The notes under the pieces are model-generated. The model was not told where the DNA came from. It was given only the letters and a program-made list of their open reading frames with translations, and searched no databases. A DNA stretch of 64,000 bases, taken from positions 979,501 through 1,043,500 of the forward strand of contig NBNI01000007.1 in NCBI GenBank assembly GCA_004379135.1. The letters run 5' to 3'. This DNA is from Acidimicrobiales bacterium mtb01 (GTDB lineage Bacteria; Actinomycetota; Acidimicrobiia; Acidimicrobiales; Ilumatobacteraceae). The position numbers and the translations under genes are program-made. Positions 1 to 64,000 of this stretch are shown here, piece after piece (position 1 is the stretch's first letter; each line of letters begins with the position of its first letter).

Positions 1-1
1 C

Positions 2-322
2 ATCCGCGCGTTGGCCGGAGTGGACGCGGCCCTGGCGGCTCGTCGCGACTCGGTCGTCGCAATCTCGCCCATCATCGCGGGAGCCGCCCTCAAGGGCCCG
101 GCCGACCGAATGCTCGTCGAACTCGGACACGAAGCGTCCGTGGTGGGCGTGGCCCGTTTGTACGCGCCGATCTGCTCAACCCTGGTGATCGACCGACGCG
201 ACGCCGACTCGGTCGCGCGTGTGGAGGCCGAAGGGATGCGGTGCGTCGTGGCCGACACGATCATGTCGTCGCCCGACGTGGCGCGCGCGCTCGCCCTGAC
301 GACCATCGGAGCGGTGGCATGA
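2..322 (+). CDS. fbiA: 2-phospho-L-lactate/PEP transferase FbiA (CofD), C-terminal part
   Basis: The gene is cut by the left edge; only about the last 106 residues are present and the frame is open from base 2. FbiA/CofD moves a (dehydro)lactyl- or PEP-derived phosphate moiety onto the deazaflavin Fo to make F420-0. The visible part has the family's C-terminal signature: VAISPIIAG followed by ALKGPADRML, then a Rossmann-like stretch ending in VVADTIM. The stop overlaps the start of cofE (ATGA, 319-322), so the two are translationally coupled and the order fbiA-cofE is as in other actinobacteria. The family call is firm; the exact substrate (lactyl or PEP form) is inferred from the lineage. 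Confidence 0.88.
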   Translation: MRALAGVDAALAARRDSVVAISPIIAGAALKGPADRMLVELGHEASVVGVARLYAPICSTLVIDRRDADSVARVEAEGMRCVVADTIMSSPDVARALALTTIGAVA

Positions 323-1059
323 TGGATGCGATGAGCAATACGGGCCAACTCCGCCTCACCGCGTGGGGTGTCACGGGCATCGGCGAGATCAAGCCGGGCG
401 ATCAACTCGGCGACGTGATCGTCGACGCATGTTGCGACGAACCCAACGGCCCGCTGGCCGACGGCGACGTCCTCGTCGTCACGCAGAAGATCGTCTCGAA
501 GGCCGAGGGCCGCATGGTCGAGATCGATCCGACCGACCCGCTCTCGCACAAGGTCCTCGTTGAGCAAGAGGGTGTCCGGGTCGTGCGGCGACGCGGCGAC
601 CTGATCATCACCGAGACCACGCACGGATTCATTTGCGCCAACAGCGGCATCGATCTGTCGAACGTCGAACGCGGATGGGCCGCGTTGCTGCCCATCGACA
701 GCGACCGTTCGGCGCGACGCATCCGCGACATCGTTCGCGCGAAACTGGGCGTGAACGTGGGCGTCATCGTGTCCGACACGTTCGGCCGCCCCTGGCGCAA
801 GGGCCTCACCGACGTCGCCATCGGCGTGGCTGGCATCGCCGCCGTCGTCGACCTGCGCGGAACGCCCGATGCGCTCGGTCGCGTGATGCAGGTGACCGAG
901 GTGTGCGTCGCCGACGAGATCGCCTCCGCCGGCGAACTGGTGATGGGCAAGTCGAACGGAGTACCGGTGGCCGTGGTGCGCGGATGCGATCCGGAGTGGT
1001 TCCGCGAGTCGTCGATCGGCGAAATCGTGCGGCCGGCCAACGAAGACCTGTTCCGCTGA
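319..1059 (+). CDS. cofE: Coenzyme F420-0:L-glutamate ligase, single-domain CofE
   Basis: This enzyme adds L-glutamate residues to F420-0 using GTP, the last step of F420 synthesis. At 246 aa it matches the archaeal CofE length, with GIGEIKPGDQL near residue 20, VVTQKIVSKAEGR near 50 and the conserved block SDTFGRPWRKG near 155. The ATG at 319 overlaps the fbiA stop; ATGs at 322 and 331 are alternatives. Actinobacterial FbiB is usually about 450 aa with a C-terminal nitroreductase-fold domain that reduces dehydro-F420-0. That domain is absent here: the frame stops at 1059 and a convergent gene begins 7 nt later. Confidence 0.92.
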   Translation: MMDAMSNTGQLRLTAWGVTGIGEIKPGDQLGDVIVDACCDEPNGPLADGDVLVVTQKIVSKAEGRMVEIDPTDPLSHKVLVEQEGVRVVRRRGDLIITETTHGFICANSGIDLSNVERGWAALLPIDSDRSARRIRDIVRAKLGVNVGVIVSDTFGRPWRKGLTDVAIGVAGIAAVVDLRGTPDALGRVMQVTEVCVADEIASAGELVMGKSNGVPVAVVRGCDPEWFRESSIGEIVRPANEDLFR

Positions 1060-1066
1060 CCACGGG

Positions 1067-1996
1067 TCAGCCGAGGAGTCGAGCCAGGCCCTCGTCGACG
1101 CTGGTGAACGACGACCAGCCCAGATGGAGACGGGCTCGAGCGGCCGACAACGCAACCCGAGACACGTGGTGCGTGCGCTTGGGTGCATCGGTGGCCGGGA
1201 CTCCCGCACCGATCGCCCGCCAGATGTCGCGCACCGAGGTCTGCACGCCGGTTCCGATGTTGAGAGCGAGTCCGCCGCCCTTCCCGGCTGCTCGAACCAA
1301 CGCGTCGACGGCATCGTCGATCCAGAGAAGGTCGCGCGTCTGACGTCCATCGCCGTGGAGCATGAATCCGGAGCCGGTGTCGCGGGCGGCGAGAGCCGCC
1401 GCCACCACGTTGCTCTCGGGGCGCATGCGCGTTCCGTACACGGTGGGCATGACCAGTGCGGTGTACTCGACCGCGTGACGATCGCGATATCCGGCCAACA
1501 CGTCGAGCATCGAGTTGGCGATGATTCCGCTCACGGTGACCGGCGTGCGTTCGTGATCCTCCCGCACCGGAAGGTCGCGCAACGGAATCTCGCCGTAGAC
1601 CTGGCTGGCCGGTAGGACGGCCACGACCTTCGACTTGGGCGACACCGAGCGAACCGCTTCGAGACACGCCACGAGAACGGCCAGGGCTTCGACGGCGAGC
1701 AAAGGTTGTCGGGCGTCGGATCCGAGGCCGCGGGAGAGGTACAGCACTTCGGGCGTTCGTCGTTCGAGCAGGGTCGACAGTTCGGGTGCGGCGGCGTCGA
1801 GCTGTTGAATCGAAAGCCGTGCGCCCCGTGCGCGGGCCTCGGCCAAGTTGGCCAGCGATCCGGTGGTGAAGTCGTCGATCACATCGACCGCGACGTCGTT
1901 GTCGAGCAATCGGTCGACGAGATGCGAACCGATGAATCCGGCACCGCCGATCACGACAGCCGACGACGGGGCGGCGACGGACGGTTTGCGGGGCAC
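1067..1996 (-). CDS. NAD-dependent epimerase/dehydratase-fold protein lacking the YxxxK pair
   Basis: This is an extended short-chain dehydrogenase (nucleotide-sugar epimerase) fold. GGAGFIGS near residue 17 is the dinucleotide-binding loop, DDFTTG follows near 45, and the C-terminal half has NIGTG and RDLLWIDDAVDAL, all typical of sugar-nucleotide epimerases. Where the family has a catalytic Tyr-x-x-x-Lys, this protein reads VSGIIANS, so both Tyr and Lys are missing. The start is taken as GTG 1996, one nucleotide after the upstream stop and behind GGCGG; a GTG at 2032 would lengthen the protein by 12 residues and overlap the upstream gene. It is the last gene of the operon that starts at 7373. 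Catalysis as an epimerase is doubtful; the fold assignment is secure. Confidence 0.85.
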   Translation of the reverse strand: MPRKPSVAAPSSAVVIGGAGFIGSHLVDRLLDNDVAVDVIDDFTTGSLANLAEARARGARLSIQQLDAAAPELSTLLERRTPEVLYLSRGLGSDARQPLLAVEALAVLVACLEAVRSVSPKSKVVAVLPASQVYGEIPLRDLPVREDHERTPVTVSGIIANSMLDVLAGYRDRHAVEYTALVMPTVYGTRMRPESNVVAAALAARDTGSGFMLHGDGRQTRDLLWIDDAVDALVRAAGKGGGLALNIGTGVQTSVRDIWRAIGAGVPATDAPKRTHHVSRVALSAARARLHLGWSSFTSVDEGLARLLG

Positions 1997-1997
1997 G

Positions 1998-3002
1998 TCA
2001 GGCCGCCGACGGATCGGGAACGAGGGCGTCACTCACGGAAACACCGCCCGCGACCGTGCCGCTCGCACCGATGACGCATCCGCGCAGAACGGCGCGCTCC
2101 CCGATGTCGCCCATCACGATGCTGTCGACGACCTCGGCACCACGATGCACCACCGCACCGGGCAGGATCACCGAACCGACGACCTTCGCGTCGGCTTCGA
2201 CTCTGGCCCCTTTGGCCACGAGGGAATGCTCGATACGTGCGGAACCATCGACGCTCGCCCCCGGTTCGACGGCGACACACACCAGCGAACGACGACGTCC
2301 GTCGAGCATGTCGAGATTGGCCTGTCGATACAGCGAAGGGCGGCCGGTGTCGACCCAATAGTCGTCGGTGGCCATGGCGTACAGCCGGCCGTCGGCCACG
2401 ATCTGCGGGAACGTCTCGCGCTCGATCGACACCTTGCGGCCACTCGGAATCCGCGCCAATACCGAGGGCTCGAACACGTACGTGCCGGCGTTGATGAGAT
2501 TGCTCGGAGCCGTTCCTGGCGCGGGTTTCTCGACGAAGCGCGACACGTGCCCGGACTCGTCGACGTCGACGACGCCGAACGATGACGGGTCATCGACCGG
2601 CGTGAGGTGCAGCGTGGCCTCGGCTCCGCTGCGGCGATGGAATGCGAGCAACGCCGAGACATCGAGATCGGTGAGGACGTCGCCGTTGACCACCACGAAC
2701 GTGTCGTCGACACCGGCGTGCTCGGCGGCGAAACGAATGGCTCCCCCGGTGTCGAGTGGTTCGGGCTCGACGGCGTAATGCAAACGAACTCCCGCGCACG
2801 TTCCGTCGGGAAAGGCGGCCATGAACGGCTCGGGTTTGAAACCGAGCGCCAACACGACTTCGTCGACACCGGCGGGTGCGAGCATGCGCACCAGGTTTTC
2901 GATGATCGGCCGATGGCCGACCGGAAGCATCGGCTTGGGCGTGGTGAACGTGAGTGGTCGCAGACGGGTTCCGAACCCGCCGACCAACACGACTGCGCGC
3001 AT
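1998..3002 (-). CDS. NDP-sugar pyrophosphorylase (mannose-1-phosphate guanylyltransferase-like)
   Basis: The protein is a 334-aa nucleotidyltransferase that makes an activated sugar from a sugar-1-phosphate and NTP. The N-terminal pyrophosphorylase signature VLVGGFGTRLRPLT (residues 5-18) is followed by TPKPMLPVGHRP, the metal-binding VNGDVLTD near residue 109, and INAGTYVF near 165. The last third has hexapeptide-repeat (left-handed beta-helix) character with LVAKGARVEADAKVVGS. It begins with ATG at 3002, which overlaps the TGA of the upstream gene (TGATG). With the glycosyltransferases upstream and the epimerase-fold protein downstream it forms a glycan-synthesis operon. The nucleotide and sugar cannot be read from sequence. 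Confidence 0.9.
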   Translation of the reverse strand: MRAVVLVGGFGTRLRPLTFTTPKPMLPVGHRPIIENLVRMLAPAGVDEVVLALGFKPEPFMAAFPDGTCAGVRLHYAVEPEPLDTGGAIRFAAEHAGVDDTFVVVNGDVLTDLDVSALLAFHRRSGAEATLHLTPVDDPSSFGVVDVDESGHVSRFVEKPAPGTAPSNLINAGTYVFEPSVLARIPSGRKVSIERETFPQIVADGRLYAMATDDYWVDTGRPSLYRQANLDMLDGRRRSLVCVAVEPGASVDGSARIEHSLVAKGARVEADAKVVGSVILPGAVVHRGAEVVDSIVMGDIGERAVLRGCVIGASGTVAGGVSVSDALVPDPSAA

Positions 3003-3886
3003 CAGCCGCCGGTGGTGGTGGGAGCCGGAGCCGCTGTCGTCGACGAGGCAGCCGTCGTGGTGGACGGCGCCGCCGGACCGACGACAGTGGTCGTGACATC
3101 GACCGCCGAGTCGCCCGGGATCACATCGGTGCCGGTGGGTGCCGACGACGGAGGCGCTGCGCCGGTGTCGGCCGCGCCCAGTTCGGGCAGCTGCGCCGCC
3201 GAGGGCGGGAGTCCGGGCACGGTGCCCGCCGGAACGAAAGCGATGGTGAACGCCATGCCGTCTTGCGTCAGGCGAACGTCACCGAAGTTGGTGATGAAGG
3301 TGGAGAAGTCGTTGGCGTTGTCGTACGACTCGTACGCGTAGACCACGACTTCACCGTCGACCGACTTGCCGTCCTTGTCGATGCACTTCGTTTCGCCCTC
3401 TTCGTAGACCGCTCCGCCTTGGTCGTCGGGGAACTCGATCTTGGTGTCGGAGACCTTCACGCCGTAGACGTCGAGGAAGACGCCCAACTTGGCGTTGCGA
3501 CCCGTTGCAGCCGAGGTGTACGGGTGCCAGTGCATCACGCCGTCGTCGTGGCTGTGGATGCCGGTCCGACGGAACTTGTCGTTGGCCAACTGGCCGGCGG
3601 TGTCGAGTTCTTCCTTGTTGCCCTGCAGATCGGGCAACCAGGTGTCGCAGGCGTAGAAGCCGTACGACGCATGCCAGTGGTCGTTGACCGTGGGCGGCGT
3701 GTTGCGATCGGGGATCGACGCGCGCGAATAGATGATGAGGGCCGTACCGACGATGGCCAAGCCGACGACGACGGCCGGGAACAGTGTGCCGCCCTTGAAG
3801 CGGACCTTCTTTCCCTTGCCCTTGGCGGCGAGACGCGCGACGCGCGACGCCGAATTGCGACCGGATGACTTGGCGTTCGGACCCAC
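3002..3886 (-). CDS. His-rich membrane-anchored protein of unknown function
   Basis: I cannot assign a function. The 294-aa protein has a basic N-terminus (about 30 residues with KGKGKKVRFKGG), one transmembrane segment (FPAVVVGLAIVGTALIIY, about 36-53), then an extracellular domain. That domain has NDHWHASYGFYACDTW near residue 69 and a second His cluster, HSHDDGVMHWHP, near 111, resembling a metal site. There are two Cys (about 79 and 170). The last 70 residues are a Pro/Thr/Ala-rich tail that could span the cell wall. The start is GTG without a clear Shine-Dalgarno; the gene sits 12 nt after a glycosyltransferase and overlaps the pyrophosphorylase, so it is probably co-expressed with glycan synthesis. 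Confidence 0.75.
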   Translation of the reverse strand: MGPNAKSSGRNSASRVARLAAKGKGKKVRFKGGTLFPAVVVGLAIVGTALIIYSRASIPDRNTPPTVNDHWHASYGFYACDTWLPDLQGNKEELDTAGQLANDKFRRTGIHSHDDGVMHWHPYTSAATGRNAKLGVFLDVYGVKVSDTKIEFPDDQGGAVYEEGETKCIDKDGKSVDGEVVVYAYESYDNANDFSTFITNFGDVRLTQDGMAFTIAFVPAGTVPGLPPSAAQLPELGAADTGAAPPSSAPTGTDVIPGDSAVDVTTTVVGPAAPSTTTAASSTTAAPAPTTTGG

Positions 3887-3898
3887 GAGGAGACGAGG

Positions 3899-5200
3899 CT
3901 ACCTGGGCGAACCCGTGTTCAGGGGGTCATCGGGACGGTCGTGACGGTCACGGGAGTGGCCCGCGAGAACCTCGGCATAGGCCTCGCCCACCGCGCGCGG
4001 CGACACGTTGCCCAGCACGTGAGCCCGCGCCTTGTGACCCATGTCGATCAGACGTGCGGGGTCGCCCAGAAGTTCGCTCAAGGCGGCACAAAAAGCGTCC
4101 ACATCGTCAGGGTCGACACTCACACCACCACCCGACCGGGCCAGCAGTCGAGGGACCTCGGTGTCGGGATCGATCGCGGCCAGAGCCGGACGACCGGCCG
4201 CCATGATCGAGTACGTCTTCGAGGGCACGCTCACCCGACCGAGGCCGCGCTTGAGCGGGATCACGTGGAGATCGGCGGTGGCGAGAACCTCGGGAAGGCG
4301 GGCCACGGGTTGGTAATCGGCGAACCGCACGTTCGCGAGATCGCGGGCCGAATCCTCGAGCGAGTAGCGCGCCGAACCCTCGCCATTGACCACGAACCAC
4401 ACGTCGGAGTTGCGGCGCGCGGCGGCGAGCAGCAATTCGAGCGACTGCGAGAAGCCGACGTTGCCCGCGTACATCACCACCGGTCGATCGTCGAGGCCCA
4501 ACTCGCGCCGATACTCGGTGCGGCGATCGAGTGGCGTGATCGCGTCGGTGTCGACGAAGTTCGGAATGACCACGATCCGGTCGCGATGCCCGGACGGGAC
4601 CTTCGCGCGCAGGTTGTCGGCCAGATCGTCGGAGAGAACCGTGACGGCCGACGCGCGCCGATACACCCACTTCTCGAGGACTCGTGCGGCGGCGATGACG
4701 GCGCGATTTCGAATCGCCCCCGTCTCCACCGCCGCGTCGGGGAACACGTCCTGGATGTTGACCACCAGACGAACGCGACGGACCTTGGCGATGACCCACC
4801 CGGTGACGCCGAGCGTGAGGGGCGGTGACATCGCGAACACCGCGTCGATCTTCTGTCGGCGAGCGACTCGACACCCGGCCACGGCGGCCGTCACCGAGAA
4901 GCCGATGAAACCCAGTGCGCGGCGCACGAGATTGCGCTTGTCGGATCCCGCGAACGGATCGAGTCGCGTGATGCTCCCCCACTCGCACTGCTGCGTGCGC
5001 GTGCGCCACGTGGTGGCCGCCCATGACTCCTCGACGCGATGCTTCGCGTACCACGGCAACGTGGACACCACGTGCACCTGGTGCCCGAGCGCGGCCAACT
5101 CGTCCACGATGCGCGTCATCACGACACCGGTGGGCGCGGTGTCGGGCTCGAAGTGCGGGCACACCACGACGATGCGCAACGGTTCGAGTGCGCCGCTCAT
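3899..5200 (-). CDS. Glycosyltransferase family 4 (WbuB-like)
   Basis: The protein is a 433-aa GT-B glycosyltransferase that transfers a sugar from a nucleotide donor. The N-terminal acceptor domain starts IVVVCPHFEPDTAPTG and includes VHVVSTLPWYAKHR. The C-terminal donor domain has VVMYAGNVGFSQSLELLL, then VPSKTYSIMAAGRPALA with the family's acidic and donor-binding residues. The start ATG at 5200 overlaps the stop of the preceding transferase by 4 nt (ATGA). The reading frame stays open far upstream (to 6232), but those residues are Arg-rich shadow sequence, so the longer version is rejected. It is third of three consecutive glycosyltransferases. Confidence 0.9.
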   Translation of the reverse strand: MSGALEPLRIVVVCPHFEPDTAPTGVVMTRIVDELAALGHQVHVVSTLPWYAKHRVEESWAATTWRTRTQQCEWGSITRLDPFAGSDKRNLVRRALGFIGFSVTAAVAGCRVARRQKIDAVFAMSPPLTLGVTGWVIAKVRRVRLVVNIQDVFPDAAVETGAIRNRAVIAAARVLEKWVYRRASAVTVLSDDLADNLRAKVPSGHRDRIVVIPNFVDTDAITPLDRRTEYRRELGLDDRPVVMYAGNVGFSQSLELLLAAARRNSDVWFVVNGEGSARYSLEDSARDLANVRFADYQPVARLPEVLATADLHVIPLKRGLGRVSVPSKTYSIMAAGRPALAAIDPDTEVPRLLARSGGGVSVDPDDVDAFCAALSELLGDPARLIDMGHKARAHVLGNVSPRAVGEAYAEVLAGHSRDRHDRPDDPLNTGSPR

Positions 5201-6297
5201 CGGACTCCGAGCCGCCCGTACGCGTCGGCCAGAGCGGCACCCGAAGCGCTCGTGCTGAATCGCGCGACACGCTCGATGCCGCGCTGAACGAGTTCGGTTC
5301 GCCGCAGGCGCACGACGTCGGGAACGCTCGCCCACAGATCCTCTTGCAGCGACAGGACGACTCCGGCTTCGCCGACCACTTCGGGAAGGCAGGCCCGATT
5401 GCTGGTGACCACTGGGATGCCGATCTGCATCGCCTCGATCACCGGCGCGCCGAAGCCCTCGTATTCGCTGGGGAAGACGAGGGCATGGGCCATTCGGATG
5501 AGGCCGTTGCGGTCGCTCTCGGACACACGCCCCACGTGCGTGACGGCCCGAGCCACCCGCGAGTCGGCCAGTTGCTTGCGCACGGCCTCCTCGGCGTTGC
5601 CGGCACCGCCCATCAGGACGAGTCGGTACCCGAGGTGCGACCAGTGGCGATCGGCCACGTCGATGAGGAAGCGATGTCCCTTGTGGGGGAACGTTGCGGC
5701 CGGGTACACGAGGATCGGAGCCACACCCAGATCGAACTTCGTTCGCAGTTCGGCCTCGGGAGTGAAGTCGCGTGACAGCGTCTCGTCGACCCCGTGGGGA
5801 ACGACAGCGATGCGGTCGGGGTCGATTCCGTAGGCGTCGCTCACCGTGCGCTTCACGAAGTCGGTGGGAACCGTGACCAAGTCGGCCGACCGAGCCGAGC
5901 GTGGCATGACCGTGCGCAGATATGCGAGCCGCTTCGGAGCGAAGTACTCGGGGAACTGCCGGTACTGCAGATCGTGAATCGTGAGCACCGTCGGACGTCG
6001 ATAGCGACCGGGCAGTGTTCCCCCACCGTGATGCACGAGCGACGCACCGCGGGTCTTGCGCCGCAGCCACGTTGACTCGGTGAGCATCCGACGCGGGCGC
6101 GAGCGGCAATCGTGCGACGCTTCGACGACGTCGTGCACCGCCGCGACCTCCGGATGGGCGCCGGCGAACCCTTTCGGTGCGAACACGGTGGCTCGAACGT
6201 CGTGGGCGGCGAGGCCGACCAGCTGACGACACAGGTACTGCTCGCTTCCGCCCACGTCACCCGGGACGCACCACAACAAGTTGACCGCAACCGTCAC
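5197..6297 (-). CDS. Glycosyltransferase family 4
   Basis: The protein is a 366-aa GT-B retaining glycosyltransferase. The N-terminus reads VNLLWCVPGDVGGSEQYL, with the GG loop of the acceptor domain. LTIHDLQYRQFPEYF and the donor domain markers ILVYPAATFPHKGH and VFPSEYEGFGAPVIEAM (the E-x7-E region) are clear. It starts with GTG at 6297, overlapping the upstream stop as GTGA. Close similarity in layout to the transferase upstream suggests sequential addition of two sugars to one glycan. Donor and acceptor are unknown. Confidence 0.9.
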   Translation of the reverse strand: MTVAVNLLWCVPGDVGGSEQYLCRQLVGLAAHDVRATVFAPKGFAGAHPEVAAVHDVVEASHDCRSRPRRMLTESTWLRRKTRGASLVHHGGGTLPGRYRRPTVLTIHDLQYRQFPEYFAPKRLAYLRTVMPRSARSADLVTVPTDFVKRTVSDAYGIDPDRIAVVPHGVDETLSRDFTPEAELRTKFDLGVAPILVYPAATFPHKGHRFLIDVADRHWSHLGYRLVLMGGAGNAEEAVRKQLADSRVARAVTHVGRVSESDRNGLIRMAHALVFPSEYEGFGAPVIEAMQIGIPVVTSNRACLPEVVGEAGVVLSLQEDLWASVPDVVRLRRTELVQRGIERVARFSTSASGAALADAYGRLGVR

Positions 6298-7373
6298 GTG
6301 AGCACCTCGCGATACGCAGCCGCGGTGAGCCGCGCGGTCTCCGACCACTGACGGCGGGCCGCCTGACGATGTCCCCAGATGATCAGTTCGTTCCGGCGCG
6401 CGAGGGCTTCGTCGATGCCCCGGCGGATGTCTTCGACACTGAACGGATCGACCAGAACCGCCGCGCCGCCGGCGACTTCTTCGGTGGACGTTCCCTGGCT
6501 CGTGACGACCGGAGTTCCCTGCGACATGGCTTCGAGAACCGGCATTCCGAAACCCTCGCGTTCGCTCGGATAGCAGAACACACGAGCCGACGAATACAGG
6601 GCGGGCAGATCGCCGTCGGCCACGAATCCGATGAACTGAACGTTGGCCGCGTTCTCGATGCCGGATTCGCCCCAGCCCATCGCACCGGCCACCACGAGGG
6701 GCAACGGTGATCTCATCGTGTCGATCGCTTCCACCAGCCGCTTCAGGTTCTTGCGCGGCTCGACGGTTCCGACGAACAACAGGAACTCCGATGGCAACGA
6801 ATACTTGGTGCGCACCGCACGCTTGTCGTCCTCGGTGACCGCGATGCGTTCGACGCCCCACGGCACGAGGCGCAGTCGTTCGACTCCGATGCCGGCCCGC
6901 TCGGCGTCGAGCATGGTGGCCATCGACGGGCAGAGAACCAAGTCGGCGCGACGACGGATCTCGGCCAGACTCCGCTCGAACACACGCACGCCGTGGCGCG
7001 TGAACTGATCGGGGCGGTGTCGCCACGCGACGTCGTGCAGAGTCGCCACCATCGGCGCCTTGCTCGGCGGCGGGATGAGGCCGGTGCAGTGGACCACGTC
7101 GACCGGGCCGGTGGCCCGTTCGACCGACGGCCAACCGAGCCGCAACCACAGCTCGTAGAGCCACGGCGCGCGGTAACCGAGCTGGGTGACCGGGATCGAC
7201 GGTACGTACGCCGGCTTCGGTGGACGGCGATGTCGGCCGGCGACTCCGATCAGTTCGACGCCCGGGATGTCGTCGAGGGCGACGGCGGTGCGCAGAGCCG
7301 AGGTCGCGGTGCCTCCGGGAACCCGGTGCCAGCACTGTTCGAGCGTGTAGGCGACTCGAACGGGGGCTTGCAC
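6294..7373 (-). CDS. Glycosyltransferase family 4, first gene of the glycan operon
   Basis: The protein is 359 aa. Markers are RVAYTLEQCWHRVPGGTATS at the N-terminus, VVHCTGLIPPPSKAPMVATLHD near 95, then LLFVGTVEPRKNLKRLVEA and FCYPSEREGFGMPVLEAMSQG in the donor domain. It begins with GTG at 7373 and is the most upstream gene of a six-gene minus-strand run (7373 to 1067) whose members overlap or are separated by at most 12 nt. The region before the start contains GATAGGAGC, which may act as a ribosome-binding or -10-like element; I could not decide between them. Confidence 0.9.
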   Translation of the reverse strand: MQAPVRVAYTLEQCWHRVPGGTATSALRTAVALDDIPGVELIGVAGRHRRPPKPAYVPSIPVTQLGYRAPWLYELWLRLGWPSVERATGPVDVVHCTGLIPPPSKAPMVATLHDVAWRHRPDQFTRHGVRVFERSLAEIRRRADLVLCPSMATMLDAERAGIGVERLRLVPWGVERIAVTEDDKRAVRTKYSLPSEFLLFVGTVEPRKNLKRLVEAIDTMRSPLPLVVAGAMGWGESGIENAANVQFIGFVADGDLPALYSSARVFCYPSEREGFGMPVLEAMSQGTPVVTSQGTSTEEVAGGAAVLVDPFSVEDIRRGIDEALARRNELIIWGHRQAARRQWSETARLTAAAYREVLT

Positions 7374-7458
7374 GCTCCTATCTTGCCCGGCTCACCGCCC
7401 GGTTCGGGGGCACGACCGATTCGCCGACGTCACCTGGCGACCAGCAGACTCGTCACCC

Positions 7459-7995
7459 ATGCCCCGTTCCGTTCTCGCCATCTCCGGCAGCCTGCGCCAC
7501 AACTCGTCGAACACTGGCCTGGTGCGCATGGCGATCCGCCTCGCACCCGCCGATCTCGTGATCGAGCACTGGACCCGTTTGGGTGAACTCCCCTTCTACA
7601 ACGAAGATCTGGAGAGCGATCCGCCGGCGATCGTGCGCGAGTGGCGCGACGCGGTGTCGGCCCGCGATGCACTCTTCGTGGCCGCGCCCGAATACAACTT
7701 CGGGCCCACCGGGGTGCTGAAAAATGCGATCGACTGGGTCACGCGGCCCTTGGGTCAGCACGCGCTGCGTGGCAAGGTCGTAAGCATCGTGAGCAGTGCC
7801 GGCGGAACCGGTGGTTCGCACATGATCGAGCAGTTGTCGGGAAGTCTCGGCCTGCTCGGCAACACGATGGTCGCCGAACCGGTCGTGCAGATCGCCAAGG
7901 GTGCCGAACGGATCAATGCCGACGGGACGACCACCGATCCGCAGATCGAGGATCTGATCAGTCAGCGACTGGCGGCGCTGCTGGCCGTCGTCTGA
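7459..7995 (+). CDS. NADPH-dependent FMN reductase (flavodoxin-like quinone/azo reductase)
   Basis: The protein is a 178-aa flavodoxin-fold oxidoreductase of the NADPH_dep_FMN_red family, which reduces quinones, chromate or azo compounds with a bound FMN. The FMN phosphate loop is ISGSLRHNSSNTG (residues 8-20) and the flavin-ring loop is PEYNFGPTGVLKNAIDW (about 76-92). SSAGGTGGS (about 113-121) is the third FMN-binding loop. The physiological acceptor is not known. It is monocistronic, convergent with the FG-GAP gene. Confidence 0.9.
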   Translation: MPRSVLAISGSLRHNSSNTGLVRMAIRLAPADLVIEHWTRLGELPFYNEDLESDPPAIVREWRDAVSARDALFVAAPEYNFGPTGVLKNAIDWVTRPLGQHALRGKVVSIVSSAGGTGGSHMIEQLSGSLGLLGNTMVAEPVVQIAKGAERINADGTTTDPQIEDLISQRLAALLAVV

Positions 7996-8002
7996 ACGTC
8001 AC

Positions 8003-10000
8003 TCACGCGCCGTCCAGTCGATACATCCGCACTTCGCCTCGACTGACGAGGCCAGCAATGGTGCCGATAGAGGCGTAGCCCGCCCTCGGAGCACCGGCCA
8101 CCAACGTGGATCCATCGGCACTGATGTCGACCGACCATCCCAACTGTGAGCGACTCCCTCCCAAGATCGACTGACCGACTGGAGTCCACGTCGAGCCGGA
8201 CCAGGATCGGACGAGGACCTGACCCGCCTCCATGCAGTCACGATTGCCGTTCCGGTCGAAGACGGCGTCGCCGGCCAGGCAATCGTCGTAGCTTCGACCG
8301 ACGAACGGCGCGCCGATCGCCACGGTGCCACCGTCGGAGCTCACGGCGACCGCATGACCCGCGCGCCCACGAGCCAGCTCGCCACCGATGTCGCCACCTC
8401 TCTGCGCCCACGCGCCATTCGAGAAGGTGAACACCCGCACGCTGCCGGCATCGACACCATTGCCGTCATTGAACGGAGCTCCGACCACGACGGTGGAGCC
8501 GTCCGCGCTCACGGCGACCGACGAACCGAATCGGTCGCCCGCCCGTTGACCGTCGATGTCGACACCCTTTTGCACCCACCCACCATTCGAGAACGAGAAC
8601 ACCCGCACGCTGCCGGCATCGACACCATTGCCGTCGTTCAACGGCGACCCGACCACGATGGTCGAGCCATCCCCGCTCATGGAGATCGACGAACCGAATT
8701 GGTCACCTTCAGACTCACCTGAGATGGTGCGGAGACTGCTTCCATCGAACACCGACACCTGTCCCAGGCCGTCACTGAACAGGTAGCGAAGCCCTGTCGA
8801 GTCGGTTGCGAACTTGCGCCCGGATCCCTCCAACGTCGCCGGTTGACCCCACCCGGACCACGACCATTGGCCACTCTGCGAACTCGCCAGGCGAATGTCG
8901 TGGTTCATCCGGAAGGCTCCGAAATCTTGGAACAAGAGATACCCGTAGCCCAGGAAGGCCGACCGGCCATTGCCGGACATCGCCAGTGACGAAGAAAAAC
9001 TGACGAACGGGGGATTCGCCGGACCGGTCCACATGACCGACCACTGCGAACTCGTGTCGTTGCGAGCCAAGATCTGCGGCACCGTCAAGAAACCACCAGC
9101 GGCCACGGTGTTGCCATCGTCGCTCATCGTCACCGTCTCGCCGAAAGCGCCAAGGAGAGGGAACAACCCCCGATGGGTCCCGTCCGCCACCCATCGGGGC
9201 GCTACCGCCCACATGGCGACGTAGTCGCAGCCGACTCCCGTCCCGCAGTTGCTGCCCACGAAGTGTCGCCACACGGGCGTTTGTCCCTCGACCTCGTGAC
9301 GAAGGAGCGGCAAACCCGCCGACACCGTGGGTGACGTGGCCAGCGCCCAGCCGGCGAACACCGACTCTGCTTTGGTGCACTCGGCAGCGCCGGGTGCATA
9401 CACATACAGGGGCGACACCGAGTGATACGCCCATGCCGACATGCGCCCGTTGGCGGGAACGCTGCTGGTGACCGTGTCGCGCACACCAGCCGCCAAGAAG
9501 CAGGTTCCACCGTTGGCATCGAAGGTGCCCTTCAACGATTTGGTGCCGCCCGTCCCGGTCGCGACTGCAGCGACCGTCAGCGTTCCGACCGTCGTCGTTC
9601 CGCTGCCATTCAGGAATCGACGCACCGTCAGAGTCCCGGCGGACACGACCGCGAAAACTCCTTGATTCGACGGATCCGACCCCGTTTCGTCGAAAACCCG
9701 GCAACTGGCATCCGCCGCACACGCCACACCGTTCAGTGTGACCGAACCCGTTCCATTGACGATCGACACATAAGAAACCCCGTTGTCATTGTTCCGGCGA
9801 TTCTCGAGAACGAATGTGTCTTCGACGGCCGCATCGATGGTCGAGTGTGACAGAACGTTTCCGGTCGGATTGACATAGTCGACCCAGATCAGAGCCGGAT
9901 TCGCGGCCGCCGAAACGGGAATCGCCGCCGCGAGGGCGATGGCACTCGCGATCAGTGCCCACGTCAAGAACAATCGGCTCGATGAGGATCGTCGCTTCAT
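8003..10000 (-). CDS. Secreted FG-GAP/beta-propeller repeat protein
   Basis: The 665-aa protein has a Sec signal peptide (basic MKRRSSSSR, then hydrophobic residues to about 30, cleavage near VSAAANP). It ends in FG-GAP-like repeats of about 56 residues with the pattern DRFGSSVAVSADGSTVVVGAP followed by GNGVDAGSVRVF. Such repeats form beta-propeller blades that can bind calcium or ligands; DRNGNRDCMEAG near residue 595 looks like a calcium loop. Paired Cys in the N-terminal half suggest an extracellular fold. No enzymatic motif is seen. The start ATG is preceded by TAGGTT-N6 (leaderless-type promoter). Function is unknown, perhaps a surface-exposed adhesion or sensing protein. Confidence 0.82.
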   Translation of the reverse strand: MKRRSSSSRLFLTWALIASAIALAAAIPVSAAANPALIWVDYVNPTGNVLSHSTIDAAVEDTFVLENRRNNDNGVSYVSIVNGTGSVTLNGVACAADASCRVFDETGSDPSNQGVFAVVSAGTLTVRRFLNGSGTTTVGTLTVAAVATGTGGTKSLKGTFDANGGTCFLAAGVRDTVTSSVPANGRMSAWAYHSVSPLYVYAPGAAECTKAESVFAGWALATSPTVSAGLPLLRHEVEGQTPVWRHFVGSNCGTGVGCDYVAMWAVAPRWVADGTHRGLFPLLGAFGETVTMSDDGNTVAAGGFLTVPQILARNDTSSQWSVMWTGPANPPFVSFSSSLAMSGNGRSAFLGYGYLLFQDFGAFRMNHDIRLASSQSGQWSWSGWGQPATLEGSGRKFATDSTGLRYLFSDGLGQVSVFDGSSLRTISGESEGDQFGSSISMSGDGSTIVVGSPLNDGNGVDAGSVRVFSFSNGGWVQKGVDIDGQRAGDRFGSSVAVSADGSTVVVGAPFNDGNGVDAGSVRVFTFSNGAWAQRGGDIGGELARGRAGHAVAVSSDGGTVAIGAPFVGRSYDDCLAGDAVFDRNGNRDCMEAGQVLVRSWSGSTWTPVGQSILGGSRSQLGWSVDISADGSTLVAGAPRAGYASIGTIAGLVSRGEVRMYRLDGA
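8429..8635. repeat. Direct repeat: two identical 39-bp copies, 168 bp apart
   Basis: Bases 8429-8467 and 8597-8635 are identical over 39 bp inside two adjacent FG-GAP repeat units of the secreted protein. The 168-bp period equals 56 codons, one propeller blade. The DNA identity exceeds what the protein repeat requires, so this unit was probably duplicated or converted recently. Confidence 0.9.
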
Positions 10001-10006
10001 GAGATG

Positions 10007-10012
10007 AACCTA
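10007..10012 (-). promoter_or_regulatory. -10 box TAGGTT of the FG-GAP gene (leaderless type)
   Basis: TAGGTT on the minus strand lies 6 nt before the ATG at 10000, with no Shine-Dalgarno sequence. That spacing puts the transcript start at or next to the start codon. Confidence 0.55.
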
Positions 10013-10029
10013 ATCCAGGAACTCGCGAG

Positions 10030-11325
10030 TCACCCGAACGACTCGGAACCCACGGCGAGCGACGTGGGTGGCCGTCGCGGTGCGATCCACAACGCCTCAC
10101 CGCGTGGCTCGGTCGTCGACCACGACGAGTCGACTCCGCTGCGAAGTCGCAGGCCCGGCGGGCCGTCGACCTCCCACAACACGGCCGGCCGTTCGCCGTG
10201 CCACCGGATGGCCCACGACACGCGATGGTGGTCGGTCACGGGAACTCCGTGCGCTTCGCACGACGACCCGAGCCACGAGTCGGGCAGTCCGTCGGCGAGC
10301 AACGTCGCTTCGCCGTCACCGGTCCAGCGCACGAGACGATCGGACACGTGGGCCGGCAACGAGAGCGACGACCAATCGGGAAGCACGACCGACTGAATCG
10401 GGGCCCACATCTCGGGCAGCGCCGACGCGCGGACTCGGCGCGCCCGTGCGACCGCCGCGACCAAGTCGGATTGCGCGCGTTCCTGATCGGACAGCATCCG
10501 CCACGCGGCCGACAACGCCAACCGCGCCAAGGTGACGTCGACGCGAGTGCGCCGAACATCGCCGATCACCGACTCGGCGCATTCGGTCGCGGCCACATCA
10601 TCGAAAGTCTCGAGGCCCATCGCTGCACGTTCACCGGCCGCGACGAGTCGAGTCGCCGCATCCAACGAAGGATCGTCGCCGAGAAGAGCGATCTGGCAAC
10701 GTGCCGCGACCACCGCGTCGACGAGCGAGAGCCCACCGCTCAGTTCGGGCACGTCGATCCGACCGGCCCTTTCGGTCGTCGACACCCAGCCCCGTGCGAC
10801 CGCGGCGAAGTCCGCCACGTCGTCGGGCCAGCCGCCTTCGAACCGCGGGTCGTGCGGAAGCGCCAAACGAACACTCGAACGATGGCCGATCGGCACCACC
10901 ACCGGGGCGTCTTCGTCGAGACCACGGGCCGGCTGAGCGACCAGAGCGCGCATGGAAATCAGGCGCGGATTCGACAACGCCACGACCACCGGCATCGGCG
11001 AGTCGTTCTCGAACTCGAGCAGCGTGAAGTCACGACCGCGCTCCCCCGACGCCGACCACACGCGCTGGACGACGTCGCCACCCGGAACGCGCACGCGGGT
11101 CTCGAACACCGGCGCTCCGTCGATCATTCGTTGGCGCACCGCGACTTCGCGTTCAGGGTGATACCAGCGATCGTCGGCGGCCACGTACCAGCGCACAGTC
11201 GACGCATCGTCGGCGCCGACGACGTCACCCCACGGCGTGACCGTGGCGCGCCACGACGAACCGAGCACACCGGTCAGTCGTCCCGTGATCTGAGCGCTCG
11301 ACGAGCGCCGCCACCACCTAGCCAA
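10030..11325 (-). CDS. Conserved-looking protein of unknown function, 431 aa
   Basis: I do not recognise a family. The protein has no signal peptide or membrane segment. The N-terminal 150 residues look beta-rich (RWYVAADDRWYHPEREV, VFETRVRVPGGDVVQRVW, FTLLEFENDSPMPVVVALSNPR), as in carbohydrate-enzyme N-domains. The middle is helical with many Ala/Arg/Glu, and the C-terminus is Trp-rich (VSWAIRWHGERPAVLWEVDG). The start is taken as TTG 11325 because GGAG sits 6 nt upstream; it overlaps the end of gpsA by 8 nt, so it should be co-transcribed with gpsA. Codon use is like the neighbouring core genes, which supports it being real. Confidence 0.65.
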   Translation of the reverse strand: MARWWRRSSSAQITGRLTGVLGSSWRATVTPWGDVVGADDASTVRWYVAADDRWYHPEREVAVRQRMIDGAPVFETRVRVPGGDVVQRVWSASGERGRDFTLLEFENDSPMPVVVALSNPRLISMRALVAQPARGLDEDAPVVVPIGHRSSVRLALPHDPRFEGGWPDDVADFAAVARGWVSTTERAGRIDVPELSGGLSLVDAVVAARCQIALLGDDPSLDAATRLVAAGERAAMGLETFDDVAATECAESVIGDVRRTRVDVTLARLALSAAWRMLSDQERAQSDLVAAVARARRVRASALPEMWAPIQSVVLPDWSSLSLPAHVSDRLVRWTGDGEATLLADGLPDSWLGSSCEAHGVPVTDHHRVSWAIRWHGERPAVLWEVDGPPGLRLRSGVDSSWSTTEPRGEALWIAPRRPPTSLAVGSESFG

Positions 11326-12331
11326 TTTCGCTCCGACGGCGACGACCCATCAGATGACCGAGCGCTTCACGGGCCGAACGACCCTCGTGACACACCGCCA
11401 CCACCTGTTCGGTGATCGGCATCTCCACCTGATGGCGTCGCGCGAGGTCGAGCAACGACGGCGAACTCTTCACGCCTTCGGCCACCATCGTCATCGAAGC
11501 GATGATGTCGTCGATCGACTCGCCTTGACCGAGGCGCAGACCCACTTGATTGTTACGGCTCTGGGTCGACGAGCACGTGGCGATGAGGTCGCCCATACCC
11601 GCCAGTCCGGCGAAGGTGAGACCTTCACCACCCATCGCCATGCCCAGGCGGGTCATCTCGGCCAGACCGCGCGTGATGAGCGTGGCTCGCGTGTTGTCGC
11701 CGAATCCCATGCCGGCGGCCATCCCCGAGGCGATGGCGATGACGTTCTTGGCCACACCGGCCACCTCGCAACCCACCACGTCGGGGTTCGTGTACACGCG
11801 CAGCGACGGGCGCGTGAAGATGCGCTGCAGTTCTTCGGCGATCACCTTGTCGTCGATCGCAACGACCGCGGCGGCCGGTTGGCCGGCCATGATCTCCTTG
11901 GCCAGGTTCGGTCCGGTGAGAACCGCCACCGGATGACCCGGCAACTCGTCGGCCACCACCTCGCTCATGCGTTTGAGCGAACTGCGCTCGAGGCCCTTCG
12001 ACAGACTCACGACCGGCACCCAGGGGCGGACGTGTCGCGCTGCTTCCGACAGAACATCGCGGAAGCCGTGCGACGGAACCGCCATCACCACCACGTCGGC
12101 CCGAGTCAACGACTCACCGAGCGAGTCGGAGAACTCGAGTTCGGACGGCAACTCGAAGTCGGCGAGATACGACGGATTGCGTCGTGTCGAACGCATCGAG
12201 TCGACCAGATCGGAGCGCCGGGCCCACAGGACCGTCGGCGTGTTGGGTGCCACGATGCTGGCGACCGTGGTTCCCCACGAGCCGGCGCCGATCACCGCGA
12301 CCCGAATGGCTCGACTGCCGTTGGCCGACAT
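11318..12331 (-). CDS. gpsA: Glycerol-3-phosphate dehydrogenase [NAD(P)+]
   Basis: GpsA reduces dihydroxyacetone phosphate to sn-glycerol-3-phosphate for phospholipid synthesis in the cytoplasm. The protein is 337 aa, the usual length. VIGAGSWGTTVA is the NAD(P)-binding loop, then VMAVPSHGFRDVL, SLSKGLE, and the catalytic region EVAGVAKNVIAIASGMAAG containing the active Lys. The C-terminal signature LAGMGDLIATCSS is intact. The ATG at 12331 is chosen because GGGAGGT lies directly upstream; a TTG five codons earlier is in frame but would include the ribosome-binding site in the coding region. Confidence 0.96.
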   Translation of the reverse strand: MSANGSRAIRVAVIGAGSWGTTVASIVAPNTPTVLWARRSDLVDSMRSTRRNPSYLADFELPSELEFSDSLGESLTRADVVVMAVPSHGFRDVLSEAARHVRPWVPVVSLSKGLERSSLKRMSEVVADELPGHPVAVLTGPNLAKEIMAGQPAAAVVAIDDKVIAEELQRIFTRPSLRVYTNPDVVGCEVAGVAKNVIAIASGMAAGMGFGDNTRATLITRGLAEMTRLGMAMGGEGLTFAGLAGMGDLIATCSSTQSRNNQVGLRLGQGESIDDIIASMTMVAEGVKSSPSLLDLARRHQVEMPITEQVVAVCHEGRSAREALGHLMGRRRRSEIG

Positions 12332-12365
12332 GGCACCTCCCGGCAACCAGCGTAACCCTGGCCCA

Positions 12366-12371
12366 TAGGCT
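12366..12371 (+). promoter_or_regulatory. -10 box TAGGCT of cofC (leaderless type)
   Basis: TAGGCT is followed by 7 nt and the GTG start of cofC, with no Shine-Dalgarno sequence in between. Confidence 0.55.
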
Positions 12372-12378
12372 CACCGAC

Positions 12379-13014
12379 GTGCCCGACCGCATCGCCCTCG
12401 TGATTCCGGTGCGCTCGTTCGAGCACGGCAAGACCCGCTTGGCCGACGACTTCACACCCGAGCAACGAGCTCGCCTGGCCCGGGCCATGGCCGAGGTCGT
12501 GGTCGCTCCGCGCGGTGATGCGGACACGATCGTCGTGTGCAACGACGAATCGATCGAACGTTGGGCGCGCTCACGTGGTGCGAAAGTGGCGCTGACCGAC
12601 GCCCGGGGTCTCAACCCGTCGCTGACGGCCAGCCGCGAGTCGGTCCTGCGATCCACCAACGCCGACTGGATCGTGATCGCCCACGCCGACCTGCCACTCG
12701 CCACCGACATCGTGGGGACGGTCGCCGAAGCCATCGCCACGCGACCGCAGGGTGGCGACTGCGTGATCGTCGCCACCGATCGCCGTCGCGACGGCACCAA
12801 CGTTCTCGCACTGTCGCGAGCGACCTTCGCGCGGTGGGAGTTCGCCTACGGCCCCAACTCTCTCGCTGCCCACTGCGCACAGGCGTCGCGGCTCGGCCTG
12901 CCGGTGATCGAGATCGACGACTCATCCCTGGCCGTCGACATCGACACACACGACGACCTCCATGCGGTGCGAGACTTCGTCTCGGCCGTTCTCCCCGACT
13001 GGACTCCGCGATGA
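12379..13014 (+). CDS. cofC: 2-phospho-L-lactate / phosphoenolpyruvate guanylyltransferase (CofC/FbiD)
   Basis: CofC/FbiD activates 2-phospholactate, or PEP in actinobacteria, with GTP to give the substrate used by FbiA. The 211-aa protein has the family start LVIPVRSFEHGKTRLAD with the conserved Lys residues. It continues with ADLPLA near 100, RRRDGTNVLAL near 135, FAYGPNSLAAHC, and the C-terminal VIEIDDSSLAVDIDTHDDL that binds metal through Asp. It is separated from fbiA-cofE by about 11 kb, as in mycobacteria where fbiD is unlinked. The stop overlaps the next start (ATGA, 13011-13014). Confidence 0.92.
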   Translation: MPDRIALVIPVRSFEHGKTRLADDFTPEQRARLARAMAEVVVAPRGDADTIVVCNDESIERWARSRGAKVALTDARGLNPSLTASRESVLRSTNADWIVIAHADLPLATDIVGTVAEAIATRPQGGDCVIVATDRRRDGTNVLALSRATFARWEFAYGPNSLAAHCAQASRLGLPVIEIDDSSLAVDIDTHDDLHAVRDFVSAVLPDWTPR

Positions 13015-13793
13015 CCTCCACGCCGCCCTCCGCCAACGATCCCGGCCAGCCGCCGTCACCGGCCCTTGCTCCGATCACGAGCGTCGATCTGCCGACACCC
13101 GGAGTCGCCCTCGCGATCGGAGCCCATCCCGACGACGTCGAGTTCGGATGCGGAGGCACGCTCGCCAAGTGGGCGGCCACCGGATGCACGATCCACCACC
13201 TCGTCCTCACCGACGGTTCGAAGGGAACCTGGAATCCCGACGCCGACAAAGCGGCCCTCGTGGCGGCCCGACGCGACGAGCAGCGCGAGGCCGCGCGTCG
13301 TCTCGGCTCACGCGGCGAGGTCGTCTTCCTCGATCAGATCGACGGCGAGCTGGAGAGTTCTCTCGCCTTGCGCAGCGAGGTCGCCCGACAGATCCGCCGG
13401 CTCAAGCCCGATGTCGTCCTCGGCCACGATCCCTGGAAGCGCTACCGCCTCCACCCCGACCATCGGCACGCCGGATTGCTCGCCTGCGACGCGATCGTCG
13501 CGGCCCGCGATCCGCACTTCTTCCGCGAACACGGCCTGCCCCACCACCGACCGAGCACGTTGCTCCTGTGGGAGGCCGACGAGCCCGATCACGGCGAGGA
13601 CGTCTCGTCGACCGTCGACGTGAAACTGCACGCCCTCATGGCCCACGAATCGCAGTTCGAGAGCACCATGAAGGCGGTCGATCAGGCGACGCTCGACCGG
13701 TTCTCCGCGCGCATCCGGGGTCGGCTGGCCGACCTCGGCCGGCGCATCGATCGACCGGCCGCCGAGATCTTCAAGAAGATCGCCGACCTCTGA
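13011..13793 (+). CDS. PIG-L family N-acetylglucosaminyl deacetylase
   Basis: This is a zinc-dependent LmbE/PIG-L deacetylase. The first zinc motif AIGAHPDDVEFGCGG (H-P-D-D) is near residue 38, and the third metal His lies in RLHPDHRHAG near 145. In actinobacteria this family includes MshB and Mca of mycothiol metabolism as well as enzymes acting on GlcNAc lipids. The 260-aa length fits, but the first 25 residues are a Pro/Ser-rich extension. It is translationally coupled to cofC. Which substrate it uses is not visible; a mycothiol role is possible because a mycothiol-type DinB protein is encoded next door. Confidence 0.85.
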   Translation: MTSTPPSANDPGQPPSPALAPITSVDLPTPGVALAIGAHPDDVEFGCGGTLAKWAATGCTIHHLVLTDGSKGTWNPDADKAALVAARRDEQREAARRLGSRGEVVFLDQIDGELESSLALRSEVARQIRRLKPDVVLGHDPWKRYRLHPDHRHAGLLACDAIVAARDPHFFREHGLPHHRPSTLLLWEADEPDHGEDVSSTVDVKLHALMAHESQFESTMKAVDQATLDRFSARIRGRLADLGRRIDRPAAEIFKKIADL

Positions 13794-14568
13794 GCGGATC
13801 GCGACCCGGCCCAGCCGGCCCGGCAAAGGCCTGAACCACCGACATCCACTGGGTCGCCGCGTCTCCGTCCACGCGCAGGGCCGTGTCGAGCAGGTGACGA
13901 CGCTGAATGGCCACCAGACAGAACTCGAGCGCCGCACCGCGAACCGACCCGCCCTCGGCGTCGGGCGATCCCCACGTCAACGTGTCGCCGGTGGGAGACG
14001 ACAACTCCACGAACACCGGTCGATCGTCGGGCGTCATCCGGTTGACCATCAGCGCGTACGCCCGCGCTCCGACCGCGATGTGGGCGACGTGACGCAAGCG
14101 CGCCGTTCCCGCCCGATCGATGCCCAGAACGTCGACCACGTCCTGGCCGTGCGCCCACGTCTCCATGAGGCGGGCGGTCACGCACGAGCGGAGCGACATC
14201 GCCGGTCCGTACCAGGGCACCCGAGCCGTCGGGTCGGCGGCTCGAGCCGCGTCGATGAGAGTTGATCGCGCTGTCCGCCACGCGGCCAAGAGTTCCGCCG
14301 GGGTGAGTGAACGGGCCCGGTCGACCGAGGCGTCACGACCGGCCGCGACCATCTGCTCGAAGTCACGTGCGAAGCCGTCGGGATCGGTCATCGCCATGGC
14401 GGCCCGCTCGTCGAAGAACGCGAGGTGGCTGATCTGGTCGGCGATCGACCAATTCTCCGCCCACGTCGGCGTCGCCCAGGCCGATGCGGAGAGGGTGGCC
14501 ACCACCGCATCCAGGTCGCGGTGTTCGTGGGCCAGATCGGACAGGAGGTCGTCGAGGCTCGGAGCCAT
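13771..14568 (-). CDS. DinB-fold protein, TIGR03084-like (mycothiol-dependent isomerase family)
   Basis: The protein is a 265-aa four-helix-bundle DinB/MDMPI protein. The metal His set typical of the fold is present: DQISHLAFFDERAA near residue 45 and MSLRSCVTARLMETWAHGQDV near 125-145, where METWAHGQD is the diagnostic signature. Members act with mycothiol as cofactor on maleylpyruvate or in detoxification, but most are uncharacterised. It overlaps the convergent deacetylase gene by 23 bp at the 3' ends. Terminator-like sequence for the next gene lies just upstream of its start. Confidence 0.82.
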   Translation of the reverse strand: MAPSLDDLLSDLAHEHRDLDAVVATLSASAWATPTWAENWSIADQISHLAFFDERAAMAMTDPDGFARDFEQMVAAGRDASVDRARSLTPAELLAAWRTARSTLIDAARAADPTARVPWYGPAMSLRSCVTARLMETWAHGQDVVDVLGIDRAGTARLRHVAHIAVGARAYALMVNRMTPDDRPVFVELSSPTGDTLTWGSPDAEGGSVRGAALEFCLVAIQRRHLLDTALRVDGDAATQWMSVVQAFAGPAGPGRDPLRGRRSS

Positions 14569-14585
14569 CGACCCATCCTGGCCTG

Positions 14586-14619
14586 AAAAAGCAGTCGAGC
14601 GGGGTTTCCCCCGCTCGAC
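14586..14619 (-). terminator. Rho-independent terminator of the H1-like gene
   Basis: A perfect 11-bp stem (14594-14604 with 14609-14619, GC-rich, 4-nt loop) is followed on the minus strand by GC and then five T (bases 14590-14586). It lies 31 bp after the stop of the lysine-rich gene. Confidence 0.85.
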
Positions 14620-14650
14620 CAGTTCCTTTCCCGATTGTGATCGGGGCGAA

Positions 14651-14893
14651 TTACTTCTTGGCTGCTGCCTTGCGCTTGCGACGCTTGGCCGGGGCCTTCT
14701 TGGCGGGAGCCTTCTTGGCTGCTGCCTTGCGCTTGGCGGGAGCCTTCTTGGCTGCCTTGCGCTTGGCGGGAGCCTTCTTGGCTGCCTTCTTCTTCGCAGG
14801 AGCCTTCTTGGCTGCCTTCTTCTTTGCCGGTGCCTTCTTGGCTGCCTTCTTCTTGGCCGGAGCCTTCTTGGCTGCCTTCTTCTTTGCTGCCAT
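14651..14893 (-). CDS. Histone H1-like Ala/Lys/Pro-rich nucleoid protein
   Basis: The 80-aa protein is almost only Ala, Lys, Pro and Arg, built from five tandem 10-residue units of the type AAKKAPAKKK (about residues 7-56), the last two with Arg replacing a Lys. The tail is RRKRKAAAKK. This composition is that of eukaryote H1 C-terminal tails and of the bacterial H1-like tails found on HU in actinobacteria, which bind DNA non-specifically. Here it stands alone without an HU domain. It starts at ATG 14893 behind AAAGGGA and has its own strong terminator, which argues for high expression. The complementary strand has a long Ala/Phe frame that is only its shadow. Confidence 0.85.
   Translation of the reverse strand: MAAKKKAAKKAPAKKKAAKKAPAKKKAAKKAPAKKKAAKKAPAKRKAAKKAPAKRKAAAKKAPAKKAPAKRRKRKAAAKK
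14680..14875. repeat. Tandem repeats, about 30-bp unit
   Basis: Repeats of the type GCCTTCTTGGCTGCC... with units of about 30 bp encode the AAKKAPAKKK peptide. Units differ mainly at third codon positions, so the array is older than the near-perfect repeats elsewhere in the window. Confidence 0.8.
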
Positions 14894-15299
14894 GGGGATA
14901 TCCCTTTCTTGTTTGGACTTGCTTCAGTGATGACAGTTCATGGGGGCCGCGGCCCTCAGTGAAACTGTTGAGCGGGAACCAGTGACTCGGTCAGCTGTGC
15001 TCCTCGACTCGTTGGTGATCATTCGCTTCCTTGCACAGTTCTCGGGTGGAACTTCCTGTCATTCGATTCGGTCTGGCGGGCATTTACAAGCCTTCTGATT
15101 GTTGCAACTGCAACGACTGCTCAATCTCCGGCCGGGACGGACCGGGCGACCCGCCGTTCGACCGTGACCGCCACCACTTCCGCCCGACCCATCCACCACT
15201 GTGGCCCGACTCTCCGACACACTTGAAGCGTCGGGGTCGCCCCCTGCTCCGGCCGGTGTTGAGCACTGCAGTTGTCCACCTCGAGACAAGGGAGATTCG
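14894..15299. other. 406-bp divergent intergenic region
   Basis: No gene is seen. The stretch separates the divergent H1-like gene and the PIN-PhoH gene and must hold both promoters, which I cannot place with confidence. It contains two perfect palindromes: GGGCCGCGGCCC at 14944-14955, close to the H1-like start, and GTTGCA-AC-TGCAAC at 15101-15114. The second has the form of a dimeric repressor site. Frames in this stretch have Cys/His/Pro-rich translations without coding character. Confidence 0.6.
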
Positions 15300-16700
15300 G
15301 TGACCGAAGACGTGCGGATCGAGTCAACGAAGAGAACTCGGAGCACAGGCTCCCGCCGCCGACCGGACACCAGACCAGAAGCACCCAGTGCGACGCGTGT
15401 CGTCCTCGACACGTCGGTTCTCATCGCCGACTCGAACTGTCTGCACGCGTATCCCGGATGCGACATCGTCGTGCCGCTCACCGTGATCGAAGAACTCGAC
15501 GGACTCAAGAGCCGCCCCGACGACGTGGGGCGCGCCGCCCGTGCGGCGCTGCGCCAATTCGAGGAAATCCGCCTGCAAGCAGGGGGTTCTCTGGCCTCTC
15601 CGGCACCCGTGGGCGATGGCTCCACCGTGCACATCGAGATCAACGGAATCCAGCGTCACCTGCTGGTCGAACACGGCCTCGATCCGGCGAAGCCCGACAA
15701 TCGGATCATCGGCGCCGCCTTGGGGCAGGCGCTCACGACGCCCACGCGCATGGTGTCCAACGACGCGGCATTGCGTCTGAAGGCGGCGCACCTCGGTCTC
15801 ACGGCCCACGAGCATCAACTCGCCGGTCGCGCGATGTCGTCGCGTCCGCTCGGCTACGTGACCGTCGACTGCGCGACCGATCTCGTCGACCGGCTGTACG
15901 ACGGCGAGTGCTTGTCTCCCGACGACATCGCGGCGCCCGGAACTCTCGTCGACAACTCCTTCGCCATTCTCCGGGCCGGCAGCCAATCGGCGTTGGCTCG
16001 CTGCCTCGATGGTGACGTCCGCCTCATCGCCCCGTCGTCGCCCGAGGCCTGGGGGCTCCGCGCCCGGTCGAAGGAGCAGAGGTTCGCGCTCGAACTTCTG
16101 CTCGACCCCGAGGTGAGCGTCATCGCCCTCGACGGCCGCGCCGGCACGGGCAAGACGGTGTTGGCGATCGCAGCCGGACTCGAACAGGTCGTCGAGGATC
16201 GCCGCTACGAGAAGTTGGCGGTGTACCGCCCGCTCGTGCCGGTGGGCCGCGCCGATGTCGGATACCTACCTGGCGGACTCGACGAGAAACTCGACCCGTG
16301 GATGTCGGCCATTCACGACGCGATCGTCGCGCTGTCCGACCAACGTTCGAACCGCGAAGCGCGCTCGATGATCGACGAGTTGACCGCACGCAATCAGCTC
16401 ACCCTCGAGTCGGTGACGTTCCTGCGCGGTCGTTCGCTGCATCGCCAGATCGTGGTCGTCGACGAGGCCCAGAACCTCGAACCGACGACGCTCAAGACGA
16501 TCCTCACCCGCATCGGCGAAGGCACCAAGGTGGTGTTCACCGGGGACACCAGTCAGATCGACGCCCCCTACCTGGGCGAATCGAACAATGCGCTGGCGGT
16601 CTTGATCGGGGCCTTCCGCGGCCAGCGCTGTTTCGGGCACGTCACGCTGTCGTCCTGTGAGCGCTCAGAGGTGGCCTCCCTGGCCGCCGAACTGCTCTGA
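15300..16700 (+). CDS. PIN-PhoH fusion ATPase/ribonuclease (PhoH2 family)
   Basis: The 466-aa protein joins an N-terminal PIN nuclease domain (VVLDTSVLIAD near residue 38, EELD near 65, DNRIIGAAL near 130) to a C-terminal PhoH ATPase. Walker A is GRAGTGKT (about 279-286) and Walker B is VVVDEAQN (about 384-391), with FTGDTSQID after it. PhoH2 proteins of mycobacteria are RNA helicase/RNases acting as toxin-like modules; a matching PhoAT antitoxin is not seen upstream. The GTG start at 15300 is chosen because GGGAG lies 6 nt before it; the frame is open further upstream but has no coding character there. Confidence 0.92.
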   Translation: MTEDVRIESTKRTRSTGSRRRPDTRPEAPSATRVVLDTSVLIADSNCLHAYPGCDIVVPLTVIEELDGLKSRPDDVGRAARAALRQFEEIRLQAGGSLASPAPVGDGSTVHIEINGIQRHLLVEHGLDPAKPDNRIIGAALGQALTTPTRMVSNDAALRLKAAHLGLTAHEHQLAGRAMSSRPLGYVTVDCATDLVDRLYDGECLSPDDIAAPGTLVDNSFAILRAGSQSALARCLDGDVRLIAPSSPEAWGLRARSKEQRFALELLLDPEVSVIALDGRAGTGKTVLAIAAGLEQVVEDRRYEKLAVYRPLVPVGRADVGYLPGGLDEKLDPWMSAIHDAIVALSDQRSNREARSMIDELTARNQLTLESVTFLRGRSLHRQIVVVDEAQNLEPTTLKTILTRIGEGTKVVFTGDTSQIDAPYLGESNNALAVLIGAFRGQRCFGHVTLSSCERSEVASLAAELL

Positions 16701-16741
16701 CCTGGACCTTTCTCCGGCCCAGCAACCGCACCGAGAATTTT

Positions 16742-16754
16742 CAAGAAGTTCTTG
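16742..16754. promoter_or_regulatory. Palindrome CAAGAA-G-TTCTTG overlapping the whiB -35 box
   Basis: This is a perfect 6-bp inverted repeat around one base. Its right arm shares bases 16752-16754 with the -35 hexamer of the predicted whiB promoter, the place where a dimeric repressor would block RNA polymerase. Confidence 0.55.
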
Positions 16755-16780
16755 ACGTCTGCTGTTTTCAGTTTTAGTGT
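16752..16780 (+). promoter_or_regulatory. Predicted whiB promoter (TTGACG-17-TAGTGT)
   Basis: TTGACG (16752-16757) and TAGTGT (16775-16780) are separated by 17 nt, near the sigma-70-type consensus of actinobacteria. The region is clearly AT-richer than its surroundings. It lies about 100 nt before the whiB start, so whiB has a real 5' leader, unlike many genes here. Confidence 0.6.
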
Positions 16781-16878
16781 TAAATGCGTGCGGCGGGGTC
16801 CTCCCCCTCCGGCCCCCGCCGCCCCTTTCTTAACACCAATCCCCAGCCCCCCAAACCACCCCCGTGAGGACGGCCACC

Positions 16879-17193
16879 ATGTCGGCACTCGAGTCCCTGA
16901 TCCTGGAGATCGCTCCGTCCATCAACTGGATGGACGATGCGGTGTGCAAGGGCCGTACCCATCTGTTCTTTCCGCCCAAGGCAGAGCGCCCGCAGGCACG
17001 CGTTCGTCGCGAAGCGCAGGCTCGTCTGTTGTGCCGTACGTGCCCGGTGAGCGCCGACTGCCAGAACTTCGCGCGTGACAATCGCGAATACGGGTTCTGG
17101 GGCGGCGAGTCGGAAGAAGAGCGTCATCTGGCTGGCTTCACCGTGGCCGCTCCGATCGGAGTGCGCGCCCGGGGCCAGCGCGCCGTGGTCTGA
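16879..17193 (+). CDS. WhiB-family iron-sulfur transcriptional regulator
   Basis: The 104-aa protein carries the four cluster-binding cysteines at C23, C52, C55 and C61 (C-x28-C-x2-C-x5-C), followed by the GFWGG turn (72-76) and a basic C-terminus for DNA contact. WhiB proteins bind a [4Fe-4S] cluster and act with the main sigma factor. The pattern with NWMDDAVC and DREYGFWGG is close to WhiB1/WhiB2-type housekeeping members, but I cannot name the subclass. ATG 16879 is chosen because GAGGA lies 8 nt upstream; a GTG 5 codons earlier has no ribosome-binding site. Confidence 0.93.
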   Translation: MSALESLILEIAPSINWMDDAVCKGRTHLFFPPKAERPQARVRREAQARLLCRTCPVSADCQNFARDNREYGFWGGESEEERHLAGFTVAAPIGVRARGQRAVV

Positions 17194-17204
17194 ACCACTC
17201 CCCC

Positions 17205-17223
17205 GAGTCACGTGCCGTGACTC
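17205..17223 (+). promoter_or_regulatory. RNA hairpin covering the start codon of the exonuclease gene
   Basis: GAGTCAC (17205-17211) pairs perfectly with GTGACTC (17217-17223) across 5 nt. The right arm contains the GTG start codon itself, so in an mRNA the start would be held in a 7-bp stem. This may lower or regulate initiation. Confidence 0.5.
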
Positions 17224-17783
17224 CCATCGCCGTCCTCGATCTCGAGACGAGCGGCCTCGACGTCGAACACGACGCGATCCTCCAAGTGGCCATCATCCTC
17301 CTCTACGGTCCATCGGCTCCCGTCTCGTCGGCCCGAGAGTGGTCGTCGTACGTTCGCCCGCGCCGGCGATTCACCGACTCCCTCGGCCCCATCCACATCC
17401 ACGGGATCACTCGCCGTCGGGTCGTCTTCGCGCATTCCGAGAAGTGGGCGGTGCGCCGCGTGGCCGAACTCACCTCGGGTCGCGTGGTCGTGGCCCACAA
17501 CGCGGCGTTCGACATGGGCTTCCTGCGCGCCGCCGCCCGGCGGCACGGCGTGGAATATTCGTGGGCCGGCTCGCTCTGCACACTCGCGCTGTCGCGTCGT
17601 CGAGCCAACAGCGCCCAGCGCAGTCACAAGTTGACCAGTCTGTGCGGGGAGTTCGCCGTGCCGTTCCCGAAGGCCCACCACGCGTTGCACGACGCCCGCG
17701 CGGCTGCCGGCGTGCTGCCTCATCTGCTCGCGGCTCTCGAGGTGACGACCGAAGCCGACCTGATGCGCTACGTCATCCGGTAG
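17217..17783 (+). CDS. DEDDh 3'-5' exonuclease (DnaQ-like)
   Basis: The protein is a 188-aa exonuclease of the DnaQ/RNase T superfamily. Exo I is LDLETSGLD (D8, E10), Exo II is AHNAAFDMGFL with its Asp, and Exo III is HALHDARAAAG with the catalytic His and Asp. It could act as a proofreading or DNA-repair exonuclease, or a free epsilon-like subunit. The GTG start must be close to this position because Exo I begins at residue 7. It lies 23 nt after whiB and overlaps the convergent pafC by 16 bp. Confidence 0.88.
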   Translation: MTPIAVLDLETSGLDVEHDAILQVAIILLYGPSAPVSSAREWSSYVRPRRRFTDSLGPIHIHGITRRRVVFAHSEKWAVRRVAELTSGRVVVAHNAAFDMGFLRAAARRHGVEYSWAGSLCTLALSRRRANSAQRSHKLTSLCGEFAVPFPKAHHALHDARAAAGVLPHLLAALEVTTEADLMRYVIR

Positions 17784-18709
17784 CGGATCAGCATCACTTC
17801 GGCGATGTCCTTGCCCACGGCCCGCCGATCGAGGGGCGTCTCGACCCGGCCGTGAGTACCCAGCCGGACCAGGAGCCGTTCGAGCCACCGCCGATTGGTG
17901 ACGACGAGGCGCACGCGCAGTGATCCGTCGGGTTGCTCTTCGGCCGACCGTACGGGGTAGGGCTCGACGACCCAGCGCCAACCGGGAGCGATCACGAGGG
18001 TCACGTCGGGCAACTCGGGAGCGTCGGCGAACCAGTCGCGTCGCGGAGTGAATGGGGCCGAGTGCTGCTCGCCGCTGCGCGACCATTCGGCGATTCGATC
18101 GACGCGGAACGTGCGCTCGGCCTTCTGATCGCGATCGATCCCGCGGAGGTACCAATGCGGGCCATCGCTGAACACTTCGATCGGTTCGACCACTCGCCGC
18201 GCGGTTCGACCCGAATCGGGAGTCCAGTACTCGAGCACGACGACGGCCCGATCGGCCACGGCATCGCGCAACGGCGGAATGGTCTCGGGCAGATCGATCT
18301 GGACGTCGACGGTGTTGACGGCATCGGCACCGAGAACCGCTTCGATCTTGCGGATGGCCCGCGACAGCGCACCGGATTCGTCGGCGCCCGGGAGAGCCGA
18401 CGCCGCCTTGGCTGCCACCACGAGCGACGCCACCTCGGGCTGACTGAGGCGAAGCGGACGCTCGAAGTACTTGGTGATGCCGAAGTGCACCATGCCTTCG
18501 TCGATGTAGAGATCGATGAGATGGCGCGGATCCTGCGAGATTCCGCACATCGAGGCCAGGGTGAGATCGGCCACGAGATCGTCGACCGGGATGTCGAAGT
18601 GCGCGGCCATCTCCTCGGTGGACACCACCTGGCGCTCGGCCAGCCACGGCAACATGACAAGAAGACCGCGCAGACGCTCGTTGACCGGACGCGGGCCGCG
18701 GCGGCTCAC
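17768..18709 (-). CDS. pafC: WYL-domain regulator PafC
   Basis: PafC forms with PafB a transcriptional activator of DNA-damage genes in mycobacteria and relatives. The 313-aa protein has an N-terminal winged-helix (RLRGLLVMLPWLAERQVVSTEE) and a WYL domain (GPHWYLRGIDRDQKAERTFRVDRI near residue 195), followed by the WCX extension. The start is GTG 18709, overlapping the pafB stop as GTGA. The frame stays open upstream inside pafB, but that part is shadow. No proteasome gene (prcAB, pafA) is adjacent, unlike in mycobacteria. Confidence 0.9.
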   Translation of the reverse strand: MSRRGPRPVNERLRGLLVMLPWLAERQVVSTEEMAAHFDIPVDDLVADLTLASMCGISQDPRHLIDLYIDEGMVHFGITKYFERPLRLSQPEVASLVVAAKAASALPGADESGALSRAIRKIEAVLGADAVNTVDVQIDLPETIPPLRDAVADRAVVVLEYWTPDSGRTARRVVEPIEVFSDGPHWYLRGIDRDQKAERTFRVDRIAEWSRSGEQHSAPFTPRRDWFADAPELPDVTLVIAPGWRWVVEPYPVRSAEEQPDGSLRVRLVVTNRRWLERLLVRLGTHGRVETPLDRRAVGKDIAEVMLIRYRMT

Positions 18710-19653
18710 AGCGGCGCCTTCACGAGATCTTCGAGCCACTCGACGACGAGTGCGCGCAACGCGGGCGGAGACACCACTTCGGCCCGTTCGAGGAACCCGA
18801 ACAACCAGTGCGTGAAGGCCTGGACGTTGCTGCACGGAATGCCGAAGTCGAACGACCCATCGGGGTTCTCGGCCACGACCGCCTCGCGGCCGTATTGCCC
18901 GAGCACCACGCCGACATCCGACGGGTCGATACGAACCACCGCGACGTCGGTTCCGACGTCGACGTTGTCGGGCAGGAGCTTCGGGTCGGACGGGAACGAG
19001 TCGCGCACGCGGAAACCGGCCGGAATCGTGTACGAATCGGCGTCGCCGATGGCGACCTCAGCTTCGATGCGATCGACTCGATAGGTCCGTTGCGCCTCGA
19101 CCTCGAGATCGTGGCCCACGACGTACCACCAGCCGTCGCGGGCCAGCAGACCATGAGGCTGCAGACGTCGAGCCTTGCCCCGGTACGAGAACGACACGGT
19201 GGCCCGCTGCGCCATCGCTCGGTGCAGAGCCGGAAGACGCGGGTCGACGGGAATCGACGCCGCGACCGGCATGTCGTCGCCGACCGCGTCGCCCGCCAGA
19301 TCGACCTTCCACAACGCGTCGCGCGACCACGTGGTTCCGAGCCGAACGGCTCCGACCGCCAGCCGCAAGGCCCGGGCCTCGTCCTCGTCGAGGCCGAAGT
19401 CGACCGCCTCGTACGCGCTGCGCGGAACGCGGTACGCCATCTGCCCGGCCTGGTCGCCACCCAGGGTGCTCTGCTCGATCGGCACTCCCTCTTGACGCAG
19501 GATCGCCTTGTCGCGTTCGAAGGCGGCGCGGGCCGCCGACAGGTTGTCGGGATACTGCCCTCGCAACTCGTTGCGGATCTCCTCGAACGTGACCGGTCGT
19601 CGCGCCGAGATGAGGAGTGTCAGGAGGTTGGTGACGCGTTCGAGTTGTTGCAC
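18706..19653 (-). CDS. pafB: WYL-domain regulator PafB
   Basis: The 315-aa protein begins with a winged helix-turn-helix (QQLERVTNLLTLLISARRPV, then FEEIRNELRGQYPDN, a typical PafB N-terminus). Its WYL domain includes WWYVVGHDLEVEAQRTYRVDRI near residue 180. WYL domains sense ligands, proposed to be single-stranded DNA for PafBC. The GTG start is 10 nt after the pgi stop, so pafBC is transcribed with or directly after pgi. TAATCC and AATCCT motifs just before the start may also provide a promoter. Confidence 0.9.
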   Translation of the reverse strand: MQQLERVTNLLTLLISARRPVTFEEIRNELRGQYPDNLSAARAAFERDKAILRQEGVPIEQSTLGGDQAGQMAYRVPRSAYEAVDFGLDEDEARALRLAVGAVRLGTTWSRDALWKVDLAGDAVGDDMPVAASIPVDPRLPALHRAMAQRATVSFSYRGKARRLQPHGLLARDGWWYVVGHDLEVEAQRTYRVDRIEAEVAIGDADSYTIPAGFRVRDSFPSDPKLLPDNVDVGTDVAVVRIDPSDVGVVLGQYGREAVVAENPDGSFDFGIPCSNVQAFTHWLFGFLERAEVVSPPALRALVVEWLEDLVKAPL

Positions 19654-19663
19654 GGCCTCAGGA

Positions 19664-21268
19664 TTATTCCACGGACCTGTGACGGTGGGAGCGGTACCAC
19701 TCGATCAAGCGACGAGTGGCGGGATCGCTCACGTGATGACGACCATCGACGAGTTCCTGGCCGATTCCGTGAGCGACGTCCTTGCCCAACTCGACGCCCC
19801 ACTGATCGAAACTGTTGATGCCCCACACCGCACCCTGGAAGAAGACCGAGTGCTCGTAGAAGGCCACCAACTGTCCGAGGACCGACGGCGTGAGGGCCGG
19901 GGCCATGATCACGGTGCTCGGGCGGTTGCCGGGGAACACGCGATGACGAGCATTCGGAAGCGCTTCGTCGAGCGGTCGACCGAACGCCAGCGCTTGCGAC
20001 TGTGCGAACAGATTGGCCATGAGCGCGTCGTGGCGTTCCTGATCGCCGTCGACCGGCCGGGCGAATCCGATGAAGTCGACCGGCACGAGATGCGTGCCCT
20101 GATGGAGAAGTTGGAAATAGGCGTGCTGGCCATCGGTGCCGGCGCCACCCCACACGATCGGCCCGGTCGACAGCGCGACCAGCCGACCGTCTCGGTCGAC
20201 CGATTTGCCGTTCGACTCCATGTCGAGTTGCTGGAGGTAGGCCGGGAAGCGACGCAGGTCGTGCGCGTACGGCACGACCGCGCGCGTCTCGGCACCGAGG
20301 AAATTCGAGTACCACACCGACAACAAGGCATGAACGAGCGGCGCGTTGGCGAGTGGCTCGTCGATCGATCGATTCACGTGCTCGTCGACGAGGTGCATTC
20401 CCGCCAGCATCTCGCCGAACGCAACCGGTCCGACGGCAATCGCCAGGGACAGTCCGATGGCCGACGCGAGCGAATACCGCCCGCCCACCCAATCCCAGAA
20501 TCCGAAGACGGCGTCCGGGTCGACACCGAATGCTCCGGCCGCGCGGGTGTTGGTCGTGACCGCGACGAAGTGGGCGCCGACGGCGTCGGCACCGAGACCT
20601 TCGACCAGCCATTCGCGCACCGCGACCGCGTTGGCCATCGTCTCGGCAGTGGTGAAGGTCTTCGACGACACGATCACGAGGGTTCGAGCCGGATCGAGAC
20701 CGTCCAGAACCGCCCGCGTGTTGGCCGGGTCGACATTGGAGACGAAGTGGCAGTGCGGACCGTCCCGGAAGGCGCGCAGGGCGTCGTACGCCATGGCCGG
20801 GCCGAGATCGCTCCCACCGATCCCGATGTTGACCACGTCGCTGAACCGCTGACCAGTCGCACTGGTTCGACGGCCCGAACGAACGTCGTCGGCGAACCTC
20901 GCCAACGAACCGAGGGCCGAATGGACATCACCGGAAACGTCACGACCGGCGACGATCGCGGGCGTTCCCGTCGGCGATCGCAACGCCCAGTGCGCAACCG
21001 CGCGATTCTCGGATTCGTTGACGGCGTCGCCATCCCGCATTCGACGCCACGCCGAGGCCACATCGGCCCGCCGCGCGACTTCAGCGAGGGCCGCACGAAC
21101 CTCGCGAGTCCAGAGGTTCTTCGACGTGTCGACGAGAAGATCGCCCACCTGAAGCGTGAAATCCTCGGCGCGCCGCGAATCGGACTCGAACAAGGCCGGG
21201 AGATCGATCGACCCGACGAGCGAACGCACGGCCGCCCACTCGGGAGTGGATTCGATGCGTTCGTTCAC
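19664..21268 (-). CDS. pgi: Glucose-6-phosphate isomerase
   Basis: Pgi interconverts glucose-6-phosphate and fructose-6-phosphate. The 534-aa protein has NIGIGGSDLGP near residue 149, VSSKTFTTAETM near 205, FGFWDWVGGRYS near 255 (family signature 1 region), the catalytic MESNGKSV near 350 and GINSFDQWGVELGK near 490 (signature 2). The opposite strand has an open frame of over 1000 codons, a by-product of codon bias. The GTG start at 21268 is preceded by TAGCGT-N7. Order pgi-pafB-pafC is unusual. Confidence 0.96.
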   Translation of the reverse strand: MNERIESTPEWAAVRSLVGSIDLPALFESDSRRAEDFTLQVGDLLVDTSKNLWTREVRAALAEVARRADVASAWRRMRDGDAVNESENRAVAHWALRSPTGTPAIVAGRDVSGDVHSALGSLARFADDVRSGRRTSATGQRFSDVVNIGIGGSDLGPAMAYDALRAFRDGPHCHFVSNVDPANTRAVLDGLDPARTLVIVSSKTFTTAETMANAVAVREWLVEGLGADAVGAHFVAVTTNTRAAGAFGVDPDAVFGFWDWVGGRYSLASAIGLSLAIAVGPVAFGEMLAGMHLVDEHVNRSIDEPLANAPLVHALLSVWYSNFLGAETRAVVPYAHDLRRFPAYLQQLDMESNGKSVDRDGRLVALSTGPIVWGGAGTDGQHAYFQLLHQGTHLVPVDFIGFARPVDGDQERHDALMANLFAQSQALAFGRPLDEALPNARHRVFPGNRPSTVIMAPALTPSVLGQLVAFYEHSVFFQGAVWGINSFDQWGVELGKDVAHGIGQELVDGRHHVSDPATRRLIEWYRSHRHRSVE

Positions 21269-21275
21269 GCTTCCG

Positions 21276-21281
21276 ACGCTA
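21276..21281 (-). promoter_or_regulatory. -10 box TAGCGT of pgi (leaderless type)
   Basis: TAGCGT on the minus strand is followed by 7 nt and the GTG start of pgi. The same hexamer and spacing occur before argG. Confidence 0.55.
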
Positions 21282-21332
21282 CTCGCACCGGGAGAACCCG
21301 ATCCGGCGAGGACGGGCTGCTAGGAAGATCGG

Positions 21333-22271
21333 GTGACTTCCGCGGCAACCGAACCCTCGGCGAGCACCACGACCATCGATCGGCGTGGTGCGGCATCGGG
21401 AATGACCGCGTACATCGTGTGGGGGCTTCTCACCGTCTACTGGAAGGCCCTGAAGGAATACTCCCCGATCGAATTGATCGGCTACCGAGTGGTGTTGTCG
21501 GTGACCTTCCTGGCCGTGATCATGACGTGGCGCGGACGTTTGATCGCCCTCATCGCCGACATTCGCGAACGCCGGTTGACGAAGCCGGTCGCCCTGGCTT
21601 CGATCGTTCTGCTCGTCAACTGGACCTCGTACGTGATCGTCGTCAGCGAAGGCCACGTGATCGAGGCCGCTCTCGGCTACTTCATCTCGCCCCTCGGAGC
21701 CATGCTGGTCGGAGTCAAGGTGCTCGGCGAGCAGTTGCAACCAGTCCAACGACTCACCGCTCTGCTCGGCTTCTCGTCGGTGGTCGTGCTCACCTTCAGC
21801 TATGGACGCGTGCCGGTGTACGCGCTCCTCATCGCCGCCAGCTGGACCACCTACGGGTATCTGAAGCGGCAGATTCCGCTCTCGCCGATCGAAGGCCTGA
21901 CGGTCGAAACGATGTTCATCACGATCCCGGCCGTCGTGCTGATCGTGTGGCACCTGCAGTACGCCGACAGTGTGGTTCGAACCGCGAACGCGGTCGACTG
22001 GGTCCTGATCGCGTTTCTCGGAGTGATGACCGCGATCCCGCTCATGATGTTCGCCTACGCCGCCCAGCGGATTCCGATGACGGTGATCGGCCCGATGCAG
22101 TACTCGGTCCCCGTCATCAACTTCCTGCTGGGTTGGCTCGCGTACGACGAGACCCTCACTCCGAGTCGTGTCGTAGGTTTCTCGCTCGTATGGATCGCCC
22201 TCGTCGCCCTGACCATCGACACGATCCGTCGGGCCCGCCGTCCAATCGCGACCAACGAGGAGTTGTACTGA
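21333..22271 (+). CDS. rarD: RarD-type EamA permease
   Basis: The 312-aa protein is a drug/metabolite exporter-superfamily membrane protein with about ten transmembrane segments in two EamA repeats. Markers are AYIVWGLLTVYWKALKEYSP, ELIGYRVVLS, GYFISPLGAMLVGV and GPMQYSVPVINFLLGWLAYDE, which are characteristic of RarD. The substrate is unknown. The start GTG 21333 follows TAGGAA-N6. The next gene starts 2 nt after its stop, so the two are probably co-transcribed. Confidence 0.9.
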   Translation: MTSAATEPSASTTTIDRRGAASGMTAYIVWGLLTVYWKALKEYSPIELIGYRVVLSVTFLAVIMTWRGRLIALIADIRERRLTKPVALASIVLLVNWTSYVIVVSEGHVIEAALGYFISPLGAMLVGVKVLGEQLQPVQRLTALLGFSSVVVLTFSYGRVPVYALLIAASWTTYGYLKRQIPLSPIEGLTVETMFITIPAVVLIVWHLQYADSVVRTANAVDWVLIAFLGVMTAIPLMMFAYAAQRIPMTVIGPMQYSVPVINFLLGWLAYDETLTPSRVVGFSLVWIALVALTIDTIRRARRPIATNEELY

Positions 22272-22273
22272 CC

Positions 22274-22564
22274 ATGACGCGACGACTGTTCGCGATCGCG
22301 GGCGGAGTGCTGTTGCTCACGGCCTGCTCGGCCAGTCCGGCCGACTACCGCAAGGAGACCGAGAAGTACTTGGAGAGCGACTCGCTCGCCGATGAGGCCG
22401 GATACAGATTCTCGGAAGCGGTGTGCGAGCAGCCGTCGTCCGAGAAGGAGGGAACGCAGTTCTCGTGCTCGGCGATCGACAACGACGGTGACGAATGGGA
22501 GTTCATCGTCGAGATCACCGGCGATCGCGAGATCACCGTGGTCGACGGACAGGTCACCGGCTGA
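22274..22564 (+). CDS. Small lipoprotein (DUF4333-like)
   Basis: The 96-aa protein has a lipoprotein signal (MTRRLFAIAGGVLLLTACSA with lipobox LTAC) and a mature domain of about 75 residues with two Cys, VCEQP and FSCSAID. It ends DGDEWEFIVEITGDREITVVDG, a pattern typical of DUF4333 lipoproteins of actinobacteria. The function of that family is unknown. It is anchored to the outer face of the membrane and follows rarD directly. Confidence 0.75.
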   Translation: MTRRLFAIAGGVLLLTACSASPADYRKETEKYLESDSLADEAGYRFSEAVCEQPSSEKEGTQFSCSAIDNDGDEWEFIVEITGDREITVVDGQVTG

Positions 22565-22629
22565 CGGAACGCAAAAGAGCCCGCCCTCACGGGCGGACGG
22601 AACGCAAAAGAGCCCGCCCTCACGGGCGG
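22564..22629. repeat. Perfect tandem duplication of a 33-bp terminator segment
   Basis: Bases 22564-22596 and 22597-22629 are identical. Each copy contains CGCAAAAGAGCCCGCCC, the loop and GGGCGG. Copy 2, next to livK, keeps the full stem; copy 1 lacks the outer base pairs on one side because the duplication ended there. Confidence 0.95.
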
Positions 22630-22634
22630 GCTCT
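22601..22634 (-). terminator. Rho-independent terminator of the liv operon
   Basis: A perfect 11-bp stem AGAGCCCGCCC/GGGCGGGCTCT (22609-22619 with 22624-22634, 4-nt loop) is followed on the minus strand by TTT-GCG. It begins 20 nt after the livK stop. A weaker copy lies immediately downstream (22564-22596). Confidence 0.85.
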
Positions 22635-22653
22635 CTCACGAAAGTGCTGAAAC

Positions 22654-24027
22654 TCAGCTCTCGAAGTCGGTGATGAGTTCTCCGATGTCGGTGAACAACT
22701 TGGTCTCGGCGTTGTACTGGATGACCTGCAGCGACTCGGACATGTACTGGTCCTCCGCGCCGCTCATCTTCAACGTGACGCCCGGACGGGTGAACGTCGT
22801 GGCCTGGTTGAAGGCACGAGCGGCGTTGATGATCGAGGCGCGGGTCAGACCGGCCTCCGACTCCAAAGCCGCCTTGATCGCTAGCACGGTCACTTCGGCA
22901 GCGTGCCAACCGGCGGCCGCGGTGGTGATGATGTCACCCTTGCCGAGGCCTTCCATGTAGGCGATGTACTCGGCCACGGCCGGCTGCGCGGCAACTTCCG
23001 GATCGAGGATGTCGACCAGGTTGTTGGCGGTGAAGATTCCGTTGGCGGCCGGACCGGCCAGACCCAGAATCAACGGCGAGGAGCAGGTGGCGGTGATGAA
23101 GATGCCCGGTTCCCAACCGGCGTTGGCAGCCTTGGCGTTGGCGACTTCACCGAGGAAGGTCGCGCAACCGGCACCCAGCGGCACGGCGAGAATCGCGTCG
23201 GGAGCGTTGCTCGCGATCGAGTTCACCTGAGCCGTCGGCGGAGCGGCATCGGTCGCCTCGATGGTCTGCTCGTCGACCAGAGTGATGTTGAACTCGGGAG
23301 CGATCTCCTTGAACGCCTCGGCGTACACCTGACCGAACTCGTTGTTCACGTAGAACAGCGCGACCTTGGCGCCGGCCGGGTACTGCTCGGCAACAAGAGC
23401 CGCATAAGCCTTGGCCTCGACGGTGTACGGAATCAGCAAGCCGGTGGTCCACGGGTAGTTCTCGGCGTCACCGAACGAAGGCGAACCAGAAAGAGCGTTC
23501 AACTGCGGGTAGCACTCCTCGTTGAGCAGGTCCTTCACCGCGGTGTTGTTCGGGGTGCCGATGATCGCCGAGAAGACGTTCGTTCCGGCGTCGAGCAACT
23601 TCTCGATGGCACCGGGCGTGAGGTCCTTGTTGTACTGGTCGTCCTCGATCTGGACTTCGAGAGTGATGTCACCGAGGATCTTGTTCTCATTGGCCCACTG
23701 GATATACGCCTCGAAGCCGTCCTTCACCGGGGCGAAGGCGGTGGCGGCGGGTCCACCCGACAGCGGCATGGCGCTGCCGATCTTGAGAGTTCCCTCGATG
23801 GGCGCGTTGGCCGCTTCGGGGTCGACGCAGTCGTCGGTGTTGACGGCCCAGCCGGCGGCCGGAGCTTCCGTTGACGGAGCATCCGTCGACGGGGCTTCGC
23901 TGGACGGAGCCTCGGAGGCGGCGGGGGCTTCGGTCGACGAGGAGCCCTCGTCGTCGCCACCGCACGCCGCGATGGTGAGCGCACTGGCCATGGCCAATGC
24001 GAACACCCGGGTTGATGTGCGCTTCAT
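22654..24027 (-). CDS. livK: Branched-chain amino acid ABC transporter binding protein (lipoprotein)
   Basis: This 457-aa periplasmic-type binding protein is exported as a lipoprotein (lipobox TIAAC at residue 21-22). A low-complexity linker of Ser-Thr-Glu-Ala-Pro repeats (SSEAPSTDAPSTEAP) precedes the Peripla_BP_6 domain that starts GTLKIGSAMPLSGG near residue 80. Further family blocks are YNKDLTPGAIEKLLDA and ALFYVNNEFGQVYAEAF. It is the last gene of the liv operon, 87 nt after livM, and is followed by a strong terminator. Ligands could be branched-chain amino acids, other amino acids or amides. Confidence 0.92.
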   Translation of the reverse strand: MKRTSTRVFALAMASALTIAACGGDDEGSSSTEAPAASEAPSSEAPSTDAPSTEAPAAGWAVNTDDCVDPEAANAPIEGTLKIGSAMPLSGGPAATAFAPVKDGFEAYIQWANENKILGDITLEVQIEDDQYNKDLTPGAIEKLLDAGTNVFSAIIGTPNNTAVKDLLNEECYPQLNALSGSPSFGDAENYPWTTGLLIPYTVEAKAYAALVAEQYPAGAKVALFYVNNEFGQVYAEAFKEIAPEFNITLVDEQTIEATDAAPPTAQVNSIASNAPDAILAVPLGAGCATFLGEVANAKAANAGWEPGIFITATCSSPLILGLAGPAANGIFTANNLVDILDPEVAAQPAVAEYIAYMEGLGKGDIITTAAAGWHAAEVTVLAIKAALESEAGLTRASIINAARAFNQATTFTRPGVTLKMSGAEDQYMSESLQVIQYNAETKLFTDIGELITDFES

Positions 24028-24114
24028 GTTCCTCCCCAGGGGTGCACCGTGTGGTGCGGGTCTGTGAATGCCGACGGGACGTCGGCGGTCACAAAGTGTA
24101 GGGAGAGTCGCTCG

Positions 24115-25209
24115 TCACTTTCCGGTCGTGGAGAGTGACGTTCCAGCCGGTTTTGGCACGACGAGAACGACCTTGGCCCACAAACGCTTGATGAGACCAA
24201 CCAATCCGTAGGGAGCCACGAACATGATGATCACGAGCGCCAGACCGAGGATCAACGTCGCCGGCGACTGATCGGACCAACCGAAGAGGAAGCCGATCAC
24301 GCCGTCGCTCTCCGAACCGAACCCGCGCGTGGTGTTGTCGAGCCACACGTACACCAGGCCACCCACGATGGGGCCCCACAGGGTTCCGGCGCCGCCCACG
24401 ACCATGATCAGCAGGAAAACGATGGAGCCCAACAGTGTGACGTACTGGCCTTCCGGCGTGATCACGCCGGTGCGCAGCGTCGACAACACGCCAGCCAGCG
24501 CACAAAGAGCAGCCGAAGCGCCGAACACGAGCACCTTGGTTGCCGTCAGGTTCACGCCCATCACCGCGGCGGCGGTTTCATTGTCGCGGATCGCCACCAG
24601 TGATCGGCCGAATCGACTCTTCACCAGACCACGGCAGACGAGATACGTGATCACGAGAACGAGGAATGCGAGCCAATACGCGAAGACAGCACGTCCATCG
24701 CGACCTTTCAATTCTCCGAGGACAGGCCATTCGGGAAGTTCGTCGTAGCGAACGCTGTCGATTCCCTTGGCTCCATCGGTGAGCCACGCAAGTTTCTTCC
24801 ACTTGACGAGGGTCGGGAACAAGACGGCAACCGCCAATGTCACGAGGGCCAGGTAGATGCCCTTGATTCGAAGCGCGGGCAGCGCGATGAGGCAACCCAC
24901 GACGAAGGCCACCACCGCGGCGGCGTAGAACGTGTAGCCCGGACTCCAACCATGGTCCTTGATGAGGATCGCCGCTGTGTAGCCACCGATTCCGAAGAAT
25001 GCCGAATGGCCGATCGAGATCTGACCGGTGAACCCGAGGACCAGATTGAGCGACATGGCCGCGATGATCAGAACGAAAGCATCGGAGAATTGGCCGATCC
25101 GCGAGGTCGACATCTGTGTCGGCACCCAGACGACCACCAAGGCGATGATCGCGATTCCGAGCGTCCGCAGGGCCCAGTGCTGGGGGGAACCTTGATTGAT
25201 CTTCAACAT
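24115..25209 (-). CDS. livM: Branched-chain amino acid ABC permease LivM
   Basis: The 364-aa membrane protein has about ten helices. The LivM signature is LNLVLGFTGQISIGHSAFFG near residue 55, then ALPALRIKGIYLALVTLA, and the cytoplasmic EAA-like loop VKSRFGRSLVAIRDNETAA. ATG 25209 is preceded by AGGTG at 6 nt; the frame extends upstream without coding character. It is 8 nt after livH. Confidence 0.93.
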   Translation of the reverse strand: MLKINQGSPQHWALRTLGIAIIALVVVWVPTQMSTSRIGQFSDAFVLIIAAMSLNLVLGFTGQISIGHSAFFGIGGYTAAILIKDHGWSPGYTFYAAAVVAFVVGCLIALPALRIKGIYLALVTLAVAVLFPTLVKWKKLAWLTDGAKGIDSVRYDELPEWPVLGELKGRDGRAVFAYWLAFLVLVITYLVCRGLVKSRFGRSLVAIRDNETAAAVMGVNLTATKVLVFGASAALCALAGVLSTLRTGVITPEGQYVTLLGSIVFLLIMVVGGAGTLWGPIVGGLVYVWLDNTTRGFGSESDGVIGFLFGWSDQSPATLILGLALVIIMFVAPYGLVGLIKRLWAKVVLVVPKPAGTSLSTTGK

Positions 25210-25217
25210 GACGGCAC

Positions 25218-26117
25218 CTACACCCGCTCGACCTTGGCGGATCCGAAGAGACCCGACGGCTTGAACAACAGAACGACGAAGATCGTCACCAACGCGACTC
25301 CGAGTCGAAGCTCCTGTCCGATCCACCCAGGGGCGTAACCGGCCGCGAGTTGTTCACCGACACCGATCGCGAGACCGGCGATGACCGCACCACCCGGGCT
25401 GTCGAACCCGCCGAGCGTGGCCGAGGCCGACGCGTAGATGAACGGAGTGAACATGAGGAGCGAGGTGAGTTCTCCGGCCAATCCTCCGACCATCGCCCCC
25501 GACAACGCGCCCATCGCCGCGGCGATACCCCATGACGAGGCCAGAACCAATCCGGTCGGAATGCCGACGAGACGCGCCGATTCGGGGTTGCTCGCGACCG
25601 CACGCATCGCCAGACCGAACTTGGTCCTGGCGAAAAGCAGGAACAACAAGCCCATGAGCAGGAGCGCGACGACCATGATTCCGATGTACTCGTACCGCCA
25701 GACGGCCCCGAAGATCTTCACGAAGTCGTCGGGTTCGTCGGGAAAGAGGCTCGGCATCTCCTCGGGCGGCAGATTGCCCCAGATCATTCCGGCCAACGAG
25801 TTGAACCCGAGGAACATCGCGATCGAGACGACGAAGACTCCCGCTTCCGACTTCTTGGCGACCCTGCGAATGAGCGAGACCTCGACCCCGGCTCCGAGAG
25901 CGAAACCAGCGACCATGCCGAGCAGCACCGAGACCACCAGGGGCAGACCCCACGCATGGAACTGCCACGTGAAGAAGGTGCAGATCATGGCCATCTCGCC
26001 CTGCGCGAAATTCAGGTGACCGGTTCCTCGGAAGACGACCACCAGGCCCAGGGCCAGAAGCGCGTAGATCGATCCGAGCGACAGGCCGTCGAAGATGTAT
26101 TGAAGAAGTCGTTCCAT
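25218..26117 (-). CDS. livH: Branched-chain amino acid ABC permease LivH
   Basis: The 299-aa permease has about eight helices. DGLSLGSIYALLALGLVVVF at the N-terminus, GHLNFAQGEMAM near 32 and the loop RTKFGLAMRAVASNPESARLVGI are standard LivH markers. The start is ATG 26117, 1 nt after the livF stop. It pairs with LivM to form the membrane channel. Confidence 0.93.
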   Translation of the reverse strand: MERLLQYIFDGLSLGSIYALLALGLVVVFRGTGHLNFAQGEMAMICTFFTWQFHAWGLPLVVSVLLGMVAGFALGAGVEVSLIRRVAKKSEAGVFVVSIAMFLGFNSLAGMIWGNLPPEEMPSLFPDEPDDFVKIFGAVWRYEYIGIMVVALLLMGLLFLLFARTKFGLAMRAVASNPESARLVGIPTGLVLASSWGIAAAMGALSGAMVGGLAGELTSLLMFTPFIYASASATLGGFDSPGGAVIAGLAIGVGEQLAAGYAPGWIGQELRLGVALVTIFVVLLFKPSGLFGSAKVERV

Positions 26118-26118
26118 G

Positions 26119-26823
26119 TCAGGACCCCAGGTAGGCCTTTCGAATGCTGTCGTCGGCCGCCAGCTCGGCCGCCGAACCGGTGGACACGACGTTGCCGGTC
26201 TCCAGCAGATACACGCGGTGGGCGACCTTCAGAGCGAGGTTCGCGTTCTGTTCGACCAGAAGGATCGACAACCCTTCCTCGGCGTTGAGTTTCTGGAGGA
26301 CTCCGAACAGTTCCTGAGTGATCAAGGGCGCGAGACCCAGGCTCGGCTCGTCGCACAGCAGGAGTCGCGGACGGCTCATGAGTGCGCGCGCGATCGCCAG
26401 CATCTGCTGTTCGCCACCCGACAGGGAACCAGCGCGCTGAGTACGCCGCTCACGAAGCCGGGGAAAGACTTCGAACCAACGCTCGAGGTCGGCCTGGACG
26501 TCGTCCCGGCGAACGTAGGCGCCCGCCATCATGTTGTCCTCGACCGTGAGGTCGGCGAACGTTCCGCGCCCCTGGGGCACCTGTGCGATACCGAGGCGCA
26601 CGATCGAGTCGGGACTCGCGGTCGAGATGTCCTGTCCGTCGAACTCGACGCGCCCGCGCCGTGGAATCATCCCGGACACAGCACGCATCGTCGTGGTCTT
26701 GCCGGCGCCGTTGGCTCCGAGAATCACGACGATTTCGCCCTGGTTCACTTCGAGGTCGAAACCGTGCAACACCTCGAGCGGCCCGTACCCGGCAGCCAGA
26801 CCGGTGATCGACAACAGACTCAC
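26119..26823 (-). CDS. livF: Branched-chain amino acid ABC ATPase LivF
   Basis: The 234-aa ATPase has Walker A GANGAGKTT near residue 36, signature LSGGEQQMLAIARALM near 137 and Walker B LLLCDEPSLGLAP, followed by VEQNANLAL, which distinguishes LivF. The GTG start overlaps the livG stop (GTGA). Confidence 0.94.
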   Translation of the reverse strand: MSLLSITGLAAGYGPLEVLHGFDLEVNQGEIVVILGANGAGKTTTMRAVSGMIPRRGRVEFDGQDISTASPDSIVRLGIAQVPQGRGTFADLTVEDNMMAGAYVRRDDVQADLERWFEVFPRLRERRTQRAGSLSGGEQQMLAIARALMSRPRLLLCDEPSLGLAPLITQELFGVLQKLNAEEGLSILLVEQNANLALKVAHRVYLLETGNVVSTGSAAELAADDSIRKAYLGS

Positions 26824-27611
26824 GCGTCCACCCCCAAGTAGGCCTGGATCACCTTCGGGTCGTTCTGCACGAAGGCGGGAGTGCCTTCGGAGATCTTGCG
26901 GCCGAACTCCATGGCGACCACATGATCGGAGATCTTCATGACCATCGACATGTGGTGCTCGACGAGCAGCACGGTCAGATCGAACTGCTTCCGGATCGCC
27001 ACCACGGTGTCGCCGAGCTCGTCGACCTCGGCATGCGTGAGACCGGCGGCCGGCTCGTCCATCAACAAGAAGCGCGGTCGAGCGGCGAGGGCGCGTGCGA
27101 TCTCGAGCCGCTTGAGAGTTCCGAACGGAAGCCCCATCGCCGGACGGAACATGAGAGGGCCCAAGCCCAACTGAGTGAGAAGATCACCCGACCAATCGCG
27201 AAGTTCGCGGTTCTCGCGCGCCGCACCGATGCGCAGGATCGAGCGCACGAATCCGACCTTCCCCTGGCTGTGCGCTCCCACCATCACGTTCTCGAGCAAC
27301 GACATGGTGGGGAACAACGCGAGGTTCTGGAACGTACGCGCGATTCCGAGGTGGGCGATCTCGTGGGCCGGCACGGCGAGAAGATCGTTGCCGTCGAACA
27401 TCACCGAGCCACTCGACGGTTGATAGATGCGACTCACGACGTTGAACATGGTGGTCTTGCCGGCGCCGTTCGGGCCGATCAGACCGCAGATCTGACCGGG
27501 CTTGATGGCGAAAGACAAGCCGTCGAGAGCGACGATTCCGCCGAACGTCACCGTGACACCGGAGACGTCGAGCAGATTCTCCCGACTTGAGAGCGAGGCG
27601 GTTTCGGACAC
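26820..27611 (-). CDS. livG: Branched-chain amino acid ABC ATPase LivG
   Basis: The 263-aa ATPase is the first gene of the operon. Walker A is GPNGAGKTT near residue 48. The LivG-type insert ARTFQNLALFPTMSLLENVMVGAH, the LPFGTLKRLEIARALA region in place of a strict LSGGQ signature, LLMDEPAAGL and the C-terminal HHMSMVM are all present. Start is GTG 27611. The promoter must lie in the 126-bp gap shared with the divergent DUF305 gene. Confidence 0.94.
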   Translation of the reverse strand: MSETASLSSRENLLDVSGVTVTFGGIVALDGLSFAIKPGQICGLIGPNGAGKTTMFNVVSRIYQPSSGSVMFDGNDLLAVPAHEIAHLGIARTFQNLALFPTMSLLENVMVGAHSQGKVGFVRSILRIGAARENRELRDWSGDLLTQLGLGPLMFRPAMGLPFGTLKRLEIARALAARPRFLLMDEPAAGLTHAEVDELGDTVVAIRKQFDLTVLLVEHHMSMVMKISDHVVAMEFGRKISEGTPAFVQNDPKVIQAYLGVDA

Positions 27612-27737
27612 GATGCTGCGAATCTCCCACTGCGACGGACGTCACGACGACGAAGTGGAGAAAAAGTACCACCCGCACGGTGACCAATGCCTTACCGACA
27701 CCTCGCCCCACCGCGTCGGTTGTGACACGCTTGAGGT

Positions 27738-28385
27738 ATGGAACGTGCAGAGGTCAACGATCTCGAAGACGAAGTCGTCTTGCCCTGGTGGCAGAACCCA
27801 CTCAACTTCATCGCCCTCGGTCTCGCCGCCCTCATCCTCGGAGTTGGGATTGGCTACTTCGTGGGCGATCGCAACGCGTCACCGTCGTACAACCGGGCCG
27901 ACGTGGGATTTCTCCAGGACATGCGCTACCACCACGAGCAAGCGGTCGACATGGCGTTCTTCTATCTCACATCGGGAGACGAGACGCATCCGCGACTGCG
28001 ACTCTTCGCGCAGGAGATCCTCTACTCGCAGCAGATGGAAGTCGGCCGGATGATCGAGCTTCTCCGCTCGTTCAACGAGACCGAAGCCAACGACACGGGT
28101 ACCGCGATGGCCTGGATGGGCATGCCGGTTCCGATCGACCAGATGCCGGGCCTCGCGTCCCAGGACGAACTCGACGCCTTCGCGGCCGCCGAGGGTGTCG
28201 ACGCTTCGATCGCATTCGCCACACTGATGATCGAGCATCACCGCGCGGGTATCGCGATGGCCGACTACGTGATCGACAACGGACGCAACGGTGACGTCGC
28301 CGCCATGGCGCAATCGATGGTCAATGGCCAATCCACCGAGATCGACGCCATGAACGGGGTGCTGGCCGAACTGACCGGGTCGTGA
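27738..28385 (+). CDS. DUF305 membrane-anchored protein
   Basis: The 215-aa protein has one N-terminal transmembrane helix (FIALGLAALILGVGIGYFVG, about 23-42), then a ferritin-like DUF305 domain outside the membrane. Two His-pair motifs mark the family: FLQDMRYHHEQAVDMA (about 57-72) and TLMIEHHRAGIAMA (about 163-176), with Met clusters between (MAWMGMPVP). DUF305 proteins are often linked to copper handling because of these His/Met residues. The stop overlaps the next start as GTGA, so it is co-translated with a zinc peptidase. Confidence 0.88.
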   Translation: MERAEVNDLEDEVVLPWWQNPLNFIALGLAALILGVGIGYFVGDRNASPSYNRADVGFLQDMRYHHEQAVDMAFFYLTSGDETHPRLRLFAQEILYSQQMEVGRMIELLRSFNETEANDTGTAMAWMGMPVPIDQMPGLASQDELDAFAAAEGVDASIAFATLMIEHHRAGIAMADYVIDNGRNGDVAAMAQSMVNGQSTEIDAMNGVLAELTGS

Positions 28386-29785
28386 AGCGGCTTCGACTCA
28401 TCGGGGCGTCGGCCGCGCTCGCGTCGCTCATTGGTTGGTCGGCGGCTTGCGGTGAGGTCGGCTCCGATCTCACCCTGGTGTCGTCCATCGACAAGGTCGT
28501 TCCGTCCGACAAGCCGGCACGTAACTACGACCAGTTCCTCAGCGACTCGATCGCGAGCATCGAGACCTTCTGGGCCGATCGGTTTCCCGAGCACTACGGA
28601 AGCGAGTACACGCCGCTTCGCGGCGGTGTGCACGCCCACTTCCCGGGACGCGAGGCACCGCTGCCTGAAGGGTGCGACTTCGCGGGCGATTACGCCGACG
28701 TCGAGGACAACGCCTTCTATTGCGACGAAGGCGACTTCATCGTCTACGACGACGAACTCCTTTTTCCCTCGTTCGTCGACGAGTTCGGCATCGCGGTGGC
28801 CGGCGTGATCATGGCTCACGAATGGGGGCACGCGATCCAAGGTCCGTCCCGCAACGACGTGCTCGATCTGCTTCCCACTTCGACTCTCGAACTGCAAGCC
28901 GACTGCTTCACCGGAGCGTGGTTCGCCCACGCACAAACGACCGGAGTCGGCGAGTACGAACTGTCCGACGAGGACATCACGGGCGCACTGCTCGGTTTGG
29001 TGCAACTGGGTGACGCACCGGGCGACGTCGCGTCCGATCCGGCCGCGCACGGCTCGGCATTCGACCGTGTGTCGGCATTCCAGGACGGCTACTCGGGCGG
29101 TGTCGCCCCGTGCGTCGACTACGAATTCGATGAGCCGGTTCCGCTTCAATTCGGATTCACGGCCGAGGAATTGTCGCGACCGAACCCGAGTGACTTCCCC
29201 TTCGACGATGAGATGTTCGATTCCCTGTCGACCGACCTCACTCTCTTCTGGACGACGTTGCTGAGCGATGAGTTCCCGACGTGGCGCGAGCCGGAGTTGA
29301 TCCTCGTCGAGAGCGATCGAGTGCCACCCGTCTGTTCGGTGGGCCTGCCCGTCGACCCCACCGTCGGCGTCTGGGTGTGTCCGGACGACTTCACGGTCAC
29401 CATCGACCTGTCGATCGCGGCCGCCGCCTACGACGAGATTCCGGGCGACTTCGCGGTCGGCTATCTGCTCGCGGTCGGTTGGGGCGAACTCGTGCAATCG
29501 GCCACCGCCGTCGAACTCACCGGTGAGGACCGTCAACTCCTCAATGACTGCCTGGCCGGAATGTGGGCCGGCGACATCCTTCCGTTCAACGACGAGCCGG
29601 TGGCACCGTCGACCGAGGAGAACCCGCGAGTCGGCCTCTCGCCCGGCGATCTCGACGAGGCGATTCGTATGGTGATCCTGCTTGGTGATCGTTCACGTGA
29701 TGACGACGTGATGGGCAGCGCCTTCGAGAAGGTCGACGCCTTCCGACAAGGTGTGCTCTACGGATCGTCGGGCTGCTTCGGCTGA
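28382..29785 (+). CDS. Lipoprotein zinc metallopeptidase with a degenerate second copy of the catalytic domain
   Basis: The 467-aa secreted protein has a lipobox at Cys 23 and resembles the YpfJ-like neutral zinc peptidases. The active-site helix is MAHEWGHAIQ (His145, Glu146, His149), and the third ligand region LELQADCFTGAWFA lies about 30 residues later. The C-terminal half (from about residue 285) repeats the whole layout: DFTVTIDL for DFIVYDDE, VGWGELVQ where HEWGH should be, NDCLAGMWAGD for ADCFTGAWFA, and MGSAFEKVDAFRQG for HGSAFDRVSAFQDG. The second copy has lost both zinc His residues. It is coupled to the DUF305 gene by a GTGA overlap. Confidence 0.85.
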   Translation: MKRLRLIGASAALASLIGWSAACGEVGSDLTLVSSIDKVVPSDKPARNYDQFLSDSIASIETFWADRFPEHYGSEYTPLRGGVHAHFPGREAPLPEGCDFAGDYADVEDNAFYCDEGDFIVYDDELLFPSFVDEFGIAVAGVIMAHEWGHAIQGPSRNDVLDLLPTSTLELQADCFTGAWFAHAQTTGVGEYELSDEDITGALLGLVQLGDAPGDVASDPAAHGSAFDRVSAFQDGYSGGVAPCVDYEFDEPVPLQFGFTAEELSRPNPSDFPFDDEMFDSLSTDLTLFWTTLLSDEFPTWREPELILVESDRVPPVCSVGLPVDPTVGVWVCPDDFTVTIDLSIAAAAYDEIPGDFAVGYLLAVGWGELVQSATAVELTGEDRQLLNDCLAGMWAGDILPFNDEPVAPSTEENPRVGLSPGDLDEAIRMVILLGDRSRDDDVMGSAFEKVDAFRQGVLYGSSGCFG

Positions 29786-29814
29786 CGATCGAGCGAGCAC
29801 GCCGCCCGGCTCGC

Positions 29815-30924
29815 TCAGGGTGCGACGGTCGTCGGAACGGCGGGTGCCGGGGTGGTGGGAACCGCCGAGGAGGCGGGCACGGTGGACGGGGGACGAGTGG
29901 TGGTCGGGGCCGCGGTCGTGGCCGGGACGAGTGTGGTCGATGTGCTCGTTGTGGTCGTGTAATTGGGGTCGCGCCAGTTGAAACGCGGCGGCGGCGAACC
30001 GTATTCCTCCGGTTCCTTCACTCCGTCCCAGACGAAGACCTGATCGCCCTTGGCGACGAGCGTCTGGAAGTAATCGGAGATGTGCATCGGGATCCGGATG
30101 CACCCGTGCGACGCCGGATAGTTGGGGACTTCCTGCGCTCCGTGAACCGCGATGCCGTAATTGAAGTAGACGGGGTTGTACATGCCCCCGAGTTGGCTCT
30201 CGCGGCGGCCGGCCACCATGCGGTTGTACTTGTAGACGCCGCCCGGAGTCCACGACAGGCCGCACCAACCCTCCTTGATGGGTTCGAGTCCCTCTTCGTT
30301 TCCGGTCTCACCCGGGTCGATCGTGACCTCCTCGCACCACTCCTGGTCGTCGCCCGACGAGATGTGTGTGACGAGAACGGGGTCTTCACCATGGAAGATC
30401 ACCATCACTTGCTCGGGCAGGTAGATCTCGGTGTGGTTCGGCGTCGAATCCGGTCGGCGGGGTTTGATCACCAGCGGATCCTGCATGCGGCTCCACATCT
30501 CGGCCGTGACTTTCCCGGTCACCTGATCGCGCGGAACGCCCATGACGAGTTTCTCGAAGGCCCACACGGCCTGTTGGGTGCGCTCGCCGAAGGCTCCATC
30601 GGCGACTCCCGGGTCGAAGTTCAACTCGATGAGCCGATCCTGGATGAGTTTGATCTCGGGTCCGGCGGCGCCCCGACCGAACGTCTGCGACAGGGGAAGC
30701 TTCTGAACGGGCGGCGCGGTGTCGTCGACGACCACTTGCGGCAGCGTCGACACGACGGTTTCGGGCGACGACGAAGACTCGTCGGATGACATGACACCGA
30801 CGAGTACGACCACGGCGAGAACCGCGCCCGCACCCATGGCCGGCATCCACCGGTTGAGCTCGGTGTCCGGGCGGGTGCGACGGCGGCTCGGAGCCGGGCG
30901 ACGGCCTCTCGAACCTCCTTGCAC
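29815..30924 (-). CDS. L,D-transpeptidase with peptidoglycan-binding domain
   Basis: This cell-wall enzyme forms 3-3 cross-links in peptidoglycan or attaches proteins to it. The 369-aa protein has a cytoplasmic basic N-terminus, one membrane anchor (GAGAVLAVVVLVGVM, about 31-45), a peptidoglycan-binding_1 domain (IKLIQDRLIELNFDPGVADG, about 90-150) and a YkuD domain. The YkuD signature is VHGAQEVPNYPASHGCIRI, catalytic Cys near residue 274. The last 50 residues are Thr/Pro/Ala low complexity. GTG 30924 is preceded by TAGCCT-N7. Confidence 0.93.
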   Translation of the reverse strand: MQGGSRGRRPAPSRRRTRPDTELNRWMPAMGAGAVLAVVVLVGVMSSDESSSSPETVVSTLPQVVVDDTAPPVQKLPLSQTFGRGAAGPEIKLIQDRLIELNFDPGVADGAFGERTQQAVWAFEKLVMGVPRDQVTGKVTAEMWSRMQDPLVIKPRRPDSTPNHTEIYLPEQVMVIFHGEDPVLVTHISSGDDQEWCEEVTIDPGETGNEEGLEPIKEGWCGLSWTPGGVYKYNRMVAGRRESQLGGMYNPVYFNYGIAVHGAQEVPNYPASHGCIRIPMHISDYFQTLVAKGDQVFVWDGVKEPEEYGSPPPRFNWRDPNYTTTTSTSTTLVPATTAAPTTTRPPSTVPASSAVPTTPAPAVPTTVAP

Positions 30925-30931
30925 GGAGACG

Positions 30932-30937
30932 AGGCTA
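30932..30937 (-). promoter_or_regulatory. -10 box TAGCCT of the L,D-transpeptidase gene (leaderless type)
   Basis: TAGCCT on the minus strand lies 7 nt before GTG 30924; no Shine-Dalgarno sequence is present. Confidence 0.5.
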
Positions 30938-30978
30938 CCGGCGGGTCAGGCGTCGACGAAGGCGCGACCGTGTGGCGT

Positions 30979-31746
30979 TCAACGCCGAACGGCGGGGGTG
31001 ATCGACTGGAGTTCGCGTCGGAGCTGCCACATCTCGCGCAGGATCTTGACGATGACGGCAGGAGAGGACAGCGTGGACACGCCGCGGGTGCGCGGGAAGT
31101 AGTCGACCCCGAACTGGACGATGTTGTACCCGTATTTGCTGGCCCGAATCACGAGTTCGGCGTCGATGAACGACCCTTCCGACACGAGGGTCACGTGGTC
31201 GAAGATCCGCCGACGGCACAACTTGAAGGCGAAGTTCACGTCTCTCATCTTCAGGCCGAAGAAGACCCGCACGAGAGCGTTGTAGAAGAACGAGTACACC
31301 GTGCGGACGTATCCCTCACCGGTTCGGTCGAGGCGATAGGCGCTCACCACGTCGGCTTCGTAATGACGCATGATCCGACAGGCCTTCTGCAGTTCGTCCA
31401 TGTCGAAGGGAAGGTCGGCGTCGGTGTACAGCACCAGATCACCGGAGGCGGCGGCGAAGCCCGTCTTGATGGAGCCCCCCAACTTCCGATTCTTCGGGTG
31501 GTGCACGACCTTCACGCGCGGATCGGCGGCGGCGGCCGCGTCGGCGAGTTGCGGTGTGGAATCGCTGGATGCGTCGTCGACCACGATGATCTCGTAATCG
31601 GCGATCTCACCCGACGCCAACAAGGCGTTGCCGGCCTCGCGCGCGGCGTCGAGGGTCCGTCCGATGTACTCCTCCTCGTTCCACATCGGGAAGAAGAGAG
31701 ACAACTTCTTGAAATGGGGTCCGCCGCCCGTGGAGTCAGTCGCCAC
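30979..31746 (-). CDS. Glycosyltransferase family 2 (dolichyl-phosphate-type)
   Basis: The 255-aa GT-A transferase has LSLFFPMWNEEEYIGRTLDA at the N-terminus, IIVVDDASSDSTPQ near residue 53 and the DxD site VLYTDADLPFD near 107. It lacks C-terminal membrane helices, so it resembles the catalytic part of polyprenyl-phosphate mannose/glucose synthases that supply sugars for wall glycans. The GTG start follows TAACTT-N6. Acceptor and donor are unproven. Confidence 0.88.
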   Translation of the reverse strand: MATDSTGGGPHFKKLSLFFPMWNEEEYIGRTLDAAREAGNALLASGEIADYEIIVVDDASSDSTPQLADAAAAADPRVKVVHHPKNRKLGGSIKTGFAAASGDLVLYTDADLPFDMDELQKACRIMRHYEADVVSAYRLDRTGEGYVRTVYSFFYNALVRVFFGLKMRDVNFAFKLCRRRIFDHVTLVSEGSFIDAELVIRASKYGYNIVQFGVDYFPRTRGVSTLSSPAVIVKILREMWQLRRELQSITPAVRR

Positions 31747-31752
31747 GCTGGC

Positions 31753-31758
31753 AAGTTA
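31753..31758 (-). promoter_or_regulatory. -10 box TAACTT of the family-2 glycosyltransferase (leaderless type)
   Basis: TAACTT on the minus strand is followed by 6 nt and GTG 31746. Confidence 0.55.
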
Positions 31759-31793
31759 TCGGCGTGCGCCGACCACCTTTGTCTCGATTTCAG

Positions 31794-31799
31794 TAAGTT
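31794..31799 (+). promoter_or_regulatory. -10 box TAAGTT of the small membrane protein (leaderless type)
   Basis: TAAGTT is followed by 6 nt and ATG 31806. With the divergent TAACTT box 36 bp away it forms a compact back-to-back promoter pair. Confidence 0.55.
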
Positions 31800-32168
31800 G
31801 GCCGTATGACGCGAAGCCGTTTGACGATCGGCTGGTCACGCACCGTTGCCGCCGGATGGGCTCTCATGGCCATCTGCCTGGCATGCGTAGGCGCGTCGTC
31901 TCAGATCATCGGTCGCCCCACGTGGTGGGCCGACGACGAGCGCTGGTCGACGCCGATCGTGTCCGTCTTCGTCGTGGTCGTGTTCGGCGCGGCGACCGCC
32001 ATCGCGGTGTGGTCGTTCTTCCGACGTCCGTTCACCCCGTTCGTCTCGACCAGCGGCGCACTTCTCCTCGGAGCCAGCGCTCTGGCCGACGCCGATTCGT
32101 CGCCCGGATCGGCCGTCGTCACCGCTGCTCTCGCGACGGCCGCACTGTTGCTGTCGATCGGATCGTTC

Positions 32169-34123
<1,955 letters not shown>

Positions 34124-35233
34124 TCAGCGCGCCTGCAGGCGCTCGACCAGACCGGCGATGAGCAAGGCCCGCACGGGCATCGCATCGACATCGATCCACT
34201 CGTGGTCGGCGTGCGCTCCCCCACCCACGGCTCCGAGGCCATCGAGGGTCGCGACTCCGGCGGCCGCGGTGAAGTTGCCGTCAGACCCGCCGCCCACGGC
34301 GACTCCGGCCACCGGCGGCAGACCGAGATCGCGTGCGACTTCCTCGGCCAGCGGATAGAGCCACGCCGACGCACTCGACGGCATGGGTGGTCGATTGAAA
34401 CCGCCGAGCACTTCGAGCGACGCACCGGGAAGCACCGGCTGCAACGCGCGAAACAGAGCGTCGACCCGATCGAACTCGGAGATCTTCTCGACTCGGCAAT
34501 CGACGAGGACGCGCGCCTCGGCCGGCACGACGTTGTCGGCGGTTCCGACCGACGAGACCGTGGGCGTGACCGTCGTCCCGATGGACGCGTCGCCGAACTC
34601 GGCGATGCGCAACACCTGATGCGACGCCTCGATCAAGGCGTTGATGCCCTTCTCGGGTTCGAGTCCGGCGTGCGCCGCGCGACCGCGAATGATCAATTCG
34701 TAGGTTCCGGTTCCCTTGCGCGCGGTCTTCAGCGCTCCGCCGTCGGCACTCGGTTCGAGCACGAGCACCGCACCGCATTCCTTGGCGCGTTCGATGATGA
34801 GGTCACGCGACGAACCCGACCCGATTTCCTCGTCGGCCGAGATCAGGATCTCCACACCGCTTCGATCGGAGAGGGCTGCGACTCCGTGGATGGCCTGGAC
34901 GATTCCGCCCTTCATGTCGAACACACCCGGGCCGGTCGCCTTGCCGTTCGCCACCGTGAACGGGCGGGCCGACAGTGCACCGAGGGGAAACACGGTGTCG
35001 TGGTGTCCGACGATCAGGACGCGGGGCCGCCCACCACCGGTCCAGTGGACGTGGGGCCCGTTGCTCCCACCGATGATGGACGGGGCCGAACCGAGCCGTT
35101 CGACGAGAAGTTCGGACAACGTGCGGGCGCTCGTGTCCAGCGCCTCGAGATCGCGCGACGGGGATTCGACGTTCACCAGTCGCCCGACGTCACCGATCAT
35201 CACGTCACGATCGGGTGAGTCCAGTCGGGCCAC
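34124..35233 (-). CDS. M20 family metallopeptidase (glutamate carboxypeptidase-like)
   Basis: The 369-aa di-zinc hydrolase has the M20 motifs: VGHHDTVFP near residue 82 (His and Asp ligands), GPGVFDMKGG near 107 (bridging Asp), SADEEIGS near 137 (catalytic Glu and ligand) and ADHEW near the C-terminus. The dimerisation domain sits at about 170-280. The resemblance is to CPG2-type enzymes that cleave C-terminal Glu from folate-like or peptide substrates. GTG 35233 is taken as start; ATG 35200 is an alternative. The stop abuts the argG stop with no space between. Confidence 0.88.
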   Translation of the reverse strand: MARLDSPDRDVMIGDVGRLVNVESPSRDLEALDTSARTLSELLVERLGSAPSIIGGSNGPHVHWTGGGRPRVLIVGHHDTVFPLGALSARPFTVANGKATGPGVFDMKGGIVQAIHGVAALSDRSGVEILISADEEIGSGSSRDLIIERAKECGAVLVLEPSADGGALKTARKGTGTYELIIRGRAAHAGLEPEKGINALIEASHQVLRIAEFGDASIGTTVTPTVSSVGTADNVVPAEARVLVDCRVEKISEFDRVDALFRALQPVLPGASLEVLGGFNRPPMPSSASAWLYPLAEEVARDLGLPPVAGVAVGGGSDGNFTAAAGVATLDGLGAVGGGAHADHEWIDVDAMPVRALLIAGLVERLQAR

Positions 35234-35275
35234 GTCCCCATTGTGACCGATCCGGAGCCCTAAGGTCGGGCCGAT

Positions 35276-37492
35276 ATGAAGTCTTCTCGCACCTCGTCCA
35301 TCGCATTGTCGTTCGTTCTGCTGGTGACAGCGGCCTGTGGAGGCGGCGACTCGGCGACGCCGACGACCGCGCCCGAGTCGACCACGACGACCGCGACCAA
35401 GGCCGCCGTCGACTTCGCGGTGGCGCCCGGTACGCATCAGATCACGATCACCGGCGGACGCGCCGGCACCGAGGTCGTCGTCGTCGATTCGAGTGGCACC
35501 GAAGTGGCGCGAGGAGCCATCGACGAGCTCGGATCGCTCTTGTTCCGTCGCATCACCGAAGGCGACTACACGGTCGAATTGGCCGACGGCTCGGCCGCCA
35601 GCGATGTCGTGTCGGTGTACGGGCCCGACGCGGTACCCGAGCAGTCGTTCTATTCCGGTCAGAAGATCGGCTCCGGATTCGGATACCTGCTCACCCGGGA
35701 CGGAACGACTCTCTCGATCAACGTGATGTTGCCCGGCCCGGCCGAGAACGGCCCCTACCCCACCGTCGTCGAATATTCGGGTTACGCGCCGAGCGATCCG
35801 AGCAACACCACTTTCGGCCTGCTGTTCAACACCCTGGGTTACGCGTACGTCGGCGTGAACATGCGCGGCACCGGCTGCTCGGGCGGCAGCTACCGCTTCT
35901 TCGAAGAAGCCCAATTGCTCGACGGCTACGACGCGATCGAGGCGATCGCCGCGCAGGGTTGGGTGCTCGACAACGAGGTCGGCATGGTCGGCATCTCGTA
36001 CCCCGGAATCAGCCAGCTCTTCGTCGCGTCGACACAACCGCCTTCACTCGTCGCGATCACGCCGTTGTCGGTCCTCGACGACAGTTATCGGTCGACGCTC
36101 TACCCCGGCGGAATCCTCAACACCGGATTCGCGGTCGAATGGACGCGCGAGCGCGTGAAGGAAGCCGCACCCTACGGCCAGGAGTGGACCAAGAAGCGCG
36201 CCGACGAGGGTGACGCCCTGTGCGCGGCCAACCAGAATCTCCGGCTCCAGAATCCGGACCTCGAAGCCGAAATCGACGCCAATCCCTTCTACTCGGCCGA
36301 CATCGGCGACGAGATCAATCCGAGCCTGATCGTCGGCGACATCGACGTTCCGGTCTTCGTGGCCGGCGCGTGGCAGGACGAGCAGACCGGCGGACGCTTC
36401 CCGCGACTCCTCGACAAGTTCACCTCGTCTCCGCACGTGTACGCGACGCTGCTCAACGGACTGCACACCGAATCGCTGAGTCCGTCGGTGTTCCCGCGGT
36501 TGGCCGAATTCCTCAGCTTCTACGTGGCGAAGAAGATTCCCGACTTGTCGGCCCTGCCGGTGATCGCCGGTCCGCTGGCGGGTGGAATCTTCGGAGCCGA
36601 GGCCGCGATCGACTCCACCAATCGTTTCGCCGGCCTCGCCTTCGCCGACGCACTGGCCGAGTTCGAAGCCGAGGATCCGATCGTGGTCCTGTTCGAACAA
36701 GGTGCCGCCGACGGCACGACTCCGCGTTCACCACAGGCTCGTTGGTCGGCTTCGTTCGACGCCTGGCCCATCCCCGAAGCCCGGATGACTCCGTTCGCCC
36801 TCGGCTCCGACGGACTGATCGGCGGTGACGCCGCGACGGTGACGGGATCGACCGACTACGTCGCCGATCCGAAAGCGGTACCTCCGACCTTCTACACCGG
36901 TTCGGGTTCGGGCATCTGGCGCGCCGACGTCGCGTTCGATTGGGTCGCCAATCCGGCCGGAACCGCGGCGGTGTTCACAACCGCACCGTTGCCGAACGAC
37001 CTCGTGGTGGTGGGTGCCGGAACCGCGGCACTCTGGATCGAAGTCACCGGCGCCGACGACACCGACATCGAAGTCACGATCAGTGAGGTCCGGCCCGACG
37101 GCAGCGAGACCTACGTGCAGAGCGGCTGGCTCCGGGCCAGCCACCTGAGTTCGAACGATGCCGAGGGCCTCGATCGACTTCCCGAGCACAGTCACCTCGA
37201 ATCCGACCGCTCGCCGTTCGTCGCGGGTGAGTCGCGTCTCGTCCGAGTCGAACTCTTCCCCGTGGCCCATCCGTTCCGCAAGGGTTCGCGTTTGCGGATG
37301 ACCGTGGATGCGCCGGGCGGCAACCGCGGAGTCTGGTCGTTCCGCACCATCAGTTCGGGCGAGAAGGTCACCATCCGCCACGATGCCGACCACCCCTCGA
37401 CTCTCTACCTCCCGATCGTGGACGGGCTGGCGGTTCCGGCCGGAGTGGCGGCGTGCAATTCGCTGCGCGGTCAGCCCTGCCGACCGGCCTGA
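35276..37492 (+). CDS. Secreted CocE/NonD-type S15 hydrolase (lipoprotein)
   Basis: The 738-aa protein is a lipoprotein (lipobox TAAC at residue 21) followed by an Ig-like domain of about 90 residues. An alpha/beta-hydrolase of the X-Pro dipeptidyl-peptidase S15 family comes next. The nucleophile is in VGISYPGIS (Ser near 240), the acid probably in GAWQDEQT (near 367) and the His in NGLHTES (near 397). NMRGTGCSGG near 196 is the oxyanion segment. The C-terminal beta-domain (XPP_C) runs from about 545. Cocaine esterases and dipeptidyl peptidases share this layout; the substrate is unknown. Confidence 0.88.
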   Translation: MKSSRTSSIALSFVLLVTAACGGGDSATPTTAPESTTTTATKAAVDFAVAPGTHQITITGGRAGTEVVVVDSSGTEVARGAIDELGSLLFRRITEGDYTVELADGSAASDVVSVYGPDAVPEQSFYSGQKIGSGFGYLLTRDGTTLSINVMLPGPAENGPYPTVVEYSGYAPSDPSNTTFGLLFNTLGYAYVGVNMRGTGCSGGSYRFFEEAQLLDGYDAIEAIAAQGWVLDNEVGMVGISYPGISQLFVASTQPPSLVAITPLSVLDDSYRSTLYPGGILNTGFAVEWTRERVKEAAPYGQEWTKKRADEGDALCAANQNLRLQNPDLEAEIDANPFYSADIGDEINPSLIVGDIDVPVFVAGAWQDEQTGGRFPRLLDKFTSSPHVYATLLNGLHTESLSPSVFPRLAEFLSFYVAKKIPDLSALPVIAGPLAGGIFGAEAAIDSTNRFAGLAFADALAEFEAEDPIVVLFEQGAADGTTPRSPQARWSASFDAWPIPEARMTPFALGSDGLIGGDAATVTGSTDYVADPKAVPPTFYTGSGSGIWRADVAFDWVANPAGTAAVFTTAPLPNDLVVVGAGTAALWIEVTGADDTDIEVTISEVRPDGSETYVQSGWLRASHLSSNDAEGLDRLPEHSHLESDRSPFVAGESRLVRVELFPVAHPFRKGSRLRMTVDAPGGNRGVWSFRTISSGEKVTIRHDADHPSTLYLPIVDGLAVPAGVAACNSLRGQPCRPA

Positions 37493-37495
37493 CGA

Positions 37496-37942
37496 TCACT
37501 CGGGCGCGACGGAGAGCGTGAGGACGAGTTCGCCGGTGTCGTGGGTCTCGAGTTCGAACTCGCCGGCACGATCGGCGACGAACTCGAACGAGACCTCGGT
37601 CCCGGTGAGTTCGATGTCGTAACCGTGCAGGTGGAACTCGTGCTCCTCGTCGGCGGTCACGACGATGGTGACGTCCTGACCGAGCACCACTGACGCCGTC
37701 GCGGGGGCGCCGTCCTCGAGGTCGACCTCGATGAAAGCGGTCTCGGAGGACGGCGTGCCACTTTCGGGAACGTCGACTTCGATCGAACTGGTGGGAGGTG
37801 CGGTGGCGGCCGGGTCGGTGGGTGATGCGATCGAACCCTCGGTGGTGACGGGCGACGAATCGACGGTCGACGACGAATCGTCGCCTCCACAGGATGCGAG
37901 CACGAACCCGGCTGTCACGAAAGAAACGATCAGGCGACGCAT
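37496..37942 (-). CDS. Cupredoxin-like lipoprotein
   Basis: The 148-aa lipoprotein (lipobox LASC, Cys 18) has a Ser/Thr/Pro linker of about 45 residues and a beta-sandwich domain. VVLGQDVTIVVTADEEHEFHLHGYD and FEFVADRAGEFELETHDTGELVLTLSV are typical of EfeO-type/plastocyanin-like cupredoxins. The usual Cys ligand is absent; only His and Met-less C-terminal residues remain, so copper binding is doubtful. ATG 37942 follows TAGCCT-N6. Confidence 0.78.
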   Translation of the reverse strand: MRRLIVSFVTAGFVLASCGGDDSSSTVDSSPVTTEGSIASPTDPAATAPPTSSIEVDVPESGTPSSETAFIEVDLEDGAPATASVVLGQDVTIVVTADEEHEFHLHGYDIELTGTEVSFEFVADRAGEFELETHDTGELVLTLSVAPE

Positions 37943-37948
37943 GCCCTC

Positions 37949-37954
37949 AGGCTA
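37949..37954 (-). promoter_or_regulatory. -10 box TAGCCT of the cupredoxin-like lipoprotein (leaderless type)
   Basis: TAGCCT on the minus strand is followed by 6 nt and ATG 37942. The divergent nitroreductase gene has GATAAT (37963-37968) 8 nt before its ATG. Confidence 0.55.
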
Positions 37955-37976
37955 GGCGGTGCGATAATCGATCCGC

Positions 37977-38522
37977 ATGCACGTCGACGACGCCATCCGA
38001 TTCCGCCGCACCACGATGGTCGTCGACGCCGATCGCATTCTCGAGCGTTCGCTCATCGAGGAGTTGTGCGAGTTGGCGACCTGGGCGCCCAACCACAAGC
38101 GCACATGGCCTTGGCGGTTCGCGTCGATCACGGCCGGGGCACGACTGCGACTCGGCGCGGTGATCGCCGATGCGATGGACGCTCACGGCGACGACTCGAC
38201 GAAAGTCGCAAAGGCGCGCACGAAATATGCGCGAACGCCGAACATCCTCGTGATCGGAAGCGTCCCGGGCGACACGTCCGAGCGCTCGGCCGAGAATCGG
38301 GACGCCGTGGCCGCGGCGGCGCAGAACCTGATGCTCGCGGCCACCGCTCGCGGTATCGCGACGTACTGGGGGTCGTGCCCGAAGGGGGCTCACGAGGCCG
38401 TGGCCCGCTTCGTCGGTTTCGAACCCGGCACCCACATCGCCGGCATCTTCTACTTGGGGTGGGCCCGCGACACTCCCGACGCGCCGGCGCGGCCGCCGGC
38501 TCGCGTGATCCACATCGACTGA
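37977..38522 (+). CDS. Nitroreductase-fold flavoprotein
   Basis: The 181-aa protein belongs to the FMN-dependent nitroreductase fold. The N-terminal FMN phosphate motif is DAIRFRRTT, with LATWAPNHKRTWPWRF near residue 33-48 and AAQNLMLAATARGIATYWG near 107-125. Reductases of this fold act on nitro compounds, quinones, or dehydro-F420-0 in the C-terminal half of FbiB. Because the cofE of this genome lacks that half, this gene is a candidate for the missing reductase, but sequence alone does not show it. Confidence 0.85.
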   Translation: MHVDDAIRFRRTTMVVDADRILERSLIEELCELATWAPNHKRTWPWRFASITAGARLRLGAVIADAMDAHGDDSTKVAKARTKYARTPNILVIGSVPGDTSERSAENRDAVAAAAQNLMLAATARGIATYWGSCPKGAHEAVARFVGFEPGTHIAGIFYLGWARDTPDAPARPPARVIHID

Positions 38523-38553
38523 CGAGTTGATTCAGGGCCCTGACGGCCAGGGC

Positions 38554-38559
38554 TATGCT
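38554..38559 (+). promoter_or_regulatory. -10 box TATGCT of the GFA gene (leaderless type)
   Basis: TATGCT is followed by 6 nt and ATG 38566, with no Shine-Dalgarno sequence. Confidence 0.5.
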
Positions 38560-38565
38560 CCGGCC

Positions 38566-38967
38566 ATGCTCACAGGACGTTGTTTGTGCGAATCGGTGAC
38601 CTTCGAACTGACCGGTGACATCATCGCCACCGCGGTGTGCCATTGCGATCGGTGCCAGCGACAGGGTGGAAGCGCGTTCTCGGTGAACCTCGTCGCCCAC
38701 GAATCGCAACTGAAGGTGAATGGCACCCTCGGCTGCTACGAGGAGCGCGGCGAGAACAACGACGACGTCTACGTGCGTCGCAAGTTCTGCGCGAAGTGCG
38801 GCTCGCCGATCGTGTCCGAACTGTCGAAGTCGGCCGGCATCATCGCCGTGAAGGCCGGGGTCCTCGACGACAAGTCGTCGGTGAAGCCCACGGTCGAAGC
38901 CTGGTGCGCCCACAAGCAATCGTGGGTCGACCTGCCCGGTATGGCGATCTCGATGGAGCGCGAATAA
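38566..38967 (+). CDS. GFA domain protein (glutathione-dependent formaldehyde-activating enzyme family)
   Basis: The 133-aa Mss4-fold zinc protein has GRCLCESVTFE, then CHCDRCQRQGGSAF and KFCAKCGSPI, giving the C-x-C, C-x-C-x2-C and C-x2-C zinc ligands of the family. Family members include Gfa, but most are of unknown function. Glutathione is not expected in actinobacteria, so a formaldehyde role is unproven. An in-frame ATG 13 codons upstream is rejected because the -10 box lies between the two. Confidence 0.88.
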   Translation: MLTGRCLCESVTFELTGDIIATAVCHCDRCQRQGGSAFSVNLVAHESQLKVNGTLGCYEERGENNDDVYVRRKFCAKCGSPIVSELSKSAGIIAVKAGVLDDKSSVKPTVEAWCAHKQSWVDLPGMAISMERE

Positions 38968-38968
38968 C

Positions 38969-39829
38969 TCAGCGGTTGTACGTGTAGAAGCCGCGGCCGC
39001 TCTTGCGTCCGAGCAGACCGGCATCGACCATGCGAAGCAGCAGTGGCGGTGCCGAGTAGAGCGGTTCCTTGAACTCCTCGTACATCGACTGCGCCACCGC
39101 CGCCGTGGTGTCGAGGCCGATGAGGTCGGCCAGAGCCAACGGGCCCATCGGATGCGCGCATCCGTGCACCATTCCGAGGTCGATGTCTTCGGCTGACGCG
39201 AAACCCGATTCGAACATGCGGATGGCCGACAGAATGTAGGGAATCAGAAGGGCGTTGACGATGAAGCCGGCGCGATCCTGCGACTGGATGAGGTTCTTCG
39301 ACAGCTGACCGCCGGCGAATGCTCCGACCCGATCGGCGGTGTCGTCACTCGTGAGCAGCGAGCGAACCACTTCGACCAGCGGAAGAACGGGCACCGGGTT
39401 GAAGAAGTGAAGACCCACGACCTGCTCGGGCCGGTTGGTGGCCATGGCCAACTTCATGATCGGGATCGACGAGGTGTTGGTGGCGAGGATCGCGTCCGAC
39501 GCCTCGACGGTCCGACTCAGCCGCTTGAACACGTCGACCTTCAATTCGTCGATTTCGGGCACGGCTTCGATCACGAGTTCGCGATCGGCGAGCGCTTCGA
39601 AATCGTGGGTGACGAACAATCGCTTGGAGATCGCGTCGACATCGGCGTCGGAGAGCTTCCCGCGCTGGGCCGCCCGCTCGAGCGACTTCTCGATCCGGTC
39701 GAGCCCGGATTTGGCCGCCACGTCGGTGACCTCCACGACGACGACGTCGCAACCCGATCGCGCCGACACCTCGGCGATTCCCGCGCCCATGAGGCCGCAT
39801 CCGACGACGCCGATCTTCTGGAGAGTCAT
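38969..39829 (-). CDS. 3-hydroxybutyryl-CoA dehydrogenase
   Basis: The 286-aa enzyme oxidises L-3-hydroxyacyl-CoA with NAD(P). The Rossmann loop is GVVGCGLMGAGIAEVSA (residues 7-23), then LVIEAVPE near 84, ATNTSSIPI near 118 and the catalytic His in GLHFFNPVPVLPLVEVV near 140. The C-terminal domain includes QDRAGFIVNALLIPY. The start ATG 39829 follows TACACT-N6. Next to acetoacetyl-CoA synthetase, it points to short-chain acyl-CoA or polyhydroxybutyrate metabolism. Confidence 0.94.
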   Translation of the reverse strand: MTLQKIGVVGCGLMGAGIAEVSARSGCDVVVVEVTDVAAKSGLDRIEKSLERAAQRGKLSDADVDAISKRLFVTHDFEALADRELVIEAVPEIDELKVDVFKRLSRTVEASDAILATNTSSIPIMKLAMATNRPEQVVGLHFFNPVPVLPLVEVVRSLLTSDDTADRVGAFAGGQLSKNLIQSQDRAGFIVNALLIPYILSAIRMFESGFASAEDIDLGMVHGCAHPMGPLALADLIGLDTTAAVAQSMYEEFKEPLYSAPPLLLRMVDAGLLGRKSGRGFYTYNR

Positions 39830-39835
39830 GTCGTC

Positions 39836-39841
39836 AGTGTA
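39836..39841 (-). promoter_or_regulatory. -10 box TACACT of the 3-hydroxybutyryl-CoA dehydrogenase gene (leaderless type)
   Basis: TACACT on the minus strand is followed by 6 nt and ATG 39829. Confidence 0.55.
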
Positions 39842-39886
39842 GGACGCGCTCGAGCGCTCACCCGTCGAGCCGGTTCACCCACTGCC

Positions 39887-39892
39887 TAGGAT
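39887..39892 (+). promoter_or_regulatory. -10 box TAGGAT of aacS (leaderless type)
   Basis: TAGGAT is followed by 6 nt and GTG 39899; no Shine-Dalgarno sequence is present. Confidence 0.55.
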
Positions 39893-39898
39893 CGTTCC

Positions 39899-41854
39899 GT
39901 GGCTCCGCTGTGGACACCGACCGCCGATCGGATCGTCAGCAGCAACATCGAAGCATTCCGTCGAGCAATCGCGGCGACCGACGCCTCCGTGACCGACACC
40001 GTTCAGTTGCATCGTTGGTCTGTCGAGCAACCCGGCGCCTTCTGGCGAGAGGTCTGGGATCGGTGCGGAGTGATCGGAGATCGCGGCGACGTCGACCTCC
40101 GCGCGGATGACGATCTTCGCCGTGCACGTTTCTTTCCGAACGCTTCGATCTCGTTCGCCGAGAACGCCCTCGCCGATCGTCCCGGATGCAACGAGGATGC
40201 GATCGTTGCCGTCGACGAGAACGGCGATCGCCGCGCCTTGTCGTGGACCGACCTTCGCCGCGAGGTCGCCTCGATGGCGGCGGCTCTCCGGGCACTCGGA
40301 GTGAAGTCGGGCGACCGGGTGGGCGCCTACATGCCCAACGTGATCGAGACTGTCGTCGCCTTCTACGCCGCCAATGCGATCGGCGCGGTGTTCACGTCGA
40401 CGTCGAGCGATTTCGGAACGGAAGGTGTGGTCGATCGCTTCGAGCAGACCGCTCCCGTGGTGCTGATCGCCGCCGACGGCTACCGATACGGAGGCAAGTC
40501 GTTCGACTGCCGCGCCCGTGTCGCCGAGATCGCGTCGCGTCTCGAATCGGTGAAGGCGGTCGTCGTGGTCGGCGTCCTCGACGATCGACCCGACCTGACC
40601 GCGATCCCGAACGCACGACTCTGGACGGACGTTGTCGCTCAACATCGAGAAGCTCCTCTGACGTTCGAGCGTGTCGATGCCGATCACCCGATCTACATCC
40701 TCTACTCGTCGGGGACCACCGGGAAGCCGAAGTGCATCACCCACCGCGCCCTCGGCGCATTGCTCATGCACCTCAAGGAACAGCAGTTGCACTGCGACGT
40801 GCGGGCCGGAGATCGCGTCTTCTACTTCACGACCTGCGGATGGATGATGTGGAACTGGCTCGTGAGCGCGCCGGCGTCGGGTGCGTCGATCGTCCTGTTC
40901 GACGGCAACCCGTTCCACCCGTCGCCGAGCGTTCTGTTCGATCTGGCCCAACGTGAACGCGTCTCACTGTTCGGAGTCTCGGCCAAGTACATCGATTCGG
41001 TGCGCAAGGCCGGCCTGAACCCGAGGACATCACACGATCTTTCGTCGGTTCGCACGGTGTGCAGCACCGGGTCGCCGCTGAACGAGGAAGGTTTCGCCTG
41101 GGTGTACTCCGACCTGAAGTCGGACGTCCACCTCGCCTCGATCAGCGGTGGCACCGACATCGTCGGCTGTTTCGTGGGCGGCGACCCGACTCGTCCGGTG
41201 CACGCCGGCGAGATCCAGGGTCCGGCCCTCGGATTGAACGTCGCGGTGTACGACTCGGAGGGCCGTCCGGTGACGAGTCCCGACGTGAAGGGCGAACTCG
41301 TGTGCACCAACCCGTTCCCCACCGTGCCGGTGGGATTCTGGGGCGACACCGACGGCTCGAAGTTCTCCCGCGCCTACTTCGAACGCTTTCCCGGCGTGTG
41401 GGCCCACGGCGACTTCGCATCCTGGACCGCGAACGGCGGCATGGTGATCCACGGTCGCAGCGACGCCACGCTGAACGCCGGCGGCGTCCGCATCGGAACC
41501 GCCGAGATCTACGCGCAAGTCGAGAAGTTGCCCGAGGTCGCCGAGTCGGTCGCGGTCGGCCAGGACTTCGATGGCGACACGCGCATCGTCCTCTTCGTGC
41601 GTCTGACCGACGGCTGCGTTCTCGACGAGGGACTGCAGAACCGCATCAAGCAGGTCCTCCGCGACAACGCCTCACCGCGCCACGTCCCGGCCCGCATCAT
41701 CGCCGTCGCCGACATTCCCCGCACCCGCAGCAACAAGATCAGCGAATTGGCCGTCACCGATGTGGTGAACGGACGCGAGGTCCGCAACACCGAGGCCCTG
41801 GCCAACCCCGACGCACTCGACCTGTTCCGCGATCGGCCAGAATTGCGCTCATGA
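39899..41854 (+). CDS. aacS: Acetoacetyl-CoA synthetase
   Basis: The 651-aa adenylate-forming enzyme activates acetoacetate to its CoA ester. FWREVWDRCGV and ARFFPNASISFAEN mark the AacS N-terminal domain. The AMP-binding P-loop is YILYSSGTTGKPKC near residue 263, with FFTTCGWMMWNWL near 310. SGGTDIVGCFVGG near 420 is the AacS-specific adenine pocket, and HGRSDATLNAGGVRIGTAEIY near 522 is the hinge. The C-terminal catalytic Lys is in RTRSNKISELAV. The length is normal. The stop overlaps the next start by 4 nt (ATGA). Confidence 0.94.
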   Translation: MAPLWTPTADRIVSSNIEAFRRAIAATDASVTDTVQLHRWSVEQPGAFWREVWDRCGVIGDRGDVDLRADDDLRRARFFPNASISFAENALADRPGCNEDAIVAVDENGDRRALSWTDLRREVASMAAALRALGVKSGDRVGAYMPNVIETVVAFYAANAIGAVFTSTSSDFGTEGVVDRFEQTAPVVLIAADGYRYGGKSFDCRARVAEIASRLESVKAVVVVGVLDDRPDLTAIPNARLWTDVVAQHREAPLTFERVDADHPIYILYSSGTTGKPKCITHRALGALLMHLKEQQLHCDVRAGDRVFYFTTCGWMMWNWLVSAPASGASIVLFDGNPFHPSPSVLFDLAQRERVSLFGVSAKYIDSVRKAGLNPRTSHDLSSVRTVCSTGSPLNEEGFAWVYSDLKSDVHLASISGGTDIVGCFVGGDPTRPVHAGEIQGPALGLNVAVYDSEGRPVTSPDVKGELVCTNPFPTVPVGFWGDTDGSKFSRAYFERFPGVWAHGDFASWTANGGMVIHGRSDATLNAGGVRIGTAEIYAQVEKLPEVAESVAVGQDFDGDTRIVLFVRLTDGCVLDEGLQNRIKQVLRDNASPRHVPARIIAVADIPRTRSNKISELAVTDVVNGREVRNTEALANPDALDLFRDRPELRS

Positions 41855-42675
41855 CTCGTCGCCGTCTCACCGTCGCCGATCTGGCCGCTCTGAAGGGCAA
41901 GCGGCAGCTCACGATGTTGCGCATCTTCACCATCGACGAAGCCGCCGCCGCCGAGGCCGCCGGCATCGACCTGGCGTCGGCTCCACCCGAACTCGTGACG
42001 CACCCGCGGTATCGCGAGGTCGCGCCATCGCTCTTCACTCTCACCGGCCGCAGTCATCAACAAGCGGGTTCGGCCGACGACCATCTCCGCTGGGCCGGCG
42101 AGATGCTCGAGGCCGGCGCCGACTGCATCTACTGCTCCGGAAGTCTCGATCGAGTCGAGCATCTGGCCAAGGAGTTCGTGCCGGTGGTCGGTCACGTGGG
42201 CCTGGTGCCATCGAAGGTCACCTGGACCGGAGGTTTCCGTGCGGTGGGCAAGTCAGCCGACGAAGCGCTCAGCGTGTACCAACAGAGCGTTGCACTCGAG
42301 AACGCCGGCGCCATCGCGGCCGAAATCGAAGTGGTTCCGGCCGAGGTCGCCACCGAGATCAGTCGACGTTTGAAGAGGCTCTCGTTGTGGTCGATGGGTT
42401 CGGGCGCCGGTTGCGATGCGCAGTACCTGTTCGCGATGGACATCCTGGGCGATCCGACCAATCAATCGATGTCGGGAATCGCCCACCTGCCGCGCCACGC
42501 CAAGGTGTACCGCGACTTCGCCGCCGAGCACGCTCGCCTGCAGCGCGAACGCATCGCAGCGTTCTCGGAATTCCGGGCCGACGTGGAATCGGGGGCCTTC
42601 CCTGAACCCCAGCACCTGGTGCCGATCGAGCCCGACGAACTGGTCCGATTCCGGGCTTTCTTGCCTCCGGCCTGA
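41851..42675 (+). CDS. PanB-like protein with altered metal site
   Basis: The 274-aa protein has the TIM-barrel layout of ketopantoate hydroxymethyltransferase (PanB). GHVGLVPSK near residue 111 corresponds to the PanB GHiGLtPQ signature, and GAIAAEIEVVPAEVATEI near 150 keeps the Glu of the active site. The metal-binding parts differ: the VGDSLG Asp segment is replaced by ASAPPELV, and the K-x-E segment (KLEGG in PanB) by CIYCSGSLD. The second half has GSGAGCDAQYLFAMDILG where PanB has GSG-x-x-CDGQVLV. It is translationally coupled to aacS, so the substrate is probably an acyl or oxo acid, not ketoisovalerate. Confidence 0.75.
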   Translation: MTRRRLTVADLAALKGKRQLTMLRIFTIDEAAAAEAAGIDLASAPPELVTHPRYREVAPSLFTLTGRSHQQAGSADDHLRWAGEMLEAGADCIYCSGSLDRVEHLAKEFVPVVGHVGLVPSKVTWTGGFRAVGKSADEALSVYQQSVALENAGAIAAEIEVVPAEVATEISRRLKRLSLWSMGSGAGCDAQYLFAMDILGDPTNQSMSGIAHLPRHAKVYRDFAAEHARLQRERIAAFSEFRADVESGAFPEPQHLVPIEPDELVRFRAFLPPA

Positions 42676-42712
42676 CCCGTAGGTTCGGTCTTTTGCCACT
42701 CCCACCAGGACT

Positions 42713-42730
42713 TGTTTGGCACGCCTAACA
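42713..42730. promoter_or_regulatory. DtxR/IdeR-like operator upstream of the iron ABC importer
   Basis: TGTTTGGCACGCCTAACA is an 18-bp inverted repeat with two mismatched pairs, of the TTAGGC/GCCTAA type bound by iron-dependent DtxR-family repressors. It lies 20 bp before the ATG of the ferric-iron binding protein, where it could block transcription when iron is plentiful. Confidence 0.6.
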
Positions 42731-42750
42731 CATCCTGGCAAGATGTCCCG

Positions 42751-43767
42751 ATGTTCGATCTGCGCCGCGCCACCCGGCTCGCCATCGCGACCCTGGCCCT
42801 GCCGACCGTCGCCGTCGCCTGCGGAGGCCAAACCGACTCCAACGGCGAGAGCGTCACGGTCTACACCGGTCGCCACTACGGAATCGAGGCGGTGTTCGAC
42901 GAGTTCACCGAAGCCACCGGTATCGAAGTGCGCTTCACGACGGGCTCCGACCCCGAACTGCGCGAGCGGTTGCTGGCCGAGGGCGACAACACACCCGCCG
43001 ATCTGGTGATGACCGCCGATGCGGCGAACATCGAACTGGCATCGCAAGCCGGACTTTTCGCGGCCGTCGACAGCAACACATTGACCTCGGCGATACCCGC
43101 CGAACTTCGTTCTCCCGACAACACGTGGTTCGCCCTGAGTCGTCGCCTGCGCGTGATCATGTACTCGACCGAACGAGTGAGCGAACCACCGACTTCATAT
43201 GCGGCGCTCGGTGATTCCGAGTGGTCGGGCAAGTTGTGCCTGCGGCCGAGCACCCATCCCTACACGCAGTCGCTGGTCGCCTCGCTCATTCTTCATCTCG
43301 GTGACGACGAAGCGCTGAAGGTGGTCGAGTCATGGGTGGCCAACGATCCGCTCTACATCAATTCCGACACCGACATTCTCGAGGCGATCGCGGCCGGTGA
43401 TTGCGATGTCGCGCTCGCCAACACGTACTACCTGCCCCGACTGCTCGCCGACGATCCCGCGTTTCCGGTCGCGATCAGTTGGCCCGATCAGGATTCCAAT
43501 GGTGCTCACGTCAATGTGAGCGCGGCCGGCGTCACCAAATCGGCACCGAACCGCGCCGGAGCAATTCGCCTCCTCGAATGGCTCGCCACCAAGGGTCAAT
43601 CGACCTTCAGCGACGCCAACTTCGAATACCCGGCCGACCCCTCGGTCGCGCCCGCGTCGGCACTCTCGTCGTTCGGGGACTTCGTCGCCGATCTCGCCGC
43701 CGTTCGCGAACTCGGTCGCCTCAACCCCCGTGCCGTCGAGGTCCTGTCGGCCGCGGGCTACGAGTGA
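42751..43767 (+). CDS. Ferric-iron ABC transporter substrate-binding protein
   Basis: The 338-aa exported binding protein is of the FbpA/FutA type. After a signal sequence (about 25 residues, Cys at 25 for lipid attachment) it starts VTVYTGRHYGIEAVFDEF, the standard FbpA beginning with an iron Tyr. The tyrosine pair of the iron site is in LANTYYLPRLL near residue 222. The ATG 42751 is the first in-frame start after the operator. It is coupled to the permease by GTGA. Confidence 0.9.
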   Translation: MFDLRRATRLAIATLALPTVAVACGGQTDSNGESVTVYTGRHYGIEAVFDEFTEATGIEVRFTTGSDPELRERLLAEGDNTPADLVMTADAANIELASQAGLFAAVDSNTLTSAIPAELRSPDNTWFALSRRLRVIMYSTERVSEPPTSYAALGDSEWSGKLCLRPSTHPYTQSLVASLILHLGDDEALKVVESWVANDPLYINSDTDILEAIAAGDCDVALANTYYLPRLLADDPAFPVAISWPDQDSNGAHVNVSAAGVTKSAPNRAGAIRLLEWLATKGQSTFSDANFEYPADPSVAPASALSSFGDFVADLAAVRELGRLNPRAVEVLSAAGYE

Positions 43768-45356
43768 CCACGGCTCTTGCGTCCTTCGCGACCCGACGGT
43801 CGCTACCGGGTTGGGCGGCGATCGTCGCGATCACCGCATCGGTCGCCGCACCGGTGGTCGTCGTCATCTCCTCCATTCTCGATCCCACCCGATCGATGTG
43901 GTCGGAACTGTGGGCCACCCGCCTGCCCGGAATGATCCGTGACACCCTCACTCTGGTCGTCACCGTGGTGAGTGGATCGCTGGTTCTCGGCGCCGGGCTG
44001 GCGTGGCTCGTGACCGCATACGAATTCCCCGCGCGTCGTGTGCTCACGTGGCTCCTCGTGGCTCCGCTCGCCATACCCGGATACGTCGCGGGCTTCGTGT
44101 GGCTCGACACGTTGTCGGGACCACTCGGCGCGCGTGGCGTTCGGAGCATCTGGTTGTGCGCCGCCGCACTGATCGTCACTCTGTATCCGTACGTCTTCTT
44201 GTTCGCACGGGCGTCGTTCAAGGCGCAGGGCATCGACGCGCGCGATGCGGCGAGAACTCTCGGGGTCGGACCCGTCGGCGCGTTCTTCCGAGTCGCACTC
44301 CCCATGGCCCGACCGGCGTTGGCCGCCGGAAGCGCGCTCGTCCTGATGGAAGTGCTCACGGACATCGGCACGGTCAGGCTCTTCAATGTGAGCACCATCG
44401 CCGACGGCGTGATGCGCGTCTGGTTCGGAACCGGTGATCGGGGCGCCGCCGCCGAACTCGCGTGTCTCTTGGTCGTGTCGGCCGCGACGCTCATCGCTCT
44501 CGAAAGAGGCCTGCGCCGGGGCGCTCGATACTCGGCTCGACCCAGCGAGCGGCCGCACTCCCCGATCACGCCGCGGATCGGCGCTCGAGTCGGAGCACTC
44601 GTCGTCTGCGCAACGGTCGTCGGCGTCGCGGTCGCGATTCCGGTCGCACGCCTGGCAGCCTGGGCACTCGCAGCACGACGCTCGGGCAACGCCGTCACGG
44701 TGACCGGTGGAGTGTGGCATCACCTGTCGAGCAGTCTCGTCATCGTTCTCGCCACGTGCGTCGCCTGCATGGGTTGCGGCATCGCGATCGCTCTCCTGGC
44801 CCGCCGACGCGGTTCGATCGGTCGTCTGCTGTCGCGTCTCGCCTCTTTGGGCTACGCCATGCCCGGGCCGGTGGTCGCGGTGGGTGCTCTCATCACATTG
44901 GCGGCCTTCGACCGCACGGGTCTGCTCCCCGACGGCACGGTGCTGATCGGATCGCTCGTCGGCCTGGTGTTCGCACTCACCACTCGCTTCATGGCGGTCG
45001 CGTTCCAAGGCATCGAGGCGGGCCTCGACCGAGTTCCGCAGTCGGCGGTCGCGAGCGCTCGTACCCTCGGCGCTGGTTCCAGCCGGGTCGCCTGGTCGGT
45101 CGAACTCCCCGTCGCGCGCACATCGATCGTGGCGGCCACGGCACTGCTCACCGTCGATCTCACGAAGGAGTTACCGATCACCCTCCTGCTGCGCCCGTTC
45201 GGTTTCGACACCCTCTCGGTGTGGGTCTGGCAAGCCACCTCGGAAAGCCTGTGGGAGCAGGCCGCCGTGCCGTCGCTCGTCATGGTGGCGGTGGGAATAG
45301 TGGCGGTGGGCGCACTTCTCGTCGCCCTCGATCGTGGCGCGGAGGTTGCGTCATGA
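43764..45356 (+). CDS. Ferric-iron ABC transporter permease, two fused modules
   Basis: The 530-aa permease has about twelve helices in two halves, as in FbpB/SfuB. Each half carries an EAA loop for ATPase contact: DARDAARTLGVGPVGAFFRVALPMARPA near residue 165 and ASARTLGAGSSRVAWSVELPVAR near 430. KELPITLLLRPFGFDTLSVWVWQ at the end is a marker of iron permeases. Starts GTG 43764, stops in the ATGA overlap with the ATPase gene. Confidence 0.92.
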   Translation: MTTALASFATRRSLPGWAAIVAITASVAAPVVVVISSILDPTRSMWSELWATRLPGMIRDTLTLVVTVVSGSLVLGAGLAWLVTAYEFPARRVLTWLLVAPLAIPGYVAGFVWLDTLSGPLGARGVRSIWLCAAALIVTLYPYVFLFARASFKAQGIDARDAARTLGVGPVGAFFRVALPMARPALAAGSALVLMEVLTDIGTVRLFNVSTIADGVMRVWFGTGDRGAAAELACLLVVSAATLIALERGLRRGARYSARPSERPHSPITPRIGARVGALVVCATVVGVAVAIPVARLAAWALAARRSGNAVTVTGGVWHHLSSSLVIVLATCVACMGCGIAIALLARRRGSIGRLLSRLASLGYAMPGPVVAVGALITLAAFDRTGLLPDGTVLIGSLVGLVFALTTRFMAVAFQGIEAGLDRVPQSAVASARTLGAGSSRVAWSVELPVARTSIVAATALLTVDLTKELPITLLLRPFGFDTLSVWVWQATSESLWEQAAVPSLVMVAVGIVAVGALLVALDRGAEVAS

Positions 45357-46315
45357 ACGCCTCGGTGGCGTTGCACGTCGACGGCCTTTCGCGATCACTC
45401 GGAGGCAAGCGCATCGTCGACGGCGTGACGCTCACGCTCTCCCGCGGCGAGCTGCTCACGCTGGTCGGGCCGAGTGGCTGCGGCAAGTCGACACTGTTGC
45501 GAATGATCGCCGGACTCGAACCGAGCGACGGCGGCCGCGTGATCATCGACGACCATGACATGTCGTCGACGCCTCCCGAACAACGCCACATCGGTTTCGT
45601 GTTCCAGGACGGTTCGCTTTTCGGTCACCTTCGGGTCGACCAGAACGTCGCGTTCGGCCTCAAACACCTTTCCCGCTCAGAGCGCACCGCGCGCGTCGAA
45701 GCGATGCTCGAACTCGTGCAACTGAGTGGGGTCGCCAGGCGTTATCCGCACCAACTGTCGGGCGGAGAACAGCAGCGCGTCGCCCTCGCTCGTGCCCTGG
45801 CGACCGAACCGCGGTTGATGCTGCTCGACGAACCGTTCGCGAGTCTCGACGAGGTGTTGCGCGAGGAACTTCGCCGGCAGGTGGCCGAAGTGTTGCGGGC
45901 CACCCGGACGCCTTCGATTCTCGTGACTCACGATCGCCACGAAGCGCTGACCCTCGGTGACCGTGTGGCGGTGATGCGCGATGGGCGCATCCAGCAGGTT
46001 GACTCTCCCGAGGCCGTCCACGACCGACCGAGCAATCGCTTCGTGGCCGGTTTCATGGGAGTGGCGTCATTTCTCCCCGACAGCGAGGGAATGCTCATCG
46101 TCGTGCGACCTCACCAGGTCGCCATGACCCCCGGCGGTGACGACGTGGTGCTCTCGTGCGAATTCGCCGGCGCCACGCGTCGTTACACGGTGCGGCGGCA
46201 CGACGGCACCGTGGTTGTGGCCGACGGTGCGTCCTCGGTCAAACTCGCAACGGGCGACGCCTGCACGCTCCAGTTCACGACCGAGCGGCTCCACCGCGTG
46301 GTCGCCGAATCGTGA
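45353..46315 (+). CDS. Ferric-iron ABC transporter ATPase
   Basis: The 320-aa ATPase is of the FbpC/PotA type. Walker A is GPSGCGKST near residue 39, the Q-loop is [12 protein letters not shown], the signature is [16 protein letters not shown] near 136, and Walker B is [13 protein letters not shown]. The C-terminal 80 residues form a TOBE-like regulatory domain ([15 protein letters not shown]). It is the last gene of the iron operon and the last complete gene before the island boundary. Confidence 0.94.
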
Positions 46316-46356
46316 GGTCGATCGAGATTCGCCACACGGACCCGTGTCGGTGCGAG

Positions 46357-46410
46357 TGCCCGGGGTGGGTTTCGAACCCACACGACTCGTGAGAGTCAGG
46401 GGGGTTTAAG
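46357..46410 (-). pseudogene. 3' half of tRNA-Leu(UAA): attachment-site remnant
   Basis: Read on the minus strand, this has the anticodon loop CTTAAAC (anticodon TAA), the 3' anticodon strand CCCCC, and a variable-arm hairpin GACTC-TCAC-GAGTC as in class II tRNAs. It continues with the T arm GTGGG-TTCGAAA-CCCAC and the acceptor strand CCCGGGC plus discriminator A; CCA is not encoded. The 5' half is missing: the five bases before the loop are GAAGT instead of GGGGG, and no GCCCGGG acceptor strand occurs nearby. Site-specific integration into a tRNA anticodon loop leaves exactly this at the far end of the element. Confidence 0.8.
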
Positions 46411-46420
46411 ACTTCACTCC

Positions 46421-46557
46421 CACGTCCGTTGCGTCCGGCACCGTCCGTCTGGCCGGGTCACGTCCGTTGTCGCTGTCCGTCTCGTGCGGTTTTGTCCGTC
46501 CAGGTCCGGTCCGTGCGGCCCGGTCTTGTGCAGGAATTGTGCAGGAATTGTGCAGGG
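46421..46557. repeat. Direct-repeat cluster beside the att site
   Basis: Two repeat families are packed here without a gene. GTCCG occurs eight times in about 95 bp (46423-46515), including CACGTCCGTTG twice (46421-46431 and 46459-46469). TTGTGCAGGAA occurs twice in direct tandem (46526-46536, 46537-46547), followed by TTGTGCAGGG (46548-46557). Integrase arm-binding sites beside an att core have this kind of layout. Confidence 0.7.
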
Positions 46558-46585
46558 CCTCACTGGTCTCCTGAAGCGACCACCA

Positions 46586-47443
46586 TCATTGGCAGCCACC
46601 GCTGCATGATTCTCCCGAGGACTGCGCTAGCACCCGGCGAGCAGAGCGAACCACCGCCTCGTCCACCATCGAACCGTCTTCGTCGGTGATCACACCTTGG
46701 CCACCCTTCAGGGCTTCCTCGTAGCGGTCCAGAACTCGCCGAGCGTCGGCGATCTCTGAACGGGTCGGAGTGAACACTCGATGGATCCTCGGCAACTGCT
46801 TCGGATGGATGGCAAGCTGCCCGCTGAAGCCAGCGTCTCGAAGCTGGAGTCCTTCAGTTTCGAAACGCTCCAGGTCATTGAGGTCCACACTCGCGGGTCC
46901 GATCGGCCCACGGAGTCCCGATCGGGCTGAAGCGGCCACAACCTGCATTCGAAGCGGCCAGAGGGCGTGCATCGTTCCAGCGCGTACGCCGAGGTCGGCG
47001 CACAGGTCAACCTCGCCAAGCGCAAGTTGGACAACGCCCGGTGTCGAACACACAGGATCTAAGTCGCGGAGCCCTGCGGCCGACTCGATCAGTGCCCACA
47101 ACCGAACGGAGCCGCCGCGCGACTCGATTGCTTCGGCGACCATCGAGATCGAGCGGTGATCGGCCTTCGGAACGCACGTGATCGGACCTCCTACCGAGTG
47201 GATTGCAGCGAGGTCCTCTGCTCCAGCCTGGCCGGCGTTGATTCGGACTGCGAGGTCGCCGTGCCAAAGGTCATTCGCGATGGCCGCCGCAACAGCCGCC
47301 CTAGCAGCCGACTTTCCCGAGGGAGCCACGCTGTCCTCAAGGTCCAGTATCAGGAGATCAGGGCGATCCTCGATTCGAAGTCTGCGGAGCTTGTCAACGA
47401 GTTCCAGCTGGTCACCAGGGACGAACAGCGCGGATCTGATCAT
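46586..47443 (-). CDS. CitE-like HpcH/HpaI aldolase (CoA-ester lyase)
   Basis: The 285-aa TIM-barrel protein is of the citrate-lyase beta / malyl-CoA lyase family. It starts MIRSALFVPGDQ and has the conserved DLLILDLEDSVAPSGKSAAR near residue 30, then AVRINA near 66, VPKADH near 92, and WALIESAAGLRDL with the metal Glu near 118. LGEVDLCADLGV near 150 supplies the second acidic ligand. Members cleave or form malyl-, methylmalyl- or citramalyl-CoA type esters. The start ATG 47443 is chosen on family length. It is the last gene of the seven-gene operon. Confidence 0.87.
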   Translation of the reverse strand: MIRSALFVPGDQLELVDKLRRLRIEDRPDLLILDLEDSVAPSGKSAARAAVAAAIANDLWHGDLAVRINAGQAGAEDLAAIHSVGGPITCVPKADHRSISMVAEAIESRGGSVRLWALIESAAGLRDLDPVCSTPGVVQLALGEVDLCADLGVRAGTMHALWPLRMQVVAASARSGLRGPIGPASVDLNDLERFETEGLQLRDAGFSGQLAIHPKQLPRIHRVFTPTRSEIADARRVLDRYEEALKGGQGVITDEDGSMVDEAVVRSARRVLAQSSGESCSGGCQ

Positions 47444-47516
47444 GGTCGAACCGCGCCTCTGCCCGCACCCTCGCGACGCTTCGGAGCCACGTCGCCGCCA
47501 AAGGTGGCCATCTTCA

Positions 47517-48731
47517 TCACGTCCTCTGCTCCCGTCGATCCTCCCCGACGGCAGGTACCCACGACCGCTCCAATCTCGCACCGTCGATGTCGAAGGGATG
47601 ATGCAGCGTCTCGACGAGGTGGCCACCGGGCAACTCTGTCGGAACAAACCGCTTCCTCGTCCGAAGCTGCTCGTGGTGCCAAACATCATTCAGTGAGTTC
47701 AGACGAGCGTTCGCTATTGACGCCGCTGACAACGCTTTCCTCACTTCGCCGGCTCCACGACTCAGCAGTAGGCCCTGTACAAGTTCCTCGAGCTCGTCGA
47801 CCCTCGCGATGCGATCGGCGTTCGAACGAAATCGAGCGTCGTCTGCCAACCGAGCATCCTCGAGCACCTCGGCGCAGAAGCGTCGCCATTCCGCATCGTT
47901 CTGAACCGCGATCAGCACCTCGCTGGAATCGGCCAGCCGGAACGTTCCGTATGGACTGATCGCGAAATGCCTCCGTGCACTTCGCGCCGATGTTGAACCA
48001 ACTGCCTGCGCTTGCAGCAGCGGTGCTGACATCCACTCGGCGAGTGCATCGAGCATCGAAACCGACACGACCGCACCTTCCCCCGTTCGATGACGGCGGG
48101 CCAGACACGCAAGGACAGAACTGAGGGCATACATGCCCGCCGCGATGTCCGCAACCGAGAAGCCGACCTTGCACCTCAGGTCGCCGTCGCCGCACACGTC
48201 GAACACACCAGCCTCCGCCTGAACGGCTAAGTCATAGGCGGTGTCATCGGAACGCGGTCCTCCACGGCCGTAGCCGGACACCTCACACGCAACGATCTTG
48301 GGGTGACGTGCGTGAACGGACTCAGCGTCAAGGCCCAGACGGCGCGCAGCCGTCGGGGACAGGTTGTGGAGGTACACGTCCGCCTCCGAAATGAGTTCCT
48401 CAAGACGGTCGCGCTGGCCCTTGATGTCGAGCTCGATCGAGTGCTTTCCGCGATTGGCCCAGACGAAGAAGGCAGACTGGCCACCTACATTGCGGTCGTA
48501 GCTTCGCGCGAAGTCGCCGGTCAACGGACGCTCCACCTTCAGCACCGTCGCGCCAAGGTCGGCAAGCTGTCGCGAAGCGAAAGGAATCGCGATCGCCTGT
48601 TCGACACTTACCACCGTGGTTCCCTCAAGCGGAGGAAGGCCGGGCGCGGCTGCACTGGCACGAGGAACGACTCCGGAGACATCCGCCGTGTCTGCTGACG
48701 TGACGGACTCGGTCCAACCGCCGGTCATCAT
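47517..48731 (-). CDS. CaiB/BaiF family (class III) CoA transferase
   Basis: The 404-aa class III CoA transferase moves CoA between carboxylic acids. Markers are VVSVEQAIAIPFASRQLADLGA, LKVERPLTGDFAR near residue 68, YDRNVGGQSAFFVWANRGK near 80 and the Asp nucleophile in AYDLAVQAEAGVFDVCG near 170. This gene should activate the acid produced by the monooxygenase step. The start overlaps the FMO stop as ATGA; a second ATG follows immediately. Confidence 0.88.
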   Translation of the reverse strand: MMTGGWTESVTSADTADVSGVVPRASAAAPGLPPLEGTTVVSVEQAIAIPFASRQLADLGATVLKVERPLTGDFARSYDRNVGGQSAFFVWANRGKHSIELDIKGQRDRLEELISEADVYLHNLSPTAARRLGLDAESVHARHPKIVACEVSGYGRGGPRSDDTAYDLAVQAEAGVFDVCGDGDLRCKVGFSVADIAAGMYALSSVLACLARRHRTGEGAVVSVSMLDALAEWMSAPLLQAQAVGSTSARSARRHFAISPYGTFRLADSSEVLIAVQNDAEWRRFCAEVLEDARLADDARFRSNADRIARVDELEELVQGLLLSRGAGEVRKALSAASIANARLNSLNDVWHHEQLRTRKRFVPTELPGGHLVETLHHPFDIDGARLERSWVPAVGEDRREQRT

Positions 48732-50221
48732 GTGAACTCGAGGCAGCCGTCATCGAGGTCGGCGTTCGGTAGCGCAGTTCGCTCAGCAACGTAGTCCTGT
48801 GTGTGTCGCCACTCGGGGGTATCGAGACGCTTGGGCATCAGGTGCATCGATCGCTTCAGGTAACCGGGGCTGAAATCAGCGGGATCGATCCAATCAAGCC
48901 GAGAGAGCCCCTCATCTGCCGGCCGAAGTCGCGGGATCACTCGCGCCGCGCCCTTCTCTCGCATATGCATCAGGAGTCGGCAGACGAGATCGGCTACGAG
49001 GTCAGCGCGGAGAGTCCAGCTCGAGCGGAAGTACCCGAACACCCAGGCGAGATTTGGAACATCGGTGAACATCATCCCGCGGTACGAGACAGTCTCAGCA
49101 AAGTCGACGGGCTGGCCATCGACTACGAAGCGAACGCCGCCCAGCACCGACAGGTCGAATCCGGTTGCCGTGATCACAACATCGGCGTCCAGGTCTCTTC
49201 CTGATCTGGTTCGAACCCCCGTGGCCGTGAACGTTTCCACTTCGTCCGTCACGACCTCGACCTTCCCCGAAGAGATGGCCTTGAACAGGTCGCCGTCAGG
49301 CACGAAGGCGACGCGTTGACGCCAGGGCATGTACTTCGGTGTGAAGTGGGTCTCGACGTCGTAACCCTCGGGGAGCAGAGATCGAACGTTCTCAATCAAG
49401 CTGCGAGCCGTACCCTCAGGGTCAGCGAACGCCTTCCGCGTGAACGTGTCCGCGTCGGCGATGATCTTTCGGCGAACGATCTCGTGAATCCACTCCGGCG
49501 GGACATCGAGGCTGACGAGGAGCTCGGCCAGGTCATTGCCGTTTCGATCGGACACGAAGTACGTGGGTGACCGCTGCAGCATCACCACATGAGCAGAGTC
49601 CGCCGCAATCGCCGGTATCACCGTTGCCGCCGTGGCCCCCGAGCCGATGACGATGATGCGCTTGTCAGTCCACGACATCCCGTCCGGCCAGTGCTGTGGA
49701 TGCACGATCTGCCCCTCGAAGTCGCTCGTCCCACTCCATTCCGGGGTGTAACCGACGTCGTGGTGGTAGTAGCCCTGACACATCCAGAGGAAGCGGGCGG
49801 TGAAGTGGAGCGGCGTCTCGGAGCCCTCCCGGGTTGCTCGGACGTGCCAGAGGTTGTCGTTGGACTCCCAGCGAGCGTCCGAAACGTGATGGCTGTATCG
49901 AATGTGGGGGGCGAGGTCCCGCTCTTCGACGACTTCCTCGAGATACCGAAGGATCTCCTGCCCCGACGCGATTGGGGCTCCGACCCACGGCTTGAATCGA
50001 TAGCCGAACGTGAACAGATCACTGTCTGACCGCACGCCTGGGTACCGGTGCAAATGCCAGGTGCCGCCAAAGGTGTCGTAGCGCTCAAGAATCACGAACG
50101 ACAGGTCTGGCAGTTGCTCGGTGAGATGAGCTGCCGCACCGATTCCGGAGATGCCTGCGCCGACAATCAGAACATCCACGTGTTCAATCAGCGCCTGGCC
50201 ATCGTCTTCCACTTGACTCAT
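48728..50221 (-). CDS. FAD-dependent Baeyer-Villiger-type monooxygenase
   Basis: The 497-aa flavoprotein has FAD loop VGAGISGIG (residues 20-28), FGGTWHLHRYPGVRSDSD (51-68) and the full Baeyer-Villiger fingerprint FxGxxxHxxxWP as FEGQIVHPQHWP (168-179). The NADPH loop is VIGSGATAATV near 192. Such enzymes insert oxygen beside a carbonyl (ketone to ester or lactone) and resemble EthA-type proteins. It lies 56 nt after the nitronate monooxygenase gene and overlaps the CoA transferase. Confidence 0.92.
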   Translation of the reverse strand: MSQVEDDGQALIEHVDVLIVGAGISGIGAAAHLTEQLPDLSFVILERYDTFGGTWHLHRYPGVRSDSDLFTFGYRFKPWVGAPIASGQEILRYLEEVVEERDLAPHIRYSHHVSDARWESNDNLWHVRATREGSETPLHFTARFLWMCQGYYHHDVGYTPEWSGTSDFEGQIVHPQHWPDGMSWTDKRIIVIGSGATAATVIPAIAADSAHVVMLQRSPTYFVSDRNGNDLAELLVSLDVPPEWIHEIVRRKIIADADTFTRKAFADPEGTARSLIENVRSLLPEGYDVETHFTPKYMPWRQRVAFVPDGDLFKAISSGKVEVVTDEVETFTATGVRTRSGRDLDADVVITATGFDLSVLGGVRFVVDGQPVDFAETVSYRGMMFTDVPNLAWVFGYFRSSWTLRADLVADLVCRLLMHMREKGAARVIPRLRPADEGLSRLDWIDPADFSPGYLKRSMHLMPKRLDTPEWRHTQDYVAERTALPNADLDDGCLEFT

Positions 50222-50277
50222 CTGTCTCTTGTTCCTCCGTACCGGTCAGCCACGCGAGTGTCCGCGTAGGCAGCGAA

Positions 50278-51414
50278 TCACTCGTCGAGGAGCCGGCTCA
50301 GCCCGCTGACCGCGTCGACGAACTCATCCACCATCTCGAACACGACCTGGGCCGCAGGCTTCGCCAGATTCATCGAGCCGACCACCTGCCCCACCCAGTA
50401 GTTGGCGAGGGCCTCGGCGCCCGAGCCCGGCTGATGAGCGGCTCTGTCAATGGCTTTGAGAGCCTGATCGACGAGCAGTGGCTGCAACGGCATCGGCAAC
50501 GGTTCGGGCGCGTCGGGCGCGGCCCACGCATCGGTCCACGCCGAGCGAAGCTGCCGGCTGTACTTGCCGGTTCTCGACTTCGATCGGACCGTGTCAGAGG
50601 AGGACGCCTCGAGCATCTTCTTCTTCACAGTCGGATGAGTCTCGGCCTCGTGCGTCGTCAGCCAGACGGAACCGCACCACACACCCGACGCCCCGAGCGC
50701 CATCGCGGCTGCCATCTGTCGCCCTCGCCCGATGCCGCCGGCGCCGAGCACCGGTACGTCACCCGCCGCGTCGACGATCTCGGGGATCAGCACCATTGAT
50801 CCGATCTCCCCAGTGTGTCCACCAGCCTCGCTGCCCTGGGCGATGAGTACGTCAACGCCCGCCGCGACATGGCGGGCGGCGTGCTCGGCTTTGCCTGCTA
50901 ACGCCCCCACTCGCGCACCGACAGCCTTGGCTCGCTCAATCATCCATTCTGGAGGCGGCCCGAGCGCGTTCACCACCAGAACCGGTCGATGGTCGAGGGC
51001 GATGTCCAGCAGCGCCCCGGCGGCGCGCGACGATGCCGCCATCGGACTGTCCAGGTTCAGGGCGGCTTGCTCAGGCGCGGGGTCGAGCGGTGGAACTCCG
51101 AATCGGTCAAGCAGCTCGCTGACGAACCGGTGGTGGCCGTCCGGAATTCGCGCGAGGAGCTCCCCGACCGTTGCACCCCCTTTGCTGTCCCCGTCGTAGC
51201 GCATCGGAACGATGAGGTCGATCCCGTACGGACGGCCGGCCAGCTGATCATCGATCCATGCCAGATCGATCTCCAACTGGCGACGGCTATGGGCCGCTGC
51301 TCCGAGCACACCGAGGCCGCCGGCCTTCGTGACCGCAACCACAACGTCACGACAATGGCTGAAAGCCATGATCGGAACGTCGATTTCGAACATGTCGGTG
51401 ACCTGGGTCCTCAT
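50278..51414 (-). CDS. Nitronate monooxygenase (2-nitropropane dioxygenase family)
   Basis: The 378-aa FMN TIM-barrel protein has CRDVVVAVTKAGGLGVLGAA near residue 21, GIDLIVPM near 64 and the class signature AQGSEAGGHTGE near 193, whose His is the catalytic base. The phosphate-binding VLGAGGIGRGRQMAAAMALGASGV follows. NMO oxidises alkyl nitronates; many relatives have other, unknown substrates. The C-terminal 110 residues form a helical cap. It follows the ATPase gene by 94 nt and is transcribed in the same direction. Confidence 0.88.
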   Translation of the reverse strand: MRTQVTDMFEIDVPIMAFSHCRDVVVAVTKAGGLGVLGAAAHSRRQLEIDLAWIDDQLAGRPYGIDLIVPMRYDGDSKGGATVGELLARIPDGHHRFVSELLDRFGVPPLDPAPEQAALNLDSPMAASSRAAGALLDIALDHRPVLVVNALGPPPEWMIERAKAVGARVGALAGKAEHAARHVAAGVDVLIAQGSEAGGHTGEIGSMVLIPEIVDAAGDVPVLGAGGIGRGRQMAAAMALGASGVWCGSVWLTTHEAETHPTVKKKMLEASSSDTVRSKSRTGKYSRQLRSAWTDAWAAPDAPEPLPMPLQPLLVDQALKAIDRAAHQPGSGAEALANYWVGQVVGSMNLAKPAAQVVFEMVDEFVDAVSGLSRLLDE

Positions 51415-51508
51415 GGTTCTCCTTGTTCGTCTTGAGTCATGGATTGGTCATGGAGTCGGCGTCGCTCGATGTCGTGCGCAATGCCGGCCGCATTCGACGC
51501 GATCGCCA

Positions 51509-52219
51509 CTACCCGAGGTAGTACTGCCGAAGCGATGCAGGGTCGGCACGAAGTTCGGCTATCGGCGGCTCGGCGACGAGCTCGCCCCGCCGGAGCACGT
51601 AGGCCCGATCGAGAATCCCCAAAGCAAGATTGACGTGCTGCTCGACGAGCAGCACTCCGAGTCCAAGTTCTGTCGCCATGGACCTCACCGTGGCCATCAG
51701 TCGCGCCGTGAGAATCGGAGCGAGTCCCAGACTGAGTTCGTCGATCAGCAGAACGGACGGCCCACTCACAAGTGCCTTCGCGAGCGAAAGCATCTGCTGT
51801 TCACCACCCGACAAGAGCATGGCCCTGCGTGATCGCAAGGGCTCGAGTGCGGGGAGCATGGCGAGGACGGCGTCGATCGACATCGGACTCTGATCGCGCG
51901 CGCAGACGCGGAGGTTCTCGGCAACGGACAGACGTCCGAACACACCCCGCCCTTCGCGGACAAGGCCGAGGCCTGCCTTCACTCGCGCGGCCACTGTGGC
52001 CCCACTGATCTCGACGGTGCCTAGTCGGACCTCGCCGCTGGCCACTGGCGCGATTCCCATGATGCCCTTGAGCGTCGACGACTTGCCAGCACCATTCGGG
52101 CCAAGCAGTCCGACGACCTCGCCCGGACTCACCGACAGCGATACGCCCCGCACCGCAGCCGCAGCGCCGTACCGCACCGACAATGCGTCAACCGCGAGGC
52201 TGGCCCCACCGCTATGCAT
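51509..52219 (-). CDS. LivF-like ABC ATPase of the island importer
   Basis: The 236-aa ATPase has Walker A GPNGAGKSS near residue 42, LSGGEQQMLSLAKALV near 135, Walker B VLLIDELSLGLAP and VEQHVNLAL. It therefore belongs to the LivF branch. Start ATG 52219 overlaps the permease stop by 8 nt; the frame extends upstream only through shadow sequence. No LivG partner is encoded nearby. Confidence 0.9.
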   Translation of the reverse strand: MHSGGASLAVDALSVRYGAAAAVRGVSLSVSPGEVVGLLGPNGAGKSSTLKGIMGIAPVASGEVRLGTVEISGATVAARVKAGLGLVREGRGVFGRLSVAENLRVCARDQSPMSIDAVLAMLPALEPLRSRRAMLLSGGEQQMLSLAKALVSGPSVLLIDELSLGLAPILTARLMATVRSMATELGLGVLLVEQHVNLALGILDRAYVLRRGELVAEPPIAELRADPASLRQYYLG

Positions 52220-54173
52220 CGGACGTCCCCACCTGACCCGTGCCGCGGCTGAGCCGAGTCTTGATTCGCGAGGCCAGTAGACGATTTTGAGCACTCATAC
52301 CCTCAGGATTCGCGAGCACGCTGACCACAAGAGCCAGTCCTGCGACCAGCTGGTAGTTCTCGCCGAGGTGAAGGAATCGGCTTGCTGCGAAATAGGCGAG
52401 CCCGAGCGGCGCGAGCACCCCAGCGAACACGGCTCCTTCGATGCTGGTGATTCCACCGAGAAAGGTGAACGTCAGGACCGACAGGCCAGCGAAGACTGTG
52501 AAGGAGTCCGCCGAGAGCTGACCTCGGCTGTATCCGATCAGAACTCCGGCCAATCCTGCGAGAGCAGCCGAGATCGTGAACGCCGCCATCTTCGTGCGGG
52601 CCACATGAATTCCGACGGACGCCGCAGCGCGCTCGTCAGAGCGAATGGCCAGCAGCGTCGCACCGAACGACGATCGAATGAGGAACCGCACTCCGAGCAG
52701 CGAGGCCACCAAGAGCACCAGGACCAGCAGGCCGAACTGAATGCGAGCGAGGCTCGAGCCTGACCGAATGCCGAGATCGATCCCGAAGAGCCTGGGGTTC
52801 GAAATGAGGTTGCCGGCCGGAGGCGAGAGCTGCGGATTTCGGAACACGAACTGCTCGGCGGTGACGGCGCCCGCGAGTGTGACGATCGCGAGTTGGGTCC
52901 CTCGGATCCGCAACGCCGGCAGTGAGACCAGGAAACCCACCGCTGCCGCGGCAGCAATCGCCACGATCGGGGAGACGGGAAACCTGAGGGCAGTGCGCCG
53001 CTCGACGGCAGACAGCACGAAGCCTGCGACGCCAGCGAGTGCCACGGGCGCAAGAGAGATCTGCCCTACGAAGCCGGTGATCACAACCAGCGAGAGCGAC
53101 ATGATCGCCATGATCATCGTGGTGATGACGGCGAAGCGGAGTGACCCGCCCGACACCATGAGAGCCACGAGGAACATCATCGTGAGAAGCGCGGTGGCGC
53201 GACCGCCGAGCGAGTCCCGCGAGACCGGAGGCATGGCGCTTGATGCCCCCTCGCCACGGCCAGGAAGGTGACGGCCGTTGATCGCGAGTGCGACCACGAC
53301 GAGTATGAACGGAGCCGCATCGACCATTCCAGCAGCAGCCCATTTCGGCCACCAGGTTTGGGTTGACGTGTACGTCAGCAACGACTGGACGACTCCGAGG
53401 GCCAGCCCACCCAAGCAGGCAACGGTGATCGATCGGAACCGTGCCAGCAGTGCTACCGCCATCGCGGGGACGATCATCAGGGTGTACGAGGTTGGAGTGA
53501 GGCTTCTCGTCGGAGCGGCGAGGATCAGGATCAGCCCACCTGCGAACCCGGCAATCACCCATACAAGGGCGTTGAGTCGAGAGGGAGACAATCCGGCGAG
53601 CTGAACTCCGACCTCGTCCTGGCTCGCTGCGCGAGTTGCGAGGCCGGCTTTCGTGAAGTGGAAGTAGGCCGCCACAAGCATCCCGAGAACCACAACCGCC
53701 AAAGCCAGAAATAGACGGTCGCGAGGAACAACGACACTGCCGATCGCGAGGGGCTCGTTCGGCAGGACGTTGCCCACGACCCTCGGGTCGGTCCCGAATC
53801 GCAGGGCTACCCAGGCCTGCATGCACAGCAGCACACCAATTGAGGCAACCGTCTGCGCGAGTACGGACGTTCGGCGGAGTGGTCGGAAGACCAACCAGTA
53901 GGTCGCGAGAGAGACAACAACGGCCACGGCGACTCCAAGCACCAGTGCGGTCATCACGGAGGTCGGTCCGATGTCGATCGTTCCCACTGGAAGGACGAGG
54001 CGTCCCGTCTTGGTGAGCTCGTCGAAGACAAACGGCGCCCACATGACCATTGCGGCGTAGCCGAAGTTGACTGCCCCGGTGCTGCCGGCTGTTGTGACGA
54101 TTCCGATGGCAAGCCCGGCAGCGATCGCACCCGAGCCGAGACCGAGAATGGCGAATGCAAGAATCTGGTTCAT
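52212..54173 (-). CDS. Fused LivH-LivM permease
   Basis: The 653-aa membrane protein joins both Liv permeases. The N-terminal half (about 1-300) is LivH-like (GSGAIAAGLAIGIVTTAGSTGAVNFG, then KAGLATRAASQDEVGVQLAG). The C-terminal half (about 330-650) is LivM-like (SLSLVVITGFVGQISLAPVALAG, SLPALRIRGTQLAIVTLAGA, RSSFGATLLAIRSDERAAASVGI). Around 17 transmembrane segments are expected. In the core genome the two are separate genes, so this is an independently acquired system. Confidence 0.92.
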   Translation of the reverse strand: MNQILAFAILGLGSGAIAAGLAIGIVTTAGSTGAVNFGYAAMVMWAPFVFDELTKTGRLVLPVGTIDIGPTSVMTALVLGVAVAVVVSLATYWLVFRPLRRTSVLAQTVASIGVLLCMQAWVALRFGTDPRVVGNVLPNEPLAIGSVVVPRDRLFLALAVVVLGMLVAAYFHFTKAGLATRAASQDEVGVQLAGLSPSRLNALVWVIAGFAGGLILILAAPTRSLTPTSYTLMIVPAMAVALLARFRSITVACLGGLALGVVQSLLTYTSTQTWWPKWAAAGMVDAAPFILVVVALAINGRHLPGRGEGASSAMPPVSRDSLGGRATALLTMMFLVALMVSGGSLRFAVITTMIMAIMSLSLVVITGFVGQISLAPVALAGVAGFVLSAVERRTALRFPVSPIVAIAAAAAVGFLVSLPALRIRGTQLAIVTLAGAVTAEQFVFRNPQLSPPAGNLISNPRLFGIDLGIRSGSSLARIQFGLLVLVLLVASLLGVRFLIRSSFGATLLAIRSDERAAASVGIHVARTKMAAFTISAALAGLAGVLIGYSRGQLSADSFTVFAGLSVLTFTFLGGITSIEGAVFAGVLAPLGLAYFAASRFLHLGENYQLVAGLALVVSVLANPEGMSAQNRLLASRIKTRLSRGTGQVGTSDA

Positions 54174-54223
54174 TCGTCAGCTCGGCTCGGGACGCGATCG
54201 GGCAACACGGGTGGGGGCCCGCA

Positions 54224-55564
54224 CTAGCCCTGGGGGGAGACGACGATGAACTTGTCGGTGACTGCGTTCCGTACGCCCGACTCTGTGGTCTTGAACAGCA
54301 GCAACTGGTTTCCGCAGGCCGTCTCTCCCTTCCAGGCGGAACCGTCGCAGCTGATCACTGGGCCGAGGAAGCCCTCAAAGTTCTTGGTGGACTTCAGCGT
54401 CTTCAGAATGGCCGATCCAGACAGATCGCCGCCACCGTCCTCCGTAAGGATTCGAGCGAAGTTCATCGTGTCTGCGAACCAGCCGAGGGCGAAGCTGTCC
54501 TTCTCCGCAAACTGAGACTGATCGATGGCCTTCATCGCATCCTTGTACATGGCGACCTCTGCTTGCCGGTCCGCAGGGGTGTTCGGATCGGTCGGCGACC
54601 ACAGATCGGAGTAGGTGAGCACTCCTACGGCAGCTGGACCAAGGATGGTGCTGAAGAGCGAACACGCTGCGGCGAAGATCGGTCCTTTGTGCCCGGCCGT
54701 CTGCACGGCGGGGATCATGCTCAGGCAGTCGACCTCGCTCGCCGACGGGCTGCCGATCACGTCGGGGTTTTCCGACATCGCTGTCGCGGCCAACACACTC
54801 CAATCCGCCGCGGTAGCGCTGTAGTAGATGACCTTGAACTTGAGACCGAGCGACTTTGCCGACGGGTCCAGCACGGAATCTGTGAAGTCACGAGACGACG
54901 GCGTGTCGGCGAGGAAGTAGACGACTGACTTCGCACCCTGCTCGGCAAAGTACTGGAGCGGCCCGAGGCCGGCAGCCGGCGCGGAGACTCCGAAGAGAAC
55001 AACGTTGGGATCTTGCCGCTGTTGCGGACCAAATGCGGCGTGCCCGAAGACTGGGATACCCGCATCGCTGAGAATCGGGAGCATTGCATCCGCTGAAGGA
55101 TCGACGCCCAGTTCGACGGCCTGAACGCCGGCCTCGACGAACTTGTTGGCGCAGTCGACCGAGCTCTCGGGCGATGCATCGACCGCGCACGGGACGAGTT
55201 CGATCGGGCGCCCACCCACGCCGTTCCTCTTCTCGTTGATCAGCTTCACCGCGGCCTCCGCTCCGTAGCGGACCTCAGGCAGCGAAATGGCGCCACCTTC
55301 GAGGTTCGAGAACCCGATCTTCAGCGGCTCGCCCGTTGCGGCGCCGGTCTTCACTGGGTCGTCCCAGGCGCGTGCCGCTGCCGGAGTCGTCGACTCCGCA
55401 GGTGAGGAGGTCTCGACGACAGTCGTTGACGAATCAACGGTCGAACCGGCCGTCGATGTGGAGCCCTTATCGACCGAAGTCGTCGACGACTGTCCGTCGT
55501 CGGAACATCCCGCTAGTGCGATCAGGGCCGCCACCGCCGCCACAAGTACACGCTGACTTCTCAT
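54224..55564 (-). CDS. Liv-type ABC substrate-binding lipoprotein of the island
   Basis: The 446-aa binding protein has a lipoprotein signal (VAALIALAGCSDD) and a Ser/Thr-rich linker of about 50 residues. The Peripla_BP_6 domain begins GEPLKIGFSNLEGGAISLPE. CVDAS, FGHAAFGPQQ and KSVVYFLADTPSSRDF are in the ligand-binding lobes. Four Cys in the mature domain suggest disulfides. ATG 55564 is favoured because the hydrophobic signal then starts in the usual place; ATG 55579 is an alternative. It is the first gene of the seven-gene operon. Confidence 0.87.
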   Translation of the reverse strand: MRSQRVLVAAVAALIALAGCSDDGQSSTTSVDKGSTSTAGSTVDSSTTVVETSSPAESTTPAAARAWDDPVKTGAATGEPLKIGFSNLEGGAISLPEVRYGAEAAVKLINEKRNGVGGRPIELVPCAVDASPESSVDCANKFVEAGVQAVELGVDPSADAMLPILSDAGIPVFGHAAFGPQQRQDPNVVLFGVSAPAAGLGPLQYFAEQGAKSVVYFLADTPSSRDFTDSVLDPSAKSLGLKFKVIYYSATAADWSVLAATAMSENPDVIGSPSASEVDCLSMIPAVQTAGHKGPIFAAACSLFSTILGPAAVGVLTYSDLWSPTDPNTPADRQAEVAMYKDAMKAIDQSQFAEKDSFALGWFADTMNFARILTEDGGGDLSGSAILKTLKSTKNFEGFLGPVISCDGSAWKGETACGNQLLLFKTTESGVRNAVTDKFIVVSPQG

Positions 55565-55850
55565 CCCCGGAACCCCCATCCAGTACGACTTGGTGAATTG
55601 GTTCCCGGATGATCATTGAACCCTTCCGGCCAAACCAGTGGGGAGTGCCCTAGACCTCAACGCACCACCGTCGAGGTCCGGGGCTCGATCTCCTCGGACG
55701 TAAAGGCGCAGCGTCCCATGTCACCCATGCGAGGCACGCGAGCCTCGTTCGGATTCCTCCTGGCCACAGCTGCAGGCGCGCTCGAATCCGAGTCGTTCGC
55801 GTGACTCGCAGCAGCCCGATCTCGTGAGCGCCTCACGACGTGATGTGCGT
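55565..55850. other. 286-bp intergenic region holding the operon promoter
   Basis: Apart from the shared motif at 55638 no feature is evident. A 62-codon plus-strand frame (55616-55804) lacks a ribosome-binding site and coding character. Confidence 0.5.
55638..55657. promoter_or_regulatory. Shared island motif, copy 1 (GTGGGG-N4-CCCTAGACCT)
   Basis: The 20-bp motif lies 74 bp before the start of the binding-protein gene. Sixteen of 20 positions match copy 2 at 58567, in the same orientation to the minus-strand operon. It contains GGG-N4-CCC inverted arms and may be an operator or a promoter. Confidence 0.6.
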
Positions 55851-56687
55851 TCAGCGGCCGCCGGCTTCGACGAGGCCAAGTCGCTGTCGCATCGCAGGAA
55901 GGAACTCGCGATGCGTCAGGGCGTACATCGAGTCGGCGTCGAGGGCCGCAATCAGCCGCTCGGCAGCTGTCGTGGGAGAGATGCCGTTACGAAGCGACTG
56001 TGCCAGCGCTCGTGTCGTGCTCTCCTGCTGCTCGGCGTCCCACTCTACGCCCGGCGGTCGGCTGCGATAGCCCTTGGAGATGTCGGTGAGGACCTCACCG
56101 GGGGCGAACACCACGACCCGGATTGCGCTTCCAACCGCCACCAACTCCTGCTGGAGCGCCTCCGAGTAGCCGACAACCGCGTGCTTGCTAGCTGTGTAGA
56201 TGCTGGTGAACGGGGTCGCAATCAGTCCTGCAACCGATGCTGTGTTCACGATCAGTCCCGAGGATCCATGCCGAAGCATCATGGGGACGAAAGATCTGAC
56301 TCCGTTCGCCACGCCCAGAAGATTGACGCCGAGCACCCAGTTCCAGTCGGGTACGGACATCTCCCACGCAAGCCCAACGGGGCCGACCACTCCGGCGTTG
56401 TTGAAAAGAGCATCAACTCGACCAAACCGCTCTTCGACCGAAAGAGCGCACTCTCGCATCGCGGTCGAGTCGGCCACGTCCACTCGGAGTTGCAGGCTTT
56501 CGACCCCGGGCGGCAGAGCCGCGGTAGTCGCAGCGAGAGACGAATCATCGATGTCGACCAAGGCGAGCCGGCATCCCCGTTCGGCGAGAAGAACCGCGAG
56601 CGCCTGACCGAGACCGCTTCCGGCCCCGGTGACGACGACGACACTGTCGGTGCTCGGAGCGATCGACAGACTACCGAGCGACTCCAC
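55851..56687 (-). CDS. Short-chain dehydrogenase/reductase
   Basis: The 278-aa classical SDR has VVTGAGSGLGQALA (TGxxxGxG), FNNAGVVG, the catalytic Ser in VNTASVAGL and Y-x-x-x-K in SIYTASKHAVVG, so it should be active. GTG 56687 is chosen: it sits 4 nt after the stop of the enoyl-CoA hydratase gene. The frame continues further upstream within that gene. In this operon it could oxidise a 3-hydroxyacyl-CoA or an alcohol intermediate. Confidence 0.9.
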   Translation of the reverse strand: MESLGSLSIAPSTDSVVVVTGAGSGLGQALAVLLAERGCRLALVDIDDSSLAATTAALPPGVESLQLRVDVADSTAMRECALSVEERFGRVDALFNNAGVVGPVGLAWEMSVPDWNWVLGVNLLGVANGVRSFVPMMLRHGSSGLIVNTASVAGLIATPFTSIYTASKHAVVGYSEALQQELVAVGSAIRVVVFAPGEVLTDISKGYRSRPPGVEWDAEQQESTTRALAQSLRNGISPTTAAERLIAALDADSMYALTHREFLPAMRQRLGLVEAGGR

Positions 56688-56691
56688 TTCC

Positions 56692-57492
56692 CTAGCGCCC
56701 TTCAAAGTTCGGCGGACGCCCCTCGACAAACGCAACGATCCCCTCATGGAAGTCGCGAGTCTGCATCAGACGCTCGCTCTGCATGACCATGTGGTGGGTG
56801 TGGCTCGCGAAGTCCTCGGTGAGGCCATGCCGGAAGAGCCGCTTGATGGCACGCACGGCGAGCGGTGCATTCGCGGCGATCTCTGCGGCCATCGCCTGAA
56901 CGGTTGTCATCAACTCACCGTCAGGTACGACAAGACTCAACAGGCCGAGCCGGAGCGATTCCTCGGCGCTCAGCTCTCGACCCAGGAAGGCGATCTCCGT
57001 CGCGCGAGACCAACCGACAAGGCGGGGCAGGTACCAGGTCCCTCCACTTTCGGGGATAGCACCTCGCTTTGCGAACACCGGCAGAAGACGAGTCGAATCG
57101 CTGCCGACACGCATGTCGCAACCCAAGGCGAGATCGAAGCCGTAGCCCGCGACGGCTCCGTTCAGAGCCGCAAGGATCGGCGTATCGAGCTCGAACAGAA
57201 TCGAGGTGGGGAGTTCTCGCGTGTCGCTGGTGTACGACGTGAGGCCGTCACCCCACTCGGAGGCGCCCCCCTTCGTCATCGATGCCTTGAGATCCAGCCC
57301 TGCGCAGAAGCCCTTCCCGGCTCCGGTCAGCACGATGCACCGAATCCCTGGGTCTCGGTCAGCGCGCTTCAGGGCGTCCGCCAACTCCTCGAGCATCAGG
57401 CGTGAGATCGCGTTCCTCCGCTCCGGCCGGTTGAGTGTGACCGTGCAGACCATGTCCTGCGTTGAGTAGAGGATGTGTTGATAGTCGGTCAT
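56692..57492 (-). CDS. Enoyl-CoA hydratase/isomerase family protein
   Basis: The 266-aa crotonase-fold protein has VTLNRPERRNAIS near residue 18, GAGKGFCAGLDLKA near 58 (CoA/oxyanion loop) and AALNGAVAGYGFDLALGCDMRVG near 103. FAKRGAIPESGGTWYLPRLVG near 134 carries the catalytic-Glu region. ATG 57492 has AGGGA upstream; a longer start at 57534 would run into the preceding gene. Confidence 0.9.
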   Translation of the reverse strand: MTDYQHILYSTQDMVCTVTLNRPERRNAISRLMLEELADALKRADRDPGIRCIVLTGAGKGFCAGLDLKASMTKGGASEWGDGLTSYTSDTRELPTSILFELDTPILAALNGAVAGYGFDLALGCDMRVGSDSTRLLPVFAKRGAIPESGGTWYLPRLVGWSRATEIAFLGRELSAEESLRLGLLSLVVPDGELMTTVQAMAAEIAANAPLAVRAIKRLFRHGLTEDFASHTHHMVMQSERLMQTRDFHEGIVAFVEGRPPNFEGR

Positions 57493-57503
57493 GGTCGGTC
57501 CCT

Positions 57504-58511
57504 TCAGATCGCTTTGACAAGGTCTGCCGACCACTGTTCGTAGGTCCGCGCGTAGGGCGCGTACACCGCCACCCTGTCGAACTGCCCGTCGAAGCGATCA
57601 CGGAGTCGCTCAGCGATTGAATCCCGCGGGCCGACGATGGCGAATGCGTCGAGCATCTCATCGGTGATCAACTCGCCCATCTCTCGCCAGCGTCCCTGCT
57701 TCGACATTGCGTTGAGTTCGGGCTGAACATCGCCCCATCCGTGGACATCGAGCACCGCTCGATACGCGGGGGTCGATCCGTAGAAGGCAATCTGGCGCCG
57801 AACGGCTGTCGCAGCGGCCACCATCTCCTGTTCGTTGTCCCCCGTGACCATGAAGACCGGGCAAGCCACCGTGAAGTCGCTTCGGGCGCGACCACCTCGA
57901 GCCAGCTCCCGTTCGATCACAGGTTGTGTCACCGACTCGAAGTAGAGCTTTGTGGTGAAACCGTGCACCAGGATCCCATCCGCCACCTCCGCTGCGACTG
58001 CAGTCATCCGCTCCCCGACCGCAGCGAGCACGATCTTCGGCGGACCGTACTCACAAGGGCCAGGGTTGAAGAACGGGGTCATGAGCGTGTGGGTGTAGAA
58101 CTCGCCCCGGAAGTCCAACGGCTCGCGTTCGTTCCAGCAACGCCAGATCGACTTCGTCGCAAGGATGAGTTCGCGCATCCGGTCTGCCGGCCGAAACCAT
58201 GGCGTGCTGAAGCGCGCCTCGTTGTGTGCTCGAATCTGCGAGCCGAGTCCGAGCACGAATCGTCCGCCCGAGCTGAGTTGAAGGTCGTGGCCAACGTTGG
58301 CGAGGTGCATCGGGGATCGCGGAAATGCCACGGCGATGCCGGTCATCAGGTCGACTCGGTTCGTCGAGGTGGCCGCCACCGCCAGTGGCATGAACGGGTC
58401 GTGCGATGTCTCCGCGGCAATCAGCCCGTCAAAGCCGAGCGCCTCCAGGTGCTCCGCCTCGGTTCGTACGTCCCGCCCCATCGCCGTGGTGAGACTCACA
58501 TCGATCTTCAC
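57504..58511 (-). CDS. LLM-class F420-dependent oxidoreductase (luciferase-like)
   Basis: The 335-aa TIM-barrel flavin/F420 enzyme has GFDGLIAAETSHDPFMPLAVAA near residue 28, NRVDLMTGIAVAFPRSPMHLA near 52 and LSSGGRFVLGLGSQIRAH near 81. These are typical of bacterial luciferase-like enzymes that use reduced F420. The genome makes F420 (fbiA, cofE, cofC in this window), which supports the cofactor. GTG 58511 is preceded by GGAGG. It heads the three-gene operon. Confidence 0.88.
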   Translation of the reverse strand: MKIDVSLTTAMGRDVRTEAEHLEALGFDGLIAAETSHDPFMPLAVAATSTNRVDLMTGIAVAFPRSPMHLANVGHDLQLSSGGRFVLGLGSQIRAHNEARFSTPWFRPADRMRELILATKSIWRCWNEREPLDFRGEFYTHTLMTPFFNPGPCEYGPPKIVLAAVGERMTAVAAEVADGILVHGFTTKLYFESVTQPVIERELARGGRARSDFTVACPVFMVTGDNEQEMVAAATAVRRQIAFYGSTPAYRAVLDVHGWGDVQPELNAMSKQGRWREMGELITDEMLDAFAIVGPRDSIAERLRDRFDGQFDRVAVYAPYARTYEQWSADLVKAI

Positions 58512-58566
58512 ATCTTCCTCCCGGTCGTCTCGGAGGGACCATAGAGATCAGTTGAATTCGACAGAT

Positions 58567-58586
58567 GTGGGGTTCTCCCTAGACCT
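58567..58586. promoter_or_regulatory. Shared island motif, copy 2 (GTGGGG-N4-CCCTAGACCT)
   Basis: The motif lies 56 bp before the LLM gene on the minus strand and 151 bp before the divergent deformylase operon. It has the same orientation to the minus-strand operon as copy 1 at 55638. Confidence 0.6.
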
Positions 58587-58736
58587 GACCGGATCGTCGT
58601 TGCACACCTTCCTCTCGTGACGAGGCACGGTCATACTCATCGCACTCGGGCGGCGCCGGGGCACGACTGAGACAGTCATTCAGGATTGGTTCTCTGACCG
58701 CCAACAAATGCGCTAGTGATCCAGGAGGGGACATCC

Positions 58737-59354
58737 ATGATTCTGCCGATCGTGCTCGTGGGCGATCCCGTGCTCCGCCGTCCTGCCGAGGAGGTGCCTG
58801 AGAGCGTCATCGGCTCCCCGTACCTCATCGAGGTGGCGCATTCGATGGTGCAGACCATGCGCGCTGCGCCTGGCGCTGGGCTCGCGGCCCCTCAGGTCGG
58901 GCTGGCGCTTCGCATGTTCGTGGTGGCCGACGACGACGACCGGGTGATCGGCTCGTACAGCGAGGCATTCCTCGACGTGCTTGGCCGCAGGAGGGTCGAG
59001 CCAATGACCGTCGTGAATCCGATCGTCGAAGTGATCGATCCCACGCTCGTCGAACTGATGGAGAACTGTCTCAGCATGCCCGACCACTGGGTGGCCGTGC
59101 GCCGGCATCGCTCGGTTCGACTGCAGGGCACGAACCCGCTCGGTGAGCCCGTGAGTTTCGAAGCACACGGCTACGCCGCAAGGTTGATCCAGCACGAGTT
59201 GGACCACCTCAACGGAGTGTTGTGCATCGACAGAGGGGATACCCGGACGCTGATGACAACTGACAACCGTCTGCGCCACTGGCACGCACGGCTGCCATCC
59301 GACGTTCGGGCCGCAATGACCAACATCTCAACCACTGCAATGGAGGAAGCGTGA
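58737..59354 (+). CDS. Peptide deformylase homologue with ENCLS motif
   Basis: The 205-aa protein has all three deformylase motifs: GAGLAAPQVG (46-55), ENCLS (109-113) and QHELDH (152-157). The metal ligands Cys111, His153 and His157 and the catalytic Glu154 are present. Motif 2 is normally EGCLS; Gly is replaced by Asn110. A stretch of about 15 residues (DDDDRVIGSYSEAFLDVLGRR) is inserted before motif 2. ATG 58737 has GGAGGGG upstream. It is the first gene of a catabolic-looking operon and not next to fmt or rRNA genes, so it may deformylate or hydrolyse a small amide, not nascent proteins. Confidence 0.88.
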   Translation: MILPIVLVGDPVLRRPAEEVPESVIGSPYLIEVAHSMVQTMRAAPGAGLAAPQVGLALRMFVVADDDDRVIGSYSEAFLDVLGRRRVEPMTVVNPIVEVIDPTLVELMENCLSMPDHWVAVRRHRSVRLQGTNPLGEPVSFEAHGYAARLIQHELDHLNGVLCIDRGDTRTLMTTDNRLRHWHARLPSDVRAAMTNISTTAMEEA

Positions 59355-60199
59355 GGCAAGTAGGTACGGCCACATCAGGTGCGATCACGATCTGGTTCGA
59401 ACGCTTCGGAAGCGATGACAAGCCGACGGTCCTGCTGATCCAGGGAGCCGGCGGTCAGGCGATCGGCTGGACGGATGAGTTCTGCGAGCTGCTGGTCGCT
59501 GCTGGCCTCTCGGCCGTGCGCTTCGACAACCGAGACTCCGGACTCTCCTCCACTTCGACGGACGACGACTTGTACAGCCTCTCCGACATGGCACGGGATG
59601 CGGTCGCCGTCCTCGACGAGTTGCACGCCGAGCGTTGCCATGTCGTAGGGGTGTCGCTGGGCGGAATGATCGCGCAGACCTTGGCCATCGAGCACACCAC
59701 CCGAGTCGAGTCGCTGACATCCATCAGCACGACCCCACACGCATTTGACCCCATGTCCAGGACTCCCAGCGAAGAGCTCGTTGCGCTGACAGCCGACATG
59801 ATGGATCCCCCCGAGGACGAGATTGGTCGCGTCGAAATGGGGGTACGGCTGGCTCGCGCGATGTCTGGATCCGCGTACGAGTTCGACGACACCTTCCAGC
59901 GTTCCCTGCAAACGGAACTGGTGCGCCGGGCTTGGAACCCGGATGGGATGATGCGGCAGGGAGGCGCCGCCATCAGCGCGGAGGATCGGCTGGAGGCACT
60001 TTGCTCGATCGATCTTCCTGTGCTCGTGATCCACGGGACCGAGGACCCGGTGATGCCCTACGACGAAGGCGCAATTCTTGCGTCGGCCCATCCACGCGGA
60101 CGGCTGCTCACTTTGACCGGCGTCGGCCATGAGCTGCCCCCACAAACGTGGCCAGCAGTCATTGGCGCCATCGCCAACCTGGCGGGAGTCCAGCCATGA
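59351..60199 (+). CDS. Alpha/beta hydrolase
   Basis: The 282-aa alpha/beta hydrolase has VLLIQGAGGQAIGW (oxyanion region), RFDNRDSGLSS near residue 57, the nucleophile elbow VGVSLGGM with Ser near 101, the acid in HGTEDPVMPY near 227 and the His in GVGHELPP near 257. RFDNRDSG is usual for the aclacinomycin methylesterase-like group. It is coupled to the deformylase homologue (GTGA overlap) and to the next gene (ATGA). Confidence 0.88.
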   Translation: MRQVGTATSGAITIWFERFGSDDKPTVLLIQGAGGQAIGWTDEFCELLVAAGLSAVRFDNRDSGLSSTSTDDDLYSLSDMARDAVAVLDELHAERCHVVGVSLGGMIAQTLAIEHTTRVESLTSISTTPHAFDPMSRTPSEELVALTADMMDPPEDEIGRVEMGVRLARAMSGSAYEFDDTFQRSLQTELVRRAWNPDGMMRQGGAAISAEDRLEALCSIDLPVLVIHGTEDPVMPYDEGAILASAHPRGRLLTLTGVGHELPPQTWPAVIGAIANLAGVQP

Positions 60200-60630
60200 G
60201 AGAGAGCCCAGCGGCGTCCTTTGCAATCGAGACCGAATTCGTAGTGGGGGCCACCACCGTGTGGGACTACGTCGTGGACCCAAGGAACGATCCCGAGTGG
60301 CGTTCAGGAGTACGGGCCGTCACCGGCGTCACCATGGCGCCGGGCGTCGCTCCGCAACAGTACGAGTTGATCGGCTCGCCGATGGGCGCGGACGCCCGAA
60401 CTGCGGTGACGTTGGAGGCCGCAGTCCGCCCAACGCACGCAGTGTGGTCGCAGAGGATCCCGAAGTTCGAAGTAGTCACGACACTCGAACTCACCACTGT
60501 CGACGGTGGAACCCACGGCCGCTTCACCGTCGACCTCCACGGATCAAAGGCCATGGCGGTGGTGGTCCGGAAGGCCATCCAGGCGGGCTTCAACAAGGAC
60601 CTTCAGCGGCTGCAGAGCGCGTTGGCGTGA
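60196..60630 (+). CDS. SRPBCC family protein
   Basis: The 144-aa START/Bet v1-like protein has FAIETEFVVGATTVWDYVVDPRNDPEWRSG at the N-terminus and a long C-terminal helix (VVRKAIQAGFNKDLQRLQSAL). The fold binds hydrophobic ligands in a cavity. No catalytic residue is evident. It is enclosed by 4-nt overlaps on both sides, so its product is made with the hydrolase and aminopeptidase; it could carry or sense the pathway substrate. Confidence 0.8.
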   Translation: MRESPAASFAIETEFVVGATTVWDYVVDPRNDPEWRSGVRAVTGVTMAPGVAPQQYELIGSPMGADARTAVTLEAAVRPTHAVWSQRIPKFEVVTTLELTTVDGGTHGRFTVDLHGSKAMAVVVRKAIQAGFNKDLQRLQSALA

Positions 60631-62102
60631 TCCAACTCACAACACGATCTGCGGCATCCGCCCAACAACTCAACGTGCGGGCGGTCAACGTCGCCGAAGT
60701 GGGTCTCGGCATCCGCGTCGACGAGGTTCGGAACGGGACCGACGGCGAAGCGCGTGGTGTCGTCATCAGCAGCGAAGAGGTCCTTCTCATCGCAGGCGAA
60801 CGCGGTCAAGCGAACGCCGCCTGGCGCAGTTCGGGCGCTCTCTTTGCGCGCTTCCGCCAGCGCACAACGTCACATGTCACACTCGACGTTCGCGAACTGG
60901 TCATCGACGATTCGTCCATGGTGGCGTTCGCCGAAGGCGTCCTCCTTCTGGGAACCGGAAGCCAGACGCGTCTCACCCGCGCCAGGTTGGAGGTCGAACC
61001 ACCCATTGAGCTCCTGGTTTCGCCGAGCACCAGTGGCCTATGGGAGGCGGCTCTGGTGAAGGCGCAGAGGACGGTCGATGCAGTGTTCTTCGCCCGACGC
61101 CTGACCAACCTTCCTGCGTCGCACTTGAGCGCGGAGACCTTTGCCCGAACGATCGAAGACGGGGCGGCCACAACGTCTGCAAGCGTAGACATCGTCGGAT
61201 CAGCGGGCCTGCGAGAGATGGGGTGCGGTGGGATCCTCGCCGTGAACGCCGGCTCCGACCAACCACCACGCCTGGTGCGGGTGGCTCACGTGCCCCCCGA
61301 TGCCGGCCTCGTCATCGGCCTCGTCGGCAAAGGGGTGATGTACGACTCAGGCGGGATCAGCCTCAAGCCCACCGATGCGTCCCACGTCAAGATGAAGATG
61401 GACATGGCCGGAGCCGCCGTCGCCGCGGCTGTCGCCCTCTACATGGACACCGCCATGGAGAATCGCATTGGGGTGGCCGCGTATCTGCCATGCGTCGAGA
61501 ACATGCCATCGGGTTCGGCCATGAGGCTCGGCGACGTAGTGACATGCCGTGACGGAACCACAGTCGAGATTCAGAACTGCGATGCTGAAGGACGCCTGAT
61601 CCTTGCGGACGCGTTGGCGCTCGCCAGAGAGGACCGAGTCGACGTGCTCATCGACCTGGCAACGCTCACCGACGCGGCCTCGATCGCGATCGGACCAGAT
61701 TTCGCCGCGATGATGTGCTCGGACGACGACCTCGCGGCCGACCTGCTTCGCAGCGCGACGAAGACCGGGGAATTGCTCTGCCGATTGCCGATTCACCGGC
61801 CGTACGAGCGGCTGCTCCGCTCAGCTATCGCCGACGTGCGCAATGTCGGGGGCCCTGCCGGCCGAGTCGTTACTGCTGGACTCTTCCTCGAGCGCTTTGC
61901 GCATCCGGTGCCATGGGCGCACATCGACATGACGTCAACCATGGCTTCCGACGAGGACGCCGACATCCATCGAATCGGTGCAACCGGCTATGGAGTGCGA
62001 CTAGTTCTCGATCTCATCGCGAACATGGCCGCACGTGTGGGCCCCTCGGATAGGACCTCGTTCAGACGGTCGACGTGGCCAGTGACGGCGCCGTCGGAAT
62101 GA
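60627..62102 (+). CDS. M17 leucyl aminopeptidase family protein
   Basis: The 491-aa di-metal aminopeptidase has a non-conserved N-terminal macro-like domain. The catalytic domain has GKGVMYDSGGISLKP near residue 232 (metal Lys and Asp), MKMDMAGAAV near 255, and NCDAEGRLILADAL near 315, the M17 signature with the catalytic Arg. M17 enzymes release N-terminal residues from peptides and some hydrolyse cysteinylglycine or amino-acid amides. GTG 60627 overlaps the SRPBCC stop. Confidence 0.88.
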   Translation: MIQLTTRSAASAQQLNVRAVNVAEVGLGIRVDEVRNGTDGEARGVVISSEEVLLIAGERGQANAAWRSSGALFARFRQRTTSHVTLDVRELVIDDSSMVAFAEGVLLLGTGSQTRLTRARLEVEPPIELLVSPSTSGLWEAALVKAQRTVDAVFFARRLTNLPASHLSAETFARTIEDGAATTSASVDIVGSAGLREMGCGGILAVNAGSDQPPRLVRVAHVPPDAGLVIGLVGKGVMYDSGGISLKPTDASHVKMKMDMAGAAVAAAVALYMDTAMENRIGVAAYLPCVENMPSGSAMRLGDVVTCRDGTTVEIQNCDAEGRLILADALALAREDRVDVLIDLATLTDAASIAIGPDFAAMMCSDDDLAADLLRSATKTGELLCRLPIHRPYERLLRSAIADVRNVGGPAGRVVTAGLFLERFAHPVPWAHIDMTSTMASDEDADIHRIGATGYGVRLVLDLIANMAARVGPSDRTSFRRSTWPVTAPSE

Positions 62103-62223
62103 TTGCCTTCCGACGTACGTCTCGCGCGACTCCACGAATTGCCACGCGCAGGTCCGTCTCATTCCGCCGCGGCGGGAGAAGAGCTCCGTCGTGACGTCTC
62201 AACTCAACTTCTCTGGAGGAAGC

Positions 62224-63435
62224 GTGCCCTCATCGTTCCTACACCCGTTCTCCAACCCTCGCCGAGAGTCGTACATCTGCATTGCACGGGGCGAGGGAGC
62301 GACCGTCTGGGACTCAGAGGGGCGCGACTACGTCGATGCCATGGCCAGCCTTTGGTACTGCGCCATCGGTCACGGTCGCAGCGAAATGTCGGACTCGATC
62401 GCTTCCCAGGCTCGCTCCCTCGCTGCCTACAGTTGCTTCGAACCCTTCACCAACGGTCCGGCCGACCGGCTCGCGTCGGAGTTGTGCTCCATCGCGCCGA
62501 AGCCAGATAGCCGAGTGTTTCTCTGCAATTCTGGCTCGGAAGCAATCGACAGCGCCATCAAACTCGCCCGCATCGCTCATTCGAACAGCGGTAGCAAGCA
62601 ACGGACGATGATCATCTCCCGAGGGCGCGGCTACCACGGCGCAGCGTACGGCGGGACCAGCGCCCAAGGCATCGAACTGAACAGGGACGGCTTCGGACCG
62701 TTTCTTCCTGACGTCGTGCAAGTCCCGGCCGACGATGTGGAGGCGCTCGAGTCCCTGATGGCTCAGCATGGCGAGACCGTTGCGGCGGTTCTGGTCGAGC
62801 CAGTCCAAGGTGCCGGAGGCGTGCACCCCTCGCCGCACGGCTATCTCGACGCCGTGCGCAGGCTCTGCGACCAGTACGGAGCCTTTCTGATCTTCGACGA
62901 GATCGTGACTGGGTTCGGCCGCCTGGGAAGTTGGTTCGCAGCTGAGCACTTCAAGGTGGAGCCCGATCTCGTTGCGTTTGCGAAGGCTGTCACGTCCGGC
63001 TACCAGCCGCTCGGAGGCGTGCTCGTCGGACCTGCGGTCCGGATGGGACTTGAGTTCAATGGTGACTTCGTACTCCGCCACGGCTTCACCTACTCCGGCC
63101 ACCCGGTCGCGTGTGCAGCGGCGCTGACCAATCTTGAGATCATTCGCCGTGAGCAACTCCTCCAACGGGCTGACTACATCGGCACAAAGCTGACCTCCGG
63201 TTTGAGGGCCCTTGCCGATGAACACAAGATTGATCACGTCCGCGGAGCAGGCGCAGTCTGGGCGGCAGGACTCCGACCAGACCAAGACGCAGCCGAGATC
63301 CGCGACCGAATGCTGGCACGGGGTGTCATCTGCCGGGCATCCAACGCGAGCACCCTTGCGTTCTGCCCACCTCTGGTGATTTCCGACGCGCAGATCGAGC
63401 GGATCGTCGAAGTACTGACCGACGCCGTTGGCTAG
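62224..63435 (+). CDS. Class III aminotransferase (omega-amino acid:pyruvate type)
   Basis: The 403-aa PLP enzyme has the N-terminal WDSEGRDYVDAMASLWYCAIGHG, NSGSEAIDSAIKLAR near residue 98 (phosphate loop), YHGAAYGGTSAQG near 135, LIFDEIVTGFGRLGSWFA near 220 (Asp to the pyridine N) and AFAKAVTSGYQPLGG near 250 with the PLP-Lys. It should interconvert a primary amine or omega-amino acid with an oxo acid. GTG 62224 is chosen because GGAGG lies 5 nt upstream; the longer GTG at 62191 has no such site. Confidence 0.92.
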   Translation: MPSSFLHPFSNPRRESYICIARGEGATVWDSEGRDYVDAMASLWYCAIGHGRSEMSDSIASQARSLAAYSCFEPFTNGPADRLASELCSIAPKPDSRVFLCNSGSEAIDSAIKLARIAHSNSGSKQRTMIISRGRGYHGAAYGGTSAQGIELNRDGFGPFLPDVVQVPADDVEALESLMAQHGETVAAVLVEPVQGAGGVHPSPHGYLDAVRRLCDQYGAFLIFDEIVTGFGRLGSWFAAEHFKVEPDLVAFAKAVTSGYQPLGGVLVGPAVRMGLEFNGDFVLRHGFTYSGHPVACAAALTNLEIIRREQLLQRADYIGTKLTSGLRALADEHKIDHVRGAGAVWAAGLRPDQDAAEIRDRMLARGVICRASNASTLAFCPPLVISDAQIERIVEVLTDAVG

Positions 63436-63524
63436 GCCGGCGTCCGGCTGGCCATCAGGCCATCGCCGCGTCAACGCCCTTCTTCTCCACCGGGCCACCG
63501 TCACGGCCCGACCGAAACGAAGCG

Positions 63525-63953
63525 TCAGTCGATCTCAATCTCGAAGGTCGCCGCTCCGGTGATCGCGACATCACCGGTCTGACGCGTACAGGCAAGATCA
63601 ACCTCAACGGTGAAGCCGCGGCCCGACTCAACCACCTTGGTGACGACTCCGGAGCAAGTGAGAACGTCCCCCGGCCAAACCTTCTCGCGGAACCTCACGG
63701 AGTATCGACGGATTGCGTCGGCCCCGAGCCAGTCCGTGGCATAGGTAGCGAGGAGTGAAGCCTGGTACATACCGATCGAGAACACCATGGGAAACCCGAC
63801 CTGCTGCGCGTAGACCTCATCGTGGTGGATCGGATTGAAGTCACCCGAGGCGCCGGCGTATCGAACGATGTCGGTCCGCGTGATCGGCCCCCACGTTCTC
63901 GGGGCACCGTGGTCCCCCTCAGCGACAGGCGCAGCGGCGCCACCCGAACTCAT
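63525..63953 (-). CDS. MaoC-like (R)-hydratase
   Basis: The 142-aa hot-dog fold hydratase has the MaoC signature YAGASGDFNPIHHDEVYA near residue 32 with the catalytic Asp and His, then GFPMVFSIGMYQASLLA and RFREKVWPGDVLTCSG. It should hydrate an enoyl-CoA. The start ATG 63953 overlaps the stop of the gene to the right (ATGA). Confidence 0.9.
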   Translation of the reverse strand: MSSGGAAAPVAEGDHGAPRTWGPITRTDIVRYAGASGDFNPIHHDEVYAQQVGFPMVFSIGMYQASLLATYATDWLGADAIRRYSVRFREKVWPGDVLTCSGVVTKVVESGRGFTVEVDLACTRQTGDVAITGAATFEIEID

Positions 63954-64000
63954 GACTCCGCCTCGATCAGGGTCGAACGTTGCTCAGCGACCAGGTCGCC
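63950..64000 (-). CDS. C-terminal end of a MaoC-type N-domain hydratase (partial)
   Basis: Only the last 16 codons are in the window, reading GDLVAEQRSTLIEAES and a stop that overlaps the MaoC start. This ending is common for the FAS1-like dehydratase subunit (MaoC N-terminal type) that forms a heterodimer with the protein encoded next. The assignment rests on this short tail and the context. Confidence 0.45.
   Translation of the reverse strand, partial: GDLVAEQRSTLIEAES

Follow-up and report, generated by a model that had tools for sequence, protein, structure and literature searches.

We analyzed a window of 64,000 nucleotides on contig NBNI01000007.1 (C1:979501-1043500, C1 denoting that contig) and found that a tRNA-Leu(UAA) fragment at window positions 46356-46410, minus strand, almost certainly marks the distal end of an integrative and conjugative element (ICE) of 88 kb, where it forms the attachment junction, and that the working tRNA-Leu(UAA) of this genome is chimaeric. 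The tyrosine integrase of the element would have recombined the element's attachment site with the host tRNA-Leu(UAA) within a 14-bp core. The host 5' half would have been kept and a new 3' half supplied by the element, giving a chimaeric working tRNA, and the original 3' half would have ended up 88 kb away at the far end; 3 of its 42 positions are now unlike those of the relatives. The assembled sequences themselves show both junctions, the site without the element in two relatives, which half is native, an open integrase gene and genes of conjugation type.

The displaced tRNA half and its intact counterpart

Read by eye from 46410 to 46356 on the minus strand, the fragment has the layout of a class II tRNA from the anticodon loop onward: the loop itself, the 3' side of the anticodon stem, the variable and T arms and the 3' acceptor strand, then the discriminator A at 46357 and one further letter (46356). 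As expected for a tRNA fragment, ARAGORN called no tRNA gene over the window, and Rfam gave no match there at gathering scores. A 17-base T-arm pattern with up to two mismatches occurred once in the window, compared to 0.03 occurrences expected by chance. Aligned over 55 bases with positions 33-87 of the intact tRNA-Leu(UAA) of G011, a genome of the same genus, the fragment shows 94.5% identity (E 1.2e-19), and a 5' tRNA half, sought beside it in the sequence and by blastn, was absent. The original prediction of a tRNA-Leu reduced to its 3' half and cut in the anticodon loop was thus confirmed. The extent proposed for it, 46357-46560, has to be shortened, as 46357-46410 is tRNA and 46411-46560 belongs to the element's own end. 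A weak tRNA-Sec match on the plus strand (46338-46427; 26.3 bits versus a cut-off of 47) was attributed to the tRNA arms themselves.

The genome (2.56 Mb, 7 contigs, 97.7% complete) yielded 45 RF00005 matches on 36 loci, and ARAGORN, applied to those loci, called a single tRNA-Leu(taa), intact, at C1:1113907-1113991 on the minus strand. This gene, the only tRNA-Leu(UAA) called intact in the assembly, lies to the right of the window on the same contig and strand as the fragment. The two have in common a 14-bp attachment core, CTTAAACCCCCCTG, which covers the anticodon loop and the 3' anticodon stem and is located at 46397-46410 (minus strand) in the window and at C1:1113946-1113959 in the intact gene, a core-to-core distance of 88,049 bp; strand exchange would have occurred in the anticodon loop. 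In the 133.5 kb around the element, blastn with this tRNA and that of G011 detected the intact gene and the window fragment only, with no second displaced fragment, and RF00005 placed no tRNA gene between the cores save the intact one spanning the right core. Unconstrained RNAfold gave no cloverleaf for the intact copy, nor for that of G011; by eye, the variable arm and T stem in the 3' half of the working tRNA do pair.

Integration into an anticodon loop, with an intact tRNA restored at the other end and a tyrosine integrase adjoining it, had been foreseen from the window, and both the tRNA, to the right of base 64000, and the integrase, directly behind it, were found. The accompanying expectation that its 3' half would match 46357-46410 held only for the 14-bp core and scattered positions, since the 3' half that came with the element is a different one. 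Past the core, the displaced half equals the G011 tRNA in 39 of 42 alignment columns and the intact copy of its own genome in 30 of 43, while that intact copy equals G011 in 33 of 43. The variable-arm letters of the displaced half, CTCTCACGAGTCG, are those of G011 and of a further genome of the genus, G001. Since the displaced half is closer to the relatives than to the intact copy of its own genome, it is the native half. This comparison is direct sequence evidence that the working tRNA-Leu(UAA) is a chimaera, composed of a native 5' half and a divergent, element-side 3' half and made by the integration; it is presumably functional. In a search for the donor of the foreign half, an exact 24-base string from it was present in 4 of 330 loci, all copies of this same locus, and a 37-base string occurred in no viral contig.

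To describe the surroundings, ORFs across the element and its flanks were numbered g0-g119. In G011 the site occurs without the element, in the order g96, tRNA-Leu(UAA), g20, g19, g18, g17, g16. The order in G001 is g98, g97, g96, tRNA-Leu(UAA), then 2.15 kb containing a methyltransferase and a LysR-type gene, followed by all 21 genes from g20 to g0. No match to g21-g95 was obtained in these stretches (E <= 1e-20, >40% identity), with the exception of two ABC-ATPase matches (g25, g40) that fall on g1 and g2. The binding-protein ABC-transporter operon at 42751-46315, plus strand, is chromosomal by Pfam and synteny and lies outside the element; its ATPase gene stands directly behind the intact tRNA in G011. 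Chromosomal genes had been proposed on this 3' side, which the Pfam matches and the synteny in G011 and G001 confirm; the word "iron" used for them is the label of the original prediction. The two relatives behave as anticipated for genomes without the island: both keep the upstream gene, the tRNA and the operon together, neither has genes 46586-63953 at this place, and the intact tRNA does not stand at an unrelated locus.

Beyond the fragment, the distal end of the element (46411-46585), its attP arm side, has no tRNA match and no ORF of at least 100 aa. It carries three CCTGCACA repeats on the minus strand (46527-46556, starting at 46527, 46538 and 46549 with 11-bp spacing), and two further copies, also 11 bp apart, are located beside the integrase gene at C1:1113826 and C1:1113837. 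These five are the only copies in the 88,070 bp of the element, all in one orientation and confined to its two ends; the rest of the 133.5 kb contains one copy, outside the element and on the opposite strand. We regard the repeats as candidate arm-type integrase sites. Short tandem repeats with other letters were seen by eye before several related integrases.

Gene content and relatives of the element

The element extends past the window to C1:1113959 and contains 75 called ORFs between the cores, 62 of which were covered by the Pfam scan. Its tyrosine integrase gene begins about 100 bp 3' of the intact tRNA (C1:1112670-1113791 as called; an ATG five codons upstream, at C1:1113806, is the likelier start) and encodes Arm-DNA-bind_4, Phage_int_SAM_3 and Phage_integrase domains. 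The gene is open, and its R, H-x-x-R, H and Y motifs align to those of solved integrases, presumably in the roles assigned to these residues. On the ORF map, a backbone side (g54-g95, C1:1064654-1113791) encodes ArdC, a TrwC relaxase (E 4.6e-67) and a VirD4-like, TraG-type coupling protein (both T4SS-DNA_transf and TraG-D_C pass the Pfam cut-offs). The VirB4-like model NF045971 is matched, below its curated cut-off, by two adjacent ORFs, each over a separate part, and one of them also belongs to the SCO6880 family, above cut-off. The backbone further includes a Toprim protein, an M23/transglycosylase protein, a LysM protein, a subtilase, SAF-domain proteins and a set of Tad-like genes, namely T2SSE (TadA-like, below the TadA cut-off), two T2SSF-like genes and a TadE-like gene. 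Present-day excision and transfer of the element may be supposed.

By codon model, the 72 element genes scored below the 44 flanking genes (medians 0.170 and 0.258; p = 2.8e-8), the model having been trained on the same region. TTA codons are rare, with 12 among the 27,338 codons of the element and 2 among 13,920 in the flanking genes. A bldA-like role for them was rejected: of the five in g54-g95, the three with an aligned homologue in the groundwater relative described below are not TTA there, and the other two have no homologue. A phage origin of the integrase was likewise rejected, with the best-listed phage relative 34.6% identical and all 2518 matched phage records below 60%; among viral contigs, the best of four relatives was 35% identical. 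The relaxase is less than 60% identical to each of the best 5000 plasmid records.

Two backbone genes are defence-like. One encodes a HamB-like helicase (g66) that, together with a 298-aa protein encoded upstream of it, occupies C1:1078518-1082848. The 298-aa protein had no PADLOC match at E <= 0.001, and the two are possibly a Hachiman system with a divergent partner. The other encodes a Mokosh-like helicase (g92, C1:1107238-1110249) with a C-terminal DUF559/MTES_1575-like stretch.

The cargo side (g21-g53, C1:1025897-1064404) begins in the window behind the distal end. Minus-strand genes there encode an HpcH/HpaI-family CoA lyase (46586-47689, PF03328), a family III CoA-transferase (47517-48731, PF02515), an FAD-dependent monooxygenase-like protein (48728-50221, PF00743), a nitronate monooxygenase-family protein (50278-51414, PF03060), a branched-chain-type ABC transporter consisting of an ATPase, a 653-aa permease ORF and a binding protein (51509-55579; PF00005, PF02653, PF13458), and a short-chain dehydrogenase, an enoyl-CoA hydratase and a luciferase-like F420-type oxidoreductase (55851-58511; PF00106, PF00378, PF00296, with TIGR03617 above cut-off). 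They are followed on the plus strand, by Pfam, by a peptide deformylase, an alpha/beta hydrolase, a polyketide-cyclase-like protein, an M17 aminopeptidase and a class III aminotransferase (58716-63435), and on the minus strand by a MaoC-like dehydratase (63525-63953, PF01575). The whole cargo side adds a second luciferase-like oxidoreductase, further MaoC-like proteins, a thiolase-like protein, an acyl-CoA ligase, two TetR-type regulators and a type I restriction-modification system. The catabolic cluster predicted on the 5' side of the fragment is therefore real, consisting largely of CoA-type catabolic genes and an ABC transporter by Pfam, and the element as a whole looks like an ICE with catabolic cargo at its distal end. 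Relatives of the 653-aa permease ORF at E <= 1e-100 were found in 37 other genomes (198 searched, own included), the best 49% identical, and name no donor of the cargo. The peptide deformylase gene (58716-59354) lies near the M17 aminopeptidase and class III aminotransferase genes, and may perhaps have a resistance or peptide-processing function.

We compared the element with contig JACQZZ010000013.1 (L114) of a groundwater actinomycete metagenome-assembled genome (MAG) over 94 kb (60001-153762), at E <= 1e-15 and >45% identity. Of the 42 backbone ORFs g54-g95, 33 are present there in the same order behind the MAG's own tRNA-Leu(UAA), 50-97% identical (integrase 92%, relaxase 84%, ArdC 72%); the missing ones are g58, g60, g64-g66, g77, g78, g92 and g94, which include both defence-like genes. 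Within the 94 kb, none of g21-g53 was matched at >45% identity, and a distal end of the MAG's element could not be located. In 12 genomes reached through integrase loci (own included), TrwC matches at E <= 1e-20 were obtained in nine, often on other contigs, so that a common backbone is established for the groundwater MAG only. The findings put on record an ICE-like family, its cargo exchangeable, from a little-known order of actinomycetes.

Integrase relatives at E <= 1e-60 turned up in 46 of 298 genomes from the order, ours among them; a named genome collection contributed 55 loci. Twelve loci with a full or nearly full integrase (L114-L125, 52-92% identity) all belong to actinomycete MAGs, six of them Acidimicrobiia or Acidimicrobiales. 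Among the 19 integrase entries with at least 296 aa aligned at >=48.9% identity, 18 have tRNA-Leu(UAA) directly in front, and the remaining one (L120) is cut by a contig end; as L085/L118 and L119/L059 are the same records, these are 17 distinct places, 16 with the tRNA. This count leaves out seven loci at >=48.9% identity with at most 200 aa aligned (L140, L147, L151, L156, L160, L161, L162), none with tRNA-Leu(UAA). At 46.1% identity or less, a single entry (L091) has tRNA-Leu(UAA), and the others have other tRNAs or none. Judged by these loci, the integrase clade and tRNA-Leu(UAA) go together. The same integrase clade also occurs in another genus, that around genome G228, and no half-swap could be demonstrated there; the integrase-bearing G228 itself has the 3' half type of three genus mates and differs from three others. 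A displaced tRNA-Leu(UAA) 3' half, from the core onward, was seen on contig 74 of G228 (L326:2128-2178), 2 kb behind an intact copy, and contig 86 has another intact tRNA-Leu(UAA), adjoining an integrase.

Alternative explanations and comparison with known systems

Group I introns are known from the anticodon loop of tRNA-Leu(UAA), and the break in the fragment falls at just that position, which would suit the 3' exon of an intron-containing gene. This reading deserves practically no credence: no 5' exon lies beside the fragment, the Rfam group I intron is absent from the window at gathering scores and from 46100-46700 up to E 10, and it is refuted both by the intact gene elsewhere and by the uninterrupted gene at this place in two relatives. 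An assembly or binning artefact, with foreign DNA joined to the chromosome by the assembler, would be consistent with an assembly in several contigs and with codon use in the element unlike that of the flanks. With seven contigs, misassembly keeps a very slight chance, a point we count against the ICE reading. However, both junctions fall within the tRNA core, the same repeats mark both ends, the integrase is oriented as required, and a native 3' half at the distal end is not what a chance misjoin would leave, so that an artefact is very improbable.

The possibility that the 88 kb are composite, an ICE backbone (about C1:1064654-1113791) joined to a 39-kb cargo block from one or more other elements, concerns the history of the element and is compatible with the fragment being an ICE junction. 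It derives from the groundwater relative, where most backbone ORFs are present and g21-g53 go unmatched above 45% identity over the 94 kb examined. Against it, one core pair and one repeat set bracket the whole 88 kb, no second displaced tRNA fragment lies inside, and a cargo zone at one end is ordinary in ICEs; we consider a composite origin rather unlikely. The preferred explanation, integration of a single ICE at tRNA-Leu(UAA), has also to accommodate that the two tRNA copies have in common 14 bp and scattered positions, not the whole 3' half. This counts against it, being below the 30-45 bp of identity typical, though not defining, of mycobacteriophage sites at which a tRNA is rebuilt (PMC10865867). 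Also on that side are the incomplete VirB4-like matches below cut-off, the distal end missing from the 94 kb of the groundwater contig, and the half-swap that could not be demonstrated around G228.

The architecture itself is textbook. In the Islander catalogue (PMC4383910), 2083 of 3919 islands are anticodon-centred and 3760 have a 3' fragment, and the element resembles the islands described there in its tyrosine integrase, the intact tRNA at the integrase end and the displaced 3' fragment at the other. The features of a tRNA-targeting island are present, namely intact tRNA and fragment in the same orientation, an adjoining integrase, an empty site and a tRNA rebuilt by the ARAGORN call. In contrast to the Islander islands (PMC4383910), the tRNA and fragment here have only a 14-bp core in common, and much of the remaining 3' half is unlike. 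A 2011 report described T4SS-type ICEs with TrwC in Actinobacteria (PMC3218068), its search criteria being an integrase, a TrwC relaxase, a VirD4-like coupling protein and a VirB4-like ATPase. Compared with these TrwC/MOBF elements (PMC3218068), the first three components are present here and the VirB4-like ATPase is partial; unlike them, the element here has Tad-like genes (T2SSE, T2SSF, TadE) in its backbone and resides in an uncultured actinomycete, probably one of the Acidimicrobiales. The FtsK/SpoIIIE-type translocase, hallmark of AICEs, had no Pfam match in the 62 of 75 element ORFs scanned.

Mycobacterium smegmatis phages, in a 2024 description (PMC10865867), typically have 30-45 bp in common with the host site, the 3' half of the tRNA included, and in phage Boilgate the predicted tRNA is still rebuilt with five mismatches in 43 bp. 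The same paper describes tRNA-dependent lysogeny, in which a core of about 10 bp is combined with a whole phage tRNA of the same isotype (PMC10865867). Our element is like this second system in having a short core in a host tRNA (14 bp here) surrounded by putative arm-type sites. It differs in that the tRNA is not rebuilt there, whereas here it is rebuilt with a divergent 3' half and the element has no tRNA gene inside (PMC10865867). Here both tRNA halves can be traced, the displaced one being native and the working tRNA a chimaera, which makes this a third outcome beside near-exact rebuilding and tRNA-dependent lysogeny. No report of a divergent tRNA 3' half swapped by integration was found among the titles and abstract openings covered, most subscription papers lying outside that scope.

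Variation of tRNA-Leu(UAA) in the genus

The gene for tRNA-Leu(UAA) was recovered in 20 of 24 genomes of the genus, own included. Counting one copy per genome, and thus leaving out a second copy in G010, 1 of 45 columns varies in nucleotides 1-45 and 21 of 41 in the rest (pi 0.0053 versus 0.2145). Without our genome (19 genomes), the column counts are the same, with pi 0.0053 versus 0.1964 and p = 9.7e-8, a value that ignores shared descent. Three other leucine tRNAs served as controls, and none has a significant break between its 5' and 3' parts: the variable columns are 2/43 versus 3/41 for Leu(GAG) (18 genes, p 0.67), 3/42 versus 4/41 for Leu(CAG) (19 genes, p 0.71) and 0/43 versus 3/39 for Leu(TAG) (17 genes, p 0.10). 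Because shared descent makes such p-values too small, our argument is the contrast with the control tRNAs. Repeated half-replacement by mobile elements would explain this pattern, the swap being shown for our genome only. Tentatively, we propose that the 3' half of this tRNA may evolve by site-specific recombination, with integrating short-core elements time and again exchanging all that lies 3' of the anticodon stem and leaving the foreign half in place once they decay, one half of the tRNA being inherited horizontally and the other vertically.

Drift of the long variable arm and T stem, with a swap in our genome only, stands at about an even chance as an explanation of the same variation. 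Within a class II tRNA, most variation is expected in the variable arm, and three of the 3' halves have the T stem in common and differ mainly in that arm. Of the 21 tRNA-Leu(UAA) loci of the genus, only our own has the integrase nearby, the sequence behind the tRNA being under 30 bases long at three loci and 382 bases at one. Integrase matches at E <= 1e-20 occur in 3 of 24 genomes, all but our own at most 35% identical, and no integrase was seen beside the tRNA in seven other genomes among the 10 scanned of 20 listed ORFs (nine behind the tRNA, one on the upstream side). Drift accounts less readily for the contrast with the three control tRNAs, or for the nearly identical g97 copies that adjoin different 3' halves in G003 and G023, the one contrast for which we used the g97 tree (good support for 3 of 11 inner branches). 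The distance from the tRNA to the next common gene behind it, where contigs extend that far, ranges from about 15 bp in G011 to several kb. Past elements may have replaced the half in other genomes of the genus as well; if the pattern has the same cause as the swap in our genome, mobile elements would be a main source of sequence change in one half of a conserved tRNA.

Contig 326 of G010 (L289) carries two tRNA-Leu(UAA) genes 2.7 kb apart, at 3102 and 5785. In the second copy, acceptor-stem letters are changed on both sides and are still paired, and one letter of the anticodon loop is changed.
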